Below, piece after piece: positions 1 through 64,000 of a stretch of 64,000 nucleotides of DNA. The first letter of the stretch is position 1; every line of letters begins with the position of its first letter. The DNA is from Candidatus Dormiibacterota bacterium (GTDB lineage: Bacteria; Chloroflexota; Dormibacteria; Aeolococcales; Aeolococcaceae): assembly GCA_003162415.1 (NCBI GenBank), contig PMOL01000013.1, positions 124,001 through 188,000 of the forward strand. Reading direction: 5' to 3'. Position numbers and translations under genes: made by a program. The notes beneath the pieces were generated by a model that was not told the origin of the DNA, did no database searches, and saw only the letters and a program-made list of their open reading frames with translations.

Positions 1-1
1 C

Positions 2-925
2 TTCAGCGCCGTGCAACGGGCCTGCTGGGCAGCGTTGCGCGCCGCGCCGGCCCTCGGAGCCGGAGGCCACGCGCCCGCCGGGTTCGCCCACGGAGTACCC
101 GATCTCCCCGACGGATTCGCCATCGCTGCGCTCAGGATCCGCGACGGCGACTTCGAAAACGGCGTGCTCGCGGTCCGCGACGGCGGCTTCGTCATCGGAG
201 CGCGCGGACTCGACGATGCGGGCCTCGACGTCGTCGGACGGCCGATCCCACCCCTGTCGAACCCGGTTGACGGCTCCATCGCTACGCCCGCGGGCCGCCC
301 TGGCTCGGCAATGGCCACGCCGAACGGTCACGGAACCCTCCCGGCGATGTTCGCGCTCGGCCAGGCGGGGAGCGGGTTCCTGGTCGCCACAGCCGGCGAC
401 ACCGTCGTCCTGGTCGATCCCCATGCAGCCCACGAGAAGGTGCTGTACACCGAGCTGCTGGGACGCTGGCGCGAGGAACTGCCCGAGGCGTCCGACTCGC
501 AACTGCTCCTGATGCCCGTGGTGGTGGAGTGCGGACCCGATCGGGCGTCGCGAGTTGCAGACGAACATGACTTTTTCTCACGATGCGGTTTCAGCATCGA
601 GCCGTTCGGTCCCAGCTCGGTTCGCTGCACGGCGGTCCCGCTCACCGCTGCGAGCGCGGACCCCGAGATTCTGGTCGCCGACCTGATCGAGCGCCTCGAC
701 GAGCGCGATTCCGGAGTGGAGGAGCGCCGCCACCGCCTCGCCGCCCTGGTCGCCTGCCATGCGGCGGTCCGCTTCGGCGACCGCCTCGATGTCGTCGCCC
801 AGCAACGCCTGCTCGACCAACTGGCTGCGACCCCCGGGGGAACCACCTGCCCGCACGGTCGCCCGTCGGTGCTCCTCCTCGACGATGCCGTGCTCCGTCG
901 CGCATTCCGGCGGCCGTCGCGATGA
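2..925 (+). CDS. mutL: DNA mismatch repair protein MutL, C-terminal part (5' end outside window)
   Basis: MutL couples mismatch recognition by MutS to strand incision. Only the C-terminal dimerisation/endonuclease half lies in the window; the reading frame is open to the first base, so the N-terminal GHKL ATPase is upstream. A variable linker (to about nt 340) precedes the C-terminal domain. Visible motifs are D-P-H-A-x2-E-x4-E at nt 416-454, which matches the metal-binding D-Q-H-A-x2-E-x4-E endonuclease motif with Q replaced by P, an ACHAAVRFGDRL segment, and CPHGRP near the end. These mark the endonuclease-type MutL of MutH-less bacteria. The TGA stop overlaps the miaA ATG, so the two genes are probably co-transcribed, an arrangement seen in many bacteria. 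Most actinobacteria lack MutL, which helps the taxonomic inference. Confidence 0.93.
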   Translation, partial: FSAVQRACWAALRAAPALGAGGHAPAGFAHGVPDLPDGFAIAALRIRDGDFENGVLAVRDGGFVIGARGLDDAGLDVVGRPIPPLSNPVDGSIATPAGRPGSAMATPNGHGTLPAMFALGQAGSGFLVATAGDTVVLVDPHAAHEKVLYTELLGRWREELPEASDSQLLLMPVVVECGPDRASRVADEHDFFSRCGFSIEPFGPSSVRCTAVPLTAASADPEILVADLIERLDERDSGVEERRHRLAALVACHAAVRFGDRLDVVAQQRLLDQLAATPGGTTCPHGRPSVLLLDDAVLRRAFRRPSR

Positions 926-1881
926 GCCACCCCATGCTGGTGATCGTCGGACCGACCTGCTCCGGCAAGACCGCGCTCGCCGTGGCGGCCGCCAAGGAGC
1001 TGGCGCCCGCCGAGATGCTCAACGCCGATTCACGACAGGTCCGCCGCGGGCTGCGCGTCGGGACTTGCGCGCCGCGCCCATCGGAGTTGCAGGGGGTGCG
1101 CTGCCACCTGCTCGACCTCTGCGACCCGGGCGAGATGTTCACGGTGGCTGACTGGCTGACCGCGGCAAGGCGCAGCCTCGAGCGCCTTGACCGCTCTGGA
1201 ACCCGCGCCGTGGTCGCCGGCGGCACCGGGCTCTACGTCACCGCCCTGGTCGACGGCTTCGACCTTGCCCAGGTCCCGCCCGACCCGGTCCGCCGCGCGG
1301 ACCGCTCCGAGATGGCGGCGACCGCGGAAGGGCTCGAGACGCTCGCCGCCGAGCTGCGCCGGCGAGACCCCGACGGCGCGATCGAGACCGACCAGCGCAA
1401 TCCGCGCCGGGTCATCCGGGCGCTCGAGATCCTCGACGCCAAGGGCGGCTCGGTCCTCAGCGCGCGCAAGCGGACCGCACCGCGCTCGGCGGTGATGGTC
1501 GCGCTCGACGTCGCCCGTCCCATCCACGCCCGCTGGATCGAGCACCGAATCGCCGGAATGTTCGACAGTGGCGGCATCCAGGACGAGGTCCGATGGCTGC
1601 AGGGACGGGGGCTGGACCGGGCGGCGATCGGCGCGTGCGGCATCGGCTACAGCGAGGCCCTCGATCTCATCGAGGGGCATCTGGACCTTGAGGCGGCGAT
1701 GCAGGCGACCATGCGCCGGACCCTGCGCTATGCCCGCGCCCAACGGACCTGGTTCCGGCGTGACAGCAGGCTCACCTGGTTCCGACCCGATCTCATGAGC
1801 TTCGACCAGATGCTCTCTCAGGTCCTCGACCGGGTCACCGGGGCTGAAGCGGGACCCAGCATCGGCGAGGGGGCGGACTAG
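922..1881 (+). CDS. miaA: tRNA dimethylallyltransferase
   Basis: MiaA transfers a dimethylallyl group to N6 of A37 in tRNAs reading UNN codons. The 319-residue protein has the usual length. It starts with a P-loop (GPTCSGKT, residues about 9-16), followed by the family segment NADSRQV (normally NADSxQVYxG), a DLCDP segment, and the VAGGTGLYVTAL motif near residue 98. The ATG at 922 overlaps the mutL stop (ATGA), which fixes the start; the frame is open further upstream but that part is a shadow of mutL. The assignment is firm from the motifs. Confidence 0.95.
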   Translation: MSHPMLVIVGPTCSGKTALAVAAAKELAPAEMLNADSRQVRRGLRVGTCAPRPSELQGVRCHLLDLCDPGEMFTVADWLTAARRSLERLDRSGTRAVVAGGTGLYVTALVDGFDLAQVPPDPVRRADRSEMAATAEGLETLAAELRRRDPDGAIETDQRNPRRVIRALEILDAKGGSVLSARKRTAPRSAVMVALDVARPIHARWIEHRIAGMFDSGGIQDEVRWLQGRGLDRAAIGACGIGYSEALDLIEGHLDLEAAMQATMRRTLRYARAQRTWFRRDSRLTWFRPDLMSFDQMLSQVLDRVTGAEAGPSIGEGAD

Positions 1882-1884
1882 CCC

Positions 1885-1898
1885 AGAACATCCGTTTG
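1885..1898. promoter_or_regulatory. Candidate LexA box upstream of lexA
   Basis: The 14-mer AGAACATCCGTTTG matches the Gram-positive LexA consensus CGAACRNRYGTTYC at 11 of 14 positions and keeps the GAAC-N4-GTT core. It lies 65 nt upstream of the lexA start, just after the miaA stop, where an autoregulatory operator would be expected. A much better match occurs at 4357. Confidence 0.55.
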
Positions 1899-1962
1899 CA
1901 TTTTTCGGGTTCCCGTGCTACATTCCGGGTCGCCCAAGCTGGCTGGAGGATGTTTCAAAGCA

Positions 1963-2598
1963 ATGCCTGACTCCCTGAACCCGCGGCAGCGTCAAATCCT
2001 CGATTACCTCCGAGAACACAGCCGCGATCACTCGTACCCGCCGACGGTTCGGGAGATCGGTCGAGCAGTCGGTCTCAGCTCGTCCTCAACCGTGCAGAAC
2101 CACCTCAACACGCTTGAGACCCGCGGCTTCATCACCCGCGACCCGGCGAAGTCGCGGACCGTCGAGATCGTCGACGCCCAGGAGTCTCGGCGCCCCGGCA
2201 ACATCGTCAATCTCCCCCTCATCGGCCGTGTCGCGGCAGGCACGCCGGTCCTGGCTGTGGAGAACGTCGAAGAGCACCTCAACGTGGGCACCGAGATCGC
2301 CGGGGGCGACGACTCCTATGCGCTCACCGTGCACGGCGAGAGCATGATCGACGCCGGCATCCGTGACGGGGACATCGTGGTCGTCAGCCCTCGCAAGGAC
2401 GCTCCGGCGAACGGCACCATCGTTGTCGCACGTATCGAGAACGAGCACACTGGCGAGAGCGAGGTGACCGTCAAGCGGTTCTTCCGTGAGGCCGGACGGA
2501 TCCGCCTCCAGCCGGAGAACAGCACGATGGAGCCGATCTACGCCCGCGAACTCGCGCTCGAAGGCGTCGTGGTCGCGGTCATCCGGCTGCTGAAGTAG
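1963..2598 (+). CDS. lexA: LexA SOS repressor
   Basis: LexA represses the SOS regulon until RecA filaments trigger its self-cleavage. The 211-residue protein has the family length. A winged helix-turn-helix spans about residues 1-65 (PPTVREIGRAVGLSS). The self-cleavage bond is the Ala-Gly pair at residues 92-93 (VAAGTP), and the S24 peptidase domain carries catalytic Ser127 (GESMID) and Lys171 (TVKRFF). The ATG at 1963 is preceded by GGAGGA at 1945-1950. The upstream ATG at 1950 hits a stop within seven codons, and the in-frame extension to 1915 has no ribosome-binding site. A probable LexA box lies upstream. Confidence 0.95.
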   Translation: MPDSLNPRQRQILDYLREHSRDHSYPPTVREIGRAVGLSSSSTVQNHLNTLETRGFITRDPAKSRTVEIVDAQESRRPGNIVNLPLIGRVAAGTPVLAVENVEEHLNVGTEIAGGDDSYALTVHGESMIDAGIRDGDIVVVSPRKDAPANGTIVVARIENEHTGESEVTVKRFFREAGRIRLQPENSTMEPIYARELALEGVVVAVIRLLK

Positions 2599-2602
2599 CC
2601 CT

Positions 2603-3070
2603 TTAGCCCTGCGGCCCGCCGCCGAGGTTCTCGAGCGAGAGACGCGGAAGCGAGCCGAGGTAGGCGTCGAGTGCCGCGGCAAGCTCCGAACTCGCCTGGC
2701 CGTGCACGGTGACCCGCGTGCCCCCCAGGTCGTCGGCGACGGCGCTCATGGCGAGGTCGGGGCGGTTGTCGATCAGCAGCGGCACGCCGGGAACGAGGGC
2801 GAGTGGCAGCAGCACGATGAGCACCGGGGTCACCGCGGTGAGGATCAGGACCGCGAGGACAACCGCGAGGCCGAGCAGCACCGCGACATCGCCGCCGTAG
2901 CGCCGGCGCTGCTGGGGGCGCAGCACCAGGTAATTCGGCCCGCGCTCAGCAACCGCGATCCCTGGCATCGGACGCTGGGCGAACTCGCCGAGCACATCGT
3001 CCGGGGGTTTCCCGGTCCGGAGTGAGAACTGGTAGGCGCGTGTTCGCAGCCTGGTGATCATAGGGCGCAT
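2603..3070 (-). CDS. Membrane protein of unknown function
   Basis: The protein has 155 residues and an ATG preceded by a GGAG element. A basic N-terminal half (about residues 1-62) is followed by one hydrophobic block, about residues 63-100, able to form a hairpin of two membrane helices, and a soluble C-terminal region of about 50 residues. The layout resembles small two-helix membrane proteins, but I do not recognise the family. It converges on lexA with a 4-nt gap and is divergent from ctaG. Confidence 0.6.
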   Translation of the reverse strand: MRPMITRLRTRAYQFSLRTGKPPDDVLGEFAQRPMPGIAVAERGPNYLVLRPQQRRRYGGDVAVLLGLAVVLAVLILTAVTPVLIVLLPLALVPGVPLLIDNRPDLAMSAVADDLGGTRVTVHGQASSELAAALDAYLGSLPRLSLENLGGGPQG

Positions 3071-3124
3071 AGCGTCGCTCCATTTGTACCGCGTCGCGAC
3101 AGCGATGCGTGAGGTGCGTTAGCG

Positions 3125-4072
3125 TTGAGCCCCATGGCTCGCCCGCCGGCAACCGCCCTGAACGTCGATCCGCTGCTGCTCGGGCTCGTCGTCCTCGCCG
3201 TCGCCGCATGGGTCTGGGTCGTTCGCCGGTCCAGCGAGTCGCCGAGCGGTTCGCGACGGCTGGCACTGGGTGCCGCAGTCGCGCTCCTGGTCGCCATCTG
3301 GATCTCGCCGCTGGCCACGCTTGCCCAGCACTACCTGCTCGCGGCCCACCTTATCCAGGTGCTGATCCTGATGGGGCCGGTACCGGCGCTCCTGCTCCTC
3401 TCACTCCCTCGCAACGCCGGGATCGCTCCGCGATCGGTACCCCTTCCACTCCGGCTCGCTGTGCATCCGATCGTCGCGATCATCGCCGTGAACGCCGGCT
3501 TCATCGTCTGGCACCTGACCCCGGCGTACGACGCCGCACTGGCGAGCTGGTGGCTGTACGACGTGATGCAGGCGACACTTCTGCTGGTCTCACTGCTCTT
3601 CTGGTGGCCGATCGTGACCCCGTGCTCACCCCCGGCCCGGGCGCTCACGGGGTTCGGCAAGCTCGGCTACATCGTCCTGGCCACCATCCCGCAGACCCTG
3701 GGCGGGTTGCTCGTGGCCCTGGCGGGTCACGTGCTCTACCCGGGGTATGGCTCCGGGCCGCAGCTCGTCGGCGTCGACGCGCTCACCGATCAGCAGATCG
3801 CGGGAGCGAGCATCGCGCTGGTGAGCAAGATCGCTCTCTTCGCAGCCTTCTGGGTGGTATTCATGAACCTGTTGAGCACCGGGTCGGACGGACGCGAGGA
3901 TGACGGCGGGGGCGGTGGTGGGGGCGGGTCGAGTCCCCGGTTGGATGCGCCGCGCCCGCGTCCCTCAGGGCTGCCCCGTTGGCTGGACGACGTCGGCGAC
4001 GGCAGGACGACCGATGAGCCGCTGCCGAGGCCGGTCAGGGTGCCGGTAGGGTCAGGATCTCGCCCGGCCTGA
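3125..4072 (+). CDS. CtaG-type cytochrome c oxidase assembly protein
   Basis: The 315-residue polytopic membrane protein has about seven hydrophobic segments. The loop AQHYLLAAHLIQVLILMG (about residues 71-88) and conserved histidines in WHLTP and AGHVLYP are typical of the caa3_CtaG family, which helps metallate aa3/caa3 oxidases. A TTG at 3125 is preferred because GAGGTG lies 8 nt upstream; an ATG at 3134 is the alternative. The cytoplasmic tail (about residue 255 on) is low complexity, with an eight-glycine run encoded by G-rich DNA near 3905-3930, followed by a Pro/Arg-rich segment. Its 3' end overlaps the convergent LysM gene by 38 nt. Confidence 0.82.
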   Translation: MSPMARPPATALNVDPLLLGLVVLAVAAWVWVVRRSSESPSGSRRLALGAAVALLVAIWISPLATLAQHYLLAAHLIQVLILMGPVPALLLLSLPRNAGIAPRSVPLPLRLAVHPIVAIIAVNAGFIVWHLTPAYDAALASWWLYDVMQATLLLVSLLFWWPIVTPCSPPARALTGFGKLGYIVLATIPQTLGGLLVALAGHVLYPGYGSGPQLVGVDALTDQQIAGASIALVSKIALFAAFWVVFMNLLSTGSDGREDDGGGGGGGGSSPRLDAPRPRPSGLPRWLDDVGDGRTTDEPLPRPVRVPVGSGSRPA

Positions 4073-4346
4073 TCGAAGCCCCGTCAAGGTGATTCGCCGC
4101 CTCGATGCTGAAGATCGACTGCTCGATGTTCGCGCCGGGGTAGTGCGCTGCCGCGATGCCCCAGAGAGTCTCGCCGGAGTGCACCACCACCCGTGTGTTG
4201 GTATTCGGAGAGCCGGCATACGCGACACCGCCGACGACGACGAGCCCGGCGGCCGCACTGGCCACCACGAGGGCGAGCCGCGCCGGACGGCTGAGGCGAT
4301 CTGGCGGGCGGGAAAAGCGATTGGGTCCGAGGCTGTCCTGGATCAT
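4035..4346 (-). CDS. Small membrane-anchored LysM protein, probable SOS cell-division suppressor (YneA/ChiZ-like)
   Basis: The protein has 103 residues: a basic cytoplasmic N-terminus (1-21), one membrane helix (about 22-44) and a single LysM peptidoglycan-binding domain (about 53-101; VHSGETLWGIA and GEILTLP). The one-helix plus LysM layout and the location near lexA match the SOS-induced division inhibitors YneA of Bacillus and Rv2719c/ChiZ of mycobacteria. A consensus LexA box at 4357-4370 lies 10 nt upstream of the ATG, so LexA should block its transcription directly. The ribosome-binding site is weak (AGG). The architecture and operator are seen directly; division arrest is inferred from family and context. 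Confidence 0.75.
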   Translation of the reverse strand: MIQDSLGPNRFSRPPDRLSRPARLALVVASAAAGLVVVGGVAYAGSPNTNTRVVVHSGETLWGIAAAHYPGANIEQSIFSIEAANHLDGASIRPGEILTLPAP

Positions 4347-4356
4347 GTTCCTGCAC

Positions 4357-4370
4357 CGAACGTATGTTCC
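4357..4370. promoter_or_regulatory. Consensus LexA operator between divergent LysM and NUDIX genes
   Basis: CGAACGTATGTTCC matches the Gram-positive SOS-box consensus CGAACRNRYGTTYC at all 14 positions. It is 10 nt upstream of the LysM-protein start and 26 nt upstream of the preferred NUDIX start, so one operator could control both genes. Confidence 0.85.
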
Positions 4371-4396
4371 ATAGCGAGGACACTACCAGGGAACGG

Positions 4397-4924
4397 ATGT
4401 TCGAGTCAAGGAACACGATCCAGATCGCGTTCGACGTCGAACCGCCGGATAATCCCCGGGTGAGCGAGCGCGCGATCAGGATCCGGGCCGGGGTCCTCGT
4501 GTGGCGCGACGGCGAGGTGCTCCTGGTCCGCCACGAGAAAGGCAGCCGCTCCTACTGGCTTGTGCCGGGCGGGGGAGTCGACACCGGCGAGACGATGGTC
4601 GCCGCCGGCGCGCGTGAGGTGCTCGAGGAGACCGGCTACTCGGTCGAGATGGGACCGCTGCTGCTCGTCTGCGAGGCCATCGACCCGAAACCCGGCGGCC
4701 GGCACATCGTCAACGTCGTCTACGCCGGGACGGTCCGTGGCGGCACGCTCACCGTGGGCGTGGACGACAAGTCGCTCCGCGACGCGCACTGGCATCCGAT
4801 CGAGGCGCTCGGCGAGCTCGAGATGTATCCGCCGATCGGCGCAGAGCTGCTCGCCTGTTGCCGCGAGAACGGCAGCGGCGCGGTTCGTGTCCTGGGCAAC
4901 ACCTGGCGCCCCTACGAAGCCTAG
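4397..4924 (+). CDS. NUDIX hydrolase
   Basis: The 175-residue protein has a complete Nudix box at residues 59-81: G-x5-E-x7-R-E-x2-E-E-x-G, seen as GGVDTGE followed by REVLEETGY. NUDIX enzymes hydrolyse nucleoside diphosphates linked to other moieties; the substrate cannot be told here, though cleaning of damaged nucleotides would fit LexA control. The ATG at 4397 follows AGGGA at a short spacing. An in-frame ATG at 4364 would fall inside the LexA box, and a GTG at 4460 is a shorter option. The gene converges on the recombinase. Confidence 0.88.
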   Translation: MFESRNTIQIAFDVEPPDNPRVSERAIRIRAGVLVWRDGEVLLVRHEKGSRSYWLVPGGGVDTGETMVAAGAREVLEETGYSVEMGPLLLVCEAIDPKPGGRHIVNVVYAGTVRGGTLTVGVDDKSLRDAHWHPIEALGELEMYPPIGAELLACCRENGSGAVRVLGNTWRPYEA

Positions 4925-4942
4925 CGGGCTCGGCCGGGTGTC

Positions 4943-5992
4943 TCAGGTCCGGGCGGCCACCTCACCGAGATAGTCGCCGAGGCGGCGATACGCCTCCCGC
5001 TTGCGGCGGTCGGTGATCTCGGTGTAGACCTTCAGGGTTTCGAGGGTGGCATGCCCGAGGACCTCCTGCACCAGCCGCACGTCGCCGTCGGTCGCTTCGA
5101 GGAGGGTGGTCGCCGCCGTGTGCCGCGCGGCATGGGGGGTACGAAGGTCGCTGAACAGCTCGAACATCTCCGGATCGACGCCCATGCGATGCCGCAACGC
5201 GGCGAGCGCCCGGCGAGCACCATCGGTGGTCAGGCGGTTGTGGGGCAGGGCACGCCCATGAGGCACGTCGGCTCGAGCGACGCTGATGAACAGGGCAGGG
5301 GACGGGTCGGGTCCGCGCATCTTGAGATAATCCTCGACTGCGCCGAACGCATCGTCGGTGCAATACACAGTTCTGTATTTGCCACCTTTGCCAAGAACAC
5401 GGAATCCCTCGGGCCGGACGTCACCGCGATCCAGCCCGCATGCCTCGGCGATCCGGCATCCGGTGCTCAGCAGCAGGTGGATGAGGGCCCGGTCGCGGCG
5501 GTCACGAAGGGTCTCCCTGGGAAGTGCCGCGAGCAGCCTGGGAACGTGATCCGTCGGCACCGGGTGCGGGTCACCCACCACGTAGCGAGGCACGGTGACC
5601 TGGCGGCTCAGCTCAGCTGCGATCCAGCCCTCGTCGTACGAATACGCGAGGAAACGCCGCAACGCGACAAGCGCCCGGGCACGCGAGCGCGGATTGGGCA
5701 GCACGTCGGCGAGCTCGATCTGATAGCGGCGCAGCATGGGCCGGTCGACCCCGGAGAGCAGCTCGCCGGTGAGCGGACGCGTGCGGAGGAAGGCCACGAA
5801 CTTGGCGAGGTCCTGCCGGTAGGCACGGACAGTCGTCGCCGGGCGGTTGCGCTGCACCCGGAGCCAGTCGAGGAACTGATCGACCTGGTCGGGCATCGAG
5901 TCGGTGGGTCCGGGGACGTGTCCCGCCCATGCGGGCCCGCGCCGTTGGCGGGGCGCCGTTGGCCGGCGGGTGGAGCGAAGCCGAGCGGCCAT
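4943..5992 (-). CDS. Tyrosine recombinase, XerC/XerD type
   Basis: The 349-residue integrase has an N-terminal SAM-like DNA-binding domain (about 34-130) and a C-terminal catalytic domain. The catalytic set is complete: Arg180 (STGCRIAEACGL), Lys205 (GKGGKYR), His287 and Arg290 (HAARH), His314 (LGHATLETLKVY) and nucleophile Tyr323. Such enzymes resolve chromosome dimers at dif or integrate mobile DNA. Start choice is uncertain: ATG 5992 gives a basic 32-residue leader, while ATG 5896 begins right at the core domain. The frame continues upstream through the nucleotidyltransferase gene, but that is a shadow. A 14-bp sequence just upstream of the start recurs at 7916. Confidence 0.88.
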   Translation of the reverse strand: MAARLRSTRRPTAPRQRRGPAWAGHVPGPTDSMPDQVDQFLDWLRVQRNRPATTVRAYRQDLAKFVAFLRTRPLTGELLSGVDRPMLRRYQIELADVLPNPRSRARALVALRRFLAYSYDEGWIAAELSRQVTVPRYVVGDPHPVPTDHVPRLLAALPRETLRDRRDRALIHLLLSTGCRIAEACGLDRGDVRPEGFRVLGKGGKYRTVYCTDDAFGAVEDYLKMRGPDPSPALFISVARADVPHGRALPHNRLTTDGARRALAALRHRMGVDPEMFELFSDLRTPHAARHTAATTLLEATDGDVRLVQEVLGHATLETLKVYTEITDRRKREAYRRLGDYLGEVAART

Positions 5993-5999
5993 GCTCCGT

Positions 6000-6013
6000 A
6001 TTATCAGGAGCTT
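6000..6013. repeat. Direct repeat copy 1 (ATTATCAGGAGCTT)
   Basis: This copy lies just upstream of the recombinase start and covers the stop codon of the nucleotidyltransferase gene. An identical 14-mer, AT-rich for this region, occurs in the same orientation at 7916-7929. Together they flank the nucleotidyltransferase and GNAT genes. It could be a core attachment site or a chance match. Confidence 0.35.
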
Positions 6014-6813
6014 GGCGCCGAGTGACTGATTCCCGCTTCCTCGAGGGCGAACCTGATGAAATCGAGAGTGGCGAGACGCTGGTCCAATTGCCGGCCGCCC
6101 GGGTATGCGCCTGCCGATTCGATCAAAGGGTGCCACGCCTCGAGGTACGGGCCCCTGAGCGCCCAGGAGGCGGCTTCCGGCTTGGTCACCAGCTCGCCGG
6201 TGGCCAGCAGGCAGAGCGCGCGGCACATGGTGATCACGGCGTACGCCTGGTACGCACGCTTGAGGAACTGTCCCGGATATTCGAGCTGAGGCAGCCACCA
6301 CGTTCGGAGGGTGCCCACCATCGCGTCACGAAGCTCGCCGCCGGTCACGGGCGCCACGATTTTTGAAATCTTCGGGCCGAAAAGGGTGATGCCGTGCCGG
6401 CGGAGGATCGACCGCAGGATGAGGAGGTCCGGACCGAGGGTCTGCACCTTGAATCCGTCGTCCTGGTGCAGCTCCAGGACTGCGAGGCGGGGAATGCCGG
6501 GCATTGCCAGAGCCTTCGCGGGAATGAACATCGCCTCGAGGCGGTCCGCCCAACGATCATCGCCCCAGCCGTGCATCGCCCGGTGCACCTCATGGAGGCG
6601 TTCGTTCGCCGGCCCGTCGGTGAGCACTCGCGTAGTGACGAGCACATCGATGTCGCTCGTGCGCGTGTTGAAGGCTCCGGTCGAGACGGATCCGTGGACG
6701 TAGACCCCCGCAAGATTCCGTCCGAGCGCGCTTCGCCAGGAGGATACGGCCAGGCTGAGAAACGAGCCGAGCCCCGGCCCTCCGGCCCTGATGATCCGCG
6801 GGTCGATGTCCAT
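6004..6813 (-). CDS. Nucleotidyltransferase-fold protein (AadA-like)
   Basis: The 269-residue protein carries the Pol-beta-type nucleotidyltransferase signature G-S-x(11)-D-x-D: GS at 41-42 and Asp54/Asp56 (TSDIDVLV). A helical C-terminal half includes an RAYQAYAVITMCRALCLL segment and a TKPEAASWAL segment, as in aminoglycoside adenylyltransferases of the AadA/ANT(3'') type with a DUF4111-like domain. The substrate is unknown; antibiotic modification is possible but unproven. ATG 6813 is chosen; a TTG at 6882 would overlap the GNAT gene. It lies directly downstream of the GNAT gene on the same strand. Confidence 0.72.
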   Translation of the reverse strand: MDIDPRIIRAGGPGLGSFLSLAVSSWRSALGRNLAGVYVHGSVSTGAFNTRTSDIDVLVTTRVLTDGPANERLHEVHRAMHGWGDDRWADRLEAMFIPAKALAMPGIPRLAVLELHQDDGFKVQTLGPDLLILRSILRRHGITLFGPKISKIVAPVTGGELRDAMVGTLRTWWLPQLEYPGQFLKRAYQAYAVITMCRALCLLATGELVTKPEAASWALRGPYLEAWHPLIESAGAYPGGRQLDQRLATLDFIRFALEEAGISHSAPSS

Positions 6814-6869
6814 CCTTGGTAACCCTATCCCGGACCGCGGCGCATCCAGACCGCCGCGACGCGATGCGC

Positions 6870-7760
6870 TCAGACGGTGCAATCCACCTTCGGCGTGCCG
6901 AGACGTTCAAACCGCCCCCGCCGGCCCGACTCGCGCCAGCCCAGATGCCGCCAGGTCGTACGGGCTTCCGGGTTGTTGACGTTGACATGGAGCCGCGCGA
7001 CCCGGGTGCCGGCGGCTCGCATCCGGCAGGTCGCCTCGGTCACGAGCGCAGTGGCGAGCCCGATGCGGCGGTGAGCGGGCGCGACGCCGACCTGGTCGAC
7101 CCAGCCGCGACTGCAGATGACGAATCCCGCCGGCACACCGTCAAGGAGGGCGCAGACCGAGGTCTCCGGGACAAAGTCCGCGTCACCCGTGAGCCGTTCG
7201 AGCCACTCCGATCGCGACCAGCCCGGGAAGCCGGGCCGATCCCTGAAGGCCGCTTCGCAGACCTCGAAGCTCGCCGCGGCGGCGGAGTCGCTCCAGTCGA
7301 GGACGGTCGAGCCGGCCGGCCACCGCACCTCGGGCGAGCCCTCTGTGTCCGATAGATCGCGCTCCAGGGCGAGCTCCTCCAAGACGAGGTCGAAGCCCGC
7401 AGCGGCCCACCGGCCTGTCTCGCCGTCGGTCAGACACTCGCTGACCACGCGGACCCTGATCGTTGAGCCGCCGTCGGCGATCTGACGCTCGATCCAGGCA
7501 CGCTGAGTGGTCCAGAGATCCTCGAACCCGGGCCTGAGCATCGACGTCACGGTGATGACCCCACCGTCACCCGAGCCGTCCAGCGACACCGCCGCCGAGC
7601 CGCCGAGCTCGCCCGTGGGCAAGGCTTGGGCCATCCTCGAGACGCCGGGGCCGAAGTAGAGGCGATCGAGCCAGCTCGGGTCGACGACGAGCGACCAACC
7701 GGCCGGGTCGGGCAACTGCGCTTGCGCCAGCTCCAGGATTCGCGCCAATTCAGATGCCAT
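6870..7760 (-). CDS. GNAT-family N-acetyltransferase
   Basis: The 296-residue protein has a canonical acetyl-CoA-binding segment near residue 240 (VGVAPAHRRIGLATALV) followed by ARLHVNVNNPEA and LGW, as in mycothiol-synthase-like and other GNAT enzymes. The N-terminal half is a diverged second GNAT-like region, so this is a tandem-GNAT layout. The substrate cannot be told. ATG 7760 is preferred over an extension to 7892 that has no visible ribosome-binding site. It probably shares a transcript with the nucleotidyltransferase gene. Confidence 0.78.
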   Translation of the reverse strand: MASELARILELAQAQLPDPAGWSLVVDPSWLDRLYFGPGVSRMAQALPTGELGGSAAVSLDGSGDGGVITVTSMLRPGFEDLWTTQRAWIERQIADGGSTIRVRVVSECLTDGETGRWAAAGFDLVLEELALERDLSDTEGSPEVRWPAGSTVLDWSDSAAAASFEVCEAAFRDRPGFPGWSRSEWLERLTGDADFVPETSVCALLDGVPAGFVICSRGWVDQVGVAPAHRRIGLATALVTEATCRMRAAGTRVARLHVNVNNPEARTTWRHLGWRESGRRGRFERLGTPKVDCTV

Positions 7761-8091
7761 GTCTGGCACGTCAACTCCCGAACGACCTGCTGATCGACAT
7801 AGCGTAAGCGCGCAAGTCTGGCGTCCTCGTGGCCATCGATCGACTTGACCGGCAAGGGAGGGAAAGAGGACCCGCCGGTCATCGCGGACCACAGCTCTAG
7901 ATCGTGAGAATATGCATTATCAGGAGCTTTATTCGTGGTTGCGAGCCGTCTTCCGAGGGCTCTCCTCTTCACCAGTTGACCCGTCAAAGGGCTCGGCAAC
8001 TCGGAGTTGGCACCGCCCAACCGACCACCGAGACACTCCAGCCAGGCGTGGAACTCGGCCTCCAGACCATCCTTACCGAACTTACCGGGAC
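7761..8091. other. Intergenic region without a convincing gene
   Basis: These 331 nt separate the lysozyme and GNAT genes, both on the minus strand. The stretch is locally less GC-rich around 7900-7930 and holds the second copy of the 14-bp repeat (7916-7929), a small inverted repeat CAACTCGGAGTTG (7997-8009) that could belong to a lysozyme-gene terminator, and three CTTACC direct repeats at 8072, 8081 and 8091. A long minus-strand open frame crosses it but overlaps coding sequence at both ends and has no recognisable domain. No tRNA was recognised. Confidence 0.4.
7916..7929. repeat. Direct repeat copy 2 (ATTATCAGGAGCTT)
   Basis: This is identical to 6000-6013 and in the same orientation. 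It lies in the non-coding stretch upstream of the GNAT gene. See the first copy for interpretation. Confidence 0.35.
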
Positions 8092-9831
8092 TTACCCAAC
8101 CGGGTTGAACACTGGGATCGCCGGAGCCGCACACCCCGGACATGCCGGGGCCACCCAGAGCGTGTCTGAGCTGGACCGCCAGACGACGTCGATGGCGCCC
8201 CCGCCGGCAAACGCCACCGAGGACGGATCCGACGACGCGGTGGCACCGAGCCCCTCCGGGCCCACCAGTCCGCTGGCGGACGTGAACAGGGACGATGCCA
8301 TCAGCCCCGACGGCTCTCGCGAGTCGACGATCACCGACCCGGGAGCGAGGTCGACGACCGACGGGTTGCCGGCGACGGTCTCGGTGCCGAGGGCCACGCT
8401 GCCGGCCCAGGTCTGACCATTGAGTGCCCCGTGCCACAGCTGACCGGCGCTGTTCCAGAAGACGTCGATGCCGGCGCCGGCGGCGCTCACTGACGGATCG
8501 GCCGTGAGCGCGGTGGACGTCAGGCGCTTAGCGCCCAACCAGCCCATCGAGGTGCCGGTATCAGCCCAGAGGTCGCCGGAGGCATCGCGCCAGAAAACCG
8601 TGTCTGAGCCCTGGCCAGCACTCGCTACCACGGGATTCCCGCCGACGGCACCGGTGTTGAGCGGCGTGGCGCCGCTCCAGCCGGAGTGGTAGCGATCGAC
8701 CCAGAGACCGCCGTCCGAGCCCTTCCAGAAGACATCGAGAAAGCCGGGCGCCGGCGACACGGCGCGCGGCTGCGAACCGAGCGGCCCGAGACCGAGCGAG
8801 ACCGGCGCGGACCAGGTCCCGGTGCCGAACCATCCCGCGGTGAACCCCGTGTACCAGAGGTTGTGGTCCTCCCCTTCCCAGAACGCGTCAATCCGGTCAG
8901 GACCTGACGAGGCGACCGATGGATCCGACGCGAGGGTCGCCCCCGTGCCCCCGGCAGCGCTGATGTCGGCGGACGCCCTCCCCCACGTCCCGTTGCGGAA
9001 GGCGAGGCTCCAGAGATGCCCGTTGGTCCCGCGCCAGAGCACGTTGATGTCACCCGACTGGTCGGAGACCGTCTGCGGGGTCCCCGCCACGTTGGCCGCC
9101 TGCGGAAGCGCGGTCGGATCCGGGAACCCGAAGTAAGGAAGCGATCGAGCCCCACCCTGGTCCAGGTCCACGTGCCCCGGGATCCCGGGCACGTTACCGG
9201 CGTCGCTGAACTGCCAGACCTGCCAGCCGGTCCCGCCCCAGTTGTTTTCCGGGACCGAGGGTTGGCTGACGAACCAGTTCGCGACCCAGAGCGGATCCAG
9301 GGTGAATGCCGCTGAGTTGATGTTCCCGCTCCACCAGGACGGCGAGCAGTAGATCGCGGGCAGCGAGCCGATCGCGGCGCTGACCGTGTTCACCACGGTG
9401 CGCAGGTTGGCGACAACCACCGACTGGGGCTCGCCGTCGGTGGTCTCGACATCGATGGTTGGAACCAGGTCTCCGTGGGTGAACCCCACCGTGCGGAGTT
9501 GGGAGATGAGCAGATCGGCCTGGGCGACCGGGCTCTGGTTCGGTTCGAAGAACAGATAGGCGCCCGGCGTCACCCCGGCCGCGGACGCGCCCCGCCAGTT
9601 GGTCCCGAACTGCCCGTCCGGAGATCCGGCTCCATCCGCCGCGCGGATGTACGCGAACGAGATCCCCGAAGCCGCCACCGAGTGCCAGGCGATCGAGGAG
9701 CCCTGGTAGGCGCTGACGTCGACCCCCTCCCGAGTCGCCGAGGCGCGGCCGTCGGCCACGCGAAGCAACCCGCCGGGCAGGGCGGCCGTGAGCACCAGGG
9801 CTGTCGCGGTAACGGCGATCCGAGACCTCAC
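8092..9831 (-). CDS. Secreted GH25-type lysozyme with C-terminal beta-propeller-like repeats
   Basis: The 579-residue protein has a signal peptide (about 1-32). A GH25 muramidase-like domain follows (about 37-235), beginning with EGVDVSAYQG and carrying the catalytic Asp-x-Glu as Asp127/Glu129 (PTIDVET). The C-terminal 330 residues hold repeats of about 45-50 residues with the pattern F-W-x-G-x-D-x-x-L-W, as in PLL/sialidase-like beta-propellers that bind glycans. It should act outside the cell on peptidoglycan, its own or that of competitors. The gene stands alone and is divergent from the DUF929 gene. Confidence 0.8.
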   Translation of the reverse strand: MRSRIAVTATALVLTAALPGGLLRVADGRASATREGVDVSAYQGSSIAWHSVAASGISFAYIRAADGAGSPDGQFGTNWRGASAAGVTPGAYLFFEPNQSPVAQADLLISQLRTVGFTHGDLVPTIDVETTDGEPQSVVVANLRTVVNTVSAAIGSLPAIYCSPSWWSGNINSAAFTLDPLWVANWFVSQPSVPENNWGGTGWQVWQFSDAGNVPGIPGHVDLDQGGARSLPYFGFPDPTALPQAANVAGTPQTVSDQSGDINVLWRGTNGHLWSLAFRNGTWGRASADISAAGGTGATLASDPSVASSGPDRIDAFWEGEDHNLWYTGFTAGWFGTGTWSAPVSLGLGPLGSQPRAVSPAPGFLDVFWKGSDGGLWVDRYHSGWSGATPLNTGAVGGNPVVASAGQGSDTVFWRDASGDLWADTGTSMGWLGAKRLTSTALTADPSVSAAGAGIDVFWNSAGQLWHGALNGQTWAGSVALGTETVAGNPSVVDLAPGSVIVDSREPSGLMASSLFTSASGLVGPEGLGATASSDPSSVAFAGGGAIDVVWRSSSDTLWVAPACPGCAAPAIPVFNPVG

Positions 9832-9993
9832 GCCACCGCCAGAGGGGAACCCACCATTGACGTGAGGATAGACACGGATGTCGGACCTGTTGGGTTCGTC
9901 ACCGTATCTTCATGTGCGCTCCCGTGGGCGTCGATCGGGGGGCCATGACCTCGGGACACCCAGTCGAAAGGTTGGTCCGCTACCCTGAACGGC

Positions 9994-10947
9994 GTGGATC
10001 AGTCGACCCCGCGCAAGCCCGCGGGCAAAAGGCCCCTGCCGGCCGGCAAAACACCTGCCAGGCCCCTGACCAAGAAGCAGCGCCGCAACCAGGCGGCGGC
10101 GAGGTCAGTCTCTCTCGAGAGCCGGAGGCCATGGCAGTCACCAACGATCGTGACCTTCTCGAGCGTTGCCATCGTGGCGGTGGTGCTCATCGTGATCGTG
10201 GTGATCAACGCGGCAGGCGGTGGGAATGCGGCGGTGAACAAGCCGGTCCCGCAGGCAATCCTGACCGCGGTCGAGAATCCAAGCCCGTCGGTGGTCACGA
10301 CCGTGGGAACGGGTGGTTACAGCGGAGAGATGGTTCGCCTCCCTGCCTCGGCGAAGCTGGTCTCGAATGGGAAGCCGATGGTCGTCTTCGTCGGAGCCGA
10401 GTACTGCCCGTATTGCGCGGCTGAGCGCTGGTCGATGGTGATGTGGCTGTCGCGCTTCGGCACCTTCAAGAACCTCTCGGAGATCCTGTCCTCATCCACC
10501 GACGTCGACCCCAACACCAATTCGTTTTCGTTCTACAAGTCGTCGTACTCAAGCCCCTACATCACCTTCAGCCCGAACGAGATCGAGGATCGGAACCAGC
10601 AGCCGCTGCAGTCGATGAGCGCCCAGGTGACCAAGATCTTCACCACCTACGACACCCCTCCGTATGCCACAGCGAGCGGCGGGTTCCCATTCCTCGACAT
10701 CGGTGGGGTGTTCAACCTGTACACGACGAGCTATGACCCTGCCATTCTGCAGAATCTGTCCTGGAGCCAGATCGCCGCAAAGCTCAGCAATGCGAGCGAT
10801 CCGGTGACCAAGGCGATCGTGGGCAACGCCAACATCCTCACCGCCGCGACCTGTATCGCCACGGGGAATCAGCCGTCGTCGGTGTGCAGTAGCAACCCCA
10901 TCCCGGTAATCGAACAAGCGTTGGCGCAGATCAAGCCCAAGGGCTGA
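9994..10947 (+). CDS. DUF929 membrane-anchored thioredoxin-like protein
   Basis: The 317-residue protein has a Lys/Arg-rich cytoplasmic N-terminus (1-48), one membrane helix (about 51-72) and an extracytoplasmic DUF929 domain with a redox motif CPYC at 138-141 in [16 protein letters not shown]. Two further cysteines lie near the C-terminus. It is probably a DsbA-like or DsbD-like thiol oxidoreductase acting outside the membrane. The GTG start has no clear Shine-Dalgarno; a TACCCT -10-like element ends 8 nt before it, which suggests a leaderless or near-leaderless mRNA. It is followed by dsbB after 36 nt. Confidence 0.82.
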
Positions 10948-10983
10948 CCAGCCCAAGGAGCTGATCGCGACTGGGAGGCGCGA

Positions 10984-11619
10984 GTGGCTGTTATCACCTC
11001 TTCTGGGGTCATCAACACCGGCTACGCGGTGCTCGCATTGGTCGCGGATGCCCTGGTCCTCCTGGCGGCAATCGCCTTCATCTACTCACGCACATCGCCC
11101 TCGGCACACGAGTGGTGGGGGCGTCTGCGCGACGGCGTCACTCCGTTCGCGCTCCAGGTTGCCTGGATCGTGGCGGTTCTGGCCACCTTTGGCAGCCTCT
11201 TCCTGCAGTTCTTCGAGCAGCTTGACCCGTGCGAGTTCTGCTGGTTTCAGCGCATCTGCATGTACCCGCTGTCGCTCCTGCTCGGCATCGCCGCATTCCG
11301 CGGCGACGTGCAGGTCGCGAAGCGGTACTTCATAGGCCTGTCGCTCGTGGGCGCCGGCCTTGCCATCTATCACTACCAGCTGGAGCACATCCCCCAGCCG
11401 ACCGTCTGCGGGAGTGCGGTGCCCTGCAATGTCGCGGTGATCAACATCTTCGGATTCATCTCTGTGCCGTTCCTGTCGATGGCCGCCTTCCTGCTCATCT
11501 CGACGCTGCTGCTGATGGCGCGCGGCCGCGACACCGATGACGACGACGAAGATCTCGAGGTGATCGAGGGCAGCGTGGAGATCGACTCCGACGACAACCA
11601 CATTCCCGCGACCGTCTGA
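10984..11619 (+). CDS. dsbB: Disulfide bond formation protein B
   Basis: The 211-residue protein has four to five membrane helices. The quinone-linked redox pair is CEFC at 83-86 (DPCEFCWFQR, a family hallmark), and a second pair is Cys142 and Cys148. DsbB passes electrons from a DsbA-like oxidase to quinone. An acidic C-terminal tail (about 182-205) follows the last helix. The GTG start is preceded by GGGAGG. Pairing with the DUF929 gene suggests that DUF929 is its thiol partner. Confidence 0.9.
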   Translation: MAVITSSGVINTGYAVLALVADALVLLAAIAFIYSRTSPSAHEWWGRLRDGVTPFALQVAWIVAVLATFGSLFLQFFEQLDPCEFCWFQRICMYPLSLLLGIAAFRGDVQVAKRYFIGLSLVGAGLAIYHYQLEHIPQPTVCGSAVPCNVAVINIFGFISVPFLSMAAFLLISTLLLMARGRDTDDDDEDLEVIEGSVEIDSDDNHIPATV

Positions 11620-11623
11620 CCGT

Positions 11624-12349
11624 TTAGACGAGTTCGCCCAGGTACTTCGGGAGCATCTGACGCCACGTCGACCAGTCGTGGTCGTACTCGGAACCCCACG
11701 GGTCGACGCGGTTCGGGATCCCCTTGCGGCCGAGGACATGCGCAAGCCGCCACGACTCGCCGATGTTCTCCCACCGCCCCTCGCCGGACGCGAGGATCGC
11801 GTGACGAGTCTGCAGGAGCGCGAGGTGTTCGCCGTTGAGGTCCGGGAGGAAATACGACGGCGTCGCGAAATAGAGGTCGTCGCCGGCGTCCTCACCCACA
11901 AATCGGGCGACGTCGTAGGTGCCGCTCATCCCCACCGCGTTGGTGATCACATCCGGATAGTGGCAGAGCAGCGACACGGCGTTGAATGCGCCGATCGACG
12001 CCCCGGCGGTGATAACGGTGATGTCTGGGCTGTCGCAGTCCATGCGAATCATGGGGATCAGCTCGTGACGGACGAACTCGATGAATCCACGGGTGATCGC
12101 CGCTCGATAGCGCGCATCGCCGTCCTCGCGAAGCATCGCCTTGCCCGAGACACTGTCGCAGGAGTAGATCTTCGCCCGACCCGCTTCGAGGTACTCCCCC
12201 ACCGAGTCCACGAGCCACATTCGCTCGATCTCCTCGGCGTCGCCCCCCGCAGTCGGGAAGACGATCACCGGCCGGCCGAAATGCCCCCAGCGCGCAACCG
12301 TGACGTCGCTCTCGACCCGGTTGGAATACCAACGCTCTCGCCTCTTCAT
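11624..12349 (-). CDS. Esterase, PF00756-like alpha/beta hydrolase
   Basis: The 241-residue protein has the nucleophile elbow GASIGAF with Ser118, and a late histidine at His224 (EYDHDW), consistent with the esterase/antigen-85/Fes fold. No signal peptide is visible, so it is probably cytoplasmic. It is the last gene of a minus-strand operon (ATP-grasp, S51-like protein, esterase, esterase), 37 nt after the preceding gene. In this context it may hydrolyse or transfer the acyl product of the ATP-grasp ligases; that is inference. Confidence 0.78.
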   Translation of the reverse strand: MKRRERWYSNRVESDVTVARWGHFGRPVIVFPTAGGDAEEIERMWLVDSVGEYLEAGRAKIYSCDSVSGKAMLREDGDARYRAAITRGFIEFVRHELIPMIRMDCDSPDITVITAGASIGAFNAVSLLCHYPDVITNAVGMSGTYDVARFVGEDAGDDLYFATPSYFLPDLNGEHLALLQTRHAILASGEGRWENIGESWRLAHVLGRKGIPNRVDPWGSEYDHDWSTWRQMLPKYLGELV

Positions 12350-12386
12350 GGCCGCAAAGTCTCGCGCATCGGTGCGGAGTGGCGCA

Positions 12387-13547
12387 TCACCCCGGATAAA
12401 TCAGGCGCGCTTCACCCGGAAAGAGCCAGCCCAAACCGTCGAGCAGCCGGTCGCGCCAGTTGATCCAGTTGTGGCCGTCGAGGGCCTCCATCACCCGGAG
12501 CTCGTCGCACATTCGCTCCAGCACTTCGGCCATCGCCCGATCCGGCACTGCAAGAGGCTCGAAGGCCCCGTAGGTCAGAAAGATGCGATCGGTGACCTTC
12601 TTGGGATGGGCGCGCACCGAGTTGACGAAACGGACCACCGGTTCGAACACGTCGCCGAATGTGCCAGACGGGGTTGCCTCCGTGAATCGCAACGACGGCG
12701 ATTCCAGCAGCAACGCTCCATAGAAGCCCGGCGCGCGGACGGCCGCGGAGAGCGCGGCGACGCCGCCGAAGCTCGCACCCATGAGCACCCTTCCCCGAGG
12801 ATCGCCCCGAAGCCGGAGCGAGCCCTCGATGTGCGGAACCAGCTCGCCGGTCAGGAACCGGCTGTGCGCCGCGCTCGCCCCGTACTCGCGCAGACGGTCG
12901 CCCGGGTGCGTGAAGGCAACGACGCAGTCGGCCATCAGCCGGCGGTACATCAGGTTGTCGAGCACGGTCGCCATTGACGAGTACTGGAGGAAATCGCCGC
13001 CGTCGTGCACCACGAGGAGTGGCATCCGGCGATCGCGGCGCATGCGCGACGGGATGTACAGGGTCACCTGCGCATCGCGCCGCAGCGCTCGGCTCGGAAG
13101 GCGCAGATCGACGAGCTCGCCCGACACCACGGTTGGATCCGGGTACGCCCAATCCGGTGTGAGATACCCGTCCGCCTCGAGCACGGACTGCGATCCGATC
13201 GGTTCGCCCACGACCCGCGGGTTGAGGGGGTCGTTCATGCTCTCGGTGCTCTCGCCGCGCCTCACCAGGATCCGGTACTGGATGCGGGCCCCTCGCGGCA
13301 GCTCGACACTTGCGTACCAGAGGTCGGTCCCCTTGAGACGGCGGAGCGGCAGCGGAATCGGGATCTCGGGCATTCGATGATCGACGGCGACCCCGTCGGC
13401 GTCACCGCGCCACAGAAACGTGCAGATGGGTCCCTCGACGAGCGGTACCCGCTGTTCGCGCAGGAGCTGATCGATCGCCTCAGGGGAACTGCCCTCGCTG
13501 CGCAGGCGGGTGAGTGCCCGCGGACCGCGGGCTGGGCCGGGGCTCAC
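12387..13547 (-). CDS. Enterochelin-esterase-like alpha/beta hydrolase
   Basis: The 386-residue protein has an N-terminal beta-rich region (about 35-135, similar in layout to the E-set domain of Fes) and a C-terminal hydrolase domain. The nucleophile elbow is MGASFGG with Ser259 and the catalytic histidine is probably His359 (DGHNW). The GTG start follows the stop of the S51-like gene after 2 nt, so the genes are translationally coupled. Family members hydrolyse siderophore esters or related compounds; the substrate here is unknown. Confidence 0.8.
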   Translation of the reverse strand: MSPGPARGPRALTRLRSEGSSPEAIDQLLREQRVPLVEGPICTFLWRGDADGVAVDHRMPEIPIPLPLRRLKGTDLWYASVELPRGARIQYRILVRRGESTESMNDPLNPRVVGEPIGSQSVLEADGYLTPDWAYPDPTVVSGELVDLRLPSRALRRDAQVTLYIPSRMRRDRRMPLLVVHDGGDFLQYSSMATVLDNLMYRRLMADCVVAFTHPGDRLREYGASAAHSRFLTGELVPHIEGSLRLRGDPRGRVLMGASFGGVAALSAAVRAPGFYGALLLESPSLRFTEATPSGTFGDVFEPVVRFVNSVRAHPKKVTDRIFLTYGAFEPLAVPDRAMAEVLERMCDELRVMEALDGHNWINWRDRLLDGLGWLFPGEARLIYPG

Positions 13548-13549
13548 GA

Positions 13550-14470
13550 TCAGGCGGCTTGCGCCCCCCGCAGCACCTGGCCATCCTCCGCGACCACGCC
13601 GACGGAGGTGAGATCGGCGAGGCGTCCCGAGCGCAGCTCAAGGCGATCACCTGGATCGAGCAGCACGCAGACGCTCGGCGCGCAGCGGCGTGCCAGCACG
13701 GCGAGTCGATCCGGGTCATGTGCGTGCAGGCGCGATGTGGCGGCGGGAAGCGCGACCATCCCGCGAGCAACGCCGATGCCGATGTCGTAGATCTCATCCG
13801 GCCGGCCCGCCGGGTCGTCATCGTCGATGACCACGATCCGCTCCGAGACGGCCACGCAGCCGGATGACCACGCGAGCAGCGGTCGCTCCTCGATCAACGC
13901 CGCGAGGTGGCCGAGGTGCAGGCAGTCGTTGAGCACGCCGACGTGCCCTCCGGCGATGGCGATCGCCGCGCACCCGGCGACGATCGCTGCCACCTCCTCG
14001 CGATGCCGGGTTATGGCCGGACGCTCGTGGGGTGGGTTCTGCGCATAAAAATGCTCATACGCCGCGGCGATGGACGACGTATGCGTCTCGTCGAGCATCC
14101 GCACTGCGTCGATCGCCGCGTCGAGCTCTGAACCTGGTCGGCGTTGCGCCTCGGCAAAGCGCCTTCGGATCACCTCCAGGCCGGCGAGGGCGTGGCGCAG
14201 TCGGAGCAGGTAGAGCTCGCGAAGCTCATCGATCTGGGTGCGCAACAGCCGTTCGGCGTCGGCATAGCCGGGGTCACTTTCGAGGATGTCGAGGCGGCGG
14301 CCGTAGAGGTTGAGATTTCGGGAACCGCCTCCAAGCCTCCTGTCCACCTCGGCGTCGTTGCGCTCACCCTCCTCCCATCCGGCTGTCACCAGGGCGACCG
14401 GACCGTCGACACCGAAAGCCGCGATCTCCGCTGCCAGGTCGACCCCATCGAGTGGCCCGAGCAGGGTCAC
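13550..14470 (-). CDS. Peptidase S51 / class-I amidotransferase-like protein
   Basis: The 306-residue protein has a Rossmann-like C-terminal half with the order seen in the S51 (peptidase E, cyanophycinase) family: AIAGGHVGVL at about 172-180 followed by LLAWSSGCVAVSE at about 198-210, where cyanophycinases have GGN and a G-x-S-A-G elbow. Ser203 or Cys205 would be the nucleophile. A helical Arg/Glu-rich insert (about 70-160) sits between. The GTG start is 5 nt downstream of the ATP-grasp stop. S51 enzymes cleave iso- or beta-linked peptides, so a role in processing or recycling the ligase product is plausible. The family assignment is moderate because the elbow is atypical. Confidence 0.6.
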   Translation of the reverse strand: MTLLGPLDGVDLAAEIAAFGVDGPVALVTAGWEEGERNDAEVDRRLGGGSRNLNLYGRRLDILESDPGYADAERLLRTQIDELRELYLLRLRHALAGLEVIRRRFAEAQRRPGSELDAAIDAVRMLDETHTSSIAAAYEHFYAQNPPHERPAITRHREEVAAIVAGCAAIAIAGGHVGVLNDCLHLGHLAALIEERPLLAWSSGCVAVSERIVVIDDDDPAGRPDEIYDIGIGVARGMVALPAATSRLHAHDPDRLAVLARRCAPSVCVLLDPGDRLELRSGRLADLTSVGVVAEDGQVLRGAQAA

Positions 14471-14475
14471 CTGCC

Positions 14476-15699
14476 TCACGAGGCGTGCACGCGAACCGTC
14501 TCGCCGGCAACGTTGAGCATCTGGTGGACGGTGTCGAAGTCCGGGTGCGCCATCCGGATCCACGCGTTGGCCATGTACCCGGCCTCGACCGCCTGGGTCG
14601 CCGTGCCGCTGGGCGGAACGTAGCTGTCGAGGATCCACTCGCCGAACTCGCGCTGCACCTCCTCGAGGCCGTCGTAGTGGGTGATCACCCCGTCGCGATC
14701 CGGGCGGAGCGCGACGATCCCAGCGGCACGGCGCCGCGACAGCGGGCGCTCGACGCGGTGATGCACGATCGCGTTCGCCCATTCCCGATAGATGTCGATG
14801 TCGTTGCCCGCCGAGTAGAGATCCCAGGCGCGCACGCCCGGCGGACGGCACCCTATCTCGCTGAAGCGGAGGCCCTTGGGTCCGAAGAACCACTCCATGT
14901 GGGTCGCCGATGTCCCGATACCGAGCGCCTCGATAGCGCGCAGACCGAGCTGTCGCACCTCAGCGTAGTCGGGCGCGGTGTCAACCTGGTTGGTCGAGAT
15001 GAACTGCGGGCTGATCCAGCGCTCGCGCATCGCCTCGAGGACGTTCGGGTAGTAGTGCGAGATGAAGTCATAGACGGGATGGCCGTCGATGCTGATCGTG
15101 TCGTAGAAGCCCTCATGACCTTCTACGAACTCCTCGACGGCGATGTCCGTGGCGCCGGACTGGCCAAGCTCTGTGAGCGCGCGGTCGAGCTCCGCGTCGG
15201 AGTCGACGCGCACCGTTCCCGATGCCCCGGCCGCGGCACGGGGCTTGAGGATGGTCGGGTAGCCGACTCGGGCAACAAAGTCACGGACCTCCGCCGCACT
15301 CGTGGCTCCGGTCGATTGCGCGGTCTGGATTCCGACCGCGCGCAGCGCGTCTTTCATCGCGGGCTTGTCCCGGCAGAGATATGCGGTGTGCACGGTCGTT
15401 CCGGGAATGCCGCAGGCCTCCCTGGCGTAGGCGGCCGCCATGGTGTGCGACTCGATCGTCGATTCGAGCGCGTCGACCCATACCTTGCTCTGCGCGAAGC
15501 GCACCGCCTCGATGAGCGCGCCCACGTCGGTGACGTTCGGAATCTGCTCGTAATGGAGCATCCAGCCCCGGAGGTCGGCGTCAAGCCAGTCGGCGGGCCG
15601 CTCACCGATACCGATCACGTCTGCCCCGGCTTCGGCGAGGCCACGAACGAACTCGCGCTGATTCGGGGGGAATGCCGGCTCCACGAAGATGACGTTCAC
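14476..15699 (-). CDS. ATP-grasp ligase 1 of the cluster
   Basis: The 407-residue protein has a preATP-grasp region (about 1-115), then CRDKPAMKDAL (about 125-135), the ATP-binding lysine in ILKPRAAAGASGT, an EEFVEG strand, and the metal-binding end segment HMEWFFGPKGLRFSEIGCRPPG. This is the D-Ala-D-Ala-ligase/carbamoyl-phosphate-synthetase-like ATP-grasp layout, which forms an acyl phosphate and joins it to an amine. It is clearly paralogous to the two following ATP-grasps. The GTG start has AGGA 8 nt upstream. It leads a four-gene minus-strand operon. Confidence 0.85.
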   Translation of the reverse strand: MNVIFVEPAFPPNQREFVRGLAEAGADVIGIGERPADWLDADLRGWMLHYEQIPNVTDVGALIEAVRFAQSKVWVDALESTIESHTMAAAYAREACGIPGTTVHTAYLCRDKPAMKDALRAVGIQTAQSTGATSAAEVRDFVARVGYPTILKPRAAAGASGTVRVDSDAELDRALTELGQSGATDIAVEEFVEGHEGFYDTISIDGHPVYDFISHYYPNVLEAMRERWISPQFISTNQVDTAPDYAEVRQLGLRAIEALGIGTSATHMEWFFGPKGLRFSEIGCRPPGVRAWDLYSAGNDIDIYREWANAIVHHRVERPLSRRRAAGIVALRPDRDGVITHYDGLEEVQREFGEWILDSYVPPSGTATQAVEAGYMANAWIRMAHPDFDTVHQMLNVAGETVRVHAS

Positions 15700-15764
15700 G
15701 CGCAGATCCTACCCGCTGGGTCACAACCCGTCCCTCGCCGCCTGACTACACTCGCCAAAGCTCA
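15700..15764. promoter_or_regulatory. Divergent promoter region between ATP-grasp genes
   Basis: These 65 nt separate two divergent paralogous ATP-grasp genes. A TACACT -10-like element at 15747-15752 ends 12 nt before the plus-strand ATG, implying a very short leader. No convincing -35 or operator is seen. Shared control of both arms is likely from the layout. Confidence 0.4.
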
Positions 15765-16994
15765 ATGGCGAACGCTGTCTTCGTTGCCCCCTTTCTGCTC
15801 CCGGCCACGGTGCGGTTCATCGCCGCGGCCGCGTCGCTTCCCGGCGTCCGCCTCGGTCTGATCAGCCAGGACCCGGAGGACCGCCTCCCGGACGATGTCC
15901 GCTCCGCTCTCGCGGGGCATTACCGCGTCGCCGACGGCACCGACGCGCAGCAGATTGCCGACGCAACCCGGGTGATGGCGAGCCACCTCAGCAGCGTCGA
16001 CTGCCTGCTCGGCATGCTCGAACAACTCCAGGTTCCCCTCGGCGAGGTTCGCGACGCGCTCGGTATCCCGGGGATGGGCGCCGAGGTCGCCCGCAACTTT
16101 CGCGACAAGGCGCGCATGAAGACCGTGTTCGAAGCGAGTGGCGTGCCCTGCGCGGGCCACCGCCTGGTGCGTTCGGCCGCCGAGGCGCGGAACGCGGCGG
16201 CCGGTCTCGGATACCCCCTGGTCGCGAAACCTCCCGCGGGCGCGGGGGCCCGCTCCACGTTCCGGCTCGACAACGACGGTCAGCTCGAAGCGTGGCTGCA
16301 GGCCGATCCACCTGGTGACGCCAACCCCGCTTTGCTCGAACAGATGGTGGTCGGCACCGAGCACAGCTTCGATAGCGTGCTGTTGAACGGGGAGCTGGTC
16401 TGGCATTCCATCTCGCGCTACCTGCCCACCCCGCTCGAGGTGCTCGAGAACCCGTGGATACAGTGGGCGGTCCTCCTTCCGCGTGATATCTCCGGTCCGG
16501 AATTCGATCCCATCCGCAGCGACGGAGTGCGCGGCCTGCGCGCGCTCGGTCTGCGCACAGGACTCACCCACATGGAGTGGTTCCGAAGAGCGAACGGCGA
16601 GATCGCGATCAGCGAGGTCGCCGCACGCCCCCCGGGCGCGCAGTTCACGTCGCTGCTCTCCTACGCACACGACATCGACATGTACGCGGCATGGGCTCGC
16701 CTCGAGATCTTCGACGAGTTCTCCCCTCCTGAACGCCGCTACGCGGTCGGCGCCGCCTATCTGCGCGGCCAGGGCAGCGGCGCGGTGGTCGGCATCCACG
16801 GGCTCGACATCCTCCAGCGGGAGCTCGGCGACCTGGTGGTCGAGGTGGAGCTCCCGCGCGAAGGCCAGCACTCCTCCGGCACCTACGAGGGTGAGGGCCA
16901 CGTGATCCTGCGGCACCCGGAGACCTCGGTGGTCGAAGCTGGACTGCGCCGCGTGGTCGAGGTCGCCCGCGTCGAGCTCGGAGGGACGTCATGA
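15765..16994 (+). CDS. ATP-grasp ligase 2 of the cluster
   Basis: The 409-residue protein is paralogous to its two neighbours. It shows RDKARMKTVF, the ATP lysine in LVAKPPAGAGARSTF, EQMVVGTE and the metal-binding HMEWFRRANGEIAISEVAARPPG. The C-terminal domain (about 325-409) contains GAAYLRGQGSGAVVGIHGLD, a segment shared with ATP-grasps 1 and 3. It starts at ATG 15765 with no clear Shine-Dalgarno and overlaps ATP-grasp 3 by 4 nt (ATGA). The substrate is unknown. Confidence 0.85.
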   Translation: MANAVFVAPFLLPATVRFIAAAASLPGVRLGLISQDPEDRLPDDVRSALAGHYRVADGTDAQQIADATRVMASHLSSVDCLLGMLEQLQVPLGEVRDALGIPGMGAEVARNFRDKARMKTVFEASGVPCAGHRLVRSAAEARNAAAGLGYPLVAKPPAGAGARSTFRLDNDGQLEAWLQADPPGDANPALLEQMVVGTEHSFDSVLLNGELVWHSISRYLPTPLEVLENPWIQWAVLLPRDISGPEFDPIRSDGVRGLRALGLRTGLTHMEWFRRANGEIAISEVAARPPGAQFTSLLSYAHDIDMYAAWARLEIFDEFSPPERRYAVGAAYLRGQGSGAVVGIHGLDILQRELGDLVVEVELPREGQHSSGTYEGEGHVILRHPETSVVEAGLRRVVEVARVELGGTS

Positions 16995-18214
16995 CCGCGA
17001 CCGTGCTGATGATCTCGCCCGGCTACCCGGCCGAGATGCCTTTCTTCACGCGCGGCCTTGCGCGCGCCGGAGCGCAGGTGATCGGCGCGGGCGACCAGCA
17101 TGTTTCGGGGCTTCCGGACATGGCCCGCGACCACCTCGCCGCGTACTGGCAGATCCCGTCGTTCGCCCACGAGGACGCGATCGTCCACGATGTCGTACAA
17201 CGCGCGGCGGGCATCCACATCGACCACGTCGCGTCGTTGTGGGAGCCGACCATGGTGCTTGCCGCCCGCATTCGTGAGGCGCTCGGGATCCAAGGCATGA
17301 CCGTCGAGCAGACCATCCCCTTTCGCGACAAGGAACGAATGAAGCAGGTGCTCGACGCCGCGGGAATTCGCACGCCGCATCACTACCGATGCCGGACGGC
17401 GATCGAGGTCCGTGAGGCGGCCGAGCGCATCGGGTATCCGATCATCGTCAAGCCGATTGCAGGTGCGGGGTCGGCGGACACCTATCGTGTCGACGGTGCG
17501 GTTGCGCTCGACAACGTCATCCCGAAGCTCGTGTGGGTTGACGAGGTGAGCGTCGAGGAATTCGTCGAGGCATCGGAGTTCACCTATGACACCATCTGCG
17601 CAGGCGGTGAGGTGCTCTTCGATAACGTCGCCTGGTACCGGCCGCGTCCCTTGATCGCGCGCCAGCTGGAGTGGATCAGCCCGGTCACTATGGTGGTGCG
17701 AGACATCGACGCGCCCGAGCTCTCGAGCGGTCGCGCCATGGGCCGAGACGTGTTGCGAGCGCTGGGTTTTCGCGATGGGTTCACGCACATGGAGTGGTAC
17801 CGGCGCGACAGCGGCGAGGTGGTGTTCGGAGAGATTGGCGCGCGCCCACCAGGCGCCCGCACCGTCGACGTGATGAATTACGCGAACGACGTCGATCTCT
17901 TCCACCAGTGGGCCGAGGCGCTCATCCACGGTCGTTTCTCCGTGCCTGTCGAGCGCCGCTACAACGCGGCGTCCATTTTCAAGCGAGCGCAGGGCCAGGG
18001 CAAGATCACGCACATCGACGGTCTCTCACGCCTGTTATCGGATTACGACGAGTGGGTGTGCACGATCGACCTTCTTCCCATCGGAGCGCCGCGGCGCGAC
18101 TGGTTGATGACGCTCATCTCCGACGGGATGGTCATCGTCAGACACCCCAGCCTGGATTCATGCATCGAGATCGCGGATCGTTTCGCGACCGAGTTGCAGC
18201 TCTACGCGTACTGA
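16991..18214 (+). CDS. ATP-grasp ligase 3 of the cluster
   Basis: The 407-residue protein has the same architecture as its neighbours: an N-terminal VLMISPGYPAEMPFFTRGLA, then RDKERMKQVL, IIVKPIAGAGSADTY, VEEFVEASEFTYDTI and HMEWYRRDSGEVVFGEIGARPPG. The N-terminal domains of the three differ more than the catalytic core, as expected if each accepts a different carboxylate. Translation is coupled to ATP-grasp 2 through ATGA. No gene follows on the same strand. Confidence 0.85.
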   Translation: MTATVLMISPGYPAEMPFFTRGLARAGAQVIGAGDQHVSGLPDMARDHLAAYWQIPSFAHEDAIVHDVVQRAAGIHIDHVASLWEPTMVLAARIREALGIQGMTVEQTIPFRDKERMKQVLDAAGIRTPHHYRCRTAIEVREAAERIGYPIIVKPIAGAGSADTYRVDGAVALDNVIPKLVWVDEVSVEEFVEASEFTYDTICAGGEVLFDNVAWYRPRPLIARQLEWISPVTMVVRDIDAPELSSGRAMGRDVLRALGFRDGFTHMEWYRRDSGEVVFGEIGARPPGARTVDVMNYANDVDLFHQWAEALIHGRFSVPVERRYNAASIFKRAQGQGKITHIDGLSRLLSDYDEWVCTIDLLPIGAPRRDWLMTLISDGMVIVRHPSLDSCIEIADRFATELQLYAY

Positions 18215-18284
18215 CGCTGTTCGCCGAGCGCTCCAGGGTTGTCGACGCGCATCAGCATGGTTCCCCCACCGCTTGGCACCGGCG

Positions 18285-18893
18285 TCAGTTCGCGTGCGTG
18301 GTGCGACCTGATGGGGAACGTACACGGCGCCGCCGCATCGAAACGGGCGGGACCGGGCGCGAGCCCATTGCCTCTGCGTTCGCACGGATCTTCGCAAGAG
18401 TCTGAATGACCTGCTCACGTTCAGCCTCGCTGACTCCTGCCATCACGTCTATCGAGGTTGCGTGCACTTGCGCGAGCATGAGGTCGACGAGCCTCCGCGC
18501 CTCGTCCGTGATGTTGACGAGAAGCTTTCTCCGGTCGTCCGGATGCGGTTCGCGGCGCACGAATCTGCGGCGCTCCAACGTATCGAGGAGTGACGTGATG
18601 CTCCCGCTCGTCAGCAGCAGACGCTCACCGATCACCTTCGGCGGCAGCGGCTCGCCGGCGCCTTCGATGACTGCGAGTGCCTGCCAGCCGCTCAAGGAGA
18701 GATTGCCGATCGCCGACTTGTGGCGTCGATCCAACTCGGCGAGACTGACGGAGGACGTGCGAGCGAGGTTCAACAAAACCTCGCTCGCAGACCTGCTCGC
18801 ACCCGGAAACTCCACCTCGAAATGCGCCGCCTGGCGCAGCGGTTCCGGGCTGGGCTGCGCGTTCTTAGGCCGGCTGCGCGGCGAGGATCTCAC
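18285..18893 (-). CDS. MarR-family transcriptional regulator
   Basis: The protein has up to 202 residues. The winged helix-turn-helix covers about residues 64-140: LSLSGWQALAVIEGAGEPL, then the recognition helix in LTSGSITSLLDTLERRRFV and the wing RREPHPDDRRKLLV, all typical of MarR. The N-terminal 40 residues are not conserved in this family and the GTG at 18893 is uncertain; it overlaps the upstream gene by 29 nt. Both genes follow a promoter holding two palindromic sites, so autorepression is likely. Confidence 0.85.
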   Translation of the reverse strand: MRSSPRSRPKNAQPSPEPLRQAAHFEVEFPGASRSASEVLLNLARTSSVSLAELDRRHKSAIGNLSLSGWQALAVIEGAGEPLPPKVIGERLLLTSGSITSLLDTLERRRFVRREPHPDDRRKLLVNITDEARRLVDLMLAQVHATSIDVMAGVSEAEREQVIQTLAKIRANAEAMGSRPVPPVSMRRRRVRSPSGRTTHAN

Positions 18894-19152
18894 CGATCAC
18901 CACTGTGGGCTCGCTGATCACTCCGATATTGTCCATGGTGGTCTTCAGCGAGGGATCAGAGACGAAGCCCAGAACGGCCTCGCGTGACGGGGCATCCAGG
19001 ACGACCAGGATGTTGTTCGGGTCATCGGCGCCGCGGTACACCTCGGCGTTCGTGAGGCCGTGCTGCTCCCTGACGGCCGCATGGGCGTCGAAGCCAGGAC
19101 GCCAGACGTCGTAGTCGCGAACCTTGTGCGCCACGGAGACTTTGGTTGCCAT
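18865..19152 (-). CDS. Small alpha/beta-barrel-like protein of unknown function
   Basis: The protein has 95 residues and a strong Shine-Dalgarno (GGAGG). The sequence (VAHKVRDYDVWRPGFDAH near the N-terminus, PNNILVVLDAPS in the middle) has the layout of dimeric alpha+beta-barrel proteins of the ABM-monooxygenase type, small homodimers that are often degradative or stress proteins. No catalytic residue can be named. It is the first gene of a two-gene unit with marR. The protein at 62180 has the same general pattern. Confidence 0.65.
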   Translation of the reverse strand: MATKVSVAHKVRDYDVWRPGFDAHAAVREQHGLTNAEVYRGADDPNNILVVLDAPSREAVLGFVSDPSLKTTMDNIGVISEPTVVIGEILAAQPA

Positions 19153-19170
19153 GATGGTCCTCCAGGGGGC

Positions 19171-19186
19171 ATGCTCGAAAGAGCAT
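19171..19186. other. Short hairpin in the marR-unit leader
   Basis: ATGCTC-GAAA-GAGCAT forms a 6-bp stem with a GAAA tetraloop. It lies between the operators and the ribosome-binding site of the gene starting at 19152, so it would be in the 5' leader. It may stabilise the mRNA; no other role is visible. Confidence 0.4.
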
Positions 19187-19189
19187 TTC

Positions 19190-19203
19190 ACTTGATGCCA
19201 AGC
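19190..19203. promoter_or_regulatory. Candidate MarR operator, secondary site
   Basis: ACTTGATGCCAAGC matches the perfect palindrome at 19205 in 11 of 14 positions and lies one helical turn and a half away (15-nt centre spacing). It covers the -10/start region of the minus-strand promoter. Confidence 0.6.
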
Positions 19204-19229
19204 TACTTGATATCAAGTGGCATTGTCAA
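19200..19229 (-). promoter_or_regulatory. Promoter of the small-protein/marR unit
   Basis: On the minus strand a TTGACA -35 (19224-19229) is followed after 18 nt by a TAGCTT -10-like element (19200-19205). The primary operator occupies most of the spacer. The start codon of the first gene is at 19152. Confidence 0.6.
19205..19218. promoter_or_regulatory. Candidate MarR operator, primary site
   Basis: ACTTGATATCAAGT is a perfect 14-bp palindrome of the type bound by MarR dimers. It sits between the -35 and -10 of the minus-strand promoter, so binding should block RNA polymerase. Confidence 0.75.
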
Positions 19230-19298
19230 GCCCCGAGTTTCGTGCATTCAGTCGCCAAGGCCGTCAGTCGCAGCAGAAGGACCCGCCGCTCGCGACGC

Positions 19299-20492
19299 TC
19301 AGTCCGCGGCGGCGACGACCTGCTTGCCCACCGTCTCCAGCACCGCAGAACGCGACGCCGGCATGTCCGCGTGCAGCTCCGCAATCAGGCTGTCCACGAC
19401 ATCGACGAGCGAACCCCCGGCTTCGACGACCTCGCGCTGCCGGATGCAACTCGAGCCCCGGTCCATGATGTCGATGGCCCCGCGCAGCTCGGTGGTGCAT
19501 CCGAGCCGTGTCGCGACCGGTGTCAGGTCCTCGACGAGCTCGCGAATCGCCTGACGCAGCGGCACGGTCCTGCCGCCCTCGTCGACGATGATCGATGCCT
19601 CGAGGCCATGCCGCGCAGCCCGCCACTTGTTCTCCCGGACCAACCAGGCGCGCGGCGTCGGCAGCGTGTAGCCACGATCGATCATCCCGTCGAACTGATG
19701 CACCAGGCACTGGCTCAGTGCCGCGACGACGCCGACCTCGCGCAGCGTCGGGAGACCGTCGCACACGCGAATCTCAACGGTACCGAAGGTCGGATGCGGG
19801 CGGATGTCCCACCACACCTCGCGGATCGTCTTGATGGTCTGCGAGGAGATGAGCGTGTCCATCAGCTGCTCGAACTGCGGCCAGCCACTCAGCAGCCACG
19901 GCGGTCCGGCGGTCGGAAGGCTCTCGAACACCTTGCTCCGCCAGGACGCCATCCCGGTGTCATGGCCCATCCAGTAGGGGCTCGAAGCCGAGAGCGCGAG
20001 GAAGTGCGGGATGTATGCGGAGAGCGCGTTCACCATGGCGATCGCCTTCTCACCGCTGCGGACCCCGACGTGCACATGGATGCCGAAGATCTGCATCTGC
20101 CTCGCGGGCCATTGCATGTCGCTGACGAGTCGCAGGTAGCGCGGGTCGGGGCTGATCTCCTGCAGCGCCGGGTCACTGAACGGATGCGTGCCCGAGCACG
20201 CCAGTTCGAGGTTGCGTGGCTCGGTGTGCTCGCGAAGCTCGGCCATCGTCGCGGCAAGATCCGCCTTCACTTCCGCGGCGGTTTCACAGATGCCAGTGAT
20301 GATCTCCACCGTCGACTGGAGCAGCTCCTTCTTGGCCTTGGGATGACCGAGCTCGCCGTGGGGTGCATTCATCTCGCCGAGGATCTCGTGGGCACCGCTC
20401 ACCAGCTCGCGGGTGTCGCGGTTGATGAGCTCCAGCTCCATCTCCACGCCGACCGTTGGCCTGGGGCTGGAGACGAATTCGATGTGCGTCAT
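19299..20492 (-). CDS. Carboxylate-amine ligase, YbdK/GCS2 type
   Basis: The 397-residue protein belongs to the glutamate-cysteine ligase 2 fold: VGVEMELELI near the N-terminus (metal/ATP-binding acidic residues), IFGIHVHVGV near 137-146, and a TFGTVEIRVCDG segment near 238. Members join glutamate gamma-carboxylates, or related carboxylates, to amines using ATP. It is the last gene of an operon with proC and ATP-grasp 4, 12 nt downstream of the latter. The partner amine is unknown; E. coli YbdK has weak glutamate-cysteine ligase activity. Confidence 0.88.
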   Translation of the reverse strand: MTHIEFVSSPRPTVGVEMELELINRDTRELVSGAHEILGEMNAPHGELGHPKAKKELLQSTVEIITGICETAAEVKADLAATMAELREHTEPRNLELACSGTHPFSDPALQEISPDPRYLRLVSDMQWPARQMQIFGIHVHVGVRSGEKAIAMVNALSAYIPHFLALSASSPYWMGHDTGMASWRSKVFESLPTAGPPWLLSGWPQFEQLMDTLISSQTIKTIREVWWDIRPHPTFGTVEIRVCDGLPTLREVGVVAALSQCLVHQFDGMIDRGYTLPTPRAWLVRENKWRAARHGLEASIIVDEGGRTVPLRQAIRELVEDLTPVATRLGCTTELRGAIDIMDRGSSCIRQREVVEAGGSLVDVVDSLIAELHADMPASRSAVLETVGKQVVAAAD

Positions 20493-20504
20493 GGGTGATC
20501 GACT

Positions 20505-21749
20505 CTACGCCGCGGCTGCGCGCTGGTCATGGGCCCACGCGCCGAGGAGGCCTCGGAAATGGGCGATGAACTGTTCGTGCTCGTGCGCCGGGAACGTGTT
20601 CCGGACCGTCTCCACGATGATCCTGTCGAAATCCGAGCTCTCCACCCATGCAACCGACAGCTCGTCGACGTGGGCGAGATGGCGTTCGCAGAACTCGCGA
20701 TACCGGTCCACATCGAGCTGCTTGTCGGCGAGCTTGCGGTACCCCGCGAGCTTTTCGTCGTAGCTCAGGTCCGCGCGGTCGGCGATGGCGAAGTACTCCT
20801 CGGTGTTGAGGTCGACGGTCTGGAGACGGCCGGTGACGCAGCAGAACACCGCCCACTTCAGCAGGCTGCGAATCGCCCACGGAAAGTAATAGTGGAGGCT
20901 CGTCAGCGCCAGGTCAGGGGTCGCGTTGGCGTAGTCGATCGGATACACGTCGTCGCCGCGGATCAGGGTCTCGCAGCTGTTGAGCTCCCATCGAAAGAAG
21001 GCGTTGACGGTGCGCAGGATGGTGAGCACCTCATCGCCCGCGCGCGGCGTCAGGAAGTTGTGGTCGACGGAATACCGGTCGTGCATCGGCTTCTCGGGAT
21101 GGAAGTTGAGCACGATCGACTCCGCGCCGATCCCGAGGCTGCGGGCGAAGGCGTCGAAACCGTCCACCGACGCCTGCAGATGCATGAGGCGTTGCTCGGA
21201 TTCGTCATACGCGCGATAGAGCGCCTCGTTGTTCTCGATGCGTGAAACGCCGACCCATGCGCCACCATCGAACGGCTTCATGTACAAGGGCATTCCGACA
21301 GCTTTGGCCACCGCCTCGAGGTCGAAATACCGCAGGTAGCGCTGCGCGGTGCCGGCAAAACGAGGATTGTCCGGTGGCGTCTTGTTGGGCAGCATCCACG
21401 TCTCCGGGACCTTGAGACCGAGCCGGATCATCGCGCAGTAGGCCGCGTGCTTCTCCATCGCCTGGAACGTGAACGGGTTGTTGAGCAGATGGACGCGGTC
21501 CATGAGCACCACCTTCTTCAACCACTCGCGGGGCATCGGGTACCACCAGCCTAGGCGATCGATCACCAGCGAATGCCGGGGCTTCATGCGCAGGTCGAAG
21601 GGCTCGATGGTGACCCGCTCGGTGGCGAAGGTATGCGTCTCGCCACCCTCGTGCACGGCCAGGTCGGCCCGTCCCAGCAACGCCTCGAACGCGGCCGGCC
21701 AGTCCTCCTCGACGCCGAGCAACATGCCGATGAGGTGGGTTCTTGCCAT
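20505..21749 (-). CDS. ATP-grasp-like ligase 4
   Basis: The 414-residue protein has ATP-grasp-like features: a substrate-domain start (RTHLIGMLLGVEEDWP), a central GMPLYMKPFDGGAWVGVSRI holding the ATP-binding lysine, and a late acidic cluster DVYPIDYANATPD. It differs clearly from ATP-grasps 1-3, with different length of spacing and no EIG-x-RPPG ending, and belongs to another subfamily. It lies between proC and the YbdK-type ligase on one strand. A joint role with YbdK in forming amide bonds is inferred. Confidence 0.72.
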   Translation of the reverse strand: MARTHLIGMLLGVEEDWPAAFEALLGRADLAVHEGGETHTFATERVTIEPFDLRMKPRHSLVIDRLGWWYPMPREWLKKVVLMDRVHLLNNPFTFQAMEKHAAYCAMIRLGLKVPETWMLPNKTPPDNPRFAGTAQRYLRYFDLEAVAKAVGMPLYMKPFDGGAWVGVSRIENNEALYRAYDESEQRLMHLQASVDGFDAFARSLGIGAESIVLNFHPEKPMHDRYSVDHNFLTPRAGDEVLTILRTVNAFFRWELNSCETLIRGDDVYPIDYANATPDLALTSLHYYFPWAIRSLLKWAVFCCVTGRLQTVDLNTEEYFAIADRADLSYDEKLAGYRKLADKQLDVDRYREFCERHLAHVDELSVAWVESSDFDRIIVETVRNTFPAHEHEQFIAHFRGLLGAWAHDQRAAAA

Positions 21750-21784
21750 CGTGGATGGAGTATTGCAGGCCCTGCGGGGGCGGG

Positions 21785-22678
21785 TCAGGTCCTCGAGGAG
21801 CGGCCCGAACGCCGGTGGGAACTCGTCGCGGGGCCGGCTTCGCGCCCCTCGAGGGTGGCCTCGATCCGGAGCGTCCGCTCGAACGCCGCCCACACCGCGT
21901 CGCTCACCACCGTGCGGAGGCCTCCGCGTTCCAGTTGATAGAGGGCCTCGGCCGATGTGCCACCCGGCGAGGTCACCATGTCGCGCAGCTCGGCAACATG
22001 CTTGCCACTCTGGAGCGCGAATTCCGCGCTCCCCTGCATGGTGTCGAGGACGAGCTCCCGCGCCACGTGGCGAGGAAATCCGAGGTGGACTGCAGCATCA
22101 GTGAGCGCTTCGATGAACAGGAAGATGTAGGTGGGGCCTGTGCCGCTCACGGCGGTGGCCATGGCCACCTGCCGCTCATCGTGCACCTCGAATTCGCGCC
22201 CGAGTGCGGTCAGGATGGTTCGGGTTCGAGCCTTGCCGGTATCGTCGACGCTCTCGGTCGCGTACCAGACGGTGACCCCGCGGCCGATCTGGGCGGGAGT
22301 GTTGGGCATGCAGCGCACCACCGCCGGATGATCCAGTCCCTCACCCAGGGCTGTTGTGGTTGCCCCGGCGATGATGCTGATCACCAGCTGGGCCGGTCGC
22401 AACGACCCGCGCAGCTCGGCCATCACGCCGCCGAGCATCTGCGGCTTGACCCCGAGCAGGATGATGTCGGTGTCGGCGGTGGCCTCGAGGTTCGACTCGG
22501 CCACGCTGACGTGGTAGGTGGCGACCAGCGCCTCACGGCGAGCCGCCCGCGGATGCGTGCAGACGATGTTGCGCGCGGGTACGAGATCGCGCTCGAGCAG
22601 CCCGGCCAGCATCGCCTCGGCCATCACGCCGGTGCCGACGATGCCGAGGCGTGTTCCGCGAAGGCTTTCCTCGAGCAT
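21785..22678 (-). CDS. proC: Pyrroline-5-carboxylate reductase
   Basis: The 297-residue protein has the Rossmann motif GIVGTGVMAEAML near the N-terminus, GVKPQML, a MPNTPAQIGRG segment, and the substrate loop SGTGPTYIFLFIEAL with TSPGGTSAEALYQLE near the C-terminus, all ProC hallmarks. It reduces P5C to proline with NAD(P)H. ATG 22678 is chosen over a GTG at 22690. It is the first gene of the operon with ATP-grasp 4 and the YbdK-type ligase, so it may supply proline for that pathway as well as general metabolism. Confidence 0.92.
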   Translation of the reverse strand: MLEESLRGTRLGIVGTGVMAEAMLAGLLERDLVPARNIVCTHPRAARREALVATYHVSVAESNLEATADTDIILLGVKPQMLGGVMAELRGSLRPAQLVISIIAGATTTALGEGLDHPAVVRCMPNTPAQIGRGVTVWYATESVDDTGKARTRTILTALGREFEVHDERQVAMATAVSGTGPTYIFLFIEALTDAAVHLGFPRHVARELVLDTMQGSAEFALQSGKHVAELRDMVTSPGGTSAEALYQLERGGLRTVVSDAVWAAFERTLRIEATLEGREAGPATSSHRRSGRSSRT

Positions 22679-22739
22679 GTGACGGCACACCTTACCGCCA
22701 ACGATTCACCGGCCGGTTCAGCGGGCCATGCCATGATCG

Positions 22740-23714
22740 ATGGAGATGACTCAGCTTCCCCCTCCCGAGGGTGACCAACCCCCCGTCTATCAGTGGCTGC
22801 CGGACAGCTCAGTCACCAGCACCGGCGACGGCGCACCGTGGCTGCCCCCGCCGCCACCTGCGCGCCCCGGATCCCCGCAGCAGCACAGCCCGACCGCACC
22901 ACGGCAGCAGCGCGGCCGTCGGGAGGGCGCCGCCGGCGGCATCCTCGCCGCTCTGTTCGCCTTCCTGAAATACGGGCTCGTTTTGGTCAAGTTCGGCACT
23001 TTCGGGCCGACCCTGATCACCATGGTCATCGCGCTCTGGTTCTACACGCTGTTCTTCGGGCCGGCCTTCGCGGTCGGGATCGTCGTGCTCATCCTGATCC
23101 ACGAGCTGGGGCATTTCATCGTTGCCCGATGGATGGGACTGCCCGCACGCTTGCCCATCTTCATCGGCCCGCTCGGCGCGGTGACCAGCCTGCGCGGGTC
23201 GCCCGGCGATGCCGGAAAGTCGGGCATCATCGCGCTCGCCGGACCAGCACTCGGCACCGTTGCCGCCCTCCTCTGCTTCCTGCTTGCCGGTGCGGCGAGC
23301 CCGGGATACTTCCGCTATCTGCTGCTCGCGCTCGCGTACTTCGGGTGCTTCCTCAATCTGATCAATCTCATCCCGGTTGGCTTTCTCGATGGCGCCAAGG
23401 TGGCCGACGCCATCCCGAAGTGGATGAACGTGCTCGGACTGCTGGTGGTCGCGGCCGTGGTGCTCTTCTTCGGCAATCCAATTGGGCTGATCTTTCTCAT
23501 CCTCGGGATCTTCCACACCATCGGGCGTTTCCGGAGGAGCAGCCAGGTGGCCGACCCGTCGCAGGTCGCCGCCTCACGCCGTCTCGGGTTGGGTGCCGCC
23601 TACGTCGGGATCCTGCTGGTCGCCGCCGCCGGGATGTCGATCGCCAACACCACGATCGTCAACAGCAATACGGTCCCGGGGGTCAACCAGAGCACGGGGT
23701 CAACGGTTCTCTAG
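22740..23714 (+). CDS. Site-2 protease family membrane metalloprotease (M50)
   Basis: The 324-residue protein has a Pro/Gln-rich cytoplasmic N-terminus (1-65) and about six membrane helices. The zinc motif HELGH is at residues 121-125 and the third-ligand segment NLIPVGFLDG lies near 212-221. Such intramembrane proteases cut membrane-bound regulators. The client is unknown; no anti-sigma factor is adjacent. The ATG at 22740 is followed by a second ATG at 22746. It diverges from proC and converges with the lipoprotein gene, overlapping by 4 nt. Confidence 0.85.
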   Translation: MEMTQLPPPEGDQPPVYQWLPDSSVTSTGDGAPWLPPPPPARPGSPQQHSPTAPRQQRGRREGAAGGILAALFAFLKYGLVLVKFGTFGPTLITMVIALWFYTLFFGPAFAVGIVVLILIHELGHFIVARWMGLPARLPIFIGPLGAVTSLRGSPGDAGKSGIIALAGPALGTVAALLCFLLAGAASPGYFRYLLLALAYFGCFLNLINLIPVGFLDGAKVADAIPKWMNVLGLLVVAAVVLFFGNPIGLIFLILGIFHTIGRFRRSSQVADPSQVAASRRLGLGAAYVGILLVAAAGMSIANTTIVNSNTVPGVNQSTGSTVL

Positions 23715-24577
23715 GGTTTTGGCGTCGGCGTCGACGCTGCAAGCGGCGCCTCGCACAGCGGGTATGGGAACGCGATGGAGTTGTAGAGCGCCGAGAAAAC
23801 GTCGAGCTGGCCGCTGTCCTGATAGTTGAAGCCGATCAGCATGGCGTGGGTGGAGTCGAACCGGAGGCGTATCTCGGCATAGAGCGGTTGTCGCGCGACC
23901 GGTAGCGGCGCAGCTGTCGCACCCGTGTAGGACTCCTCTTTCGCGTAGTAACCGAGGGTGCCGGTGTAGCCGCAGACGACAAGAGGCGTCACGCTCGTCG
24001 CCAGGTAGCCCGGCAACCCGCCGGTTCCGAACGTCTTGAGGCTGCTCGCGGTCTCGAGCACGGCGCTGTCAGTGGTCCCCTGCTGCGGCACGAACAGCGT
24101 TCCGAAGGTCTCCTGCTGAAAGCCCCATGTCTGTGGATACAGCGCCGTGACACCGTTGGCCTCGGAGTAGGTGTTGAAGCTGCCCGCAGTGGTCAGGGCT
24201 GGATCGGCAACGACCCAACCGGCGAGCGTGCGGCCCTGGACGTGAAACCACCCTCCCCCGCCGCTCTGATATGCGAGCACGCTGAACGACCGGCCCTGGG
24301 AGAAGCCGCCGATGACGTTTCCGGCAACGAGCGCCGGTGCGGAGTGAACCCGGAGGCCGAGCGGGCTGAGCACGGTGCGGGTGCTGCCGACCAGCGCGGG
24401 GGTCGGGCTCGTCGTGGGTACGACCACAGCAGAGGTCGGCTTGGGTGATGCCGTCCGCGACGGACTCGACGGCACACCCGCGCAGGCCGCAAGCAGCACG
24501 ATCGCACCGGTCGCGAGCGCCGCAACGGTCGTCGCCGGGACGCCGGCGCGGGTCAGGCGGCGAGCACGTGCAGGCAT
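23711..24577 (-). CDS. Putative lipoprotein with SH3-like region
   Basis: The 288-residue protein has a lipoprotein signal peptide ending in LLAAC (lipid-attached Cys32), a Thr/Pro/Ser-rich linker (about 34-60), and a segment of about 65-120 with LGLRVHSAPALVAGNVIGGF and a WFHVQGRTLAGWV ending that looks like a bacterial SH3 domain. The rest (about 125-275) is unknown. It should be anchored outside the membrane. Its start overlaps the 3' end of the upstream histone-deacetylase-like gene by 25 nt. It is the last gene of a long operon. Confidence 0.72.
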   Translation of the reverse strand: MPARARRLTRAGVPATTVAALATGAIVLLAACAGVPSSPSRTASPKPTSAVVVPTTSPTPALVGSTRTVLSPLGLRVHSAPALVAGNVIGGFSQGRSFSVLAYQSGGGGWFHVQGRTLAGWVVADPALTTAGSFNTYSEANGVTALYPQTWGFQQETFGTLFVPQQGTTDSAVLETASSLKTFGTGGLPGYLATSVTPLVVCGYTGTLGYYAKEESYTGATAAPLPVARQPLYAEIRLRFDSTHAMLIGFNYQDSGQLDVFSALYNSIAFPYPLCEAPLAASTPTPKP

Positions 24578-25488
24578 CCCGCCACCGAAGCGGCGATTGC
24601 TCGAAGGTCGTAACCACCTTCGAGAAGCCAAACGGATCGTCCTTCGCACCGCGCCTCCGTGAGCATGCGCACGCGATCGGCGATCGCCGAGTAGGTCTCG
24701 TCCTCGAGGCGCAACTCGGCGAGCGGGTCGTCGCGATGGGCATCGAATCCGGCGCTGACCACGACCAGGTCCGGCTCGAATGCGGTCACCTCGGGGAGCA
24801 CCACCTCGTCGAACAGCTCGAGCCAGCGCGTCCCATCGGTTCCCGGCGGGACCGGCACGTTCACCGTCGTGCCGGACGCACCCGGGTCGCCGCGATCGGA
24901 GGCATGGCCAGTCCCCGGGTACCACGGAAACTGGTGCAGCGACGTGTACAGCACGGTGGGATCCGCATAGAAGATGTCCTGGCTTCCGTTGCCGTGATGC
25001 ACGTCGATGTCGACGATCGCGACCCGCGCAGCGCCGGCATGCTGGGCGGCGCGAACCGCGACCGCCGCGTTGTTGAAGAGGCAGAAGCCCATCGGCAGAT
25101 TCGGGGTCGCATGGTGCCCGGGGGGACGCACCACAGCGAAGGCGGAGCGCGTCTCATCCTGCATCACCGCCTCAGCCGCACGGGCAGCACAGGCCGCCGC
25201 GTTCAGAGCCACGACGTACGAGTCCCCAGTGCAGTAGGTGTCGGGATCGAACCAGCCCCCACCCTTCACCGCCAGCCCCTCGACTCTCCGTACCTCATCC
25301 TCGGAATGCACCGTGAGCGGGAGCGCACGGCGTCCCGCCGGTGCGACCAGCCACGGCAATGCCGCAAGCCGATCGTCGGCCGCGATGCCTTCAAGGATCG
25401 CCACCACCCGGTCCGGCCGCTCCGGGTGACCCGGACTGGCGTGAGCGGACTGGTCGTCGTTGCGGATCAGCGCCAGCGGGACGGTCAC
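24553..25488 (-). CDS. Histone-deacetylase-family hydrolase
   Basis: The 311-residue protein has the class II HDAC/AcuC/acetylpolyamine amidohydrolase motifs: SPGHPERPDR near the N-terminus, RPPGHHA with the catalytic His pair, VDIDVHHGNGSQDIFY holding zinc ligands, and SAGFDAHRDDPLA with another ligand. Bacterial members deacetylate small amines or acetylated proteins. The GTG start overlaps the pyrF stop (GTGA), which fixes it. The substrate is unknown. Confidence 0.9.
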   Translation of the reverse strand: MTVPLALIRNDDQSAHASPGHPERPDRVVAILEGIAADDRLAALPWLVAPAGRRALPLTVHSEDEVRRVEGLAVKGGGWFDPDTYCTGDSYVVALNAAACAARAAEAVMQDETRSAFAVVRPPGHHATPNLPMGFCLFNNAAVAVRAAQHAGAARVAIVDIDVHHGNGSQDIFYADPTVLYTSLHQFPWYPGTGHASDRGDPGASGTTVNVPVPPGTDGTRWLELFDEVVLPEVTAFEPDLVVVSAGFDAHRDDPLAELRLEDETYSAIADRVRMLTEARCEGRSVWLLEGGYDLRAIAASVAGCLHVLAA

Positions 25489-26273
25489 ACGTGTGCAACC
25501 GCAGCGCGGACCTCCTCGATACGCTCGTGGAACATCCTCGCCGCCTCGCCGGCTCCCTCCGGCGCCGCGGCGATGCCCCGGCTCACCGACACGATGATGC
25601 CCCGGCCCCGGATATCGAGCCCGGCGCTGACCGAGTCCTCGAGAGCACCGCCCTGGGCTCCGACCCCCGGGAGCAGCAGCGGGGCATCGGGGGCCGCCGC
25701 ACGAATGGCCGCAACCGCGTCCGGCTTGGTCGCACCGACGACGAAACCGACGGCGCCGCCCGGGTCCCAGCTGAGACCGAGCTCGACGATGCGTGCGCTG
25801 ACCGGCATACCCGATTCGAGCCGTGCGTCGAGAAGGTCGACAGCACCGGGGTTGCTGCTCCGCGCCACCAGCAGCGCACCGCGGTCTTCGCGCTGGAGGA
25901 ACGGCAGCACCGAGTCGCTGCCGAGCAGCGGGTTGACGGTGACGCAGTCGGCGCCGAGCACGTCGAACAGCGCTCGCGCGTATGCCTCGGCAGTGTTGCC
26001 CATGTCGCCGCGTTTGGCGTCGAGGAGCAGGATGCGATCGCGTGGGATGCAGCTTCGCAGCCGCTCGAGGATCGCGTAGCCGGCCGATCCCATCTGTTCG
26101 AAGAAGGCCAGGTTCGGCTTGTAGGCGCAGACGTGACCGATCGTCTGGTCGACGATCTCGAGGCACCGCCGCTCGGCCTCCGCCGCGCTCGAGAACCCAT
26201 CCGGATCGAGTCCGCAGCAGAGCAGCGAACCGGATGCTTCGACGCACGCGTCCAGGCGTGCGACGAACGTCAC
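25485..26273 (-). CDS. pyrF: Orotidine 5'-phosphate decarboxylase
   Basis: PyrF performs the last step of UMP synthesis. The 262-residue protein has the type-2 (longer) form: GLDPD near the N-terminus, YKPNLAFFEQMG, the catalytic LDAKRGDMGNTAEAYA (the D-x-K-x2-D motif) and a PGVGAQGG phosphate-binding segment. The GTG start at 26273 lies 4 nt after the Cys-rich miniprotein gene. No other pyr genes are near. Confidence 0.92.
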   Translation of the reverse strand: MTFVARLDACVEASGSLLCCGLDPDGFSSAAEAERRCLEIVDQTIGHVCAYKPNLAFFEQMGSAGYAILERLRSCIPRDRILLLDAKRGDMGNTAEAYARALFDVLGADCVTVNPLLGSDSVLPFLQREDRGALLVARSSNPGAVDLLDARLESGMPVSARIVELGLSWDPGGAVGFVVGATKPDAVAAIRAAAPDAPLLLPGVGAQGGALEDSVSAGLDIRGRGIIVSVSRGIAAAPEGAGEAARMFHERIEEVRAAVAHV

Positions 26274-26277
26274 GGCG

Positions 26278-26475
26278 CTACCAGACCTCCCTCGACGTGC
26301 TCGGCTGGATCGCACCCTGGTCGGTCCGCGGCGAGTAGGGCATCTCGATCCGGTCCTTGTACTTGGCGGCGCAGTGCGGACAGACGCGCGCCATCCTGCC
26401 GTCGAGGATCACCGCGGCGAGACGGAAGATCGGTGTCTCCTCTCCGTCGCACTCGCACGGGGCTGTCACCGCCAT
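26278..26475 (-). CDS. Cys-rich miniprotein, probable zinc ribbon
   Basis: The 65-residue protein has two cysteine pairs, CEC near residue 7 and CPHC near residue 33, the spacing of a small zinc-binding fold. The gene fits snugly in the operon, 29 nt downstream of the ydbT-like gene and 4 nt before pyrF. The function is unknown. Confidence 0.6.
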   Translation of the reverse strand: MAVTAPCECDGEETPIFRLAAVILDGRMARVCPHCAAKYKDRIEMPYSPRTDQGAIQPSTSREVW

Positions 26476-26504
26476 CAGTACTGCGATATTGCCATGGACG
26501 CGGT

Positions 26505-27893
26505 CTAACCGGCAGCCGGAACCGGCGCGGGGCTCGCCGGGAGTGGAGGCGGCACCCGCCTGGACAACCTGGCGCGCTCGCTGATGTGGCGGACCATCTC
26601 CAGCGCCTCGTCCTGGTCGCGACAGCGAGCCGACGCCTGCCAGCGCCGCCCGGCGGTGTCGACATCGACCGTGGCCACATGAAACGAACGCTGCAGTGGC
26701 CCCGATTTGAGTCGCACGCTCTGCACCTTGACCAGCGGCACGATGATCGTGGACTTCTGCAGGCGACCGGTCCTCGCGTAGACGTAGCGCTGCCCGAACC
26801 ACGCCGCGAGGAAGTGAAAGGAGAGTGGCGCCTTGAGGCGTGCCCGCGACGGCGGTCCCGCATCGGGCGGCGGGTTTGGATGGGCGTCGGGCATGACCCG
26901 CGCGAGCAGCCACAACGCCTGGTCGCGCGATGCCACCGGGATGAGCGTCCTGGCAACCTGCTGGGCATCGCGGTCCGCCTCGCGAGAGACGCTCTGACGG
27001 GCGACGTCCACCTCGAGGCGCGCCCAGCCGAATGCCCGCCAGAAGAACGGTTCGACGACCCGTACCGCCTGAATCCGGCCATAGGGGATGGTCTCGTGGC
27101 GGCGCTGCAGCAGGCCTCGATCGAGCCGGACCCCGTCACCCGCCTCGCTGATGGTGAAATCGAAGTCCTCGTTGAAGGCACGCGCCACCCCGAGACCGCT
27201 GATGACCAGGACGGTCACGGCGCTGCCGAGCGCGCCCGCTCCGACCACCGGTGCCGCCGCAATGGCCGCGACGGCGGCGACGGCGATGAGGATGGGACCC
27301 AGCACCTGCGAGCGCATCAGGAGCGCGGGGAGCAGCAACCCGTTCTGCACGTGGAGCAGCGGCAGCGCGACCGGCTCAGGGGTGCCGACCTCGAGGCCAT
27401 GGGCGAGCGCGAGCAGGCGCGCTCGAACGACGGGCGCCTGAGCGGCGGTGAGATAGGCGAGGCGGCCATGCTCGGCGCCACGACCTGCCGAGACGACACG
27501 CACCTCCGCAAGCCCGAGAAAGCGCCCCAGGAGCGGCGAGATCACATCAACCGCCTGGATCCGGGCCAGCGGGATGCGCAGTGACTGACGCCGTATGAAG
27601 CCGGTCTCGATCTGCAGGTTTCCGTCGGCGATGCGCCAGCGCGTCACCAACCACGAGATGACCCCGCCGATCCCGCCGAGGACGAGCAGGCCGATGTAGA
27701 TGATCACCGAGATCGGCAGGCTGCCCTCGCGATGGAATCCAGGCTGCTCGGCGATGGACGGGACGGCGACGACGATGACGCCGATGAGCACCCTGCCGAA
27801 GCGAACGACCGGTGAGAGCGGGTGCAGCCGCCGCCAGTTCTCGCCGACCTCCATGGGTACCCCCGCGGCGACGGGCGGAGGCATGACGCTCAT
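26505..27893 (-). CDS. Bacterial PH-domain membrane protein, YdbT-like
   Basis: The 462-residue protein has paired hydrophobic segments near 32-48, 63-80 and 195-232, each followed by a bPH2 domain; GFIRRQSLRIPLARIQAVDVISP, RHETIPYGRIQAVRVVEPF and LQKSTIIVPLVKVQSVRL are three repeats of the fold's key strand. Bacillus YdbT with YdbS contributes to resistance to antimicrobial compounds, but the mechanism is unclear. The ATG overlaps the stop of the ydbS-like gene. Confidence 0.85.
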   Translation of the reverse strand: MSVMPPPVAAGVPMEVGENWRRLHPLSPVVRFGRVLIGVIVVAVPSIAEQPGFHREGSLPISVIIYIGLLVLGGIGGVISWLVTRWRIADGNLQIETGFIRRQSLRIPLARIQAVDVISPLLGRFLGLAEVRVVSAGRGAEHGRLAYLTAAQAPVVRARLLALAHGLEVGTPEPVALPLLHVQNGLLLPALLMRSQVLGPILIAVAAVAAIAAAPVVGAGALGSAVTVLVISGLGVARAFNEDFDFTISEAGDGVRLDRGLLQRRHETIPYGRIQAVRVVEPFFWRAFGWARLEVDVARQSVSREADRDAQQVARTLIPVASRDQALWLLARVMPDAHPNPPPDAGPPSRARLKAPLSFHFLAAWFGQRYVYARTGRLQKSTIIVPLVKVQSVRLKSGPLQRSFHVATVDVDTAGRRWQASARCRDQDEALEMVRHISERARLSRRVPPPLPASPAPVPAAG

Positions 27894-28384
27894 AGGCCGG
27901 TGGCCTTCGCCTCCCCGACCAGCGCCAGCCGATCGCGCAGGGCGTCCGCGTCCGGGCGCACCAGGCCGGGGATGCGGGCGTCGGTCGCCGCTGCCGCGGT
28001 GTGCAGCTGCACGGTCGCGAGGCCGAAGGCGCGATCGATCGGGCCGGCGGTCACGTCGATGAACTGCATACGCCCGTAGGGAACCACCGACACGTGCCGG
28101 AACATCAGGCCGCGGGTGACGATCAGGTCGTCCTCGCGCTCCGCGTAGCCCCAGGACCGATACCGGCCCCGTTCCACCAGCCAGGCGACCGCGGCGAGGA
28201 GCACGATGACCACCGGGAGCAGGTACCCGGCGCTCACATTGACGATCAGCGCGAGCACGATCGATGCGATGAAGAGCGGACCCCAGAAGATGGCGAGCTG
28301 GGTCTGCCGAGCCAGCCAGAAACGGGGAGAAAGCCGCTTCAGCGCCCCGGGGCCAACGATCTGCTGGGTCACAACAGTGCTCAC
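27890..28384 (-). CDS. Bacterial PH-domain membrane protein, YdbS-like
   Basis: The 164-residue protein has two membrane helices (about 32-48 and 52-68) and one bPH2 domain with LMFRHVSVVPYGRMQFIDV, matching the key strand in YdbT. The GTG at 28384 has no strong ribosome-binding site. It is the first gene of the six-gene operon running to 23711. Confidence 0.82.
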   Translation of the reverse strand: MSTVVTQQIVGPGALKRLSPRFWLARQTQLAIFWGPLFIASIVLALIVNVSAGYLLPVVIVLLAAVAWLVERGRYRSWGYAEREDDLIVTRGLMFRHVSVVPYGRMQFIDVTAGPIDRAFGLATVQLHTAAAATDARIPGLVRPDADALRDRLALVGEAKATGL

Positions 28385-28420
28385 GTCATTCCACGATAGA
28401 CTGAAGGCAGGAGAACGGAG

Positions 28421-28870
28421 ATGGCCTCAATCAAAGAGCGGCTCGCAGCCCTGTTCCGACGCATCGAACGCCGGCTCGGAATCGATCGTGAAGGCCGTAC
28501 CGTATGGGTCTGGCTCCTGCCGCCGGGCGTCGGCATCGTGAGCGCCGTGTTGGTCGCATTCATGCCCGGGCTGCCGACCGACGTCGGATGGGTCTACCGG
28601 CTGCCGTTCTCGTTCTTCGCGCTGGTCACCATGACCGCGATCGCCGCGATCTACTTGATCACCTTCGACAACGACCACAATCAGCAGGCGGCGACCGACG
28701 ACGAGACTGGTCGGGGCGACGACGGACCCGAGAAGCCGCCGGTCCGGCCGGACGTACCGCCGCCGCAGTGGGTCACGGTCATCCGCAAGGTCGACGACCC
28801 CCCGCCCGATGGCGCCAGAGTCGATGAGAGCCAGCAGCGGGAGCGTGTCCCCGCCGGAGCGCATCGCTAA
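28421..28870 (+). CDS. Two-helix membrane protein of unknown function
   Basis: The 149-residue protein has a basic amphipathic start (1-27), two membrane helices (about 28-48 and 61-83) and an acidic, Pro-rich cytoplasmic or external tail. The ribosome-binding site AGGAGA is good. It is divergent from the ydbS operon, 36 nt apart. I do not recognise the family. Confidence 0.6.
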   Translation: MASIKERLAALFRRIERRLGIDREGRTVWVWLLPPGVGIVSAVLVAFMPGLPTDVGWVYRLPFSFFALVTMTAIAAIYLITFDNDHNQQAATDDETGRGDDGPEKPPVRPDVPPPQWVTVIRKVDDPPPDGARVDESQQRERVPAGAHR

Positions 28871-28881
28871 CTCGGAAGTGC

Positions 28882-28902
28882 GTCGCTCACCCCGTGAGCG
28901 AC
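28882..28902. terminator. Bidirectional hairpin terminator
   Basis: GTCGCTCAC and GTGAGCGAC form a perfect 9-bp stem with a CCC loop. It lies between the convergent stops at 28870 and 28905. There is no T-run, as is common in GC-rich genomes. Confidence 0.7.
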
Positions 28903-28904
28903 AA

Positions 28905-30542
28905 CTAGTCGGCATCCCTGACCGGCAGCACGATCGCCGATGGATGGTCGGGATCGTGCCAGACCTCCTGATCAGCGTTGTGCATGGCCACCGCGGTGGC
29001 GAGCGGCTCTCCCCCGCCGAGGTTGCGCGCGAACCTGGGGTGCGCGCCGCTCGAGACCTGCACGCGGAGCCGATGACCGCGCCGGAAGACATGAGCAGCC
29101 GGCCAGAGCGGCACCTGAACCACGGCGATACCTCCGGCCCCGCGCCGCCACGACGCGGGAGTGACACGGACCACTCCGTCGCAGAGATTCAACGACTTCC
29201 CCGACGGCTCGACGTCGCAGAGCCTGACGAAGAAATCGGTGTGCTCGAGCGTCGACCGCACGTGCAACTCGGCGGTGATCGGGCCGACCACCTCGAGGTC
29301 GCGAACCAGCGCTGAGCTGCTGAACACCAGCACGTCGCTTCGCCGTTCGAGGGCGCGGTTGTCGCGGGGGCCTCCCGAGCGGGCGAGCAGCGTGCCGCCG
29401 ACCGACGGTGTCGGGTCCGAGGGATCGTAGCGGTACCGGTCCGGAGGCGACGCCAGCGGGGCCTGTGGGTGCAGGACGCCGCCGGCGTGAAGGTGCCACC
29501 GCACGCTGCGTGCCGGCGGCGGCCACTCCTCCACCTCAAGCCACCGGCGCGCACCGCCGACGAACAGCCGGACCCGCGAGCGCTCCCGGCCTTCGCTGTG
29601 ATCTTCGAGAAGGTGGGTCCCGAACCAGTCCAGCGAGTCGCGCAGTGCCTCGCCGGCGGCGCCGGGGTCGGTGTGCTTCCACGGGCCGATGGTGAGTCGC
29701 ACGTCGCGCCCAGCTGCGCGGAGCGCCTGATAGTCGGCGAGTTGGGCGGGCAGGAACATGTCGTACCACCCGGTCACCATGGCCACCGCCACGGTGAGCG
29801 AGTCGAGATGGCGGTCGAACTCCACGGGCGCCCAGAAGGCATCGTCGTCTATGCGGGCCAGCCAGTCCTGGTAGAACCCCACACGCGCGCCGGTGAGTAC
29901 CCGGTCGGCGTTCCCGAGCGGCAGCGTCAGCACGGCGCGGGCCAACCGCCGGCGCGCCGCCACCTGTTCGAAGAGGCGAGGACGTCTACCCTGACGCTGG
30001 CTCGCCAGCAGCGCCAGCCAGGTCAGCGTGCTGTCCAGCGAGAAGGTGCCGCCGGGGTACGTGAACGCGCGCACCCGTGCCGACGAGATGGACACCGCCA
30101 TGGCGCGGAGCGACGGTGGCGGCTCGGCCGCGACCGCCCACTGGACGATCCCCAGGTAGCTCGGACCGGCCATTGCAAGCTTCCCGGAGAACCACGGCTG
30201 GGCCTCGATCCACGCGAGTGTGGCGAGCCCGTCCTGCGCCTCGTGCCGGTACGCGTCGAACTCGCCCCCCGAGCCCCCCGTCCCGCGGCAGCTCTGCACG
30301 ATCACCTGGTATCCGCGCTCGGCGAAGAGCCGCGCGGCAAGCGCCCATACGGCGTTGCGCCCGTAGGGGCTGCGCATCGCGATGACCGGCTCGCCGCCGT
30401 TGCCACGAGGCCAGTACCGATCGCTGAGCAGGCGGATCCCATCCGGCATCGTGACCTCGATGTCGCGTCGAACCGCGACGTCGCGCGTGTGCGCTGGGGG
30501 GATCCGCGCGAGCACAGCGGCGGCGCGCGTGGCGAAGCTCAT
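28905..30542 (-). CDS. CocE/NonD family hydrolase (X-Pro dipeptidyl-peptidase S15-like)
   Basis: The 545-residue protein has an alpha/beta-hydrolase domain (about 22-300) with the nucleophile elbow GPSYLG and the catalytic histidine in TIGPWKHTDPG, and a C-terminal beta-sandwich (about 330-545; VVGPITAELHVRSTLEHTDFFVRL) typical of CocE. Members hydrolyse esters or acylated amino compounds. No signal peptide is evident. The MBL/rhodanese gene upstream on the same strand is 24 nt away, so they may be co-transcribed. Confidence 0.85.
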   Translation of the reverse strand: MSFATRAAAVLARIPPAHTRDVAVRRDIEVTMPDGIRLLSDRYWPRGNGGEPVIAMRSPYGRNAVWALAARLFAERGYQVIVQSCRGTGGSGGEFDAYRHEAQDGLATLAWIEAQPWFSGKLAMAGPSYLGIVQWAVAAEPPPSLRAMAVSISSARVRAFTYPGGTFSLDSTLTWLALLASQRQGRRPRLFEQVAARRRLARAVLTLPLGNADRVLTGARVGFYQDWLARIDDDAFWAPVEFDRHLDSLTVAVAMVTGWYDMFLPAQLADYQALRAAGRDVRLTIGPWKHTDPGAAGEALRDSLDWFGTHLLEDHSEGRERSRVRLFVGGARRWLEVEEWPPPARSVRWHLHAGGVLHPQAPLASPPDRYRYDPSDPTPSVGGTLLARSGGPRDNRALERRSDVLVFSSSALVRDLEVVGPITAELHVRSTLEHTDFFVRLCDVEPSGKSLNLCDGVVRVTPASWRRGAGGIAVVQVPLWPAAHVFRRGHRLRVQVSSGAHPRFARNLGGGEPLATAVAMHNADQEVWHDPDHPSAIVLPVRDAD

Positions 30543-30566
30543 CGCGCCCGACCTAGGCCAGGCGGC

Positions 30567-31964
30567 TCAGTCGCACGCAGAGACGATGTCGAACCCGGCG
30601 TCGACGGCGTTGGTGAACTGGTCGCTCACCACCATGACGGTGCGCCCGGCACGCGCCAGCAGCGAGCCCGCGACCGACGCCCGATACCCGGCTGCACAAT
30701 GCGCCCAGACCCGGCCCGCGGGCACCTCGTCGATACGGTCGGGAAGCTCGTGCAGCGGGATGTGGATCGCGCCCCCGATGTGGCCCTGGCGCCACTCACC
30801 GCCGAGGCGCACGTCGACCACGACCTCGCCCGGAGAGCCGATGAACGGCTTCAGGTCGAGGAAGCCGGCAACCGGGTACGACTGTGTCGCCAGCCCGGCC
30901 CATAGGTCCTCGCCGTTCTCGCCTTCGGTGAGGCCACAGGCTGCGATCCTGTCGATGCCGATCCGAGCCAGGGCTCGACGAGCTGCCGCAAGGTCCTCGC
31001 GAGATCGCCCCATCAGGCTGAGCGGGCTGCCCCATGGGAGCAGCCACCCGAGATACGTGGTCAGCGGATCCGAGAGCTCGAACGCAAGCGTGCCGGCGAG
31101 GTGGCGAGCGGCAAACTCGCCGCGATCACGCAGGTCGACAACCCACTCGCCCGCGCCGGCGCGTTCGGCAAGCTCGCGGGCAGCGCTGATCGGCGGCAGC
31201 TCGAGGTCGGCCTTGCCTGCTCCCTCGCGGTTCCTCGGGGCGATGTAGGCGTAATACCGGGGAAAGGCATCCAGGCCGGCCACCAGCCGGGCGACGAACG
31301 CGTCCTCGTCCATGAGCAGCGCCGGGTTCTCGGCACGCTGATGGCGCGCGTCGGCGGTATCCGCCGCTCCGACCGGGAACCCGGCGGAGCAGAGGCTGCC
31401 GAATCCGTGGGTCGGCAGGATCGCCGCGCCATCGGGCAATTCCTCGGAAAGCCGGCGTGCGGACCGGTGCTGGAGATGGCTGAGACGATCGGTGACCCAG
31501 GGACCGGCCAGATCCGTGCGTCCCACCGATCCGAGGAGCATCGACCCGCCGGTGAAAGCCGCCACCGCGCGTCCGTCCTCCTCGAGCAGGTAGGTCATGT
31601 GCGTGGCCGTATGCCCCGGCGTGTGTCGCGCCACCAGGGACACGTCCCCGAGCGCGATCCGCTCGCCGTCGGCGATCGCCTGACGCGCGTAGCCAACCGA
31701 CTCCCCCGCGGGAATGACCAGCGTTGCGCCGCTGGCCCTGCACAGCTCCGCGGCGCCCGAGACGTAGTCGTTGTGAATGTGCGTCTCGACGACGTGGGTC
31801 AGCCGTGCGCCCCGATCGGACAGCAGCGAGAGGACGCGGTCGATATCGCGCTGGGGGTCGACGACGACGGCACCGGCACCGGTGAAGATGGCGTAGCTCC
31901 GGTCGCCGAGCTCCGGGGTCTCGATGGTGGCGATCTCCGCGGGCACCCCCGAACAATCCCACAT
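30567..31964 (-). CDS. Metallo-beta-lactamase fold protein with C-terminal rhodanese domains
   Basis: The 465-residue protein has an MBL domain (about 8-260) with THIHND (His62, His64, Asp66), HTPGHTATH and a GHG-like late site (LPTHGFG), then two rhodanese-like domains (about 280-365 and 375-465). The last carries the active-site cysteine in HCAAGYRAS; the first looks inactive. The layout matches persulfide-dioxygenase-like/rhodanese fusions, which handle glutathione or other low-molecular persulfides. ATG 31964 starts just before the domain. Confidence 0.87.
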   Translation of the reverse strand: MWDCSGVPAEIATIETPELGDRSYAIFTGAGAVVVDPQRDIDRVLSLLSDRGARLTHVVETHIHNDYVSGAAELCRASGATLVIPAGESVGYARQAIADGERIALGDVSLVARHTPGHTATHMTYLLEEDGRAVAAFTGGSMLLGSVGRTDLAGPWVTDRLSHLQHRSARRLSEELPDGAAILPTHGFGSLCSAGFPVGAADTADARHQRAENPALLMDEDAFVARLVAGLDAFPRYYAYIAPRNREGAGKADLELPPISAARELAERAGAGEWVVDLRDRGEFAARHLAGTLAFELSDPLTTYLGWLLPWGSPLSLMGRSREDLAAARRALARIGIDRIAACGLTEGENGEDLWAGLATQSYPVAGFLDLKPFIGSPGEVVVDVRLGGEWRQGHIGGAIHIPLHELPDRIDEVPAGRVWAHCAAGYRASVAGSLLARAGRTVMVVSDQFTNAVDAGFDIVSACD

Positions 31965-32025
31965 GCAGGAGCGAATGGGATGAGTTGACCGTTCTCCGCG
32001 GGTTCTGCCAGTGTTGGCCGAGCCG

Positions 32026-33555
32026 ATGCGCCAGCTCACCAGCCTCGATGCGCAATTCCTCGCGCTAGAGACGCCGCGAATCTACGGTCACGTCACCGGT
32101 GTGCTCGTGCTCGACCCTGCCACCGCTCCCGGCGGCACGCTCACCCTCGGCGATCTCCAGAAGCTCATCCTCGATCGCCTTCCGCTCATCCCGATCTTCA
32201 AATGGCGCCTGGCCGAGGTGCCCTTCGGGCTCGACTTCGGGTACTGGGTGGACGATCCCGATTTCGACATCGACTTCCATGTCCGGGAGCTCGCGCTGGT
32301 GCCGCCCGGGTCGATGGCTCAGCTCGAGGAACAGGTCGCGCGCATCTTCTCCCGCCCGCTCGACCGCAGCCGGCCGCTCTGGGAGATCTACTTGATCCAT
32401 GGGCTCGAGGACGCCCGCGTGGCGCTGATGACCAAGGTGCACCACGCTGTGATCGACGGGCTCTCGGGCGCGGAGATCCTGGGGTCGCTCCTCGACCTCA
32501 CCCCAGAGGGACGGCCGGCGCCCGAGCCGGCGGAGGTCAGCACGGACCGCATGCCCACGCAGCTCGAGATGCTCGTTCGAGGCCTCATGGGCGTTCCCCA
32601 GTACCCGCTTCGTCTGCTCCGCTCACTGCCGGCGGCCGTGCCGAACTTCGAAGAGGTGGGCATCTTCAGCATCCTCCCCGGCGCCAGTCTGGTCGGCGCC
32701 GCCGGTCGTCGCCTACAAGCCGCGCTGCGGCGGAGTCCGATCGTCACCGGACGCAACCTCGCCACTCCCCCGCATACGTCGTTCAACGGGCGCATCTCTG
32801 CACACCGCCGCATCGTCTTCGGGCAGCTCCCGCTCGATGCTGTCAAAGATGTCAAGAACATGCATGGCGTCACCGTCAACGACGTGGTGGTGTCGATATG
32901 CGCTGGCGCGGTGCGTCGGTGGCTGCTGAAGCACCATGAGCTGGGCAAGGAACCGCTGATCGCGCAGATTCCGGTTTCGGTGCGCAGCCCCGAGCAGCAG
33001 GGGACGTTCGGGAATCGCATCCTGCTCATGGGCGTGGAGTTGCACACCGAGATCACCGATCCCGTCGAACGGCTGCGCGCAACTCATGATTCGCTCGCCG
33101 AGATGAAGCAGCGCGACGAGGCCCTGCCCGCGTCGCTGCTCCAGGACGCCAACAACTTCATCCCACCCGCGCTGTTCACGCGAGCCGCGCAGCTCACGTT
33201 CGCGTGGACGAGCAACCCGCGCCTCCGCCCGACGTGGAACCTCGTCGTTTCCAACGTGCCCGGGCCGCAGATCCCGCTGTACTGCGCCGGGGCGCTTCTC
33301 GAGGCGATCTACCCAGTCTCGGTGATCACGGATGGGTTGGGCCTGAACATCACGGTCATGAGCTACAACGGCCGCCTCAATATCGGCATCGTTGCCGACC
33401 GCGACATGATGTCCGACGTGGGCACGATGACCGGGTGGCTTGCCGATGAGCTCGAAGCGCTCGTGGTTCCACAGTTTCCCGAGCGACCCCCGCACATGCC
33501 GGTGCGCCCTCGCCGGCGCCGGACGCGCACCCCGGCCACATCCCGTCCGGCCTAG
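32026..33555 (+). CDS. Wax ester synthase / diacylglycerol acyltransferase (WS/DGAT)
   Basis: The 509-residue protein starts with LTSLDAQFL, typical of the family, and carries the acyltransferase motif HHAVIDG at 139-145. A late NVPGPQ segment is also typical. Such enzymes make wax esters or triacylglycerol for storage. ATG 32026 is chosen; a TTG at 32011 is possible. The gene diverges from the MBL/rhodanese gene and is followed by an acyl-CoA dehydrogenase after 22 nt, which fits fatty acid metabolism. Confidence 0.9.
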   Translation: MRQLTSLDAQFLALETPRIYGHVTGVLVLDPATAPGGTLTLGDLQKLILDRLPLIPIFKWRLAEVPFGLDFGYWVDDPDFDIDFHVRELALVPPGSMAQLEEQVARIFSRPLDRSRPLWEIYLIHGLEDARVALMTKVHHAVIDGLSGAEILGSLLDLTPEGRPAPEPAEVSTDRMPTQLEMLVRGLMGVPQYPLRLLRSLPAAVPNFEEVGIFSILPGASLVGAAGRRLQAALRRSPIVTGRNLATPPHTSFNGRISAHRRIVFGQLPLDAVKDVKNMHGVTVNDVVVSICAGAVRRWLLKHHELGKEPLIAQIPVSVRSPEQQGTFGNRILLMGVELHTEITDPVERLRATHDSLAEMKQRDEALPASLLQDANNFIPPALFTRAAQLTFAWTSNPRLRPTWNLVVSNVPGPQIPLYCAGALLEAIYPVSVITDGLGLNITVMSYNGRLNIGIVADRDMMSDVGTMTGWLADELEALVVPQFPERPPHMPVRPRRRRTRTPATSRPA

Positions 33556-33577
33556 CGCGGGCGGCCTCGCACCTCGA

Positions 33578-34588
33578 ATGCCCGCGACGCGTGACCCGAT
33601 CGCGCTGGCCCACGAGATCAGCGATGGCATGCTGTTTCCCGGAGCGCTTGAGGCCGACGCAGCCGAGGTCGTGCCCATCGACCGTCTCGACCGCCTCGCG
33701 GAAGCCGGGTTCTACGGTCTGGCCGGCCCCAGCGACGACGGAGGCATGGGGCTGTCCGACTTCGGGACCGCGCTCGAGATCATCGAGATCATTGCCTCCG
33801 GCTGCCTGACAACCGCGTTTGTCTGGATCCAGCACCACGGCGCCGTCCGGGCTCTGGTCGACGCACCCCTGCGGCTCCACGACGCTTGGCTGTCACGACT
33901 CTGCCGTGGCGAGGTGCGAGCCGGCGTCGCGTTCTCGGGGTTGCGCCGGCCGGGTCCTCCGATCCTCACCGCCGAACCCGACGGCGACGGCTGGCGCTTC
34001 AATGGTTTCGCGCCGTGGGTGACCGGATGGGGACGGGTCGACGTGGTGCGCGCGGCAGCCCGTCGGGAGGACGGCGACATCGTCTGGGCACTGGTCGATG
34101 CGACCGCAAGTCCGACGCTTCGCGCCGAGCCGCTCCGGCTCGCCGCCGTCAATGCCAGCGCAACCGTGACGCTCTGGTTCGAGAACCAGGTTGTCCCGCC
34201 CGACCGCGTGATCTCGATCCAGGCCTTCGACGAGTGGCAGGCGGCGGACCGGGCAAGCCTGCGCGTGAACGGGTCGCTCGCTCTCGGCGTTGCCCGGCGC
34301 TGCGCCTCGCTGCTGGACAGCGAGCGTCTCGCCGGAGAGGTCCAGGAGAGCCGCCGCGCACTCGACCTGGCGACGCCGGACTCGATGCCGGAGCAGCGTG
34401 CCCGCGCCTCCGAGCTCGCGCTTCGGGCAGCCACCATGCTGGTTGTCTCGGGCGGCGGTCGCTCGATAGCCATGGACCATCACGCGCAGCGTCTCGCCCG
34501 CGAAGCACTGTTCCTGCTCGTGTTCGGGCAGACTCCGGCGATCAAGACCGCGCAATTGAACCGGCTCTATGATGGTTCGCATGGCTGA
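33578..34588 (+). CDS. Acyl-CoA dehydrogenase family protein
   Basis: The 336-residue protein resembles acyl-CoA dehydrogenases: an N-terminal helical part, AGPSDDGGMGLSDFGTALEIIE, a middle beta domain (GWRFNGFAPWVTGWGRVDVV) and a helical C-terminal part. It is shorter than typical members (about 380-400), with an abridged C-terminal domain; the catalytic glutamate cannot be located with confidence. It overlaps the next gene. Confidence 0.75.
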   Translation: MPATRDPIALAHEISDGMLFPGALEADAAEVVPIDRLDRLAEAGFYGLAGPSDDGGMGLSDFGTALEIIEIIASGCLTTAFVWIQHHGAVRALVDAPLRLHDAWLSRLCRGEVRAGVAFSGLRRPGPPILTAEPDGDGWRFNGFAPWVTGWGRVDVVRAAARREDGDIVWALVDATASPTLRAEPLRLAAVNASATVTLWFENQVVPPDRVISIQAFDEWQAADRASLRVNGSLALGVARRCASLLDSERLAGEVQESRRALDLATPDSMPEQRARASELALRAATMLVVSGGGRSIAMDHHAQRLAREALFLLVFGQTPAIKTAQLNRLYDGSHG

Positions 34589-34913
34589 AGAACAGATCGC
34601 ATGGACCGCCGTCAAGACCGGTGAGGCAGTCGTGACCAGCGACGGCGCGACCATCGGCAAGGTCGTGGAGGTCGCGGCCCTCGCCAACGAGGACATCTTT
34701 CACGGCTTGGTCTTCGAGCACGCGCATAGCCGCAAGCACTACCTCGCGCCCGCCGCGGACATCGAGCGGATCACCACCGACGCGGCGCATCTCTCGGTCA
34801 CCAAGGAGCAGGCGGACCAATACGAGGAGTTCCAGCAGCTCCACATCTCCCGCCTCGGACTCATCGGGGTGTTCCGGTGGAGGCATTTCGGCTGGAAGGA
34901 CTCGAACGAGTGA
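34581..34913 (+). CDS. DUF2171/PRC-barrel-like small protein
   Basis: The 110-residue protein has a PRC-barrel-like start (TGEAVVTSDGATIGKVVEV) and a FEHAHSRKHYLAPAADIERI strand region, followed by a coiled stretch. Starts at 34569, 34572 and 34581 are all possible; none has a strong ribosome-binding site, and translation is probably coupled to the overlapping upstream gene. Function unknown. Confidence 0.62.
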   Translation: MAEEQIAWTAVKTGEAVVTSDGATIGKVVEVAALANEDIFHGLVFEHAHSRKHYLAPAADIERITTDAAHLSVTKEQADQYEEFQQLHISRLGLIGVFRWRHFGWKDSNE

Positions 34914-35029
34914 GCGACGGGATCATCGGCCTGGAAACCCTCAGGGAACAGTTCCACCGCGCTCCCGAGGACTGAGCCGGGCCGGGCTACCATGGCGCCG
35001 ATGCTCCAGACGAGCGCCCGGAGCCGGCG

Positions 35030-36104
35030 TTGAAGCGGATCCTCATCACCGGGGCGGGCGGTTCGCCGTCGACCAATTTCGTCCGTTCGTTGCGCCTTGC
35101 CCCCGAGCCCTTCGACCTCGTCGGCACCGATGCCGACGAGTTCCTGCTCATGCGTGCCGAGACCGACAGCCGGTACCTGGTGCCGCCGGCGAGTGACCCC
35201 GCCTATCTCGATGTCCTCAACGACGTCATCGATGAGGAGCACGTCGACCTCGTCCACGCGCAGAACGACGCGGAGGTCCGTTTCCTCTCGGACCATCGAG
35301 ACGAGGTCCACGCGCGAACCTTCCTGCCATCGGCCGAGACGGTGCGCATCTGCCAGGACAAGTTCCTCTCCTACGAGCGCTGGCACGCCGCCGACCTGGT
35401 GGTACCGGAGACCGTGGTGATGCACACCGAGGCGGACCTGCAAGGCGCGTTCGCCGGCTTCGGCGGCCGGATGTGGCTTCGGGACTCGACCGGCGCCGGC
35501 GGCCGCGGCGCGCTCCCGGTCCATGATCTCGACACCGCACGGTCGTGGCTCGACCTCCGCCAGGGCTGGGGCCGCTACACCGCATCCGAGCTGCTCGAGC
35601 CGCAAACCATCACCTGGATGTCGATCTGGGCGTAAGGGCGAGTTGATCCTCGCACAGGGCCGCAAACGCCTCTATTGGGAGCTGTCGAAGGTGTCGCAAT
35701 CGGGGGTCACGGGCGCAACCGGCGCGGCGATCACCGTCTCCGATCCGCAGGTCGACGAGATTGCGAGGGCGGCCGTTCTCGCGATCGATGCAGAACCCGA
35801 CGCGCTCTTCGGCGTCGACCTCACCTATGACCGCAACGGGATTCCCAACCCGACCGAGATCAACATCGGCCGCTTCTTCACCACCCACCTCTTCTTCACC
35901 GAGCTCGGCGTCAACATGCCGTACATCTTTGTGAAGCTCGCCTTGAGCGAGACGCTGCCGGAGATTCCGCAGCGACTCAACCCCGCGGAGCCGGGCATGG
36001 TGTGGATCCGTGGCATCGATTTCGAGCCCGTCCTGGTGTCGATGTCCGACATCGAATCGCAACGCGAGGACCTCGCGCGGCGGAGACAGAAGCTGCGCGC
36101 ATGA
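35030..36104 (+). pseudogene. ATP-grasp ligase 5 interrupted by a +1 frameshift at 35628-35630
   Basis: The gene reads as an ATP-grasp of about 357 residues in two frames. The first part (TTG 35030, GGAG upstream; RILITGAGGSPSTNFVRSL, then QDKFLSYERW and WLRDSTGAGGRGALPV) stops at TAA 35633-35635. The second part continues in another frame from 35631 (RKGELILAQGRKRLYWEL, then GVDLTYDRNGIPNPTEINIG with the metal-binding E-x-N). Removing one G from the GGG at 35628-35630 joins them as MSIWRKGELIL, a seamless protein. Either a recent mutation or a sequencing/assembly error. The intact product would be a CarB-like ATP-grasp, distinct from ATP-grasps 1-3. Its stop overlaps the epimerase ATG. Confidence 0.85.
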
Positions 36105-37000
36105 GGGTGCTGGTCACCGGCGCTTCCGGGTTCCTCGGTCGACGGGTCGCCCAACTCCTGGTCGGAGGCGGCGACGATGTGGTGTCGATCGGCCGCTCTG
36201 CGCTCCACCCGGACAGCCCTGTACGCACTCACCTCGTCGCCGACCTCGCCGACCCTGCCCAGGTCGAGCATGCAGCCGGGAAGTCCGGCGACGTGGATTC
36301 GATCATCCATCTCGCGGCGCTGGTCCCGAAGCACGCCGCAGAGGACGTTGCGGCGACCGCGTTCGCGGCCAACCTGATGGGGTCGGTGCATCTCTTCGGG
36401 GCCTTCGGCCGCCAGGGACAGGCAAACGTCGTCGCCAGCACCGCCGAGGTCTACGGGTTCCCCGAACCGGGTGACCCGATCCGTGAGGACACCGAGCCGC
36501 AGCCCAGGAGCTGGTACGGCGCCAGCAAGGTCGCCGCCGAGATCTACTGCCGGACCCTGGAGCGCCACGACCAGATGCGCATCGCGATCCTCCGATTCAC
36601 CGTCCTGTACGGCACGGGCGACACGATCCAGCGGGCGATACCGAACTTCGTCGGCAGCGCCGTCCGGCACGAGCCGATCCGCGTCTTCGGCGGTGAGGAG
36701 TTGCGCGATTACCTGCACGTCGACGATGCGGCGCGGGCGGTGATGGCCGCCTGGCGGGGTCGGCTCTCGGGAACCTTCAACGTCGGCTCGGGCAAGGGCG
36801 TCTCGGTGCGCGACGCGGTGCTCCGCATGGCCGGCGGGCGCTCGGCCCTCGAGCAGCACCCTCGACAGAAACCCGCGGCTGATATCGTGCTCGACGTCAC
36901 GCGGTTCCGCGAGGCGACCGGATTCTCTCCGGCTCGCGTTTTTCCAGACGGGTTGGAGGAGCAGATTGCCAGCGCAGCGGCCGCCGACGCTCGTCTTTGA
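36101..37000 (+). CDS. NAD-dependent epimerase/dehydratase (extended SDR)
   Basis: The 299-residue protein has the NAD motif VTGASGFLGRR at the N-terminus, the catalytic Y-x3-K in WYGASKVAAE with the serine of ASTAEVYG, and a DYLHVDDAARA segment near the end. Such enzymes act on nucleotide sugars. The ATG overlaps the ATP-grasp 5 stop (ATGA), and the HAD gene overlaps its 3' end by 35 nt. Confidence 0.9.
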   Translation: MRVLVTGASGFLGRRVAQLLVGGGDDVVSIGRSALHPDSPVRTHLVADLADPAQVEHAAGKSGDVDSIIHLAALVPKHAAEDVAATAFAANLMGSVHLFGAFGRQGQANVVASTAEVYGFPEPGDPIREDTEPQPRSWYGASKVAAEIYCRTLERHDQMRIAILRFTVLYGTGDTIQRAIPNFVGSAVRHEPIRVFGGEELRDYLHVDDAARAVMAAWRGRLSGTFNVGSGKGVSVRDAVLRMAGGRSALEQHPRQKPAADIVLDVTRFREATGFSPARVFPDGLEEQIASAAAADARL

Positions 37001-37631
37001 CCTCGACGGAACCCTGCTCGACGTGTCGGCTCGACACCATCACGTATACAGCACTGTCTGCGCGTCGCTGGGCGGTGAGCCTCTTGCCCGCGCCGATTAC
37101 TGGCACCTCAAGCGGCAGCGAACGGCGTGGTCGGAAATCCTCGCGCAGAGTGGGCTTCCCGGCGCGGACGTCACCGAGTTCGAGGTGAAGTTCGTCGAGC
37201 TCATCGAGCTGCCGGACAGCCTCGGCTTCGACGTCCTCTTTCCCAACACCGTCCCTGTGCTCACCCGCCTCGCGGCGACCTACCGCTGCACGCTGGTGTC
37301 CCTCCGGTCCTCGCCGACGGCGCTGCGCGCACAACTCGCGGTGTTCGCGCTGACGCCGTTCTTCGACATCATCGAGAACAGCCCCGCCGGCGTCGATCCC
37401 GCGTTCCAGAAGGCCCGGCTGATCCGTAAGACGGTGCCCGACGACGACCCCGGCGTGGTCATCGGTGACAGCGAAGCCGACGTTGGCGCGGCCAACGCGC
37501 TCGGCTACCTGTCGATCGCTGTGTCTTCCGGCATCCGCGATCGCGACGTCCTCGAGCGTGAACATCCGGGATATCTCGTCGACGACCTCGGCGATGTCGA
37601 GGATGCGCTGCGTCGAGCGAAGCTTCTCTGA
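36966..37631 (+). CDS. HAD-superfamily hydrolase
   Basis: The 221-residue protein starts with motif I FDLDGTLLD (catalytic Asp pair), has LVSLRSSPTALRAQL as motif II, Lys in FQKARLI and motif IV VIGDSEADVGAA. It is a phosphatase-type HAD with a helical cap. A TTG at 36966 is preceded by GGAGGA, which supports the start despite the overlap with the epimerase. The phosphorylated substrate could be a sugar made in this operon. Confidence 0.87.
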   Translation: MPAQRPPTLVFDLDGTLLDVSARHHHVYSTVCASLGGEPLARADYWHLKRQRTAWSEILAQSGLPGADVTEFEVKFVELIELPDSLGFDVLFPNTVPVLTRLAATYRCTLVSLRSSPTALRAQLAVFALTPFFDIIENSPAGVDPAFQKARLIRKTVPDDDPGVVIGDSEADVGAANALGYLSIAVSSGIRDRDVLEREHPGYLVDDLGDVEDALRRAKLL

Positions 37632-37632
37632 G

Positions 37633-38148
37633 GTGACGGCGCGAGCAAACGGCGAGGCGCCGTTCGGTGTGCTCATGCACCGGCAGCTCAAGCTCATCCA
37701 CCAGATGCCGCGCAGCGACCTGGCAGCCTGCCGGGACCTCGCCGGCGAGGTTGCCGCGGGCGCTCCCGCAGCCGCGATCACCAATCAGATCGTGGCGCTG
37801 CAGACGCGCAGCCCCATCTGGACGTTGCGGGTCAACTGCCTGTATCACTGCAGGGTGGTGCACGGCCATCACGGGCTCGAGGATGCCGACATGTTTCCCG
37901 CCTTGCGCCGTTCGAACCCGGATCTGTCAGCGGTCGTCGACAAGCTCGAGGCGGATCACCGAGCGATCTCCGATCTGCTCGACGACGTCGAGGAGTCGGC
38001 GGGCGCACTCGACGACACGGCCACGAACCCGGCTCGTCAACGCCTGGTGACTGCGCTGGGACGGCTCGAGGACGACCTCCTCGCCCATCTCGCGTTCGAG
38101 GAGGAGTCGATCGGGGCGACCATGCGCGCGTGGGAGCAGTGGCCCTAG
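37633..38148 (+). CDS. Hemerythrin-like protein
   Basis: The 171-residue helical protein has histidines and acids in hemerythrin-like positions: [37 protein letters not shown] and HLAFEEESI. These could form a di-iron site for O2 or NO sensing or iron handling. GTG 37633 begins 2 nt after the HAD stop; ATG 37675 is an alternative. It is the last gene of the ATP-grasp/epimerase/HAD unit. Confidence 0.75.
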
Positions 38149-38207
38149 GTCGGGATCAAACCGCTAGCCTGCGATTTCGGTATCCGGCCCACCCTGGAGG
38201 ATCCCCC

Positions 38208-39176
38208 ATGCACTACCGCCGTCTCGGTAAACAAGGTCCGATGGTCTCGGCGGTCGGGCTCGGGGCAATGAGCTTCGCGAGCGTCTACGGCAGTGCCGAG
38301 GACGCGGAGTCCGCGGCAACCATCGCCCGCGCTTTGGAGCTCGGGGTCACGTTCATCGACACCGCCAATATCTACGGCGCGGGACACAGCGAGGAGGTCG
38401 TCGGCCAGGCGATCGCTGGGCGCCGCGCCGATGTCGTGCTCGCCACCAAGTTCGGGGGCGGTGGTGACCCCGGCCTCGGGAGGCGTGACAAGGTGCGCCC
38501 AGCGCTCGAGGAGAGCCTCGCCCGTCTCGGCACGGACTACGTCGACCTCTACTACCTGCACCGGGTCGACCCATCGACACCGATCGAGGAGACGGTCGGC
38601 GCGATGGCCGACCTGGTGTCGGCCGGGCTGGTTCGCTATCTCGGGCTGTCCGAGGCCGCGCCCGAGACCATCCGCAGGGCGCATGCCACGCACCCGATCA
38701 CCGCACTCCAGACCGAGTATTCGATGTTCAGCCGCGAACCGGAGCAGGCGATCATCCCGACCACTCGCGAGCTCGGCATCGGCTTCGTCGCGTACAGCCC
38801 GCTCGGACGCGGGATGCTCACCGGACAGTTCCAGCGGCTCGAGGATCTCCCTGCAGACGACTGGCGGCGCAGCGTGCCGCGCTGGCAGGAGGACAACTTC
38901 GACCACAACGTGCGCCTGGTGAGCCGCCTCGAGGAGATCGCCCGACGCCACACCATCACCACGGCGCAACTCGCACTCGCGTGGGTGCTGCGCCAGGGCG
39001 AAGACATCGTACCGATCCCGGGAACACGCAAACCCGAGAACCTCGCAGCCAACGCCGCCGCGGCTGATGTGACCCTGAGCGCCGAGGACCTCGAGGAGAT
39101 CGACGCGGTTGCATCGCCGGACAGGGTGGCGGGAGCACGGGGCGCCGAGGCGTACATGGCACGGGTCAACGTTTGA
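38208..39176 (+). CDS. Aldo/keto reductase
   Basis: The 322-residue protein has the family TIM-barrel motifs: [22 protein letters not shown] with catalytic Asp and Tyr, LATKFGG with Lys, YYLHRVD with His, and the late NADPH segment [14 protein letters not shown]. The ATG follows CTGGAGG at good spacing. The substrate is unknown; the sequence resembles the YajO/general stress AKR group. Confidence 0.92.
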
Positions 39177-39275
39177 TCCGCGCATTTGACCATAGCGCCT
39201 GCCGTCCCAGGGCACGTTTGCTGCTGCTCTGGGTACCCTGCATCACGTCGTCGTTGATCGTGAAAGGAGCCTCAC

Positions 39276-39704
39276 ATGACCGTCGAAAGTAGCGCCAGCG
39301 CAACCTGGGAAGGCAGTCTGGTCAGCGGCAAGGGCACGGTTCGGCCGGCGAGCGGCGCGTTCCCTGAGCTCGGGCTGACCTGGAATCAGCGGGCCGAGTC
39401 GCGGGCCAGCGGCACCAGCCCCGAAGAGCTGATCGCGGCCGCTCACTCGAGCTGCCTTTCGATGGCGCTCGCCAATGGGCTCACCGGCGCGGGTCACGCT
39501 CCGGATCGGCTCGACACCACCGCGAAGGTGACGTTCGGCGCTGGCGAGGGCATCGTGGCGATCCATCTCATCGTGAGGGGCAAGGTGCCGGGCATCGACG
39601 CTGCGGTCTTCACCGCGGCGGTCGAGGATGCCAAGGCAAACTGCCCGGTCTCGAAGGCACTCGCTGCGGTCCCGATCACCGCGGAGGCCACGCTGGAGCT
39701 GTAG
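39276..39704 (+). CDS. OsmC-family peroxiredoxin
   Basis: The 142-residue protein has the two catalytic cysteines of OsmC/Ohr proteins, Cys60 (HSSCLSMAL) and Cys123 (NCPVSKAL). It reduces organic hydroperoxides. The ribosome-binding site AAAGGAG is strong. Its 3' end overlaps the convergent flavin monooxygenase gene by 29 nt. Confidence 0.92.
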   Translation: MTVESSASATWEGSLVSGKGTVRPASGAFPELGLTWNQRAESRASGTSPEELIAAAHSSCLSMALANGLTGAGHAPDRLDTTAKVTFGAGEGIVAIHLIVRGKVPGIDAAVFTAAVEDAKANCPVSKALAAVPITAEATLEL

Positions 39705-40992
39705 GGCCCGCGGTTTCAAGGTCGATCACGATCATCGATTGCGAAGGGTCATCGCATCGGTCTGAGGGTGGTGACCTTCGCGACGTCATGTTCTCCGCCA
39801 ACACGCCGGCGTCCTCGGCGACACCAAAGAGCGTGGCTGACTTCCGTTTGCGCTGAAAGTGAACACCCATGAAGTGGAGGCCGGGAACGATCGTGCTCGA
39901 GCCGTCGACCTGGATCGGGAATCCAGCTTCGTCGAAGGCGTTGAACGCTGCGACCCAACGTGTGTAGTCGGGTCGGAACCCGGTCGTAAAGATCACCGCA
40001 CCAACGCGGGCCAGGTCAAGGCTGTCAGGCGGGTTGGCTTCGAAGGCCTGGGGGGCCGGCATCGCCGGCGCCGGCATGGAACGGGCTGCGCAGTCAGCCG
40101 CCATGAGATCCCGAAGGTCGGCGTAGCGAGCATCGCCGAACGCCACTGATGCGTGGAGGTCGTGGGCGAAGTGGACGCGCCCGTCCTCGACGCCCGCGAG
40201 TCGCCCGACGAGTTCGACCCCGAGCGCCTGGAGCGTCCGATAGTTGAGATCGCGCCCGCCCCCATGGCCCGTGAATTGCGGGTTCGAGACGAACCGAGCG
40301 CTCGGACTGGATAGCTCGGCGAGTCGAACCTCGTAGAACTCGGTATCGAGAATCCAACTCAAGACGTCACGACCCGCGATTCGGCGAGGCACCCACGGAG
40401 CCCGGCCGCACGCGAGGTACACGTTTCGACCAGCCTCGAAACACTCTTCAGCGAGTTGGCAGCCCGTCTGTCCGCTGCCGACGATCAAAAGATCTCCTTC
40501 TGGCAGCGCGCCCGGGTTGGTATAACCCTCCGCATCGATCGTCAAGACCGAATCGACCGGCATCTGACGTGCCGCGGCCGGCCGGTATGCGCGCTGATAC
40601 CCTCCGGAAGCCAGCACCACCTCACTGGCCCGGATTTCGGCGTTCGACGTCCGAAGCGTGAACGTGCCGTCTTCGAGCGGCTCGATTGCCGTCACCTCCA
40701 CGCCCGTTCGGATTGGTGCGGCAAAGCTTCGAGCGTAGCCATCCAGGTAATTGACAATCTCATCCTTCGGCATGAACCCATCAGGGTCATCACCGTCGTA
40801 GGGCGCACCCGGAAGGTGCACGGTCCAGTTGGGGACCACCAAACGAAAGCTGTCCCACCTGCGCCGCCAGGACTCGCCTACGGACCCGCGTTCGAGGACA
40901 ACGTGCTCAACCGCGGCATGTGTCAGCTCATAGCTCAGCGAGAGGCCGGCCTGGCCCGCACCGACGATCGCCACGGTCACGGTTTCAACCAT
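39676..40992 (-). CDS. Flavin-containing monooxygenase-like NAD(P)/FAD oxidoreductase
   Basis: The 438-residue protein has the FAD-binding VGAGQAGLS near residue 9, GSVGESWRRRWDSFRL, a second dinucleotide site VGSGQTGCQ near 178, and a TTGFRPDY segment at the end, as in FMO/Trk-type oxidoreductases. The ATG at 40992 starts right at the first motif; a long upstream frame is not needed. It diverges from the DUF1326/DUF2182 pair. The substrate is unknown. Confidence 0.87.
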   Translation of the reverse strand: MVETVTVAIVGAGQAGLSLSYELTHAAVEHVVLERGSVGESWRRRWDSFRLVVPNWTVHLPGAPYDGDDPDGFMPKDEIVNYLDGYARSFAAPIRTGVEVTAIEPLEDGTFTLRTSNAEIRASEVVLASGGYQRAYRPAAARQMPVDSVLTIDAEGYTNPGALPEGDLLIVGSGQTGCQLAEECFEAGRNVYLACGRAPWVPRRIAGRDVLSWILDTEFYEVRLAELSSPSARFVSNPQFTGHGGGRDLNYRTLQALGVELVGRLAGVEDGRVHFAHDLHASVAFGDARYADLRDLMAADCAARSMPAPAMPAPQAFEANPPDSLDLARVGAVIFTTGFRPDYTRWVAAFNAFDEAGFPIQVDGSSTIVPGLHFMGVHFQRKRKSATLFGVAEDAGVLAENMTSRRSPPSDRCDDPSQSMIVIDLETAGPTAPAWPPR

Positions 40993-41155
40993 CGGTCGCC
41001 CGCACGTGGAGAGTCTGCCTCGTTGGCCCTGGACGTCGCGGTCACGGGCTCCCTCGACTGCAATGCCGTTGCAACCCGGGTCCGGAAGACTCGCCGCACC
41101 CGGCGTCGCCGGCCGGCACCAGAACCGCACCAGCCAAGCCGGGCAAGGAGGAGTC

Positions 41156-41788
41156 ATGGCCGATCAATGGGTGATCCGCGGCGTTGAGTATGGGAACTGC
41201 AACTGCAACTGGGGCTGCCCGTGCCAATTCGGTGCGCCCACAACCCATGGCCATTGCGAGGCGGTGGTGGCAGGCCACATCGAGGAAGGTTCCTTCAACG
41301 AAACCAAGCTCGACGGCCTCGACTGGGCGCTGCTTCTGTATTGGCCCGGCGAGATCGCGCAGGGCAACGGTACCGAGCAGGCGATTGTTGACGAACGGGC
41401 CGACCAGCAGCAACGCGACGCTCTCAGGAAGATTCTCCTGGGTGAGTCGACCTCGCCCGGTGCGACGCACTTCTTTGTCTACAACAGCACGATGTCAACG
41501 GTGCTGGATACGTGGTACACACCGATTGACCTTTCGATCAACGTTGATGAGCGAACAGCCACGCTGAAGATTGGGGACCTGGTCGAGTCCATCGGGTCGC
41601 CAATTGTCAGCTCCTTCGATGGGCATGCAATGAGGTCCGCGATCAGCCTTCCGAACGGGTTCGAATACACCTACGCCGAAATGGGCAACGGCAACAGCAA
41701 ATCCCGCGCCGGGATCAAGCTGGACCTCAAGGATAGCTACGGACAGTTCAACATCCTGCACATGAATCAGGACGGCGTCATCCGATGA
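41156..41788 (+). CDS. DUF1326 protein with N-terminal Cys cluster
   Basis: The 210-residue protein belongs to DUF1326. Its hallmark is a Cys cluster near the N-terminus, NCNCNWGCPCQF (Cys at C-x-C-x3-C-x-C spacing), likely metal-binding. The ribosome-binding site AAGGAGG is strong. The stop overlaps the DUF2182 start (ATGA), and this pairing recurs in many bacteria. The biochemical role is unknown. Confidence 0.85.
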   Translation: MADQWVIRGVEYGNCNCNWGCPCQFGAPTTHGHCEAVVAGHIEEGSFNETKLDGLDWALLLYWPGEIAQGNGTEQAIVDERADQQQRDALRKILLGESTSPGATHFFVYNSTMSTVLDTWYTPIDLSINVDERTATLKIGDLVESIGSPIVSSFDGHAMRSAISLPNGFEYTYAEMGNGNSKSRAGIKLDLKDSYGQFNILHMNQDGVIR

Positions 41789-42624
41789 CGATGATCGCCG
41801 CGCGCAGCGCGGCTGCAGCATCGGAGGCCGCATCGGCAAGGCGACGCACTCGTGACCGCTGGGTGATTCTGGGAGGCGTTGGTTGCATCACCGCAGGGGC
41901 ATGGATCTATGTCGTGGTTCAGGCTCGGCAAATGTCGGGCGGAATGATGAGCAGCTCCATGGTTGGCCCCGTGCAATCCACCGATCAGGCGCGGATGTGG
42001 ACCGCCGTCGAGTTCGGCCTGATGTTGCTGATGTGGGCGGTGATGATGGTCGCCATGATGCTGCCATCGGCATTGCCGATGACGCTCGTCTACGCGGCAA
42101 TTGTCCGGAAGGCTGCACGCGGACAGCATCCGGTGGCGCCGACTGGGGCATTCGTCACCGGATACCTCGCGATGTGGGGCCTCTTCGCCGTTGCGGCGAC
42201 CGCCGTACAGATGGGCCTCGAGCACTGGTCGGTACTGACCCCGGCGATGGCGGCAGCAAGCCCGCGGCTCGCCGGTGGTCTTCTGATTGGCGCGGGGCTT
42301 TACGAATTGACGCCGTTGAAGCACGCGTGTCTTGCGCAGTGCCGTGCACCTGCGCACTTCATCGCCCAACACTGGCACGCCGGCCTCTTCGGCGGCTTGC
42401 GGACGGGACTGGCACTCGGAGCCTACTGCCTCGGCTGCTGCTGGATTCTCATGGGACTGCTGTTCGTCGGCGGCGTCATGAACCTGGCATGGATCGCGGC
42501 CATCGCCGCATTCGTACTGTTCGAGAAGACCGTGCGCTTCGGAGAGCTCGGTGGGCGTTTGGTTGGTGCTGCCCTGATACTCCTCGGCATCGTCAGCCTG
42601 ACCGGCGTGATCGCGTTGGGCTGA
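41785..42624 (+). CDS. DUF2182 integral membrane protein
   Basis: The 279-residue protein has about six to seven membrane helices. The Met-rich segments MSGGMMSSSM and LMLLMWAVMMVAMMLPSA, and a PLKHACLAQCRAP segment with Cys and His, suggest metal binding, and the family is described as predicted metal-binding. Translation is coupled to DUF1326. A joint role in metal transfer, perhaps copper, is inferred. Confidence 0.87.
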   Translation: MTMIAARSAAAASEAASARRRTRDRWVILGGVGCITAGAWIYVVVQARQMSGGMMSSSMVGPVQSTDQARMWTAVEFGLMLLMWAVMMVAMMLPSALPMTLVYAAIVRKAARGQHPVAPTGAFVTGYLAMWGLFAVAATAVQMGLEHWSVLTPAMAAASPRLAGGLLIGAGLYELTPLKHACLAQCRAPAHFIAQHWHAGLFGGLRTGLALGAYCLGCCWILMGLLFVGGVMNLAWIAAIAAFVLFEKTVRFGELGGRLVGAALILLGIVSLTGVIALG

Positions 42625-42635
42625 TCGATTCGCGG

Positions 42636-43685
42636 TTATCCCGATGCCAGTCCGACGCCGAGCCTGAGCCAATGCGCTCCACGCATCGCCCAGACCTGGA
42701 CGGTCTGCATCAGGGCATCGGCACCTGCGATCGCAGAGCCGAGGATCAGGAACTGCGAATCCGCGGGGTCGGTGACCTCGGCCTCAGGGGCGACCGGAGC
42801 TTGCGGGTACGGCCCTTTCGTCCAGTCCCGCCCGTTCCAGACCCACATCTCGGGGCTCAGTCCCCCGGCGAGATCGCAACCGCACAGCACAAGGCGGCGA
42901 AGCGATGGATCCTCCTGCATGCTCGATCCGTCGAGAGGATGCATCGACGTTGTGAGGGCGATCCACTCCGACCCGTTCCACCGCCACGTCGATGGCTCGC
43001 TGCTGAGCCCGCCATCGACCCTCGACGTGCAACAGCCCTCGGCGAGCAATGAGCTCGACAGCGGGTCGAAGGCGATCAGGATGCCGGCGTCACTTGCTCC
43101 GATACTCCCTGCAACGTCGCGGACCCAGCGGGCGCCACTCCAGACCCATGTCTCGCCTCCGCCACCTCGTGCAGCCGACGGCGTGACCAGGACCATCTCG
43201 CTCAACGTCGAGTCCCACGCCATATCAGATCCTCCGCCACCCGTCGGGCCGTCGGTGCCACCGTCGAGACGCTGCCACGTCCGGCCGTCCCAACCCCAGG
43301 TGTCGTTCGTGGCCTGCCCCGCCTGGAGCGTTCCGCCGAACAGCAGCACCTCGCCGATCTCAGGATCGAAGGCAGCCGACGCTCCGTAGCGCCCCGATGG
43401 GCTGGTGGGCGGATGTGCCCTCGCCCAGGCTGCGCCATCCCAGAGCCATGTCTCGTCGAAGTTGTCGACGCCCCCGAAGAGCACCAGGTGCTGGGTCGCA
43501 GAGTCCGACGCCACCGAGAAGCCGAATGCCACCGCCGGTTGGTTGTTCGACAGTGTCGCGGCGACCCCCGAGGGCGTCGAACGCGGCGGGTGAGCAGCTG
43601 CCGGTGGCCGCTGGGCAAGCGAAACGGCGGTGCCGGCGACTGCCGCGACCGCGATCGTCGCCACCAGGACAACGGCCGGTCTCAT
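42636..43685 (-). CDS. Secreted kelch/galactose-oxidase-like beta-propeller protein
   Basis: The 349-residue protein has a signal peptide or anchor (about 1-25) and repeated kelch-like blades: LVLFGGVDNFDETWLWDG, EVLLFGGTLQAGQATNDTWGWDG, GGGETWVWSG, PEMWVWNG. Each has the FGG...W-x-W-D/N-G pattern. No catalytic copper ligands can be placed. It is probably a binding protein outside the cell. It converges on DUF2182. Confidence 0.75.
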   Translation of the reverse strand: MRPAVVLVATIAVAAVAGTAVSLAQRPPAAAHPPRSTPSGVAATLSNNQPAVAFGFSVASDSATQHLVLFGGVDNFDETWLWDGAAWARAHPPTSPSGRYGASAAFDPEIGEVLLFGGTLQAGQATNDTWGWDGRTWQRLDGGTDGPTGGGGSDMAWDSTLSEMVLVTPSAARGGGGETWVWSGARWVRDVAGSIGASDAGILIAFDPLSSSLLAEGCCTSRVDGGLSSEPSTWRWNGSEWIALTTSMHPLDGSSMQEDPSLRRLVLCGCDLAGGLSPEMWVWNGRDWTKGPYPQAPVAPEAEVTDPADSQFLILGSAIAGADALMQTVQVWAMRGAHWLRLGVGLASG

Positions 43686-43758
43686 GTCCGCAGTGCTCGG
43701 ACCCGCATGGCCACGGGCTCAGGATAGGCTGCCGTGCGACCGGGTTCCCGTCCCTCCG

Positions 43759-44538
43759 CTAGCGCGGCCAGTCGAGGTCGACCACGAGTGGAGCGTGGTC
43801 TGAGGGCAGCGTTCCCTTGCGAGCGTCGCGATCGATGTAGGCGTCGGTCACCGCCGGGGTGACCGCGTGGTCAAGCAGGACGAGATCGATCCGCATGCCC
43901 AGACCCTTGTGGAAGTTCCCCGCCCGGTAGTCCCAGTAGGTGAAAGGACGTCCCTTCAGAGCTCGCGGGCGCACGTCGTCCAGCCCGAGGCTGGTGAGCG
44001 CAACAAGCGCCTCGCGCTCCGCCGGGCTGACATGGGTTGACCCGATGAATGCTGCAGGGTCCCAGACGTCCTCATCGCTCGGGGCAATGTTGAAGTCGCC
44101 ACACACTATCAGCGGCGGTGAGACGGGCTGCGACGCGGCCAGTGCGACGCGGAGTGCTCCGAGCCAGCTCAGCTTGTAGGGGTAGTGATCGCTGTCGAGT
44201 GCGCGGCCGTTGGGCACGTACAGCGACCAGACGCGCAGGCCGCCGCAGGTCGCGCTCATCGCCCGAGCCTCCGTAGCGGGAAAGCCTGGCTCGCCGTCGA
44301 ACCCACGTGCAACGTCGTCAAGACCGACGCGCGAGATGATCGCGACGCCGTTCCACCGTCCCTCACCGTGCAGTGCGATCTCGTAACCGAGCGCCTCGAC
44401 CTCCGCACGCGGGAATGCCTCGTCCGCGATCTTGGTCTCCTGGAGGCAGAGGACGTCGGGTCTGCTCGCCGCCAGCCAGGCGACGAGTCGAGGCAGCCGC
44501 GCGACGACGGAGTTGACATTCCAGGTTGCCAGGCGCAT
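43759..44538 (-). CDS. xth: Exodeoxyribonuclease III
   Basis: The 259-residue protein has the AP-endonuclease family motifs: ATWNVNSV, CLQETKIAD with the metal-binding Glu, SLYVPNGR, GDFNIAP, RIDLVL, and SDHAPLVVDL with the catalytic His. It cuts abasic sites in base excision repair. It stands alone on the minus strand, divergent from trpB2. Confidence 0.94.
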   Translation of the reverse strand: MRLATWNVNSVVARLPRLVAWLAASRPDVLCLQETKIADEAFPRAEVEALGYEIALHGEGRWNGVAIISRVGLDDVARGFDGEPGFPATEARAMSATCGGLRVWSLYVPNGRALDSDHYPYKLSWLGALRVALAASQPVSPPLIVCGDFNIAPSDEDVWDPAAFIGSTHVSPAEREALVALTSLGLDDVRPRALKGRPFTYWDYRAGNFHKGLGMRIDLVLLDHAVTPAVTDAYIDRDARKGTLPSDHAPLVVDLDWPR

Positions 44539-44674
44539 CGGCCAAGGATAGGGTCGACGCCGCGGCGCCCGTCGCGGGTGTCAGGCAGCAAGCAGCGTCG
44601 AGCCCACTAGGAACCGCCGCCGTACGCGGCGTATCCTCGCTGCACGCGTCAGAGGATTGGCAGAGGTGGATCGC

Positions 44675-46042
44675 ATGACAACGAAGTTCTTGCTGGCGGA
44701 AGACGATCTGCCGACGCACTGGTACAACATCCTCGCGGACGTGCCGGAGCCTCTTGGCGCCTTCCTGAGCCCGCGGACGCTCGAGCCGCTCACACCCCCG
44801 GACCTGACCCCGATCTTCCCCATGGCGATCATCGGGCAGGAGGTGTCGAGCGAACGCTGGGTCGAGATTCCCGATCGCGTTCGCGACATCTACAGGATGT
44901 GGCGCCCGACGCCGCTCTACCGGGCCACGCGGCTGGAGAAGGCGCTCGACACCCCGGCGAGGATCTTCTACAAGTACGAGGGCACCTCTCCGGCAGGGTC
45001 GCACAAGCCCAACACGGCGGTGGCCCAGGCGTACTACAACGCCGAGGAAGGCATCAAGCGCCTGACCACCGAGACCGGCGCCGGCCAGTGGGGTTCGGCA
45101 CTCGCGTTCGCGGGTGGGCTGTTCGGCCTCGAGGTCATGGTCTACATGGTCAAGGTCTCCTACCAGCAGAAGCCGTACCGGCGAGCCCTCATGGAGACGT
45201 GGGGCGCCAAGGTCCTCCCCTCCCCGACCGATCAAACCGAGTTCGGACGGAGCGTCCTCGCCCGGGACCCCGACTCACCGGGCAGTCTCGGCATGGCCAT
45301 CTCAGAGGCCGTCGAGGACGCAGCCACTCGCGATGACAGTCACTATTCCCTCGGCTCGGTGGTGAACCACGTCCTCCTCCACCAGACCGTCATCGGTCAG
45401 GAGGCTCAGAAGCAGATGGAGATGGCCGACGCGTATCCCGACGTGGTGATCGGGTGCGTCGGCGGTGGGTCGAACTTCGCCGGCCTGGCATATCCGTTCC
45501 TCGCTGATCGCCTTGCCGGCAAGACCAACACCCGCTTCATCGCCGCCGAACCTGCCGCATGCCCAACGCTCACGCGCGGCCTCTACGCATATGACTTCGG
45601 CGACACCGCCGGGATGGGACCGGTCGTGCCCATGTACACGCTCGGCCACAACTTCATTCCCGACACCATTCATGCGGGCGGATTGCGATACCACGGCGAC
45701 GCGCCGTCACTGTGCCTGCTCGTCAAGAACGGCTTCATCGAAGCGCGCGCATACAAGCAGAACGAGTGCTTCGCGGAGGCGGTGCGCTTCGCACGCAGCG
45801 AGGGAATCCTGCCTGCACCGGAGCCCTCCCACGCACTTCGTGCCGTGGCCCAGGAGGCTGCGGCGGCACGTGAGGCGGGCGATTCACGCGTGATCCTCTT
45901 CAACCTTTCTGGCCACGGGCACTTCGATCTCGGCGCCTACGACGCGTACTTCGCCGGCAAGCTCGAGGACATCGAGCTCCCGCAGGAGCGGCTCGACACC
46001 GCCCTCGCGGAACTGCCGAAAGTCCCTGCCGGGGCAGCGTAG
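44675..46042 (+). CDS. TrpB2-type tryptophan synthase beta subunit
   Basis: The 455-residue protein is of the long TrpB2 type. It begins with [16 protein letters not shown], has the PLP-binding Lys111 in [21 protein letters not shown], the phosphate loop [10 protein letters not shown] and a late [14 protein letters not shown]. TrpB2 makes tryptophan from indole and serine and can work without TrpA; no trpA is near. ATG 44675 follows GAGGTGG; a TTG at 44657 is less likely. Confidence 0.93.
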
Positions 46043-46050
46043 CGCTCACG

Positions 46051-46087
46051 TCCAGCGCCCACGCTATGGCACAGCGTGGGCGCTGGA
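46051..46087. terminator. Strong hairpin, terminator of trpB2
   Basis: A perfect 15-bp stem (left arm TCCAGCGCCCACGCT) with a 7-nt loop lies 9 nt after the trpB2 stop. There is no T-run. It ends 32 nt before the next start. Confidence 0.7.
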
Positions 46088-46118
46088 TATCACCACGCGC
46101 GATGCGATTGCCGGATCG

Positions 46119-47612
46119 ATGAACGTCGCCGCGGTGCGTCGCTGGTGGCAGCGGCCCACCGCGCCATTGCTCCTCGTCGCGGCGGTGAAGTTCGCGATCC
46201 ATCTCGCCACCAACGGCGTGTACGGATTCCAGCGCGACGAGATGTACTACGTTATCAGCGGTCAGCATCCCGCGCTCGGATACGTCGACTACCCGCCGGT
46301 GACGCCGATGCTGGCGTGGCTCAACACCAGTATCTTCGGTATCTCGCCGTGGACGTTACGGCTGTTTCCCGCACTCGCCGGCGCGGTGGTCGTGTTCCTC
46401 GCCGGCATGTGCGCGCGAGAGATGGGAGCCGGACGCGGCATCGCGGTCCTCACGTCACTGGTGACGCTGATGAGCCCCCTGCTCCTGGGCGCGAACTGGC
46501 TGTTTCAAACCGTGACGTTCGACCAACTGACGTGGCTGATCGCCATCTACCTGCTGCTCCGCATCCTTCGCACCGGCGACGCACGACTGTTCCTCGTGAT
46601 GGGAATCGATGTCGGCATCGGCCTCGAGACCAAGCTGACCATCCTCGCGCTGTGCCTCGGCATCGTCGCCGCGGTGCTGGTATCGCGTGACCTGCGACTC
46701 CTCCTGCGAACGCGATATCCGTGGATCGGTTTGGTGATCGCGGTCGCGCTCTTCGCGCCCAACGTCGCGTGGCAGATCGCCAATGGTTTCCCCTCGCTCA
46801 CCTACATTCGAAACCACAGCGTCGACATCTCGAACGGCGGCGGGATGCTCACGTTCATCGCCGATTTCCTCTTGTACATCGGCCCGCTCATCCTCCCGCT
46901 CTGGATCGCGGGCATCATCTTCCTGTTGCGCAATCGGCGCTTCCGGCCCATGGGCGTGCTCACTGTGGTCGCGATCCTGCTGCTCCTGCCGGAGGGCAAG
47001 GCATACTACCCGGCGCCGACGATTCCGCTCGTCCTCGCAGGCGGATGCATGGCGGTCGGCCGGATCGTATCGACGACGCGAAGGCGCCGCGTCACCGGCC
47101 TCGTGGTGGCCGGCGCCGTCATCCAACTGGCGGTGTTGCTGCCGGTCATTCTCCCGGTTGTGCCGACGTCATCGCTGCACACCTTCAACCTCGACAAGCT
47201 GCGCCAGGATTTCGCGGATACCGTCGGCTGGCCCGATCTCGCATCCCAGGTCGCCGCCGTCTACAACCGATTGCCGGTGTCGCAGCGGGCAACCACCAGC
47301 ATCCTCGCGAACAACTACGGTGAAGCCGGAGCCGTCGATATCTACGGCAGTAGCGAGCACCTGCCCCGGGCGATCAGTCCGCACCTGACCTTCTGGTACT
47401 GGAAGCCGGCGAACCTCGACGCGACGACCCTCGTGACCGTCGGCTTCAATCCCAGCGACATCGCGTTCTTCTGCGGAACTGTAACCCGCGCCGGTACCGT
47501 GGTCATGCCGGACTCGGTGGTCAACCAGGAGGCCGGCACGCCGATTCTCATCTGCACGAACCTTCGGGAGTCCATCAATGCAGCCTGGCCGTCCCTTCGC
47601 AGCTTCAGTTGA
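46119..47612 (+). CDS. Glycosyltransferase family 39 (PMT/ArnT-like) membrane protein
   Basis: The 497-residue protein has about ten to twelve membrane helices. The first external loop has the catalytic acidic pair in FQRDEMYYV (Asp40/Glu41), followed by LGYVDYPPVTPMLAW, a hallmark of this superfamily. It uses polyprenyl-phosphate sugars to glycosylate proteins or lipids outside the membrane. The last 150 residues form an external domain. It overlaps the next gene by 35 nt. Confidence 0.87.
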   Translation: MNVAAVRRWWQRPTAPLLLVAAVKFAIHLATNGVYGFQRDEMYYVISGQHPALGYVDYPPVTPMLAWLNTSIFGISPWTLRLFPALAGAVVVFLAGMCAREMGAGRGIAVLTSLVTLMSPLLLGANWLFQTVTFDQLTWLIAIYLLLRILRTGDARLFLVMGIDVGIGLETKLTILALCLGIVAAVLVSRDLRLLLRTRYPWIGLVIAVALFAPNVAWQIANGFPSLTYIRNHSVDISNGGGMLTFIADFLLYIGPLILPLWIAGIIFLLRNRRFRPMGVLTVVAILLLLPEGKAYYPAPTIPLVLAGGCMAVGRIVSTTRRRRVTGLVVAGAVIQLAVLLPVILPVVPTSSLHTFNLDKLRQDFADTVGWPDLASQVAAVYNRLPVSQRATTSILANNYGEAGAVDIYGSSEHLPRAISPHLTFWYWKPANLDATTLVTVGFNPSDIAFFCGTVTRAGTVVMPDSVVNQEAGTPILICTNLRESINAAWPSLRSFS

Positions 47613-48126
47613 TGAGCCGGTAAGCGAAGCCACAACGCATCCACGACCACACGGGCTCGGGATCGCCGTCGTCTTCGATTGGGCGTTGACCGCGCAGCTC
47701 ACCACGCAGGCCCTCGCTTCTGCGACGCACAACCTCGGGTTCACTCCCAACCCGCTGGTGATCGGCGGCGGTCTGGTGGCCGCAGCCTGCCTCTTCGCGC
47801 TCGGCGAGGGCCTGCGCCGCGGCGTGCCCGTACTCCGCTTGGTGCAGATCGGGTTGATGGTGATCATCAGCCTCGTCGGTGTCGCATCGCTGGTGATGCT
47901 CGTGACCGGGCAGTTCAGCGGCAGCCTGCTGTTCACCACCGCGATCGAGTTGGGCTATGCGCCGTGGTTGGTCTGGCGTCTGCTCGACAACGAGACGGCC
48001 GCCTGGTTCACGATGGCCCAGGGGCGAGGCGGCGCGCCCCACGTGTCCGGGTGGCAATGGGTGGCCGTGCTCGCCGCGTGGGCGATCGTCTGGGGCGTCG
48101 CCGTCGCGTGGGCGGAGTCGCTCTAG
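47578..48126 (+). CDS. Four-helix membrane protein of unknown function
   Basis: The 182-residue protein has a soluble N-terminus (1-25) and four hydrophobic helices (about 28-48, 58-76, 84-108, 160-178). The start inside the GT39 gene's 3' end suggests coupling. I do not recognise the family; it may help the GT39 enzyme. Confidence 0.6.
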   Translation: MQPGRPFAASVDEPVSEATTHPRPHGLGIAVVFDWALTAQLTTQALASATHNLGFTPNPLVIGGGLVAAACLFALGEGLRRGVPVLRLVQIGLMVIISLVGVASLVMLVTGQFSGSLLFTTAIELGYAPWLVWRLLDNETAAWFTMAQGRGGAPHVSGWQWVAVLAAWAIVWGVAVAWAESL

Positions 48127-48514
48127 ACGCGTTGGTTTCAGGCGGCGAGCGTCACGCTCCGGAGCTTTCGGAAGTTCTTCGTGGGTCCGCATCCTGCGGG
48201 GCTGTCCGACCGAGGCCGTCGGCCCTGGCACGCTTTGCCTTCTCGACCCGGTTGGCCGAGATCATCCGGGTCATGAGCTCACCGAAGCCGACCTCTGGCG
48301 GGAGCGGGTCCTGCCTGGGCGTCGTCTGACGGCCGGTCATGGCGTGGTTTCGCCTGGAAGCATGCCCCTACCCTGTGCCGAATCGCCCAATGCGCCGGCC
48401 GGATGCCCACGTCGCGACAGCCTCGGCTCAGACGCGTTGCAATCTGCGCGATTGCGGCGCTAGGAGGGTGACCGCGGGGGATCGATCTTCAAAACGTGCG
48501 TGTGTCAGGAGCGC
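48127..48514. other. Intergenic region between convergent genes; one weak small frame
   Basis: These 388 nt hold a minus-strand frame of 62 codons (48152-48340) beginning at ATG, with a charged helix-like sequence GELMTRMISANRVEKAKR. It lacks a ribosome-binding site and may be chance. A GCTCCGGAGC palindrome lies at about 48155. No RNA gene or clear terminator is seen. Confidence 0.3.
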
Positions 48515-49663
48515 CTAACGACGAGGGCGGGCACGCGCGGTCTCCATGAGAGCTTCATACCGCCTGACGACCTCGGCGAGATCCCAACGCTGCCGCGCCT
48601 GCATCGAGATCGCCTCGACGTCCCGACCCTGTGCCAACGACTTCGCAATCGCACCACTGAGGGAATCGGTTGCGGAATCCCACTCGTACACCAGCGCACG
48701 ATGGTCCGCGAGACCCGCGGCGGTGTCAACGCTGGTCAGGACCGGCGTCCCGCAGACCAGCGCTTCCTGGACAACAACGGGCAATCCCTCGCCCACTCCT
48801 GGCATGACAAGGAGATCAGCGGCTGCGTACATCGCCCTCATGCGCTCGTGTCCAACAGGGTCGACGACCGTGACGTTCGCCAGGTGCCACGATCGCGGGT
48901 CCTCATCGTCGGTCCGTCCGACGAGGAGCCAGCGCCAGGACGGTTGCTGCGCTGCTGCAGCGCGTATATGCGCCAGACCCTTCTTGGCGACGAACCGGCC
49001 CGCAAAGAGCAGGACCGTCTCGGCCTCGTCGAATCCGAGTTCCTGCCGAATTCGACGCCGCTCCGCCGCGGGGGGCGGCGCGAACCCGGAAACCTCGATA
49101 CCGTTCTCGATGACCTCGCTTCGATGGCAGCTCACGACGTCCTGAAACCGAGCCCGAACACGCTCGCTCACGAAGACCACGCGGTCGGCCCGTGTAGGCA
49201 TGGGTTCGGTCAGGAGACGGTACGCCTCCCCCTGGATTGAACGTACCAGCCAGCGCCGGTAGGGCACCTCGGTGACGTGCTGGGTGATCACCACCGGCCG
49301 CCCCAGCTTCAGCGCCATCCTGAAAAGCATGAGGTTGGTGGCGTACAGGCAATCATGCAGATGCACGACGTCACTCGCCTCCACGATCTCGCCGAGTGCC
49401 CGCCGATAGCGCGGATCTGGTAGCGGGTATGGAAATCCGAGGCGTCGCTCGGTGACATTCCAGGCGGGAATCGGCGCATCTTCGGCGTTGCCGTGATGCG
49501 GATAGTCGCTCGGTTCGGCGGCGACCCATTGCACGATGTGACCGCGGCCGCGAAGTGCGTGGACAAGGTCGCCTGCGACCCGTTCGATCCCACCGACGTG
49601 CTCTGGGAAATAGTTGCTCGACGCGAGGATTCGCACAGCCCTACGCCATCTTGAGGACGGCAT
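48515..49663 (-). CDS. Glycosyltransferase family 4
   Basis: The 382-residue protein has the GT-B layout: an N-terminal acceptor domain (SNYFPEHVGGIERVAGDL, DVVHLHDCLY), and a C-terminal donor domain (VLLFAGRFVAKKG, then MPGVGEGLPVVVQEALVCGTPVLTS, the E-x7-E nucleotide-sugar motif). It is last in an operon with the Gfo/Idh oxidoreductase, overlapping by 23 nt. A role in surface glycan assembly is likely. Confidence 0.92.
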   Translation of the reverse strand: MPSSRWRRAVRILASSNYFPEHVGGIERVAGDLVHALRGRGHIVQWVAAEPSDYPHHGNAEDAPIPAWNVTERRLGFPYPLPDPRYRRALGEIVEASDVVHLHDCLYATNLMLFRMALKLGRPVVITQHVTEVPYRRWLVRSIQGEAYRLLTEPMPTRADRVVFVSERVRARFQDVVSCHRSEVIENGIEVSGFAPPPAAERRRIRQELGFDEAETVLLFAGRFVAKKGLAHIRAAAAQQPSWRWLLVGRTDDEDPRSWHLANVTVVDPVGHERMRAMYAAADLLVMPGVGEGLPVVVQEALVCGTPVLTSVDTAAGLADHRALVYEWDSATDSLSGAIAKSLAQGRDVEAISMQARQRWDLAEVVRRYEALMETARARPRR

Positions 49664-50711
49664 GCTGCAGGGCGACCACCGCCGCTCCGTCCTTGCCGCT
49701 CATGCTTGTGGGATCCGCTCGGTTCCGGCACGAGGCGACAAACCGACGCATCACCTCGTCGTTGCCGTACGCGAGCCGGCCGCTCGCATGGAGCACCCCC
49801 GACGCGACGGCGCCGACGAGATGTCGGACGCCGGCTTCAGCGCTGGTGCGAAGGATGTCCCGTGCGCTGTGCTCACCATCGTTCGGCAGGGTGACGAGAA
49901 TATCGCGGAAGATATCGATGATCGCGAGGCGTCGAGAGCCGACGACCATCAGGTGCCATTCGCTCACCGGCGCCTCGAAGTGCATGTCGATGCGCCCTGG
50001 AACTACGCCGCCGATCGAGATGGGCGTCTGTCTTCCGCTGCGATGCACGACCGTGGCATCGGCGACGGCGATCTCATCACCCAGGAATCGCCGCATCAGG
50101 TAAAAGAAGTGGGGCGACTCGTCGTAGAACAACCCGAGCGGGAGCTCTTCATACCAATCCGGCAGGCGTCGCCGTGGGTTGGAGAGCTGCAGACCCCAGA
50201 CCTCACGGAGTGAGCCCAGCGAACCTCGCTCGAGCATTCGGAGCGCCCGCCGTACCGACCGTGCGAACTGGAAGTTGTGCACCACGCCGAGGACGCGCTC
50301 GTTGCGCGATGCCAGGGCGATCAGGTCGCGCGACTCCTCGATGGTCATGGTCAGCGGTTTCTCCAGGAGCACGTCCTTACCGCGCCTGAGGAATCCCGAT
50401 GCAACCGCGTGGTGCGTGGCCGGCGAGGTACCGATGGTCACGGCGTCGATGTCATCGAGCCACGGGACCTCATCTGCGCTCGAGCTGACGGCCCCGCGGG
50501 GTAGGTTGAGCTGCGCACGCACACCGTCGACGCGCTCAGGCCGCCGATCGACGACTCCCACGAGCTGTGCTCCCGCCGTGCGTCCCAGCCAGGGGATGTG
50601 CCGGTTGGTCGTGACCCATCCCAACCCCACCGCGGCGAACCGAACCGTGGTCGGGGGAGCCGCGATCGTCGTCCTGGATGCGCTCGGGCGCAACAACATG
50701 CTGGTCTTCAC
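49641..50711 (-). CDS. Gfo/Idh/MocA family oxidoreductase
   Basis: The 356-residue protein has the NAD(P)-binding AAVGLGWVTTNRHIP, a GTSPATHHAVA segment, and the catalytic-site EKPLTMT. Such enzymes oxidise or reduce sugars, often UDP-sugars or inositols. The GTG at 50711 overlaps the stop of the upstream GT2 remnant (GTGA); ATG at 50699 is an alternative. It is in an operon with the GT4. Confidence 0.9.
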   Translation of the reverse strand: MKTSMLLRPSASRTTIAAPPTTVRFAAVGLGWVTTNRHIPWLGRTAGAQLVGVVDRRPERVDGVRAQLNLPRGAVSSSADEVPWLDDIDAVTIGTSPATHHAVASGFLRRGKDVLLEKPLTMTIEESRDLIALASRNERVLGVVHNFQFARSVRRALRMLERGSLGSLREVWGLQLSNPRRRLPDWYEELPLGLFYDESPHFFYLMRRFLGDEIAVADATVVHRSGRQTPISIGGVVPGRIDMHFEAPVSEWHLMVVGSRRLAIIDIFRDILVTLPNDGEHSARDILRTSAEAGVRHLVGAVASGVLHASGRLAYGNDEVMRRFVASCRNRADPTSMSGKDGAAVVALQHAVLKMA

Positions 50712-51133
50712 TGGGGCCCGCCGATGACGGCCCTGGTCCGACGTCCGGTGAGCAACGAGCGGCTCCCGACGCCGGAGACGTCGACGGCCACGAGGTCGGG
50801 CTCGAGCACGATGGAAGGTCGCACCACCACGTTGTCACGGATGCCGAGCATGCTCATGACGAAGCTCGCAAACACCGTCTGCACGCCGCCGGCGATGAGC
50901 AGCACCGCCGCAATCAGCGGGCGCATCGACGCCTCGGTGTCAAGCGCGCCGTAGCCGTTGCGGCTCCACGTCACCACAGCGAGAAACACGAGCGCGAATC
51001 CTGCCAGGGTGAGCGCGCCCCCCATCAGGAGCCCCTTCTCCAGCGTTGCCACCCGGAAGAAGCTCTCGGTTCGCCGGTCGGAGGGAAGGAACCCCGCGCG
51101 CATGCCAAAGATCTTGATGAACATCGCGATCAC
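50708..51133 (-). pseudogene. GT2 glycosyltransferase C-terminal remnant (membrane part only)
   Basis: The 141-residue frame is like the C-terminal part of polyprenyl-phosphate GT2 enzymes: MFIKIFGMRAGFLPSDR, FFRVATLEKGLLMGGALTL, a second helix and VQTVFASFVMSMLGI. The N-terminal GT-A catalytic domain (with its D-x-D) is missing; the sequence directly upstream is the MFS gene, whose stop (51152-51154) is in the same frame. Likely a deletion fused the MFS gene to the tail of a GT2. It could still be translated from GTG 51133 as a small membrane protein, since it overlaps the next gene by 4 nt. Confidence 0.65.
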
Positions 51134-51151
51134 CGCCCCCGAGCCCTGAGC

Positions 51152-52279
51152 TCAGCTCCGCAGCCGGAGCGAGACGACCCCCACCATGCCCAGCGACGCG
51201 ATCGCACACACCGCCACGCCGAGGGGCAGTTCGACCGCGCCGGCGATCCCGATCAATCCTCCGAGCGCCGCGGGCACAAGCGCACTCCCAATCACGGCAC
51301 CAAGGATCGCGTAGGTCACCAGGGTGGTCGCGTTGGGGATCACCCTGGTCATCCAGGAGACCACGACAGGGAAGACGGGTGCCGCGCAGAGACCGACCAG
51401 AGCGAACATCAGCGGGGGCGCCACGCCGGCGCGGATGCCAAGCAGCAGCAGCGCGCCGATGATGAAGGCGGGCACCAGAATGCGCTGCGGCGACAACTGC
51501 ACGGCCAGTGGCGCGGTGAGCACGCGACCGATGGTGAACGCCCCCCAGTACACCGACGTCGCTCCGGCGGCAAACTGGGCCGTCCACCCGAGGCTGATCA
51601 GATCGGTGGCCTCCCAGGTCCCGACGCCGGCCTCCAGTCCCTCGTAGACAAAGAGCATCAACGCGAAGGTGGCGACGAGGCCCAGCGTGCGTGCGCTGAG
51701 CGCCGGCGGTGCGACCTCGGGAGTCGTCTCCACGTCGACAGCCCGTCGCAGGAACACGACGCAGACGAGCACGGCTGCGCCTACGACGGCGAAGACGAGT
51801 GAATAGCCGCGCGTCAGCGCCACCAGCGCCGGGCCCAGGAAGGTGCCAACCCCATACGCCGTGTTGACCAGTCCGAGCATCGCGGGGCTCCGGCGTCCAT
51901 ACCTTGTTGCGTAGAAGAGATTGACAAGAACCACGAGACCTCCGGCCCCGACGCCGAGCACGAACACGGCGAGGAGGACGAGCGGCCACGTCGGTGCCGC
52001 CGCCGCGGCGAGCAGGCCGGCGCCGAAGACAACGGTGCCGGCAGTGAGCCGCCGGCCGAGCTTCCATCGGGCGTGGGTCAGGCCGAGCGCCATCAGGCCG
52101 ATGACCTCACCGAGAAAGTTCGCGGTGACGATGAGTCCTGCGACGCTCACCGTCACGTGGAATCGCTGCGTGATGTGCGGGATCGAGGGGCCATACGACG
52201 CGATCACGACGCCGAGCAGGAGAAAGACGGCGAACCCCGCCATGGTCACCGCCCTCGCCGGACCCTCGCGCTCACTCAT
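51152..52279 (-). CDS. MFS transporter
   Basis: The 375-residue protein has about eleven to twelve membrane helices with a short central loop. MFS features include LGLTHARWKLGRRLTAG between helices 2 and 3 and a YATRYGRRSPAMLGL segment. It is somewhat short for the superfamily. The substrate is unknown; the setting beside glycan genes could mean export of a saccharide. ATG 52279 starts right at the first helix. Confidence 0.85.
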   Translation of the reverse strand: MSEREGPARAVTMAGFAVFLLLGVVIASYGPSIPHITQRFHVTVSVAGLIVTANFLGEVIGLMALGLTHARWKLGRRLTAGTVVFGAGLLAAAAAPTWPLVLLAVFVLGVGAGGLVVLVNLFYATRYGRRSPAMLGLVNTAYGVGTFLGPALVALTRGYSLVFAVVGAAVLVCVVFLRRAVDVETTPEVAPPALSARTLGLVATFALMLFVYEGLEAGVGTWEATDLISLGWTAQFAAGATSVYWGAFTIGRVLTAPLAVQLSPQRILVPAFIIGALLLLGIRAGVAPPLMFALVGLCAAPVFPVVVSWMTRVIPNATTLVTYAILGAVIGSALVPAALGGLIGIAGAVELPLGVAVCAIASLGMVGVVSLRLRS

Positions 52280-52305
52280 CCGGCAGCACGATACGGGTGA
52301 GGCCC

Positions 52306-53703
52306 CTATGAGGGAGTGGGCGTCGCGGCACCGGTCGGTCGCGGCGGTTCCGGGTTCAGCAGCACCTCCTCGTCGGCCAGCGCGATGGCGATCTCTCCTG
52401 CCGCGTTGGGATGAAGCGGGGCGCCATCGTCGATGCCCTGCACGAACGACTGCTGCGTGCACAGTTCGTGGCCGGCAAAGCTGGGTGCCACGGCGTCGAA
52501 GCCAAAGCTGGCGGCCCCGTCGGCGAGCACGGTGTTGAAGGTGGCCAGCCGGCTCGTGAGCACCGCCGACTTGGCGGCCGTGACCGACGCCTCGCCCACG
52601 CAGACCGGCTGCGCTGGGAGCGGATCGTAATACTCGTTGACGATGATCCGCGGCAACCCGGGGAGCGCCGCCAATCGCTGCAGGAGGTCGTAGTAATCGA
52701 TGGTGAAGCTGTCAAGCGCCTGGGAGAACCACGCGGCGGACGCGGTGTCATCGCATTGCGGTGCGACCAGGCACAGTTCCATCAACTGGGTCCAGTGCAT
52801 CTCGTTCGCTCCGATGCTCACGATCACGGTCTTGACCCCGTGCATCGTCTCGAGACGTGCGAGTTGTGACGGCACCAGCGTGCCATTGATCGCCTCCGGT
52901 CCGAACAGCCCCTGCTCGATCGAAGCATTGGTGCAGGCGAGGTTGACCACCCTGCTGTTGTTCACGGCCGCGATGTCAGCCGCGTAGCTGTCCAGGCTGC
53001 GCCGGCATGCGGTGTCCTCGGCAGTGGCGTGCGCGACCGGAGGATTGCCCGCTCCGGCTGCGGTCGAGTCGCCGATGACGACGGTGCTGGCGGTTGGGCT
53101 CGGCGCCTTGTGGCTCGCCGGATCGACCGCCAGCGGCGCGCGGCCCACGAGCTGATCGAGCGTTCGCACCTGGGAAAGCTGCTGCAGTCCCTGGGCGGCG
53201 CTGTTGATCGCCAGTGCGTCGACAGCACCGGCTACGACTGCGGACACCACGAGTCCCGCGAGAATCAGCTGCCATCGCTGGCGCAACAGGGCGAGGCCCA
53301 GTGCCGCAAGGACGGCCGCGATGAGCACGGTGATGACCAGCGCGCGAATGAAATACGCACTCCAGCCGTTGCGAAGGTCCCTACCAAGATGCTCGGGCTG
53401 CCGGAGCGCGAGCATCAACTCGTCGTAGTGCGTCACCTCTGCCCAGAGCAGCCGTGGCCTGATGGGGCCGGAGAATTGCTGCGTGGTGGGGATCGACTGC
53501 CCGAAGAGCTCGAGCGTCCCCGGCCCCGACGTCGACGCCGAGGGTCCCGCGCTCAACGCCAGCGACTGCCCCGCAGCCTCGACGTTTTGCGGTGGCGCAA
53601 TGAGCAGCGACACCTCGATGCTCACCATCGGTATCACGGCCGCCAGGCACACGCTGACAGCCACGATGCTGGCGATTCGGGAGATCGAGGGACGGCGGGG
53701 CAT
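52306..53703 (-). CDS. Membrane-anchored SGNH/GDSL hydrolase
   Basis: The 465-residue protein has a signal/anchor (about 8-36), two more helices near 115-165, and an SGNH domain (about 205-445) with GDSTAAGAG (block I), SIGANEMHW (block III) and a late LHPNAAG (block V His). It should remove acyl groups from a surface glycan or lipid. It is first in the operon with MFS, 26 nt apart. Confidence 0.85.
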   Translation of the reverse strand: MPRRPSISRIASIVAVSVCLAAVIPMVSIEVSLLIAPPQNVEAAGQSLALSAGPSASTSGPGTLELFGQSIPTTQQFSGPIRPRLLWAEVTHYDELMLALRQPEHLGRDLRNGWSAYFIRALVITVLIAAVLAALGLALLRQRWQLILAGLVVSAVVAGAVDALAINSAAQGLQQLSQVRTLDQLVGRAPLAVDPASHKAPSPTASTVVIGDSTAAGAGNPPVAHATAEDTACRRSLDSYAADIAAVNNSRVVNLACTNASIEQGLFGPEAINGTLVPSQLARLETMHGVKTVIVSIGANEMHWTQLMELCLVAPQCDDTASAAWFSQALDSFTIDYYDLLQRLAALPGLPRIIVNEYYDPLPAQPVCVGEASVTAAKSAVLTSRLATFNTVLADGAASFGFDAVAPSFAGHELCTQQSFVQGIDDGAPLHPNAAGEIAIALADEEVLLNPEPPRPTGAATPTPS

Positions 53704-53806
53704 GGATCCAGGCTACGCGGCGGTCCCCCATGCAGCGCTTCCGATGCGACCTCGTGACCGAGGACACCGCTTCAAACGCGGGTTCTCCGCGACCGCCGTG
53801 CGCGAC

Positions 53807-54472
53807 TTAGTCCGCGACGCCCAAGGTGGTCCCGTACGACTTCGTATCGGTCAGCGCGCGCAGCATGGCGTCCGCAACGTCAGCTCGCGCAATGGTCAGA
53901 CCACCCTTCAGGTTCTCGCCATATGCGGTCCGATAGATGCCGGTGCGTGGCTTGTTGGTCAGCCGCGGCGGACGCATGGCCGTGCAGTCGAGCCCGCTCG
54001 CGCGGAGAATGTCCTCCATCAGCGCGAGATCCGCGTACACCTTGCGAAGCAGAGCCTTGATCAGCGGTGTGGCCAGGTTCCGGGTGAAGAACCCTTCGCC
54101 GGGATCGTCCTTCGGCGGGTTGGGACGCCCCGGCGACGGCGTGGTTGCAACCGGCGCTGCACTGATTGCGATGATCCGCCGGGCACTGGACGAATGCATC
54201 GCATTCACGATTGCCTGCGTCCCGCGCGACGCGATACCGGACTCGGAAACACGCCGCGCGCCGAGCCCGGACAACACGGCATCGGCACCCTGCACCGCGC
54301 GTCGCAGCGCGTCGAGATCTGGATTGTCGAAGTCCACCGTGACCATGCGAACATCGTTGTCGAGACGCTCCGGATGACGCGCCACTGCGGTGACGTGATG
54401 GCCGGCAGCGACGGCCTGATCGAGGATGAGGCGGCCCACGCCACCGGTTGCGGCGATGATCGTCAATTCCAT
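53807..54472 (-). CDS. NAD(P)-binding atypical SDR
   Basis: The 221-residue protein starts IIAATGGVGRLILDQAVAAGH, an atypical-SDR dinucleotide site, with ITAVARHPERL next and RPPRLTNKPRTG in the C-terminal half. Members include flavin reductases and NAD(P)H-binding regulators. It lies 67 nt downstream of the DHA2 transporter gene on the same strand and may be part of the TetR-controlled unit. Confidence 0.82.
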   Translation of the reverse strand: MELTIIAATGGVGRLILDQAVAAGHHVTAVARHPERLDNDVRMVTVDFDNPDLDALRRAVQGADAVLSGLGARRVSESGIASRGTQAIVNAMHSSSARRIIAISAAPVATTPSPGRPNPPKDDPGEGFFTRNLATPLIKALLRKVYADLALMEDILRASGLDCTAMRPPRLTNKPRTGIYRTAYGENLKGGLTIARADVADAMLRALTDTKSYGTTLGVAD

Positions 54473-54539
54473 GTACTTCCCTCTTCTTGAGTCTGATGAT
54501 GCCGCCCTGACTCAGCGGACTTGGGCTTGAGACGGAAGG

Positions 54540-56078
54540 TCATGCCGCCGCGTGCAGCAACCTCTCCCCCACATCCTCCGCACTGACGAAATCACGCTCG
54601 CGGATGAGCACCAGCGAGGTGAGCGCCGCAACCCCTGCCGCGACCGCGCCGATCAACAGGATCAGGTTGAGCCCGTCGACAAACGACTGCTGCGCCGCGG
54701 CGGCGAGCGTTGCGCGCAGCGCGGCGGGTGCACTGCTGACCGCCTGCACCGCGCCTCCGGTGCTGATTGCATGCGCGAATGCGGCCGCATGAGCGGCAAG
54801 CGGCGTGGCACTGAGGTGCGCGGTCACGCTCGCGCGGATCTGGGCCGCGAAGATCGTGCCCAGGACAGCAACTCCCGCGGCGACGCCCGCCTGACGCAGG
54901 GTGTTGTTGATGCCCGATGCCATGCCGGCCCGCGACGGATGGACGACCCCCACAGCCGTCGACACCAGAGGCACGTTGACCAGGCCGGCGCCGACCCCGG
55001 CGAGGACCATACCGACCACCAGGTGGGTCCAACTCGAGGTCACCGTGACACCGCGCATCGCGAAGAGACCGGCGGCGATCAACACAAAACCGGCACCGAT
55101 GAGAACGCGCCTTGGAGCGTGACCGCTCAAGCGCCCGGCGATTCCGGCGGTCACGAAGATCGCTCCGGTGAGCGGCAGGAACCGAAGGCCCGCGCCCACT
55201 GCCGAGAAGCCGAGGATGTTCTGCATGTAGATGATGAGATAGGTCAACAGGGAGAAGAGCGAGGCGGAGATGCCGAACGCCGCCAGCAGGCCACCGACAA
55301 ACGTGGGCACCTTCAGCAGCGACAGGTCGAACATCGGCCTGGGCGTGCGGTATTCGATCACTCCGAAGAGCCCGAGCAGAACACCACCGGCAATCAATGA
55401 TCCGACCACCTGCGCTGATCCCCAGCCCACATCGGTGCTGCGAATCAGCCCGAATACCAGCGCCACCAAGGCCGCGCTGAAACTGACGAAGCCGGCGATA
55501 TCAAGCGGTGCCGCGTGTGCGTCCTTCGACTCCGGGACGCGAAGGGCGGTGATCAGCAGCGCGACGGCGCCGACCGGGATGTTGACGAAGAAGATCCAGC
55601 GCCAGGAGAAGCCACTGGTGATCAGACCGCCGAGGACCGGCCCGACCGCCACCGCGGCTCCTGTCACGGCACCGAAGACACCGAACGCGACCGCACGATC
55701 CTTGCCGCGAAACGCGTCCGCGAGCAGTGCCAGCGACGTGGCGAACATGATCGCCCCGCCAACTCCCTGCACCGCTCGTGCCACCACGAGGAAGATGGGG
55801 CCCGTCGAGAGCCCACACAACGTCGACGCAACGGTGAACAGCACGAGGCCGGTGGCGAAGAGCCGTCGTCGCCCATACCGATCGGCGAGTGATCCGGCGG
55901 TGAGCATGAAGGCGGCGAGCGCGAGCGCGTAGCCGCTGATCACCCACTGCAGGTCGGCCGGGGTGGCCGAGAAATCGCGCTCGATGGACGGCAGCGCGAC
56001 GTTCACAATCGTGACGTCGAGCAGCAACATCATCACCCCTGCGCAGACCGCCGCCAGCACCCACCACTTTCGAGCCAT
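54540..56078 (-). CDS. DHA2-family (EmrB/QacA-like) drug efflux MFS transporter
   Basis: The 512-residue protein has about fourteen helices. Hallmarks are LDVTIVNVALPSIERDF near the N-terminus, LADRYGRRRLFATG, a motif-C-like GPVLGGLITSGFSWRWIFFVNIP and a late MASGINNTLRQAG. It exports drugs or similar compounds using the proton gradient. The start has AAGGAGG upstream. The divergent TetR gene is its probable repressor. Confidence 0.93.
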   Translation of the reverse strand: MARKWWVLAAVCAGVMMLLLDVTIVNVALPSIERDFSATPADLQWVISGYALALAAFMLTAGSLADRYGRRRLFATGLVLFTVASTLCGLSTGPIFLVVARAVQGVGGAIMFATSLALLADAFRGKDRAVAFGVFGAVTGAAVAVGPVLGGLITSGFSWRWIFFVNIPVGAVALLITALRVPESKDAHAAPLDIAGFVSFSAALVALVFGLIRSTDVGWGSAQVVGSLIAGGVLLGLFGVIEYRTPRPMFDLSLLKVPTFVGGLLAAFGISASLFSLLTYLIIYMQNILGFSAVGAGLRFLPLTGAIFVTAGIAGRLSGHAPRRVLIGAGFVLIAAGLFAMRGVTVTSSWTHLVVGMVLAGVGAGLVNVPLVSTAVGVVHPSRAGMASGINNTLRQAGVAAGVAVLGTIFAAQIRASVTAHLSATPLAAHAAAFAHAISTGGAVQAVSSAPAALRATLAAAAQQSFVDGLNLILLIGAVAAGVAALTSLVLIRERDFVSAEDVGERLLHAAA

Positions 56079-56123
56079 GACTTCGTCCTCCTTGATTCCT
56101 GTGCATTCGCTCAGCAATGCGGT

Positions 56124-56153
56124 ATTATCTGACCATATACTCGGGAAAATCAA
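56124..56153 (-). promoter_or_regulatory. Promoter of the efflux gene with overlapping divergent tetR promoter
   Basis: On the minus strand TTGATT (56148-56153) and GATAAT (56124-56129) are 18 nt apart. On the plus strand TATACT (56136-56141) is a -10 for tetR. GTAT...ATAC half-sites at 56122-56125 and 56137-56140 may be part of a TetR operator, although the palindrome is weak. Confidence 0.5.
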
Positions 56154-56176
56154 GGACGCGATGAGGAGCCGCCTGC

Positions 56177-56917
56177 ATGACTGAGTCCGCCGGCACCACG
56201 AGACGGCCGCGGGGACGCCCGTCGACCGGAGTACGAGCGGCCATCCTCGCCTCCGCGCTCGAGATCATCTCGGGTGATGGGCTCGATCAGCTCACGACAC
56301 GCGCGGTCGCGAAGCGGGCACACACGTCTGAGGCGAGCGTCTTCTACCACTTCGGCGACAAGGTCGGTCTTCTGCAGGCGGCGGTGATGGCCGGTCTTGG
56401 GCCGCTGAAGGCGCTCGATCCCGCGGCCGTTACCGGTGCTCTCGATCAGCCTCCGGCTGAGACACTTGCCGTGATCACAGCGGCGCTCGAACAGTTCTTC
56501 AACCATGCGATGCCGGTGATCGCGACCATCCAGGCGGACGCGAGCTTGCGAAGAGCATTTGCGGAGCGGCTCGTCGAGGGCGACCTGGGTCCGCACCGCG
56601 GCGTCCAATTGCTGGCGGACTACCTCCGGGCGATGGTGACGCGCGGTGCGGTCAGAGCGGATGTTGACTGCGACGCGGTTGCGATGCTGGTTGTCGGCGG
56701 ATGCTTCCTCGCGGCCTGGCAGCGCGCGATGTCCGGTGACACGGGCGACGGCAAGCTCCCCGAGCTCCGCCGCGTCGTCGAGGCGCTCGGCGTGCTCCTG
56801 GCGCCAGACGTGCTGGAGGCCGAAACCTCCGTCTCCGTCGGTGATCGAGCAGGACGGCCGCGTCAGGCGCGCGGGGGCGACACCTCGCCGGCCGCGGCAC
56901 CGCGCAGATCCAGGTAG
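56177..56917 (+). CDS. TetR-family transcriptional regulator
   Basis: The 246-residue protein has an N-terminal helix-turn-helix (about 18-65), with LTTRAVAKRAHTSEASVFYHFGDKVGLL, the family hallmark. The C-terminal ligand domain follows, plus a 30-residue Arg/Pro-rich tail. It diverges from the DHA2 transporter gene, 98 nt apart, and probably represses it until a drug binds. It overlaps the convergent GT4 gene by 55 nt. Confidence 0.93.
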   Translation: MTESAGTTRRPRGRPSTGVRAAILASALEIISGDGLDQLTTRAVAKRAHTSEASVFYHFGDKVGLLQAAVMAGLGPLKALDPAAVTGALDQPPAETLAVITAALEQFFNHAMPVIATIQADASLRRAFAERLVEGDLGPHRGVQLLADYLRAMVTRGAVRADVDCDAVAMLVVGGCFLAAWQRAMSGDTGDGKLPELRRVVEALGVLLAPDVLEAETSVSVGDRAGRPRQARGGDTSPAAAPRRSR

Positions 56918-58098
56918 AGCTGCTCGAGACCGTCGACGTTGGTGCGCAGGCTGAAGGACTCGAGCGTCCGCGCGCGGGCGCGCTGCGCGAGGCTCTGGCG
57001 CAGGTCGCTGTCGCGGTGCAGCTGGCGCAACGCATCGCCGAGCGCCGGTTCGAGAGGTGAGACCGGGATGACGACGCCCGCGTCTCCAACCACCGCACCG
57101 TCTTCTCCCGCATCAGTGGCGATCACAGCCCGCCCAACGCTCATCGCTTCGAGCAGTGCGAGCGAGAGTCCCTCTGCCGTCGAGGGAAGCACGAACACGT
57201 CGGCTGCACGGAGTAGATCCACTCTCTCGTCCACACCCGAGATGACACCGAGCAGCCGTATCTGCGGTTGCTCCGCGACCAGGCGCTGCAGTTGGCGTCG
57301 CTGCGTGCCACCGCCGGCGATCAGGAGCACGTGATCATCTCCCCAGCCCTGACCCAGAAACGACCGCGCCAGGTGGGGCACGCGCTTCTCTGCATCGAGC
57401 CGTCCCATGTAGACGACGACGAACCGGGCGTTCAGCGAGGCGCGCAGGCTGGAGCTTCCAGGGCTGAACCGATCCGTGTCGACGGCATTGGGGATCACGA
57501 CGATGCGTTCCGGGTCCAACCCCGATTCGATGAGCAACGCGCGCTGTCCCTCGCTCAGCGCGACGATCGCATCGAAATGAGCCAGGCGCCACGCCTGAAA
57601 CCGGTACACCTCGCGGAGGACCCGCGCGCGAGCTGAGTGCAGCGCCCCGTAAGGGAGATGGACTGTCGCGATCGCTGGAATGTTGCGGTGCTGCGCGAGG
57701 CTGGCAACCGCGCCGTCGAGCAGCGAGAAGCTCACCGAGACGTGGACGACATCTGGCTGAAACCGCGTCAGCGCCGCTTCGATGCGCTCCAGCGAGCCCG
57801 GCAAGGACACTGTCACCGTCTTAAGGCGCACCGCGCGCAACGCCACATCCTGATCGGGAGCTTCGACTCCGCCTTCGCGATGCGCGACGAACAGCACGTC
57901 GATCCCTCGCGAGCGCATCGCCGCAACCGTCTGCCGGCTGTATGAGGCCAGGCCGTTCCCGTGGCGCCCCTGGAAGTGCCCGAACCACGCCACGCGAAGT
58001 CGCGGCGAGGCGTCCGGTGTCAGGAGATCGGGTACAGCCACCGCGCGCAGCGTAGAGCCCCGAGGGTCGCGTTCGCCAAAACAGCGCGCCGGGGTCAC
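56863..58098 (-). CDS. Glycosyltransferase family 4
   Basis: The protein has up to 411 residues. GT-B signs are VAWFGHFQGRHGNGLASYSR near residue 35, DVVHVSVSFSLL, then the donor domain VVVYMGRLDAEKRVPHLARS and VLPSTAEGLSLALLEAMSVG (E-x7-E). GTG 58098 is 14 nt after the DUF4032 gene; a GTG at 58041 would remove a poorly conserved leader. It is probably co-transcribed with DUF4032. Confidence 0.9.
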   Translation of the reverse strand: MTPARCFGERDPRGSTLRAVAVPDLLTPDASPRLRVAWFGHFQGRHGNGLASYSRQTVAAMRSRGIDVLFVAHREGGVEAPDQDVALRAVRLKTVTVSLPGSLERIEAALTRFQPDVVHVSVSFSLLDGAVASLAQHRNIPAIATVHLPYGALHSARARVLREVYRFQAWRLAHFDAIVALSEGQRALLIESGLDPERIVVIPNAVDTDRFSPGSSSLRASLNARFVVVYMGRLDAEKRVPHLARSFLGQGWGDDHVLLIAGGGTQRRQLQRLVAEQPQIRLLGVISGVDERVDLLRAADVFVLPSTAEGLSLALLEAMSVGRAVIATDAGEDGAVVGDAGVVIPVSPLEPALGDALRQLHRDSDLRQSLAQRARARTLESFSLRTNVDGLEQLYLDLRGAAAGEVSPPRA

Positions 58099-58112
58099 CG
58101 CCCCGACGACGC

Positions 58113-59372
58113 TCAGCGGTCCTCGAGCGCGAGCTCGTCGAGACCCGGAGCCGTGGCCCGGGGCAGGACGGTGCTGATGAAGGACTTGACGGCCTCGTTC
58201 AGCCCCACGTCGTGCCCGGCTGCTTCCGACAGGTACCAGCGATGGTCGAGGACCTGATGGAAGAGCTCGGCGGGTTCGAGCCGGCCGCGGAGCTCCGCCG
58301 GAACCGCGGCGATGGTGGGCTCAAAGACGTCGATGAGCCAGCGTCGCGCCCCATAACGCTCCGAGACTGGACCGCCCGTCGTGGTCTCGAGCTCGGTCCG
58401 GTAGCGGGCGATATCCCCGAGGAGCCGGCGTGCCTGGTTCTCCTGGACCTCGAGTCCGGTCAGCGCCTGGAGCGTGCGTACATGGTGCCCCGGCTCGACG
58501 ACGCGGGGCTGGAGGCGGAGATGGTATTCGCCGCCCTGGGCACTGACCTCGACCTCCTCAACGTCGAAGCCGAGCCCGTTGAGCCGCTGCAATCGCTCCT
58601 CGATGAGATATCGCTGGTCGGGGGCAAACGCGACCTCTTGAACGAGCTCCGACCAGAGCCCGTCGTACCGCCTGCGCAGTTCCTCGGCGGCCAGCGCCGG
58701 GTCCATGTGATGCACGAGCCCCTCAGCGGTGACGTCGAGCAGCTCACCGAAGATGTTCTCCTCAGCGACCATCACGTCCTGCAGGCGCTGACCGTCGCTG
58801 AGCTGGGGGTGAAGCTCCCCGGTTTCGGTGTCGACCACGTATGCGCCAAGCGCTCCCGCGTCGCGCCGGAAGAGCGTGTTCGACAGCGAGCAATCACCCC
58901 AGAAGAAGCCGGCGACATGGAGGCGCACCAGCAGGTTCACGAGGCCATCGAGGAGGCGATCACCCAGCGCCGAGTCGCTTCCGGTAGCACCGAGCACCCG
59001 GCGATACGGCAGCGAAAAGTCGAGATGCCGTGTGATCAGCACGGCTTCCAGCTCGACGCTCTCGGGCGACCGCGGAGAGCCGACCTGACGGCCGGTGACC
59101 AGCGCGGCCACCTCGACGACCGGAATGAAGAGCCGATCCAGCTCGGCGAGCAGCCGGTATTCACGCTCGGCGAGTCGATGGGGCAGTTCCTTGAGCGCGT
59201 AGATCGCGTCGCCGTAGCGCACAAACCGGACCACGTGCCGAGAGATCCCGCGCGGGACGTCAACCATGCGATCGTGGCGCCACGTCTCCAGGGGAAGGTC
59301 CCACGGGAGGTCGAGGAAATCCGGATGCCCGGTGCGCCTGCGCATTTGGAAGTCCACAGCTTGCGGGGTCAC
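58113..59372 (-). CDS. DUF4032 protein with kinase-like core
   Basis: The 419-residue protein has a kinase-like N-terminal half: a beta-rich start with YALKELPHRLAEREYRLL (Lys as in kinases), a catalytic-loop-like FFWGDCSLSNTLF (D-x4-N) and VVDTETGEL in the DFG place. This is like WaaP/Kdo kinases. The C-terminal half is DUF4032. The GTG has AGAGG upstream at 8 nt. The function is unknown; a phosphotransferase acting on a glycan or a small molecule is possible. Confidence 0.75.
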   Translation of the reverse strand: MTPQAVDFQMRRRTGHPDFLDLPWDLPLETWRHDRMVDVPRGISRHVVRFVRYGDAIYALKELPHRLAEREYRLLAELDRLFIPVVEVAALVTGRQVGSPRSPESVELEAVLITRHLDFSLPYRRVLGATGSDSALGDRLLDGLVNLLVRLHVAGFFWGDCSLSNTLFRRDAGALGAYVVDTETGELHPQLSDGQRLQDVMVAEENIFGELLDVTAEGLVHHMDPALAAEELRRRYDGLWSELVQEVAFAPDQRYLIEERLQRLNGLGFDVEEVEVSAQGGEYHLRLQPRVVEPGHHVRTLQALTGLEVQENQARRLLGDIARYRTELETTTGGPVSERYGARRWLIDVFEPTIAAVPAELRGRLEPAELFHQVLDHRWYLSEAAGHDVGLNEAVKSFISTVLPRATAPGLDELALEDR

Positions 59373-59549
59373 TCGCGCCGCCTCTGGATTCGCTGAAAGC
59401 GTTCAAGGGACGATGACAGATGTCCGAAGGAACTGCAGGACGCGAGCGCGGCCGGTCGTCTGATCGATCGACGTGATCCCGCCGTCAGCGTCTCGCGCTC
59501 CAGCACAATAGCTGGCGTTCGACGGCCGAGACGTAGAGGAGCACCCATC

Positions 59550-60971
59550 GTGTCAGCGCAGCCCGGATCAGTCAGGTTTCCCAACGGTTTCCTCTGGGGC
59601 ACCAAGACCGCTGCGTATCAGGTCGAGGGGTCGGTTGATGTCGACGGCCGAGGTCCTTCGATCTGGGATACGTTCAGCCATCATGCCGGGGCGACGCGCA
59701 ACGGCGACACCGGCGATGTCGCGTGCGACCACTACCGGCGCATGGACGAGGACCTCGACCTGCTCGCTGCGCTCGGCGCGCCCGCATATTGCTTCTCCGT
59801 CGCATGGCCGCGGGTGCAACCGTCCGGCAGCGGCGCGCTCAACCAGCAGGGTCTCGACTTTTACCGGCGCCTCGTTGACGGCCTGCTGCGGCGATCGATC
59901 GTGCCGGTGGTCACCCTCTATCACTGGGACCTCCCCCAGGCGCTCGAGGACGCGGGCGGCTGGGTGTCACGCGACACCGTCGGCCGGTTCTCCGAGTACA
60001 CGCGCATCGTCGCCGGCACGCTCGGCGACTCAGTTCGAATGTGGATCACGCTCAACGAGCCCTGGTGCTCGGCATGGCTCGGTTACGGCACCGGCGAGCA
60101 CGCGCCGGGCGTGCGTGATCACGGCAAGGCGGCTGCCGCGACCCATCACCTGTTGCTCGCACACGGCGAGGCGGTGAATGTGCTGCGCGCCACGATCCCG
60201 AACGCAAGCGTCGGGATCGGGCTGAATCTTCAACCGGTTCGACCCGCGACCGACCACGACGACGATCGCGCGGCCTGCCATCGCGTCGATGGAAACCTCA
60301 ACCGTCTGTTCCTGGACCCGATTTTCACCGGCCGGTATCCGGCCGACATGCTCGAACACTACGCAGGCCTGCAACCGGGTTTCGACGTGGTGGCAGAAGG
60401 GGATCTCGAGGTGATCCGGACGCCGATCGACTTCCTCGGTGTCAACTTCTACTTCCCCATCACGGTGTGCGCACCCGCGCGCCGGGCGGAAGCGCGGGCC
60501 GCCGGGTACTGGATCCCGGAGACGGAACGCAGAGGCCGGATTGGGGACCTCGACGCCGTGCAGGTGCTCCGCGCCGAGGTGAGCCGCACCCAGATGGGAT
60601 GGGAGATCGAGCCCGCGGCGCTCACCGAGATTCTGGTTCGCGTCCGCGATCAGTACGCCAGCCTGCCGCTGTATGTCAGCGAGAACGGCGCCGCGTTCGA
60701 TGACTACATCGGCCCGGACGGCGAGGTGCACGACGCCGATCGGATCGCGTATCTCGACGGACATCTGCGCGCCGTGCTGGATGCGCTGGACGCAGGCGTC
60801 GACATGCGTGGGTACTTCGTCTGGAGCATCCTCGACAACTTCGAATGGGGACACGGCTACTCGAAGCGCTTCGGCCTCACGTGGGTGGACTATCCGACCG
60901 GCCGGCGTCTGCCGAAATCGAGCTTCGCATGGTATCGGCAGACGGTGCGAGCCAACGGCCTGGAGCGCTGA
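59550..60971 (+). CDS. GH1 beta-glucosidase
   Basis: The 473-residue protein has the GH1 signature FLWGTKTAAYQVEG at the N-terminus, acid/base Glu170 in TLNEPW and nucleophile Glu378 in YVSENG, and a late FVWSILDNFEWGHGY. No signal peptide is present, so it acts on imported cellobiose or other beta-glucosides. The GTG follows GAGGAG. It diverges from DUF4032 with a 177-nt gap. Confidence 0.95.
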   Translation: MSAQPGSVRFPNGFLWGTKTAAYQVEGSVDVDGRGPSIWDTFSHHAGATRNGDTGDVACDHYRRMDEDLDLLAALGAPAYCFSVAWPRVQPSGSGALNQQGLDFYRRLVDGLLRRSIVPVVTLYHWDLPQALEDAGGWVSRDTVGRFSEYTRIVAGTLGDSVRMWITLNEPWCSAWLGYGTGEHAPGVRDHGKAAAATHHLLLAHGEAVNVLRATIPNASVGIGLNLQPVRPATDHDDDRAACHRVDGNLNRLFLDPIFTGRYPADMLEHYAGLQPGFDVVAEGDLEVIRTPIDFLGVNFYFPITVCAPARRAEARAAGYWIPETERRGRIGDLDAVQVLRAEVSRTQMGWEIEPAALTEILVRVRDQYASLPLYVSENGAAFDDYIGPDGEVHDADRIAYLDGHLRAVLDALDAGVDMRGYFVWSILDNFEWGHGYSKRFGLTWVDYPTGRRLPKSSFAWYRQTVRANGLER

Positions 60972-60993
60972 CCACACTCCGACCTCGGCGGGA

Positions 60994-62055
60994 TCAACGA
61001 CCGACGGTTCGTGCCAGAAGCGTTCGGCGGTTGCTCGTCCCGGTCTTCGTGAAGATCGACTTAAGATGATCCTGCACGGTGTTCTCCGACACGAACATCT
61101 GCTGAGCGATGCCGCGTGTATCCGAGCCACCGACCAGATGCTCGAAGAGTTCCAACTCGCGAACACTCAGCCCGCAAGCTCGCCCGAAGAGAGTCATCCG
61201 CTCAACCGGCGTGCTCGCCTCGATCGTGACGGCGACGTCCTGCTCGCCTGACGGCAGCATGGTGGCGATGCGTGCGGCGCGGAGGGTGAGCCAGACCCCG
61301 CCAGACAGGTGCACTCGAGCCACTGGGAGATGCTCGTCGACGCCGGCCTCGATGGACAGCAGCTGCGCGGCGACGTTGTAGGCGCCGGCCGGAATCGGCT
61401 GCCGACCTGAGCCGGGCGGAACCAGGAGGCGCAGGTACTCATTCGTCTCGGCGGTCTGCGCCCGAACGTCCAAGTCTGACGACAGCATGAGGACCACAGG
61501 CCCGACGCGAACCGTTGCCTCCGCGGCGAGGCTGAAGGTGCTCGCCTGGCAGCGCCGTAATGCCTCGGTAACCGGTTTTGCAATAGCGCTGAGGAATGCT
61601 GCGTCCTCGTCGGTGAACGAGGTTCCGCCACCGCTCCTCCAGAGGTCAAGGAAACCCCAGCAGCCGTACCGGCAGCGGAAGACGAGCGACGCCACGTCGG
61701 TCACTCCGAACTGCGACAGCATGTCGCGCCAGATGAGGCTCCGTTCCAGCTGGCCACCTGTCGACTCGCGGAGCAGCGCCACGGGCGTTTCGATCCGGGT
61801 CCAGCGGTTGATCGGCGTCAGATATTTCAGGCGGACCAGACGCGGAAGCTCGGGAAGGCACGGCACATCCGCGAGGGGTGCCGAACCCACCTCGGTCTCC
61901 GGGTCGGTGAGCAACCACGCGTGGGCATCGAAGCCGACCACAGGGCGGATCTCCGCGAGCACCGCGACGCGGAGTGAGAGCGCGTCGGAGGTCGTCGACA
62001 AGCAAAGCCTGGCGATCCGCTCGATCCCTCGCGACTGTGCGCTGATCGCTGCCAT
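60994..62055 (-). CDS. LuxR-family regulator with N-terminal GAF-like sensor
   Basis: The 353-residue protein has a GAF-like N-terminal region (about 25-185) and a C-terminal LuxR helix-turn-helix (about 285-353) with LSVRELELFEHLVGGSDTRGIAQQM and SENTVQDHLKSIFTKTG. It has no REC domain. It diverges from a 94-residue protein gene; an inverted repeat lies between them. The signal is unknown. Confidence 0.88.
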   Translation of the reverse strand: MAAISAQSRGIERIARLCLSTTSDALSLRVAVLAEIRPVVGFDAHAWLLTDPETEVGSAPLADVPCLPELPRLVRLKYLTPINRWTRIETPVALLRESTGGQLERSLIWRDMLSQFGVTDVASLVFRCRYGCWGFLDLWRSGGGTSFTDEDAAFLSAIAKPVTEALRRCQASTFSLAAEATVRVGPVVLMLSSDLDVRAQTAETNEYLRLLVPPGSGRQPIPAGAYNVAAQLLSIEAGVDEHLPVARVHLSGGVWLTLRAARIATMLPSGEQDVAVTIEASTPVERMTLFGRACGLSVRELELFEHLVGGSDTRGIAQQMFVSENTVQDHLKSIFTKTGTSNRRTLLARTVGR

Positions 62056-62101
62056 CGATCGATGGTACGCGCACCAGCTCGTCAGATCGGGTTCGTCAAA
62101 G

Positions 62102-62119
62102 ATCCCATAAAGCTGGGAT
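62102..62119. promoter_or_regulatory. Inverted repeat between luxR-type and small-protein genes
   Basis: ATCCCA-N6-TGGGAT forms 6-bp arms with a 6-nt spacer. It lies 47 nt upstream of the LuxR gene and 61 nt upstream of the small gene, in a place suited for an operator of the divergent pair. Confidence 0.4.
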
Positions 62120-62179
62120 GGCGGCACGCTCAAGCGTCGCCGTACTCTCGAACCACAGATCACGGACGAGGAGAACGCA

Positions 62180-62464
62180 ATGGTCACGCTGCACATTCAA
62201 CATTCGATCACAGACTTCGACACCTGGACGTCAGCGTTCCAGCGGTTCGGCGACGCGCGGTCCAACGCCGGTGTTCGCGCGGAGCGGATCCAGCGACCCG
62301 TGGACGACCCCAAGTACGTCGTGATCGACCTCGACTTCGACACCGCCGGTGAGGCGCGGTCGTTCCAGGCTTTCCTGACCACCCAGGTATGGGCGAACCC
62401 CAAGAATTCGCCAGGTTTGGCCGGAACACCTGCAACGATGATTCTTGAACTCTCCACGCTCTGA
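62180..62464 (+). CDS. Small alpha+beta-barrel-like protein
   Basis: The 94-residue protein (HIQHSITDFDTWTSAFQRFG near the start, KYVVIDLDFDT in the middle) has the pattern of small dimeric alpha+beta-barrel proteins and is loosely like the one at 18865. The ribosome-binding site GAGGAG is strong. The gene may be controlled by the divergent LuxR-type regulator. Confidence 0.65.
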   Translation: MVTLHIQHSITDFDTWTSAFQRFGDARSNAGVRAERIQRPVDDPKYVVIDLDFDTAGEARSFQAFLTTQVWANPKNSPGLAGTPATMILELSTL

Positions 62465-62582
62465 CCGCAAGAGCCCCGTCCATCCGCAACATGGCCCTCG
62501 CAGCGGGGTTCGACGACCGGCGACCGGAGCAGACCGATCTCGAGACTGCTGATGGCCGAGGAGGTTGTAAGGTCGGCCGCAA

Positions 62583-63299
62583 GTGGCCACTCTGAGCGAC
62601 CTGGAATATGAAGCCGACGGCCTGGTGATGGTCGGCCGCATGGCGCTGCCGGCCGGCGGTGAGCGGGTCCCGGCGGTGCTGATCGCTCATGGGGCACCTG
62701 GCCTGGATGACTATTGCCGGAGCCGTCCTGAGCTCCTGGCCGACCTCGGCTACGCCGCACTGGCGATGGATTACCACGGAGGGGGACGCCCCTATTCAGA
62801 CCCTAGCGCGCTTGCGGCTCGTCTACATGACATCAACTCTGATCCGGACCGTCTGCGAGCCTTGGGCACAGCTGGATTGGACGCTCTGCTGAGCCAGGAG
62901 CGTGTCGACCACACGCGGATCGCCGCCGTCGGGTACTGCTTCGGAGCCGTGGTCGTGATGGAGCTGGCCAGAACTGGAGCGGACATCAAGGCAATCGTCG
63001 GATTCCACCCCGGTCTGACGTCGTCTCGCCCGGAGGACTCAGCCAATATCGTGGGTCGGGTGTTGATGTGCGTGGGCGCCGACGACCCCCTCGTCCCGAT
63101 CGGGGACCGAGCCGGCTTCGAGGAAGAAATGCGCGCCGCGGGAGTCGACTGGCAGATGAACCTCTACGGTGGCGCTAAACACCGCTTCACCGATCCAAAC
63201 GCCGCCGCAGGGGGTGTACCCGGTTTGGAGTACAACCATCGAGCTGCGGAGCGATCGTGGCGGGCCATGCTCGACCTCTTCGAAGAGACCCTCGCCTGA
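62583..63299 (+). CDS. Dienelactone hydrolase family protein
   Basis: The 238-residue alpha/beta hydrolase has the family nucleophile cysteine in AVGYCFGAVVV (near residue 120), Asp in GADDPLVP and a catalytic His in GGAKHRFTDP. Dienelactone hydrolases open lactone rings in chloroaromatic breakdown, but many relatives act on other esters. GTG 62583 is the likely start. Confidence 0.88.
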   Translation: MATLSDLEYEADGLVMVGRMALPAGGERVPAVLIAHGAPGLDDYCRSRPELLADLGYAALAMDYHGGGRPYSDPSALAARLHDINSDPDRLRALGTAGLDALLSQERVDHTRIAAVGYCFGAVVVMELARTGADIKAIVGFHPGLTSSRPEDSANIVGRVLMCVGADDPLVPIGDRAGFEEEMRAAGVDWQMNLYGGAKHRFTDPNAAAGGVPGLEYNHRAAERSWRAMLDLFEETLA

Positions 63300-63331
63300 C
63301 ATCGGTCAGGTGCTTGGTCGGCGTTGGTCCG

Positions 63332-63792
63332 TTAGACAAGCTGCCAGTACACTGCGACGTCGAAGTGACCGGTCTCGGGGTCGGGTCTCCGTAGACCTCC
63401 CATGACACGCCGGTCAGCTCTCGGCGCTGCTGCGAGCACCATGTCCGGACCGCGTCATGTTCCGCACCGATCTGTGAAGGCCCTCCCACGTGGACCGTCG
63501 TCGCTGCTTCAGTAGCAGGCAGTATTGAAGGCACCACCCGGCTGGCGGCCTCGAACGGTTCGGTCACCTGGACGCCAACCTCGACGGCGAACCCCAATCC
63601 CCGGCCGTTACTCCGGTACAGAAAGACGTTGTGCCCATCGGTTCGGAGACCAGGAGAGGCCCGGAGGAATGCCCACACCTCGTCAAGTAGCCTGGGCCAC
63701 AATCGCGGGAATTCCCGCGCCGTGGTATCCGCCTTCACCACCGCCGTACGACATTCGGTCGTCTGTTCGATTCTCACGCCGTATGCAGTCAT
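63332..63792 (-). pseudogene. GyrI-like effector-binding protein, frameshifted near its 3' end
   Basis: The protein is of the AraC-effector-binding/GyrI-like type: a start of about 20 residues, VFLYRSNGRGLGFAVEVGV, and SWEVYGDP. Reading then leaves the family pattern, but in the next frame the DNA encodes DPETGHFDVAVYWQLV followed by TAA at 63332-63334, the normal ending of this family. Loss of one base in the C-rich stretch at about 63380-63387 would explain this. The unshifted frame continues to 63187, overlapping the dienelactone hydrolase gene. The real gene is about 153 residues; either a mutation or a sequence error. Confidence 0.75.
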
Positions 63793-63837
63793 AGTCCTCT
63801 GCAGCGCGGTTTTGAATCGGTCTCGGAACTCCGGCGG

Positions 63838-64000
63838 TCAGTAGTGGTGGTTGTTGATGGTGACAGGAATCGTCGCTGACCCCCCAACACTGTCGGTGAC
63901 AGTCAGGCTGCTCGGGGCGGCGTTCGCCCGGAAGTAGGCGAGCAAGGTGCCGTCGCCGCCGTTGTAGGGGGCTTTCTCGGTGATGGTTCCGAGTTTCGAG
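63838..64000 (-). CDS. 3' end of a gene for a probable Ig-like surface protein (partial)
   Basis: The last 53 codons on the minus strand run from the window edge to TGA at 63838-63840. They give a Thr/Ser/Gly/Asn-rich sequence with alternating hydrophobic residues (GTLLAYFRANAAPSSLTVT, ATIPVTINNHHY), like the end of an Ig-like/invasin-type extracellular repeat. The rest lies outside the window. Confidence 0.5.
   Translation of the reverse strand, partial: SKLGTITEKAPYNGGDGTLLAYFRANAAPSSLTVTDSVGGSATIPVTINNHHY

What the first reader, a model, noticed from the sequence alone, without database searches (positions are those of the whole stretch)
11624..22678. A twelve-gene amidoligase cluster with four ATP-grasps, a YbdK-type ligase, two esterases and an S51-like protein
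The region combines five ATP-dependent ligases of two folds with two Fes-type hydrolases, an S51-like protein and proC. No ribosomal precursor, NRPS or cell-wall gene is present, so it does not look like peptidoglycan or cyanophycin synthesis. Gene neighbourhoods uniting ATP-grasp and GCS2-like amidoligases with hydrolases have been predicted from comparative genomics to make novel peptide-like metabolites (Iyer, Aravind and colleagues). The product here is unknown, making this the best candidate for an undescribed pathway.
Basis: partly seen in the sequence, partly recalled or inferred. Interest (0 to 1): 0.82.

Follow-up and report, generated by a model that had tools for sequence, protein, structure and literature searches.

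The report
Conserved multi-ligase peptide-like metabolite gene cluster
A soil bacterium of the Dormibacterota carries a conserved set of genes, also found in some actinobacteria, that probably builds a small peptide-like compound without the ribosome; what the compound is and does is unknown.

Summary
At 11624-22690 there are 11 genes (not 12), including four ATP-grasp ligases, a YbdK-type GCS2 ligase, two PF00756 esterases and an S51-fold protein. The window comes from a Dormibacterota MAG. Comparison across genomes redraws the unit. The conserved core is ag1–S51–est2–est1, the pair ag2–ag3, and ag4. It keeps its order in 14 genomes of one Dormibacterota family, and recurs in full or in part in a few Actinomycetota, two of them named strains. 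Ag1, ag2 and ag3 are three ancient paralogue lineages that form one clade; their nearest solved relatives are L-amino-acid (dipeptide) ligases. The S51 assignment, invisible to Pfam, is supported by structure (pLDDT 88.7; the top 19 PDB matches are PepE or cyanophycinase), but the window's orthologue has lost the putative catalytic His that actinobacterial copies keep. Two genes (MarR and a small protein) are local, proC is the genome's only proC and is housekeeping, and gcs is a Dormibacterota-specific recruit. The best reading is stepwise ATP-dependent synthesis of a small non-ribosomal peptide or peptide conjugate. Product and substrates are undetermined. One unresolved lead is linkage to alpha-glucan genes in some actinobacteria. 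It is a new variant of a predicted kind.

The parts
11624..12349 (-). est1: alpha/beta-hydrolase (PF00756), 241 aa; putative nucleophile Ser118 and His224 invariant
   Evidence: Pfam 3.5e-06; invariant S118/H224 over 12 homologues; conserved in cluster
12387..13547 (-). est2: Fes-like esterase with N-terminal Enterochelin_N (E-set) domain, 386 aa; Ser259/His359 invariant
   Evidence: Pfam PF00756 1.2e-19, PF11806 8.7e-07; invariants over 9 homologues
13550..14470 (-). S51/PepE-fold protein with an extra helical insertion (residues about 67-144); keeps the Ser of AWSSG, lacks the His of LPHA found in actinobacterial orthologues
   Evidence: AlphaFold2 pLDDT 88.7, pTM 0.87; Foldseek PepE/cyanophycinase E 8.1e-05, prob 1.00; residue comparison
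14476..15699 (-). ag1: ATP-grasp, L-amino-acid-ligase type, 407 aa
   Evidence: Pfam ATP-grasp 4.9e-08; PDB relatives RizA, BL00235, BacD; tree
15765..16994 (+). ag2: ATP-grasp paralogue, divergent from ag1 over 65 bp
16991..18214 (+). ag3: ATP-grasp paralogue, overlaps ag2 by 4 bases
18285..18893 (-). MarR-family regulator, present only in the window's copy of the locus; not part of the conserved unit
   Evidence: Pfam 3.7e-13; only a 38-residue match in one relative
18865..19149 (-). small protein, weak DUF3764 match (below cut-off); local gene, not part of the conserved unit
19299..20492 (-). gcs: YbdK/GCS2 carboxylate-amine ligase, linked to the cluster in Dormibacterota only
   Evidence: PF04107 2.5e-61; NCBIfam NF010043 572 bits, cut-off 409; next to proC without ag4 between in G007
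20505..21749 (-). ag4: ATP-grasp (D-Ala-D-Ala-ligase/RimK-like) with a C-terminal extension of about 110 aa; the most widespread member of the system
21785..22690 (-). proC (pyrroline-5-carboxylate reductase), the genome's only copy; neighbour, membership not supported
   Evidence: P5CR_dimer 1.2e-35; one copy per genome in relatives, also in those without the cluster

Best explanation
The cluster encodes stepwise, ATP-dependent, ribosome- and NRPS-independent synthesis of a small peptide or peptide-conjugated metabolite. Inferred steps: the three L-amino-acid-ligase-type ATP-grasps (ag1, ag2, ag3) activate carboxylates as acyl phosphates and form amide bonds one residue at a time, each with its own substrates. 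ag4 makes a further bond that est1 and est2 process by hydrolysis or acyl transfer; est1 with ag4 is the most widespread pairing. The S51-fold protein trims or recognises the product in actinobacteria and has probably lost peptidase activity in Dormibacterota. In Dormibacterota a gcs ligase was added and may supply a gamma-glutamyl or similar starter. Shown here: families, conserved key residues, order, orthology and modularity. Inferred: the chemistry, its sequence and the product.
For: Order conserved in 14 Dormibacterota genomes; recurs in Actinomycetota, in full without gcs (G517, G618) or nearly so (G729 without ag2; G432 with ag4 on another contig). ag1, ag2 and ag3 form one clade against the other ATP-grasps sampled (100/100). 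Candidate metal and ATP-binding residues (K112, K152, E189, E269, E281, R285 in ag1 numbering) are invariant in all three. Nearest solved relatives are dipeptide ligases: RizA 4e-33, BL00235 4.9e-26, BacD 6.7e-18. Short gaps and overlaps suggest the operons ag1-S51-est2-est1, ag2-ag3 and ag4-gcs. Ser/His of both esterases invariant. No room for a precursor gene between conserved genes.
Against: No substrate, product or expression evidence exists. No exporter, no dedicated precursor enzyme and no regulator is conserved with the unit. The most widespread form (est2-est1-ag4 in actinobacteria) has no L-amino-acid-ligase-type gene, so the ancestral function may not be peptide synthesis. alpha-Glucan genes are interleaved in one genome. 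ATP-grasp folds also make esters, thioesters and carboxylations.
Confidence: 0.5

Rival explanations
1. An alpha-glucan-linked system: ag4 attaches an acyl or aminoacyl group to a sugar or glucan hydroxyl and est1/est2 remove or transfer it; ag1-3 build the group that is attached.
For: In G618 glgC and glgA lie between est2 and est1, and glgB plus a GH57/DUF3536 gene follow ag4. In 25 of 80 named loci phosphoglucomutase lies within about 8 kb of ag4, 19 of these also with glgB, several with treS and maltokinase. est2 has an E-set N-terminal domain.
Against: Most of the 25 loci are from related families (Intrasporangiaceae, Dermatophilaceae and kin) and share ancestry. In the evenly drawn sample only G527 and G618 show close linkage, plus a glgC about 9 kb away in G484. 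No glucan gene was found in the window or the Dormibacterota loci. The E-set match to CBM48/GlgB_N is not significant.
Confidence: 0.13
2. A low-molecular-weight thiol or glutathione-like pathway: gcs makes gamma-glutamylcysteine, ATP-grasps extend it, esterases act like S-formyl-thiol hydrolases.
For: Window gcs is an NF010043 'glutamate--cysteine ligase'; GshB is an ATP-grasp and S-formylglutathione hydrolase is a PF00756 member (own knowledge).
Against: gcs is absent from every actinobacterial version of the cluster; matches to the NF010043 model in those genomes lie elsewhere and below its cut-off. The name glutamate--cysteine ligase is not evidence of cysteine use.
Confidence: 0.08
3. Turnover of a nitrogen-rich peptide polymer akin to cyanophycin, with S51 as the cyanophycinase-like hydrolase.
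For: S51 structure matches cyanophycinase and PepE; ATP-grasp ligases present.
Against: No CphA: matches to cyanophycin synthetase models are 25-31 bits against cut-offs of 850-877. The window's S51 lacks the His.
Confidence: 0.08
4. A peptide-tagging or protein-modification system that adds and removes residues on a protein.
For: Ligases plus hydrolases in one unit; RimK-like ATP-grasps modify proteins (own knowledge).
Against: No tag or target gene and no proteasome gene in the cluster; ag1-3 resemble free amino-acid ligases.
Confidence: 0.06

Closest known systems
L-amino-acid ligases of the ATP-grasp superfamily (RizA 4wd3, BL00235 3vot, BacD 3vmm)
   Same: Same superfamily, best PDB sequence matches of ag1-3, similar length
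   Different: Three co-clustered paralogues forming a separate clade; no bacilysin or rhizocticin genes nearby; substrates unknown
Amidoligase gene neighbourhoods predicted by Iyer, Abhiman, Burroughs and Aravind 2009 (from memory; paper not held)
   Same: Combination of ATP-grasp and GCS2-like ligases with hydrolases
   Different: Whether this exact ag1-4/S51/est set was listed could not be checked; no circularly permuted ATP-grasp, alpha-helical domain or NTN hydrolase here
est1-ag4(short)-CP_ATPgrasp_2-gcs cassette in other genomes of the window's GTDB phylum (found here)
   Same: est1, an ag4 homologue and a YbdK ligase in one neighbourhood
   Different: Short ag4 without the C-terminal extension, a circularly permuted ATP-grasp in place of ag1-3 and S51, and a different YbdK subfamily (NF010039)
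est2-est1-ag4 triad of Actinomycetota (found here)
   Same: Long ag4 (about 55-67% identity) with two PF00756 esterases
   Different: No ag1-3, S51 or gcs; its est1 lies outside the clade of the window-type est1
Peptidase family S51 (PepE, cyanophycinase)
   Same: Fold, GG motif, nucleophile motif S-A/S-G
   Different: About 80-residue helical insertion, below Pfam detection, His missing in Dormibacterota

Membership tests
ATP-grasp L-amino-acid ligase (ag1-3) | Sequence relation to characterised L-amino-acid ligases | tested here: met
   RizA 4e-33, BL00235 4.9e-26, BacD 6.7e-18
ATP-grasp L-amino-acid ligase (ag1-3) | Conserved Lys and acidic residues for ATP and metal | tested here: met
   K112, K152, E269, E281, R285 invariant in all three paralogues; not mapped onto a structure
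ATP-grasp L-amino-acid ligase (ag1-3) | Dipeptide-forming activity | not testable with these tools
   needs an assay
Peptidase S51 | S51 fold | tested here: met
   Foldseek: top 19 hits all PepE/cyanophycinase family, prob 0.98-1.00; profile-profile probability 74%
Peptidase S51 | Nucleophile Ser in an S-A-G type elbow | tested here: met
   AWSSG or AWSAG in all 18 aligned sequences
Peptidase S51 | Catalytic His | tested here: not met
   LPHA in 6 of 6 actinobacterial orthologues, replaced in all Dormibacterota sequences; assignment by alignment only. I therefore call it S51-fold, not a peptidase
YbdK/GCS2 carboxylate-amine ligase (gcs) | Curated model above cut-off | tested here: met
   NF010043 572 bits vs 409 and TIGR02050 318 vs 176
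YbdK/GCS2 carboxylate-amine ligase (gcs) | Glu + Cys as substrates | not testable with these tools
   the model's name only
Cyanophycin synthesis | CphA with ATP-grasp and Mur-ligase domains | tested here: not met
   TIGR02068 at 25-31 bits vs cut-off 850; no Mur-ligase domain among the Pfam hits
Graspetide RiPP | Precursor peptide gene next to the ATP-grasp | tested here: not met
   Largest gap between conserved genes of the cluster in L014 is 66 bases; small ORFs outside the cluster were not searched
CP-ATP-grasp/alpha-helical-domain tagging system | Circularly permuted ATP-grasp in the cluster | tested here: not met
   No CP_ATPgrasp match among the cluster proteins; the genome's only PF14403 match is on contig C13
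Enterochelin esterase (Fes) | NF007758 equivalog cut-off | tested here: not met
   est2 85 bits vs 222; est1 15 bits
Amidoligase neighbourhood of Iyer et al. 2009 | ATP-grasp plus GCS2-like ligases linked to hydrolases in conserved order | tested here: met
   the definition itself is from memory because the paper is not held
Known anti-phage defence protein | PADLOC model match | tested here: not met
   no match for 8 proteins

The most novel reading that the evidence does not exclude
A new natural-product class: a short peptide built by three dedicated dipeptide-ligase paralogues, joined by ag4 to a sugar or alpha-glucan through a bond that paired esterases reverse. It would be a peptide-glucan conjugate made by a modular system shared by Dormibacterota and Actinomycetota.
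Probability: 0.08. Interest if true: 0.85.

Novelty: new variant of a known kind. Interest (0 to 1): 0.52.

Why it matters
Eight searches of a library of open-access papers found no description of this set. It names a conserved multi-ligase pathway in an uncultivated group and gives sequenced actinobacteria in which it could be tested: Segeticoccus rhizosphaerae and Ornithinimicrobium sp. INDO-MA30-4 (which has frameshifts) carry the ag1-S51-esterase module, and Solirubrobacter and Knoellia carry the ag4-esterase triad. The S51 protein with a lost His is a natural test of what that protein does.

Tried and rejected
proC as a pathway gene: it is single copy, also present in relatives without the cluster, and lies beside the M50-protease gene in several of them, although in genus g6 it sits directly after est1. 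gcs as core: absent from actinobacterial versions, in a different subfamily from the other YbdK cassette, and found beside proC without ag4 between in G007, where the contig ends just beyond gcs. Anti-phage defence: no PADLOC match. Graspetide and cyanophycin: see membership test. Plasmid-borne copies: no match. The first S51 model from 11 close sequences was poor (pLDDT 66.9) and its PDB search gave no significant hit; adding actinobacterial orthologues solved it. Sigma-70 promoter scan: nothing above chance. My first S51 comparison set held wrong-frame sequences and was rebuilt by motif, which may favour the motif match.

Full report
Identity. The window is G000:C20:124001-188000 of a 3.69 Mb draft genome. 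The nearest named records to its ag4 are Candidatus Dormibacterota MAGs, so the source is very probably a Dormibacterota genome.

The observation. Between 11624 and 22690 there are 11 genes: est1, est2, S51, ag1, ag2, ag3, marR, a 94-aa gene, gcs, ag4 and proC. Pfam and NCBIfam confirm two PF00756 esterases (est2 with an Enterochelin_N domain), three ATP-grasps (ag1-3), a GCS2/YbdK ligase and MarR; proC was confirmed separately. ag4 is nearly invisible to Pfam (D-Ala ligase, 15 bits), but a family profile hits D-Ala-D-Ala ligase at 1.5e-08. The S51-like protein has no match in Pfam, NCBIfam, PHROGs or PDB sequences.

Conservation in the family. ag1 orthologues at 70% identity or more occur in 14 genomes, all in the window's own family. 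tblastn of 18 window genes on 14 fetched loci shows the order ag4-gcs, then ag3-ag2 divergent from ag1-S51-est2-est1, wherever contigs allow. MarR and the 94-aa gene are only in the window's copy. One genus (G015) has ag4-gcs-ag1-est2 without S51 between ag1 and est2, on a 3.5 kb contig. Genera g2, g3, g5, g7, g8 and g11-g14 gave no ag1 orthologue. S51 was found in 5 of 400 genomes of the phylum, all in this family.

Conservation outside. A scan of GTDB contigs with ag4 returned 80 loci, mostly Actinomycetota (Solirubrobacter, Knoellia, Actinoplanes, Nakamurella, Intrasporangium and others) at 50-75% identity. There ag4 usually sits in an est2-est1-ag4 triad. In an evenly drawn sample of 396 Actinomycetota, ag4 relatives occur in 28 genomes, nearly all long forms, and est1 adjoins ag4 in 18 of 20 fetched loci. 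S51 occurs in 5 of 396, counting the probe genome G432. Neighbourhoods: G517 has ag4-ag3-ag2 divergent from ag1-S51-est2-est1; G618 has all these genes; G729 lacks ag2; G432 (Nitriliruptorales) has ag3-ag2 and ag1-S51-est2-est1 with ag4 on another contig; Segeticoccus, G527 and Ornithinimicrobium INDO-MA30-4 have ag1-S51-est2(-est1) with ag4 elsewhere, the last with frameshifts; an Egibacteraceae MAG has ag2, ag3, ag4 and a fragment of ag1. In other genomes of the window's phylum a short ag4 sits with est1, a circularly permuted ATP-grasp and a YbdK ligase of another subfamily.

Which genes belong. proC is single copy in every relative that has one, including genomes without the cluster, and lies beside the M50-protease gene in g2, g12 and g13. 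In G007 (g2) proC is followed directly by gcs, without ag4 between; the contig ends about 450 bases beyond gcs, so loss of the rest cannot be told from earlier recruitment of gcs. The actinobacterial clusters have neither gene. The core is therefore ag1, S51, est2, est1 and ag4, usually with ag2 and ag3.

Evolution. A tree of 37 sequences puts ag1-, ag2- and ag3-type sequences in one clade against the other sampled ATP-grasps (100/100). ag1 and ag3 are each well supported; ag2 sequences branch near the base and are not resolved as a clade. Sampling of outgroups was limited. The est1 of the full cluster forms a clade across both phyla (100/99), apart from the est1 of the triad and of the other cassette, so the unit has moved between phyla or is ancient and patchily lost.

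Activity signs. Candidate ATP and metal residues are invariant in ag1-3. est1 Ser118/His224 and est2 Ser259/His359 are invariant in broad sets. The S51 model built with actinobacterial orthologues is confident (pLDDT 88.7, pTM 0.87); its top 19 PDB matches are PepE and cyanophycinase structures, with low TM-scores that fit an extra helical segment at residues 67-144. All 18 aligned sequences have AWS(S/A)G; all six actinobacterial sequences have LPHA at the position I align with the S51 His, and no Dormibacterota sequence has it. The window's protein may thus be catalytically dead or altered; this rests on alignment.

Function. ag1-3 are closest to dipeptide ligases. Three such paralogues kept side by side suggest three distinct bond-forming steps. 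With esterases, an S51-fold protein and no precursor gene, NRPS or Mur ligase, a small ribosome-independent peptide or peptide conjugate is the best reading (0.5). The widespread est2-est1-ag4 triad shows that ag4 and the esterases have a function without ag1-3; a reversible acyl or aminoacyl linkage is one possibility.

An unresolved lead. In G618 glgC and glgA lie between est2 and est1, and glgB with a GH57 gene follows ag4. In 25 of 80 named loci phosphoglucomutase lies within about 8 kb of ag4, 19 with glgB, but these are mostly related families, and in the even sample only two genomes show close linkage. I give it 0.13.

Novelty. No paper in the held library was found that describes the set. 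The 2009 amidoligase survey is not held, so the class is treated as predicted, and this as a new variant within it.

Noticed in passing
L174 (G618): 5748-19748: Amidoligase cluster interleaved with glgC, glgA, glgB and a GH57/DUF3536 gene, suggesting a tie to alpha-glucan metabolism.
   Followed up: partly
L058, L064, L067 and similar loci: A second conserved cassette in the wider phylum: est1, short ag4, a circularly permuted ATP-grasp (CP_ATPgrasp_2-like, below cut-off) and a YbdK ligase of NF010039 type.
   Followed up: partly
window 18865-19149 and 62180-62464: Two small proteins of 94 aa that look alike by eye; not compared by a tool.
   Followed up: no
window 4943-6301: Phage-type integrase/recombinase gene (PF00589) about 5 kb from the cluster; could be a chromosomal Xer recombinase.
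   Followed up: no
window 9994-11619: DUF929 thioredoxin-like gene followed by dsbB, next to est1 in genus g1 only.
   Followed up: partly
L156 (Ornithinimicrobium sp. INDO-MA30-4): ag1, S51 and est2 of this complete genome are split by apparent frameshifts, as are its ag4 and gcs; sequencing errors are likely.
   Followed up: no
L085:5252-5482: A 77-aa fragment of ag1 (73% identity) beside intact ag2-ag3-ag4 in an Egibacteraceae MAG: a deletion remnant or an assembly joint.
   Followed up: no
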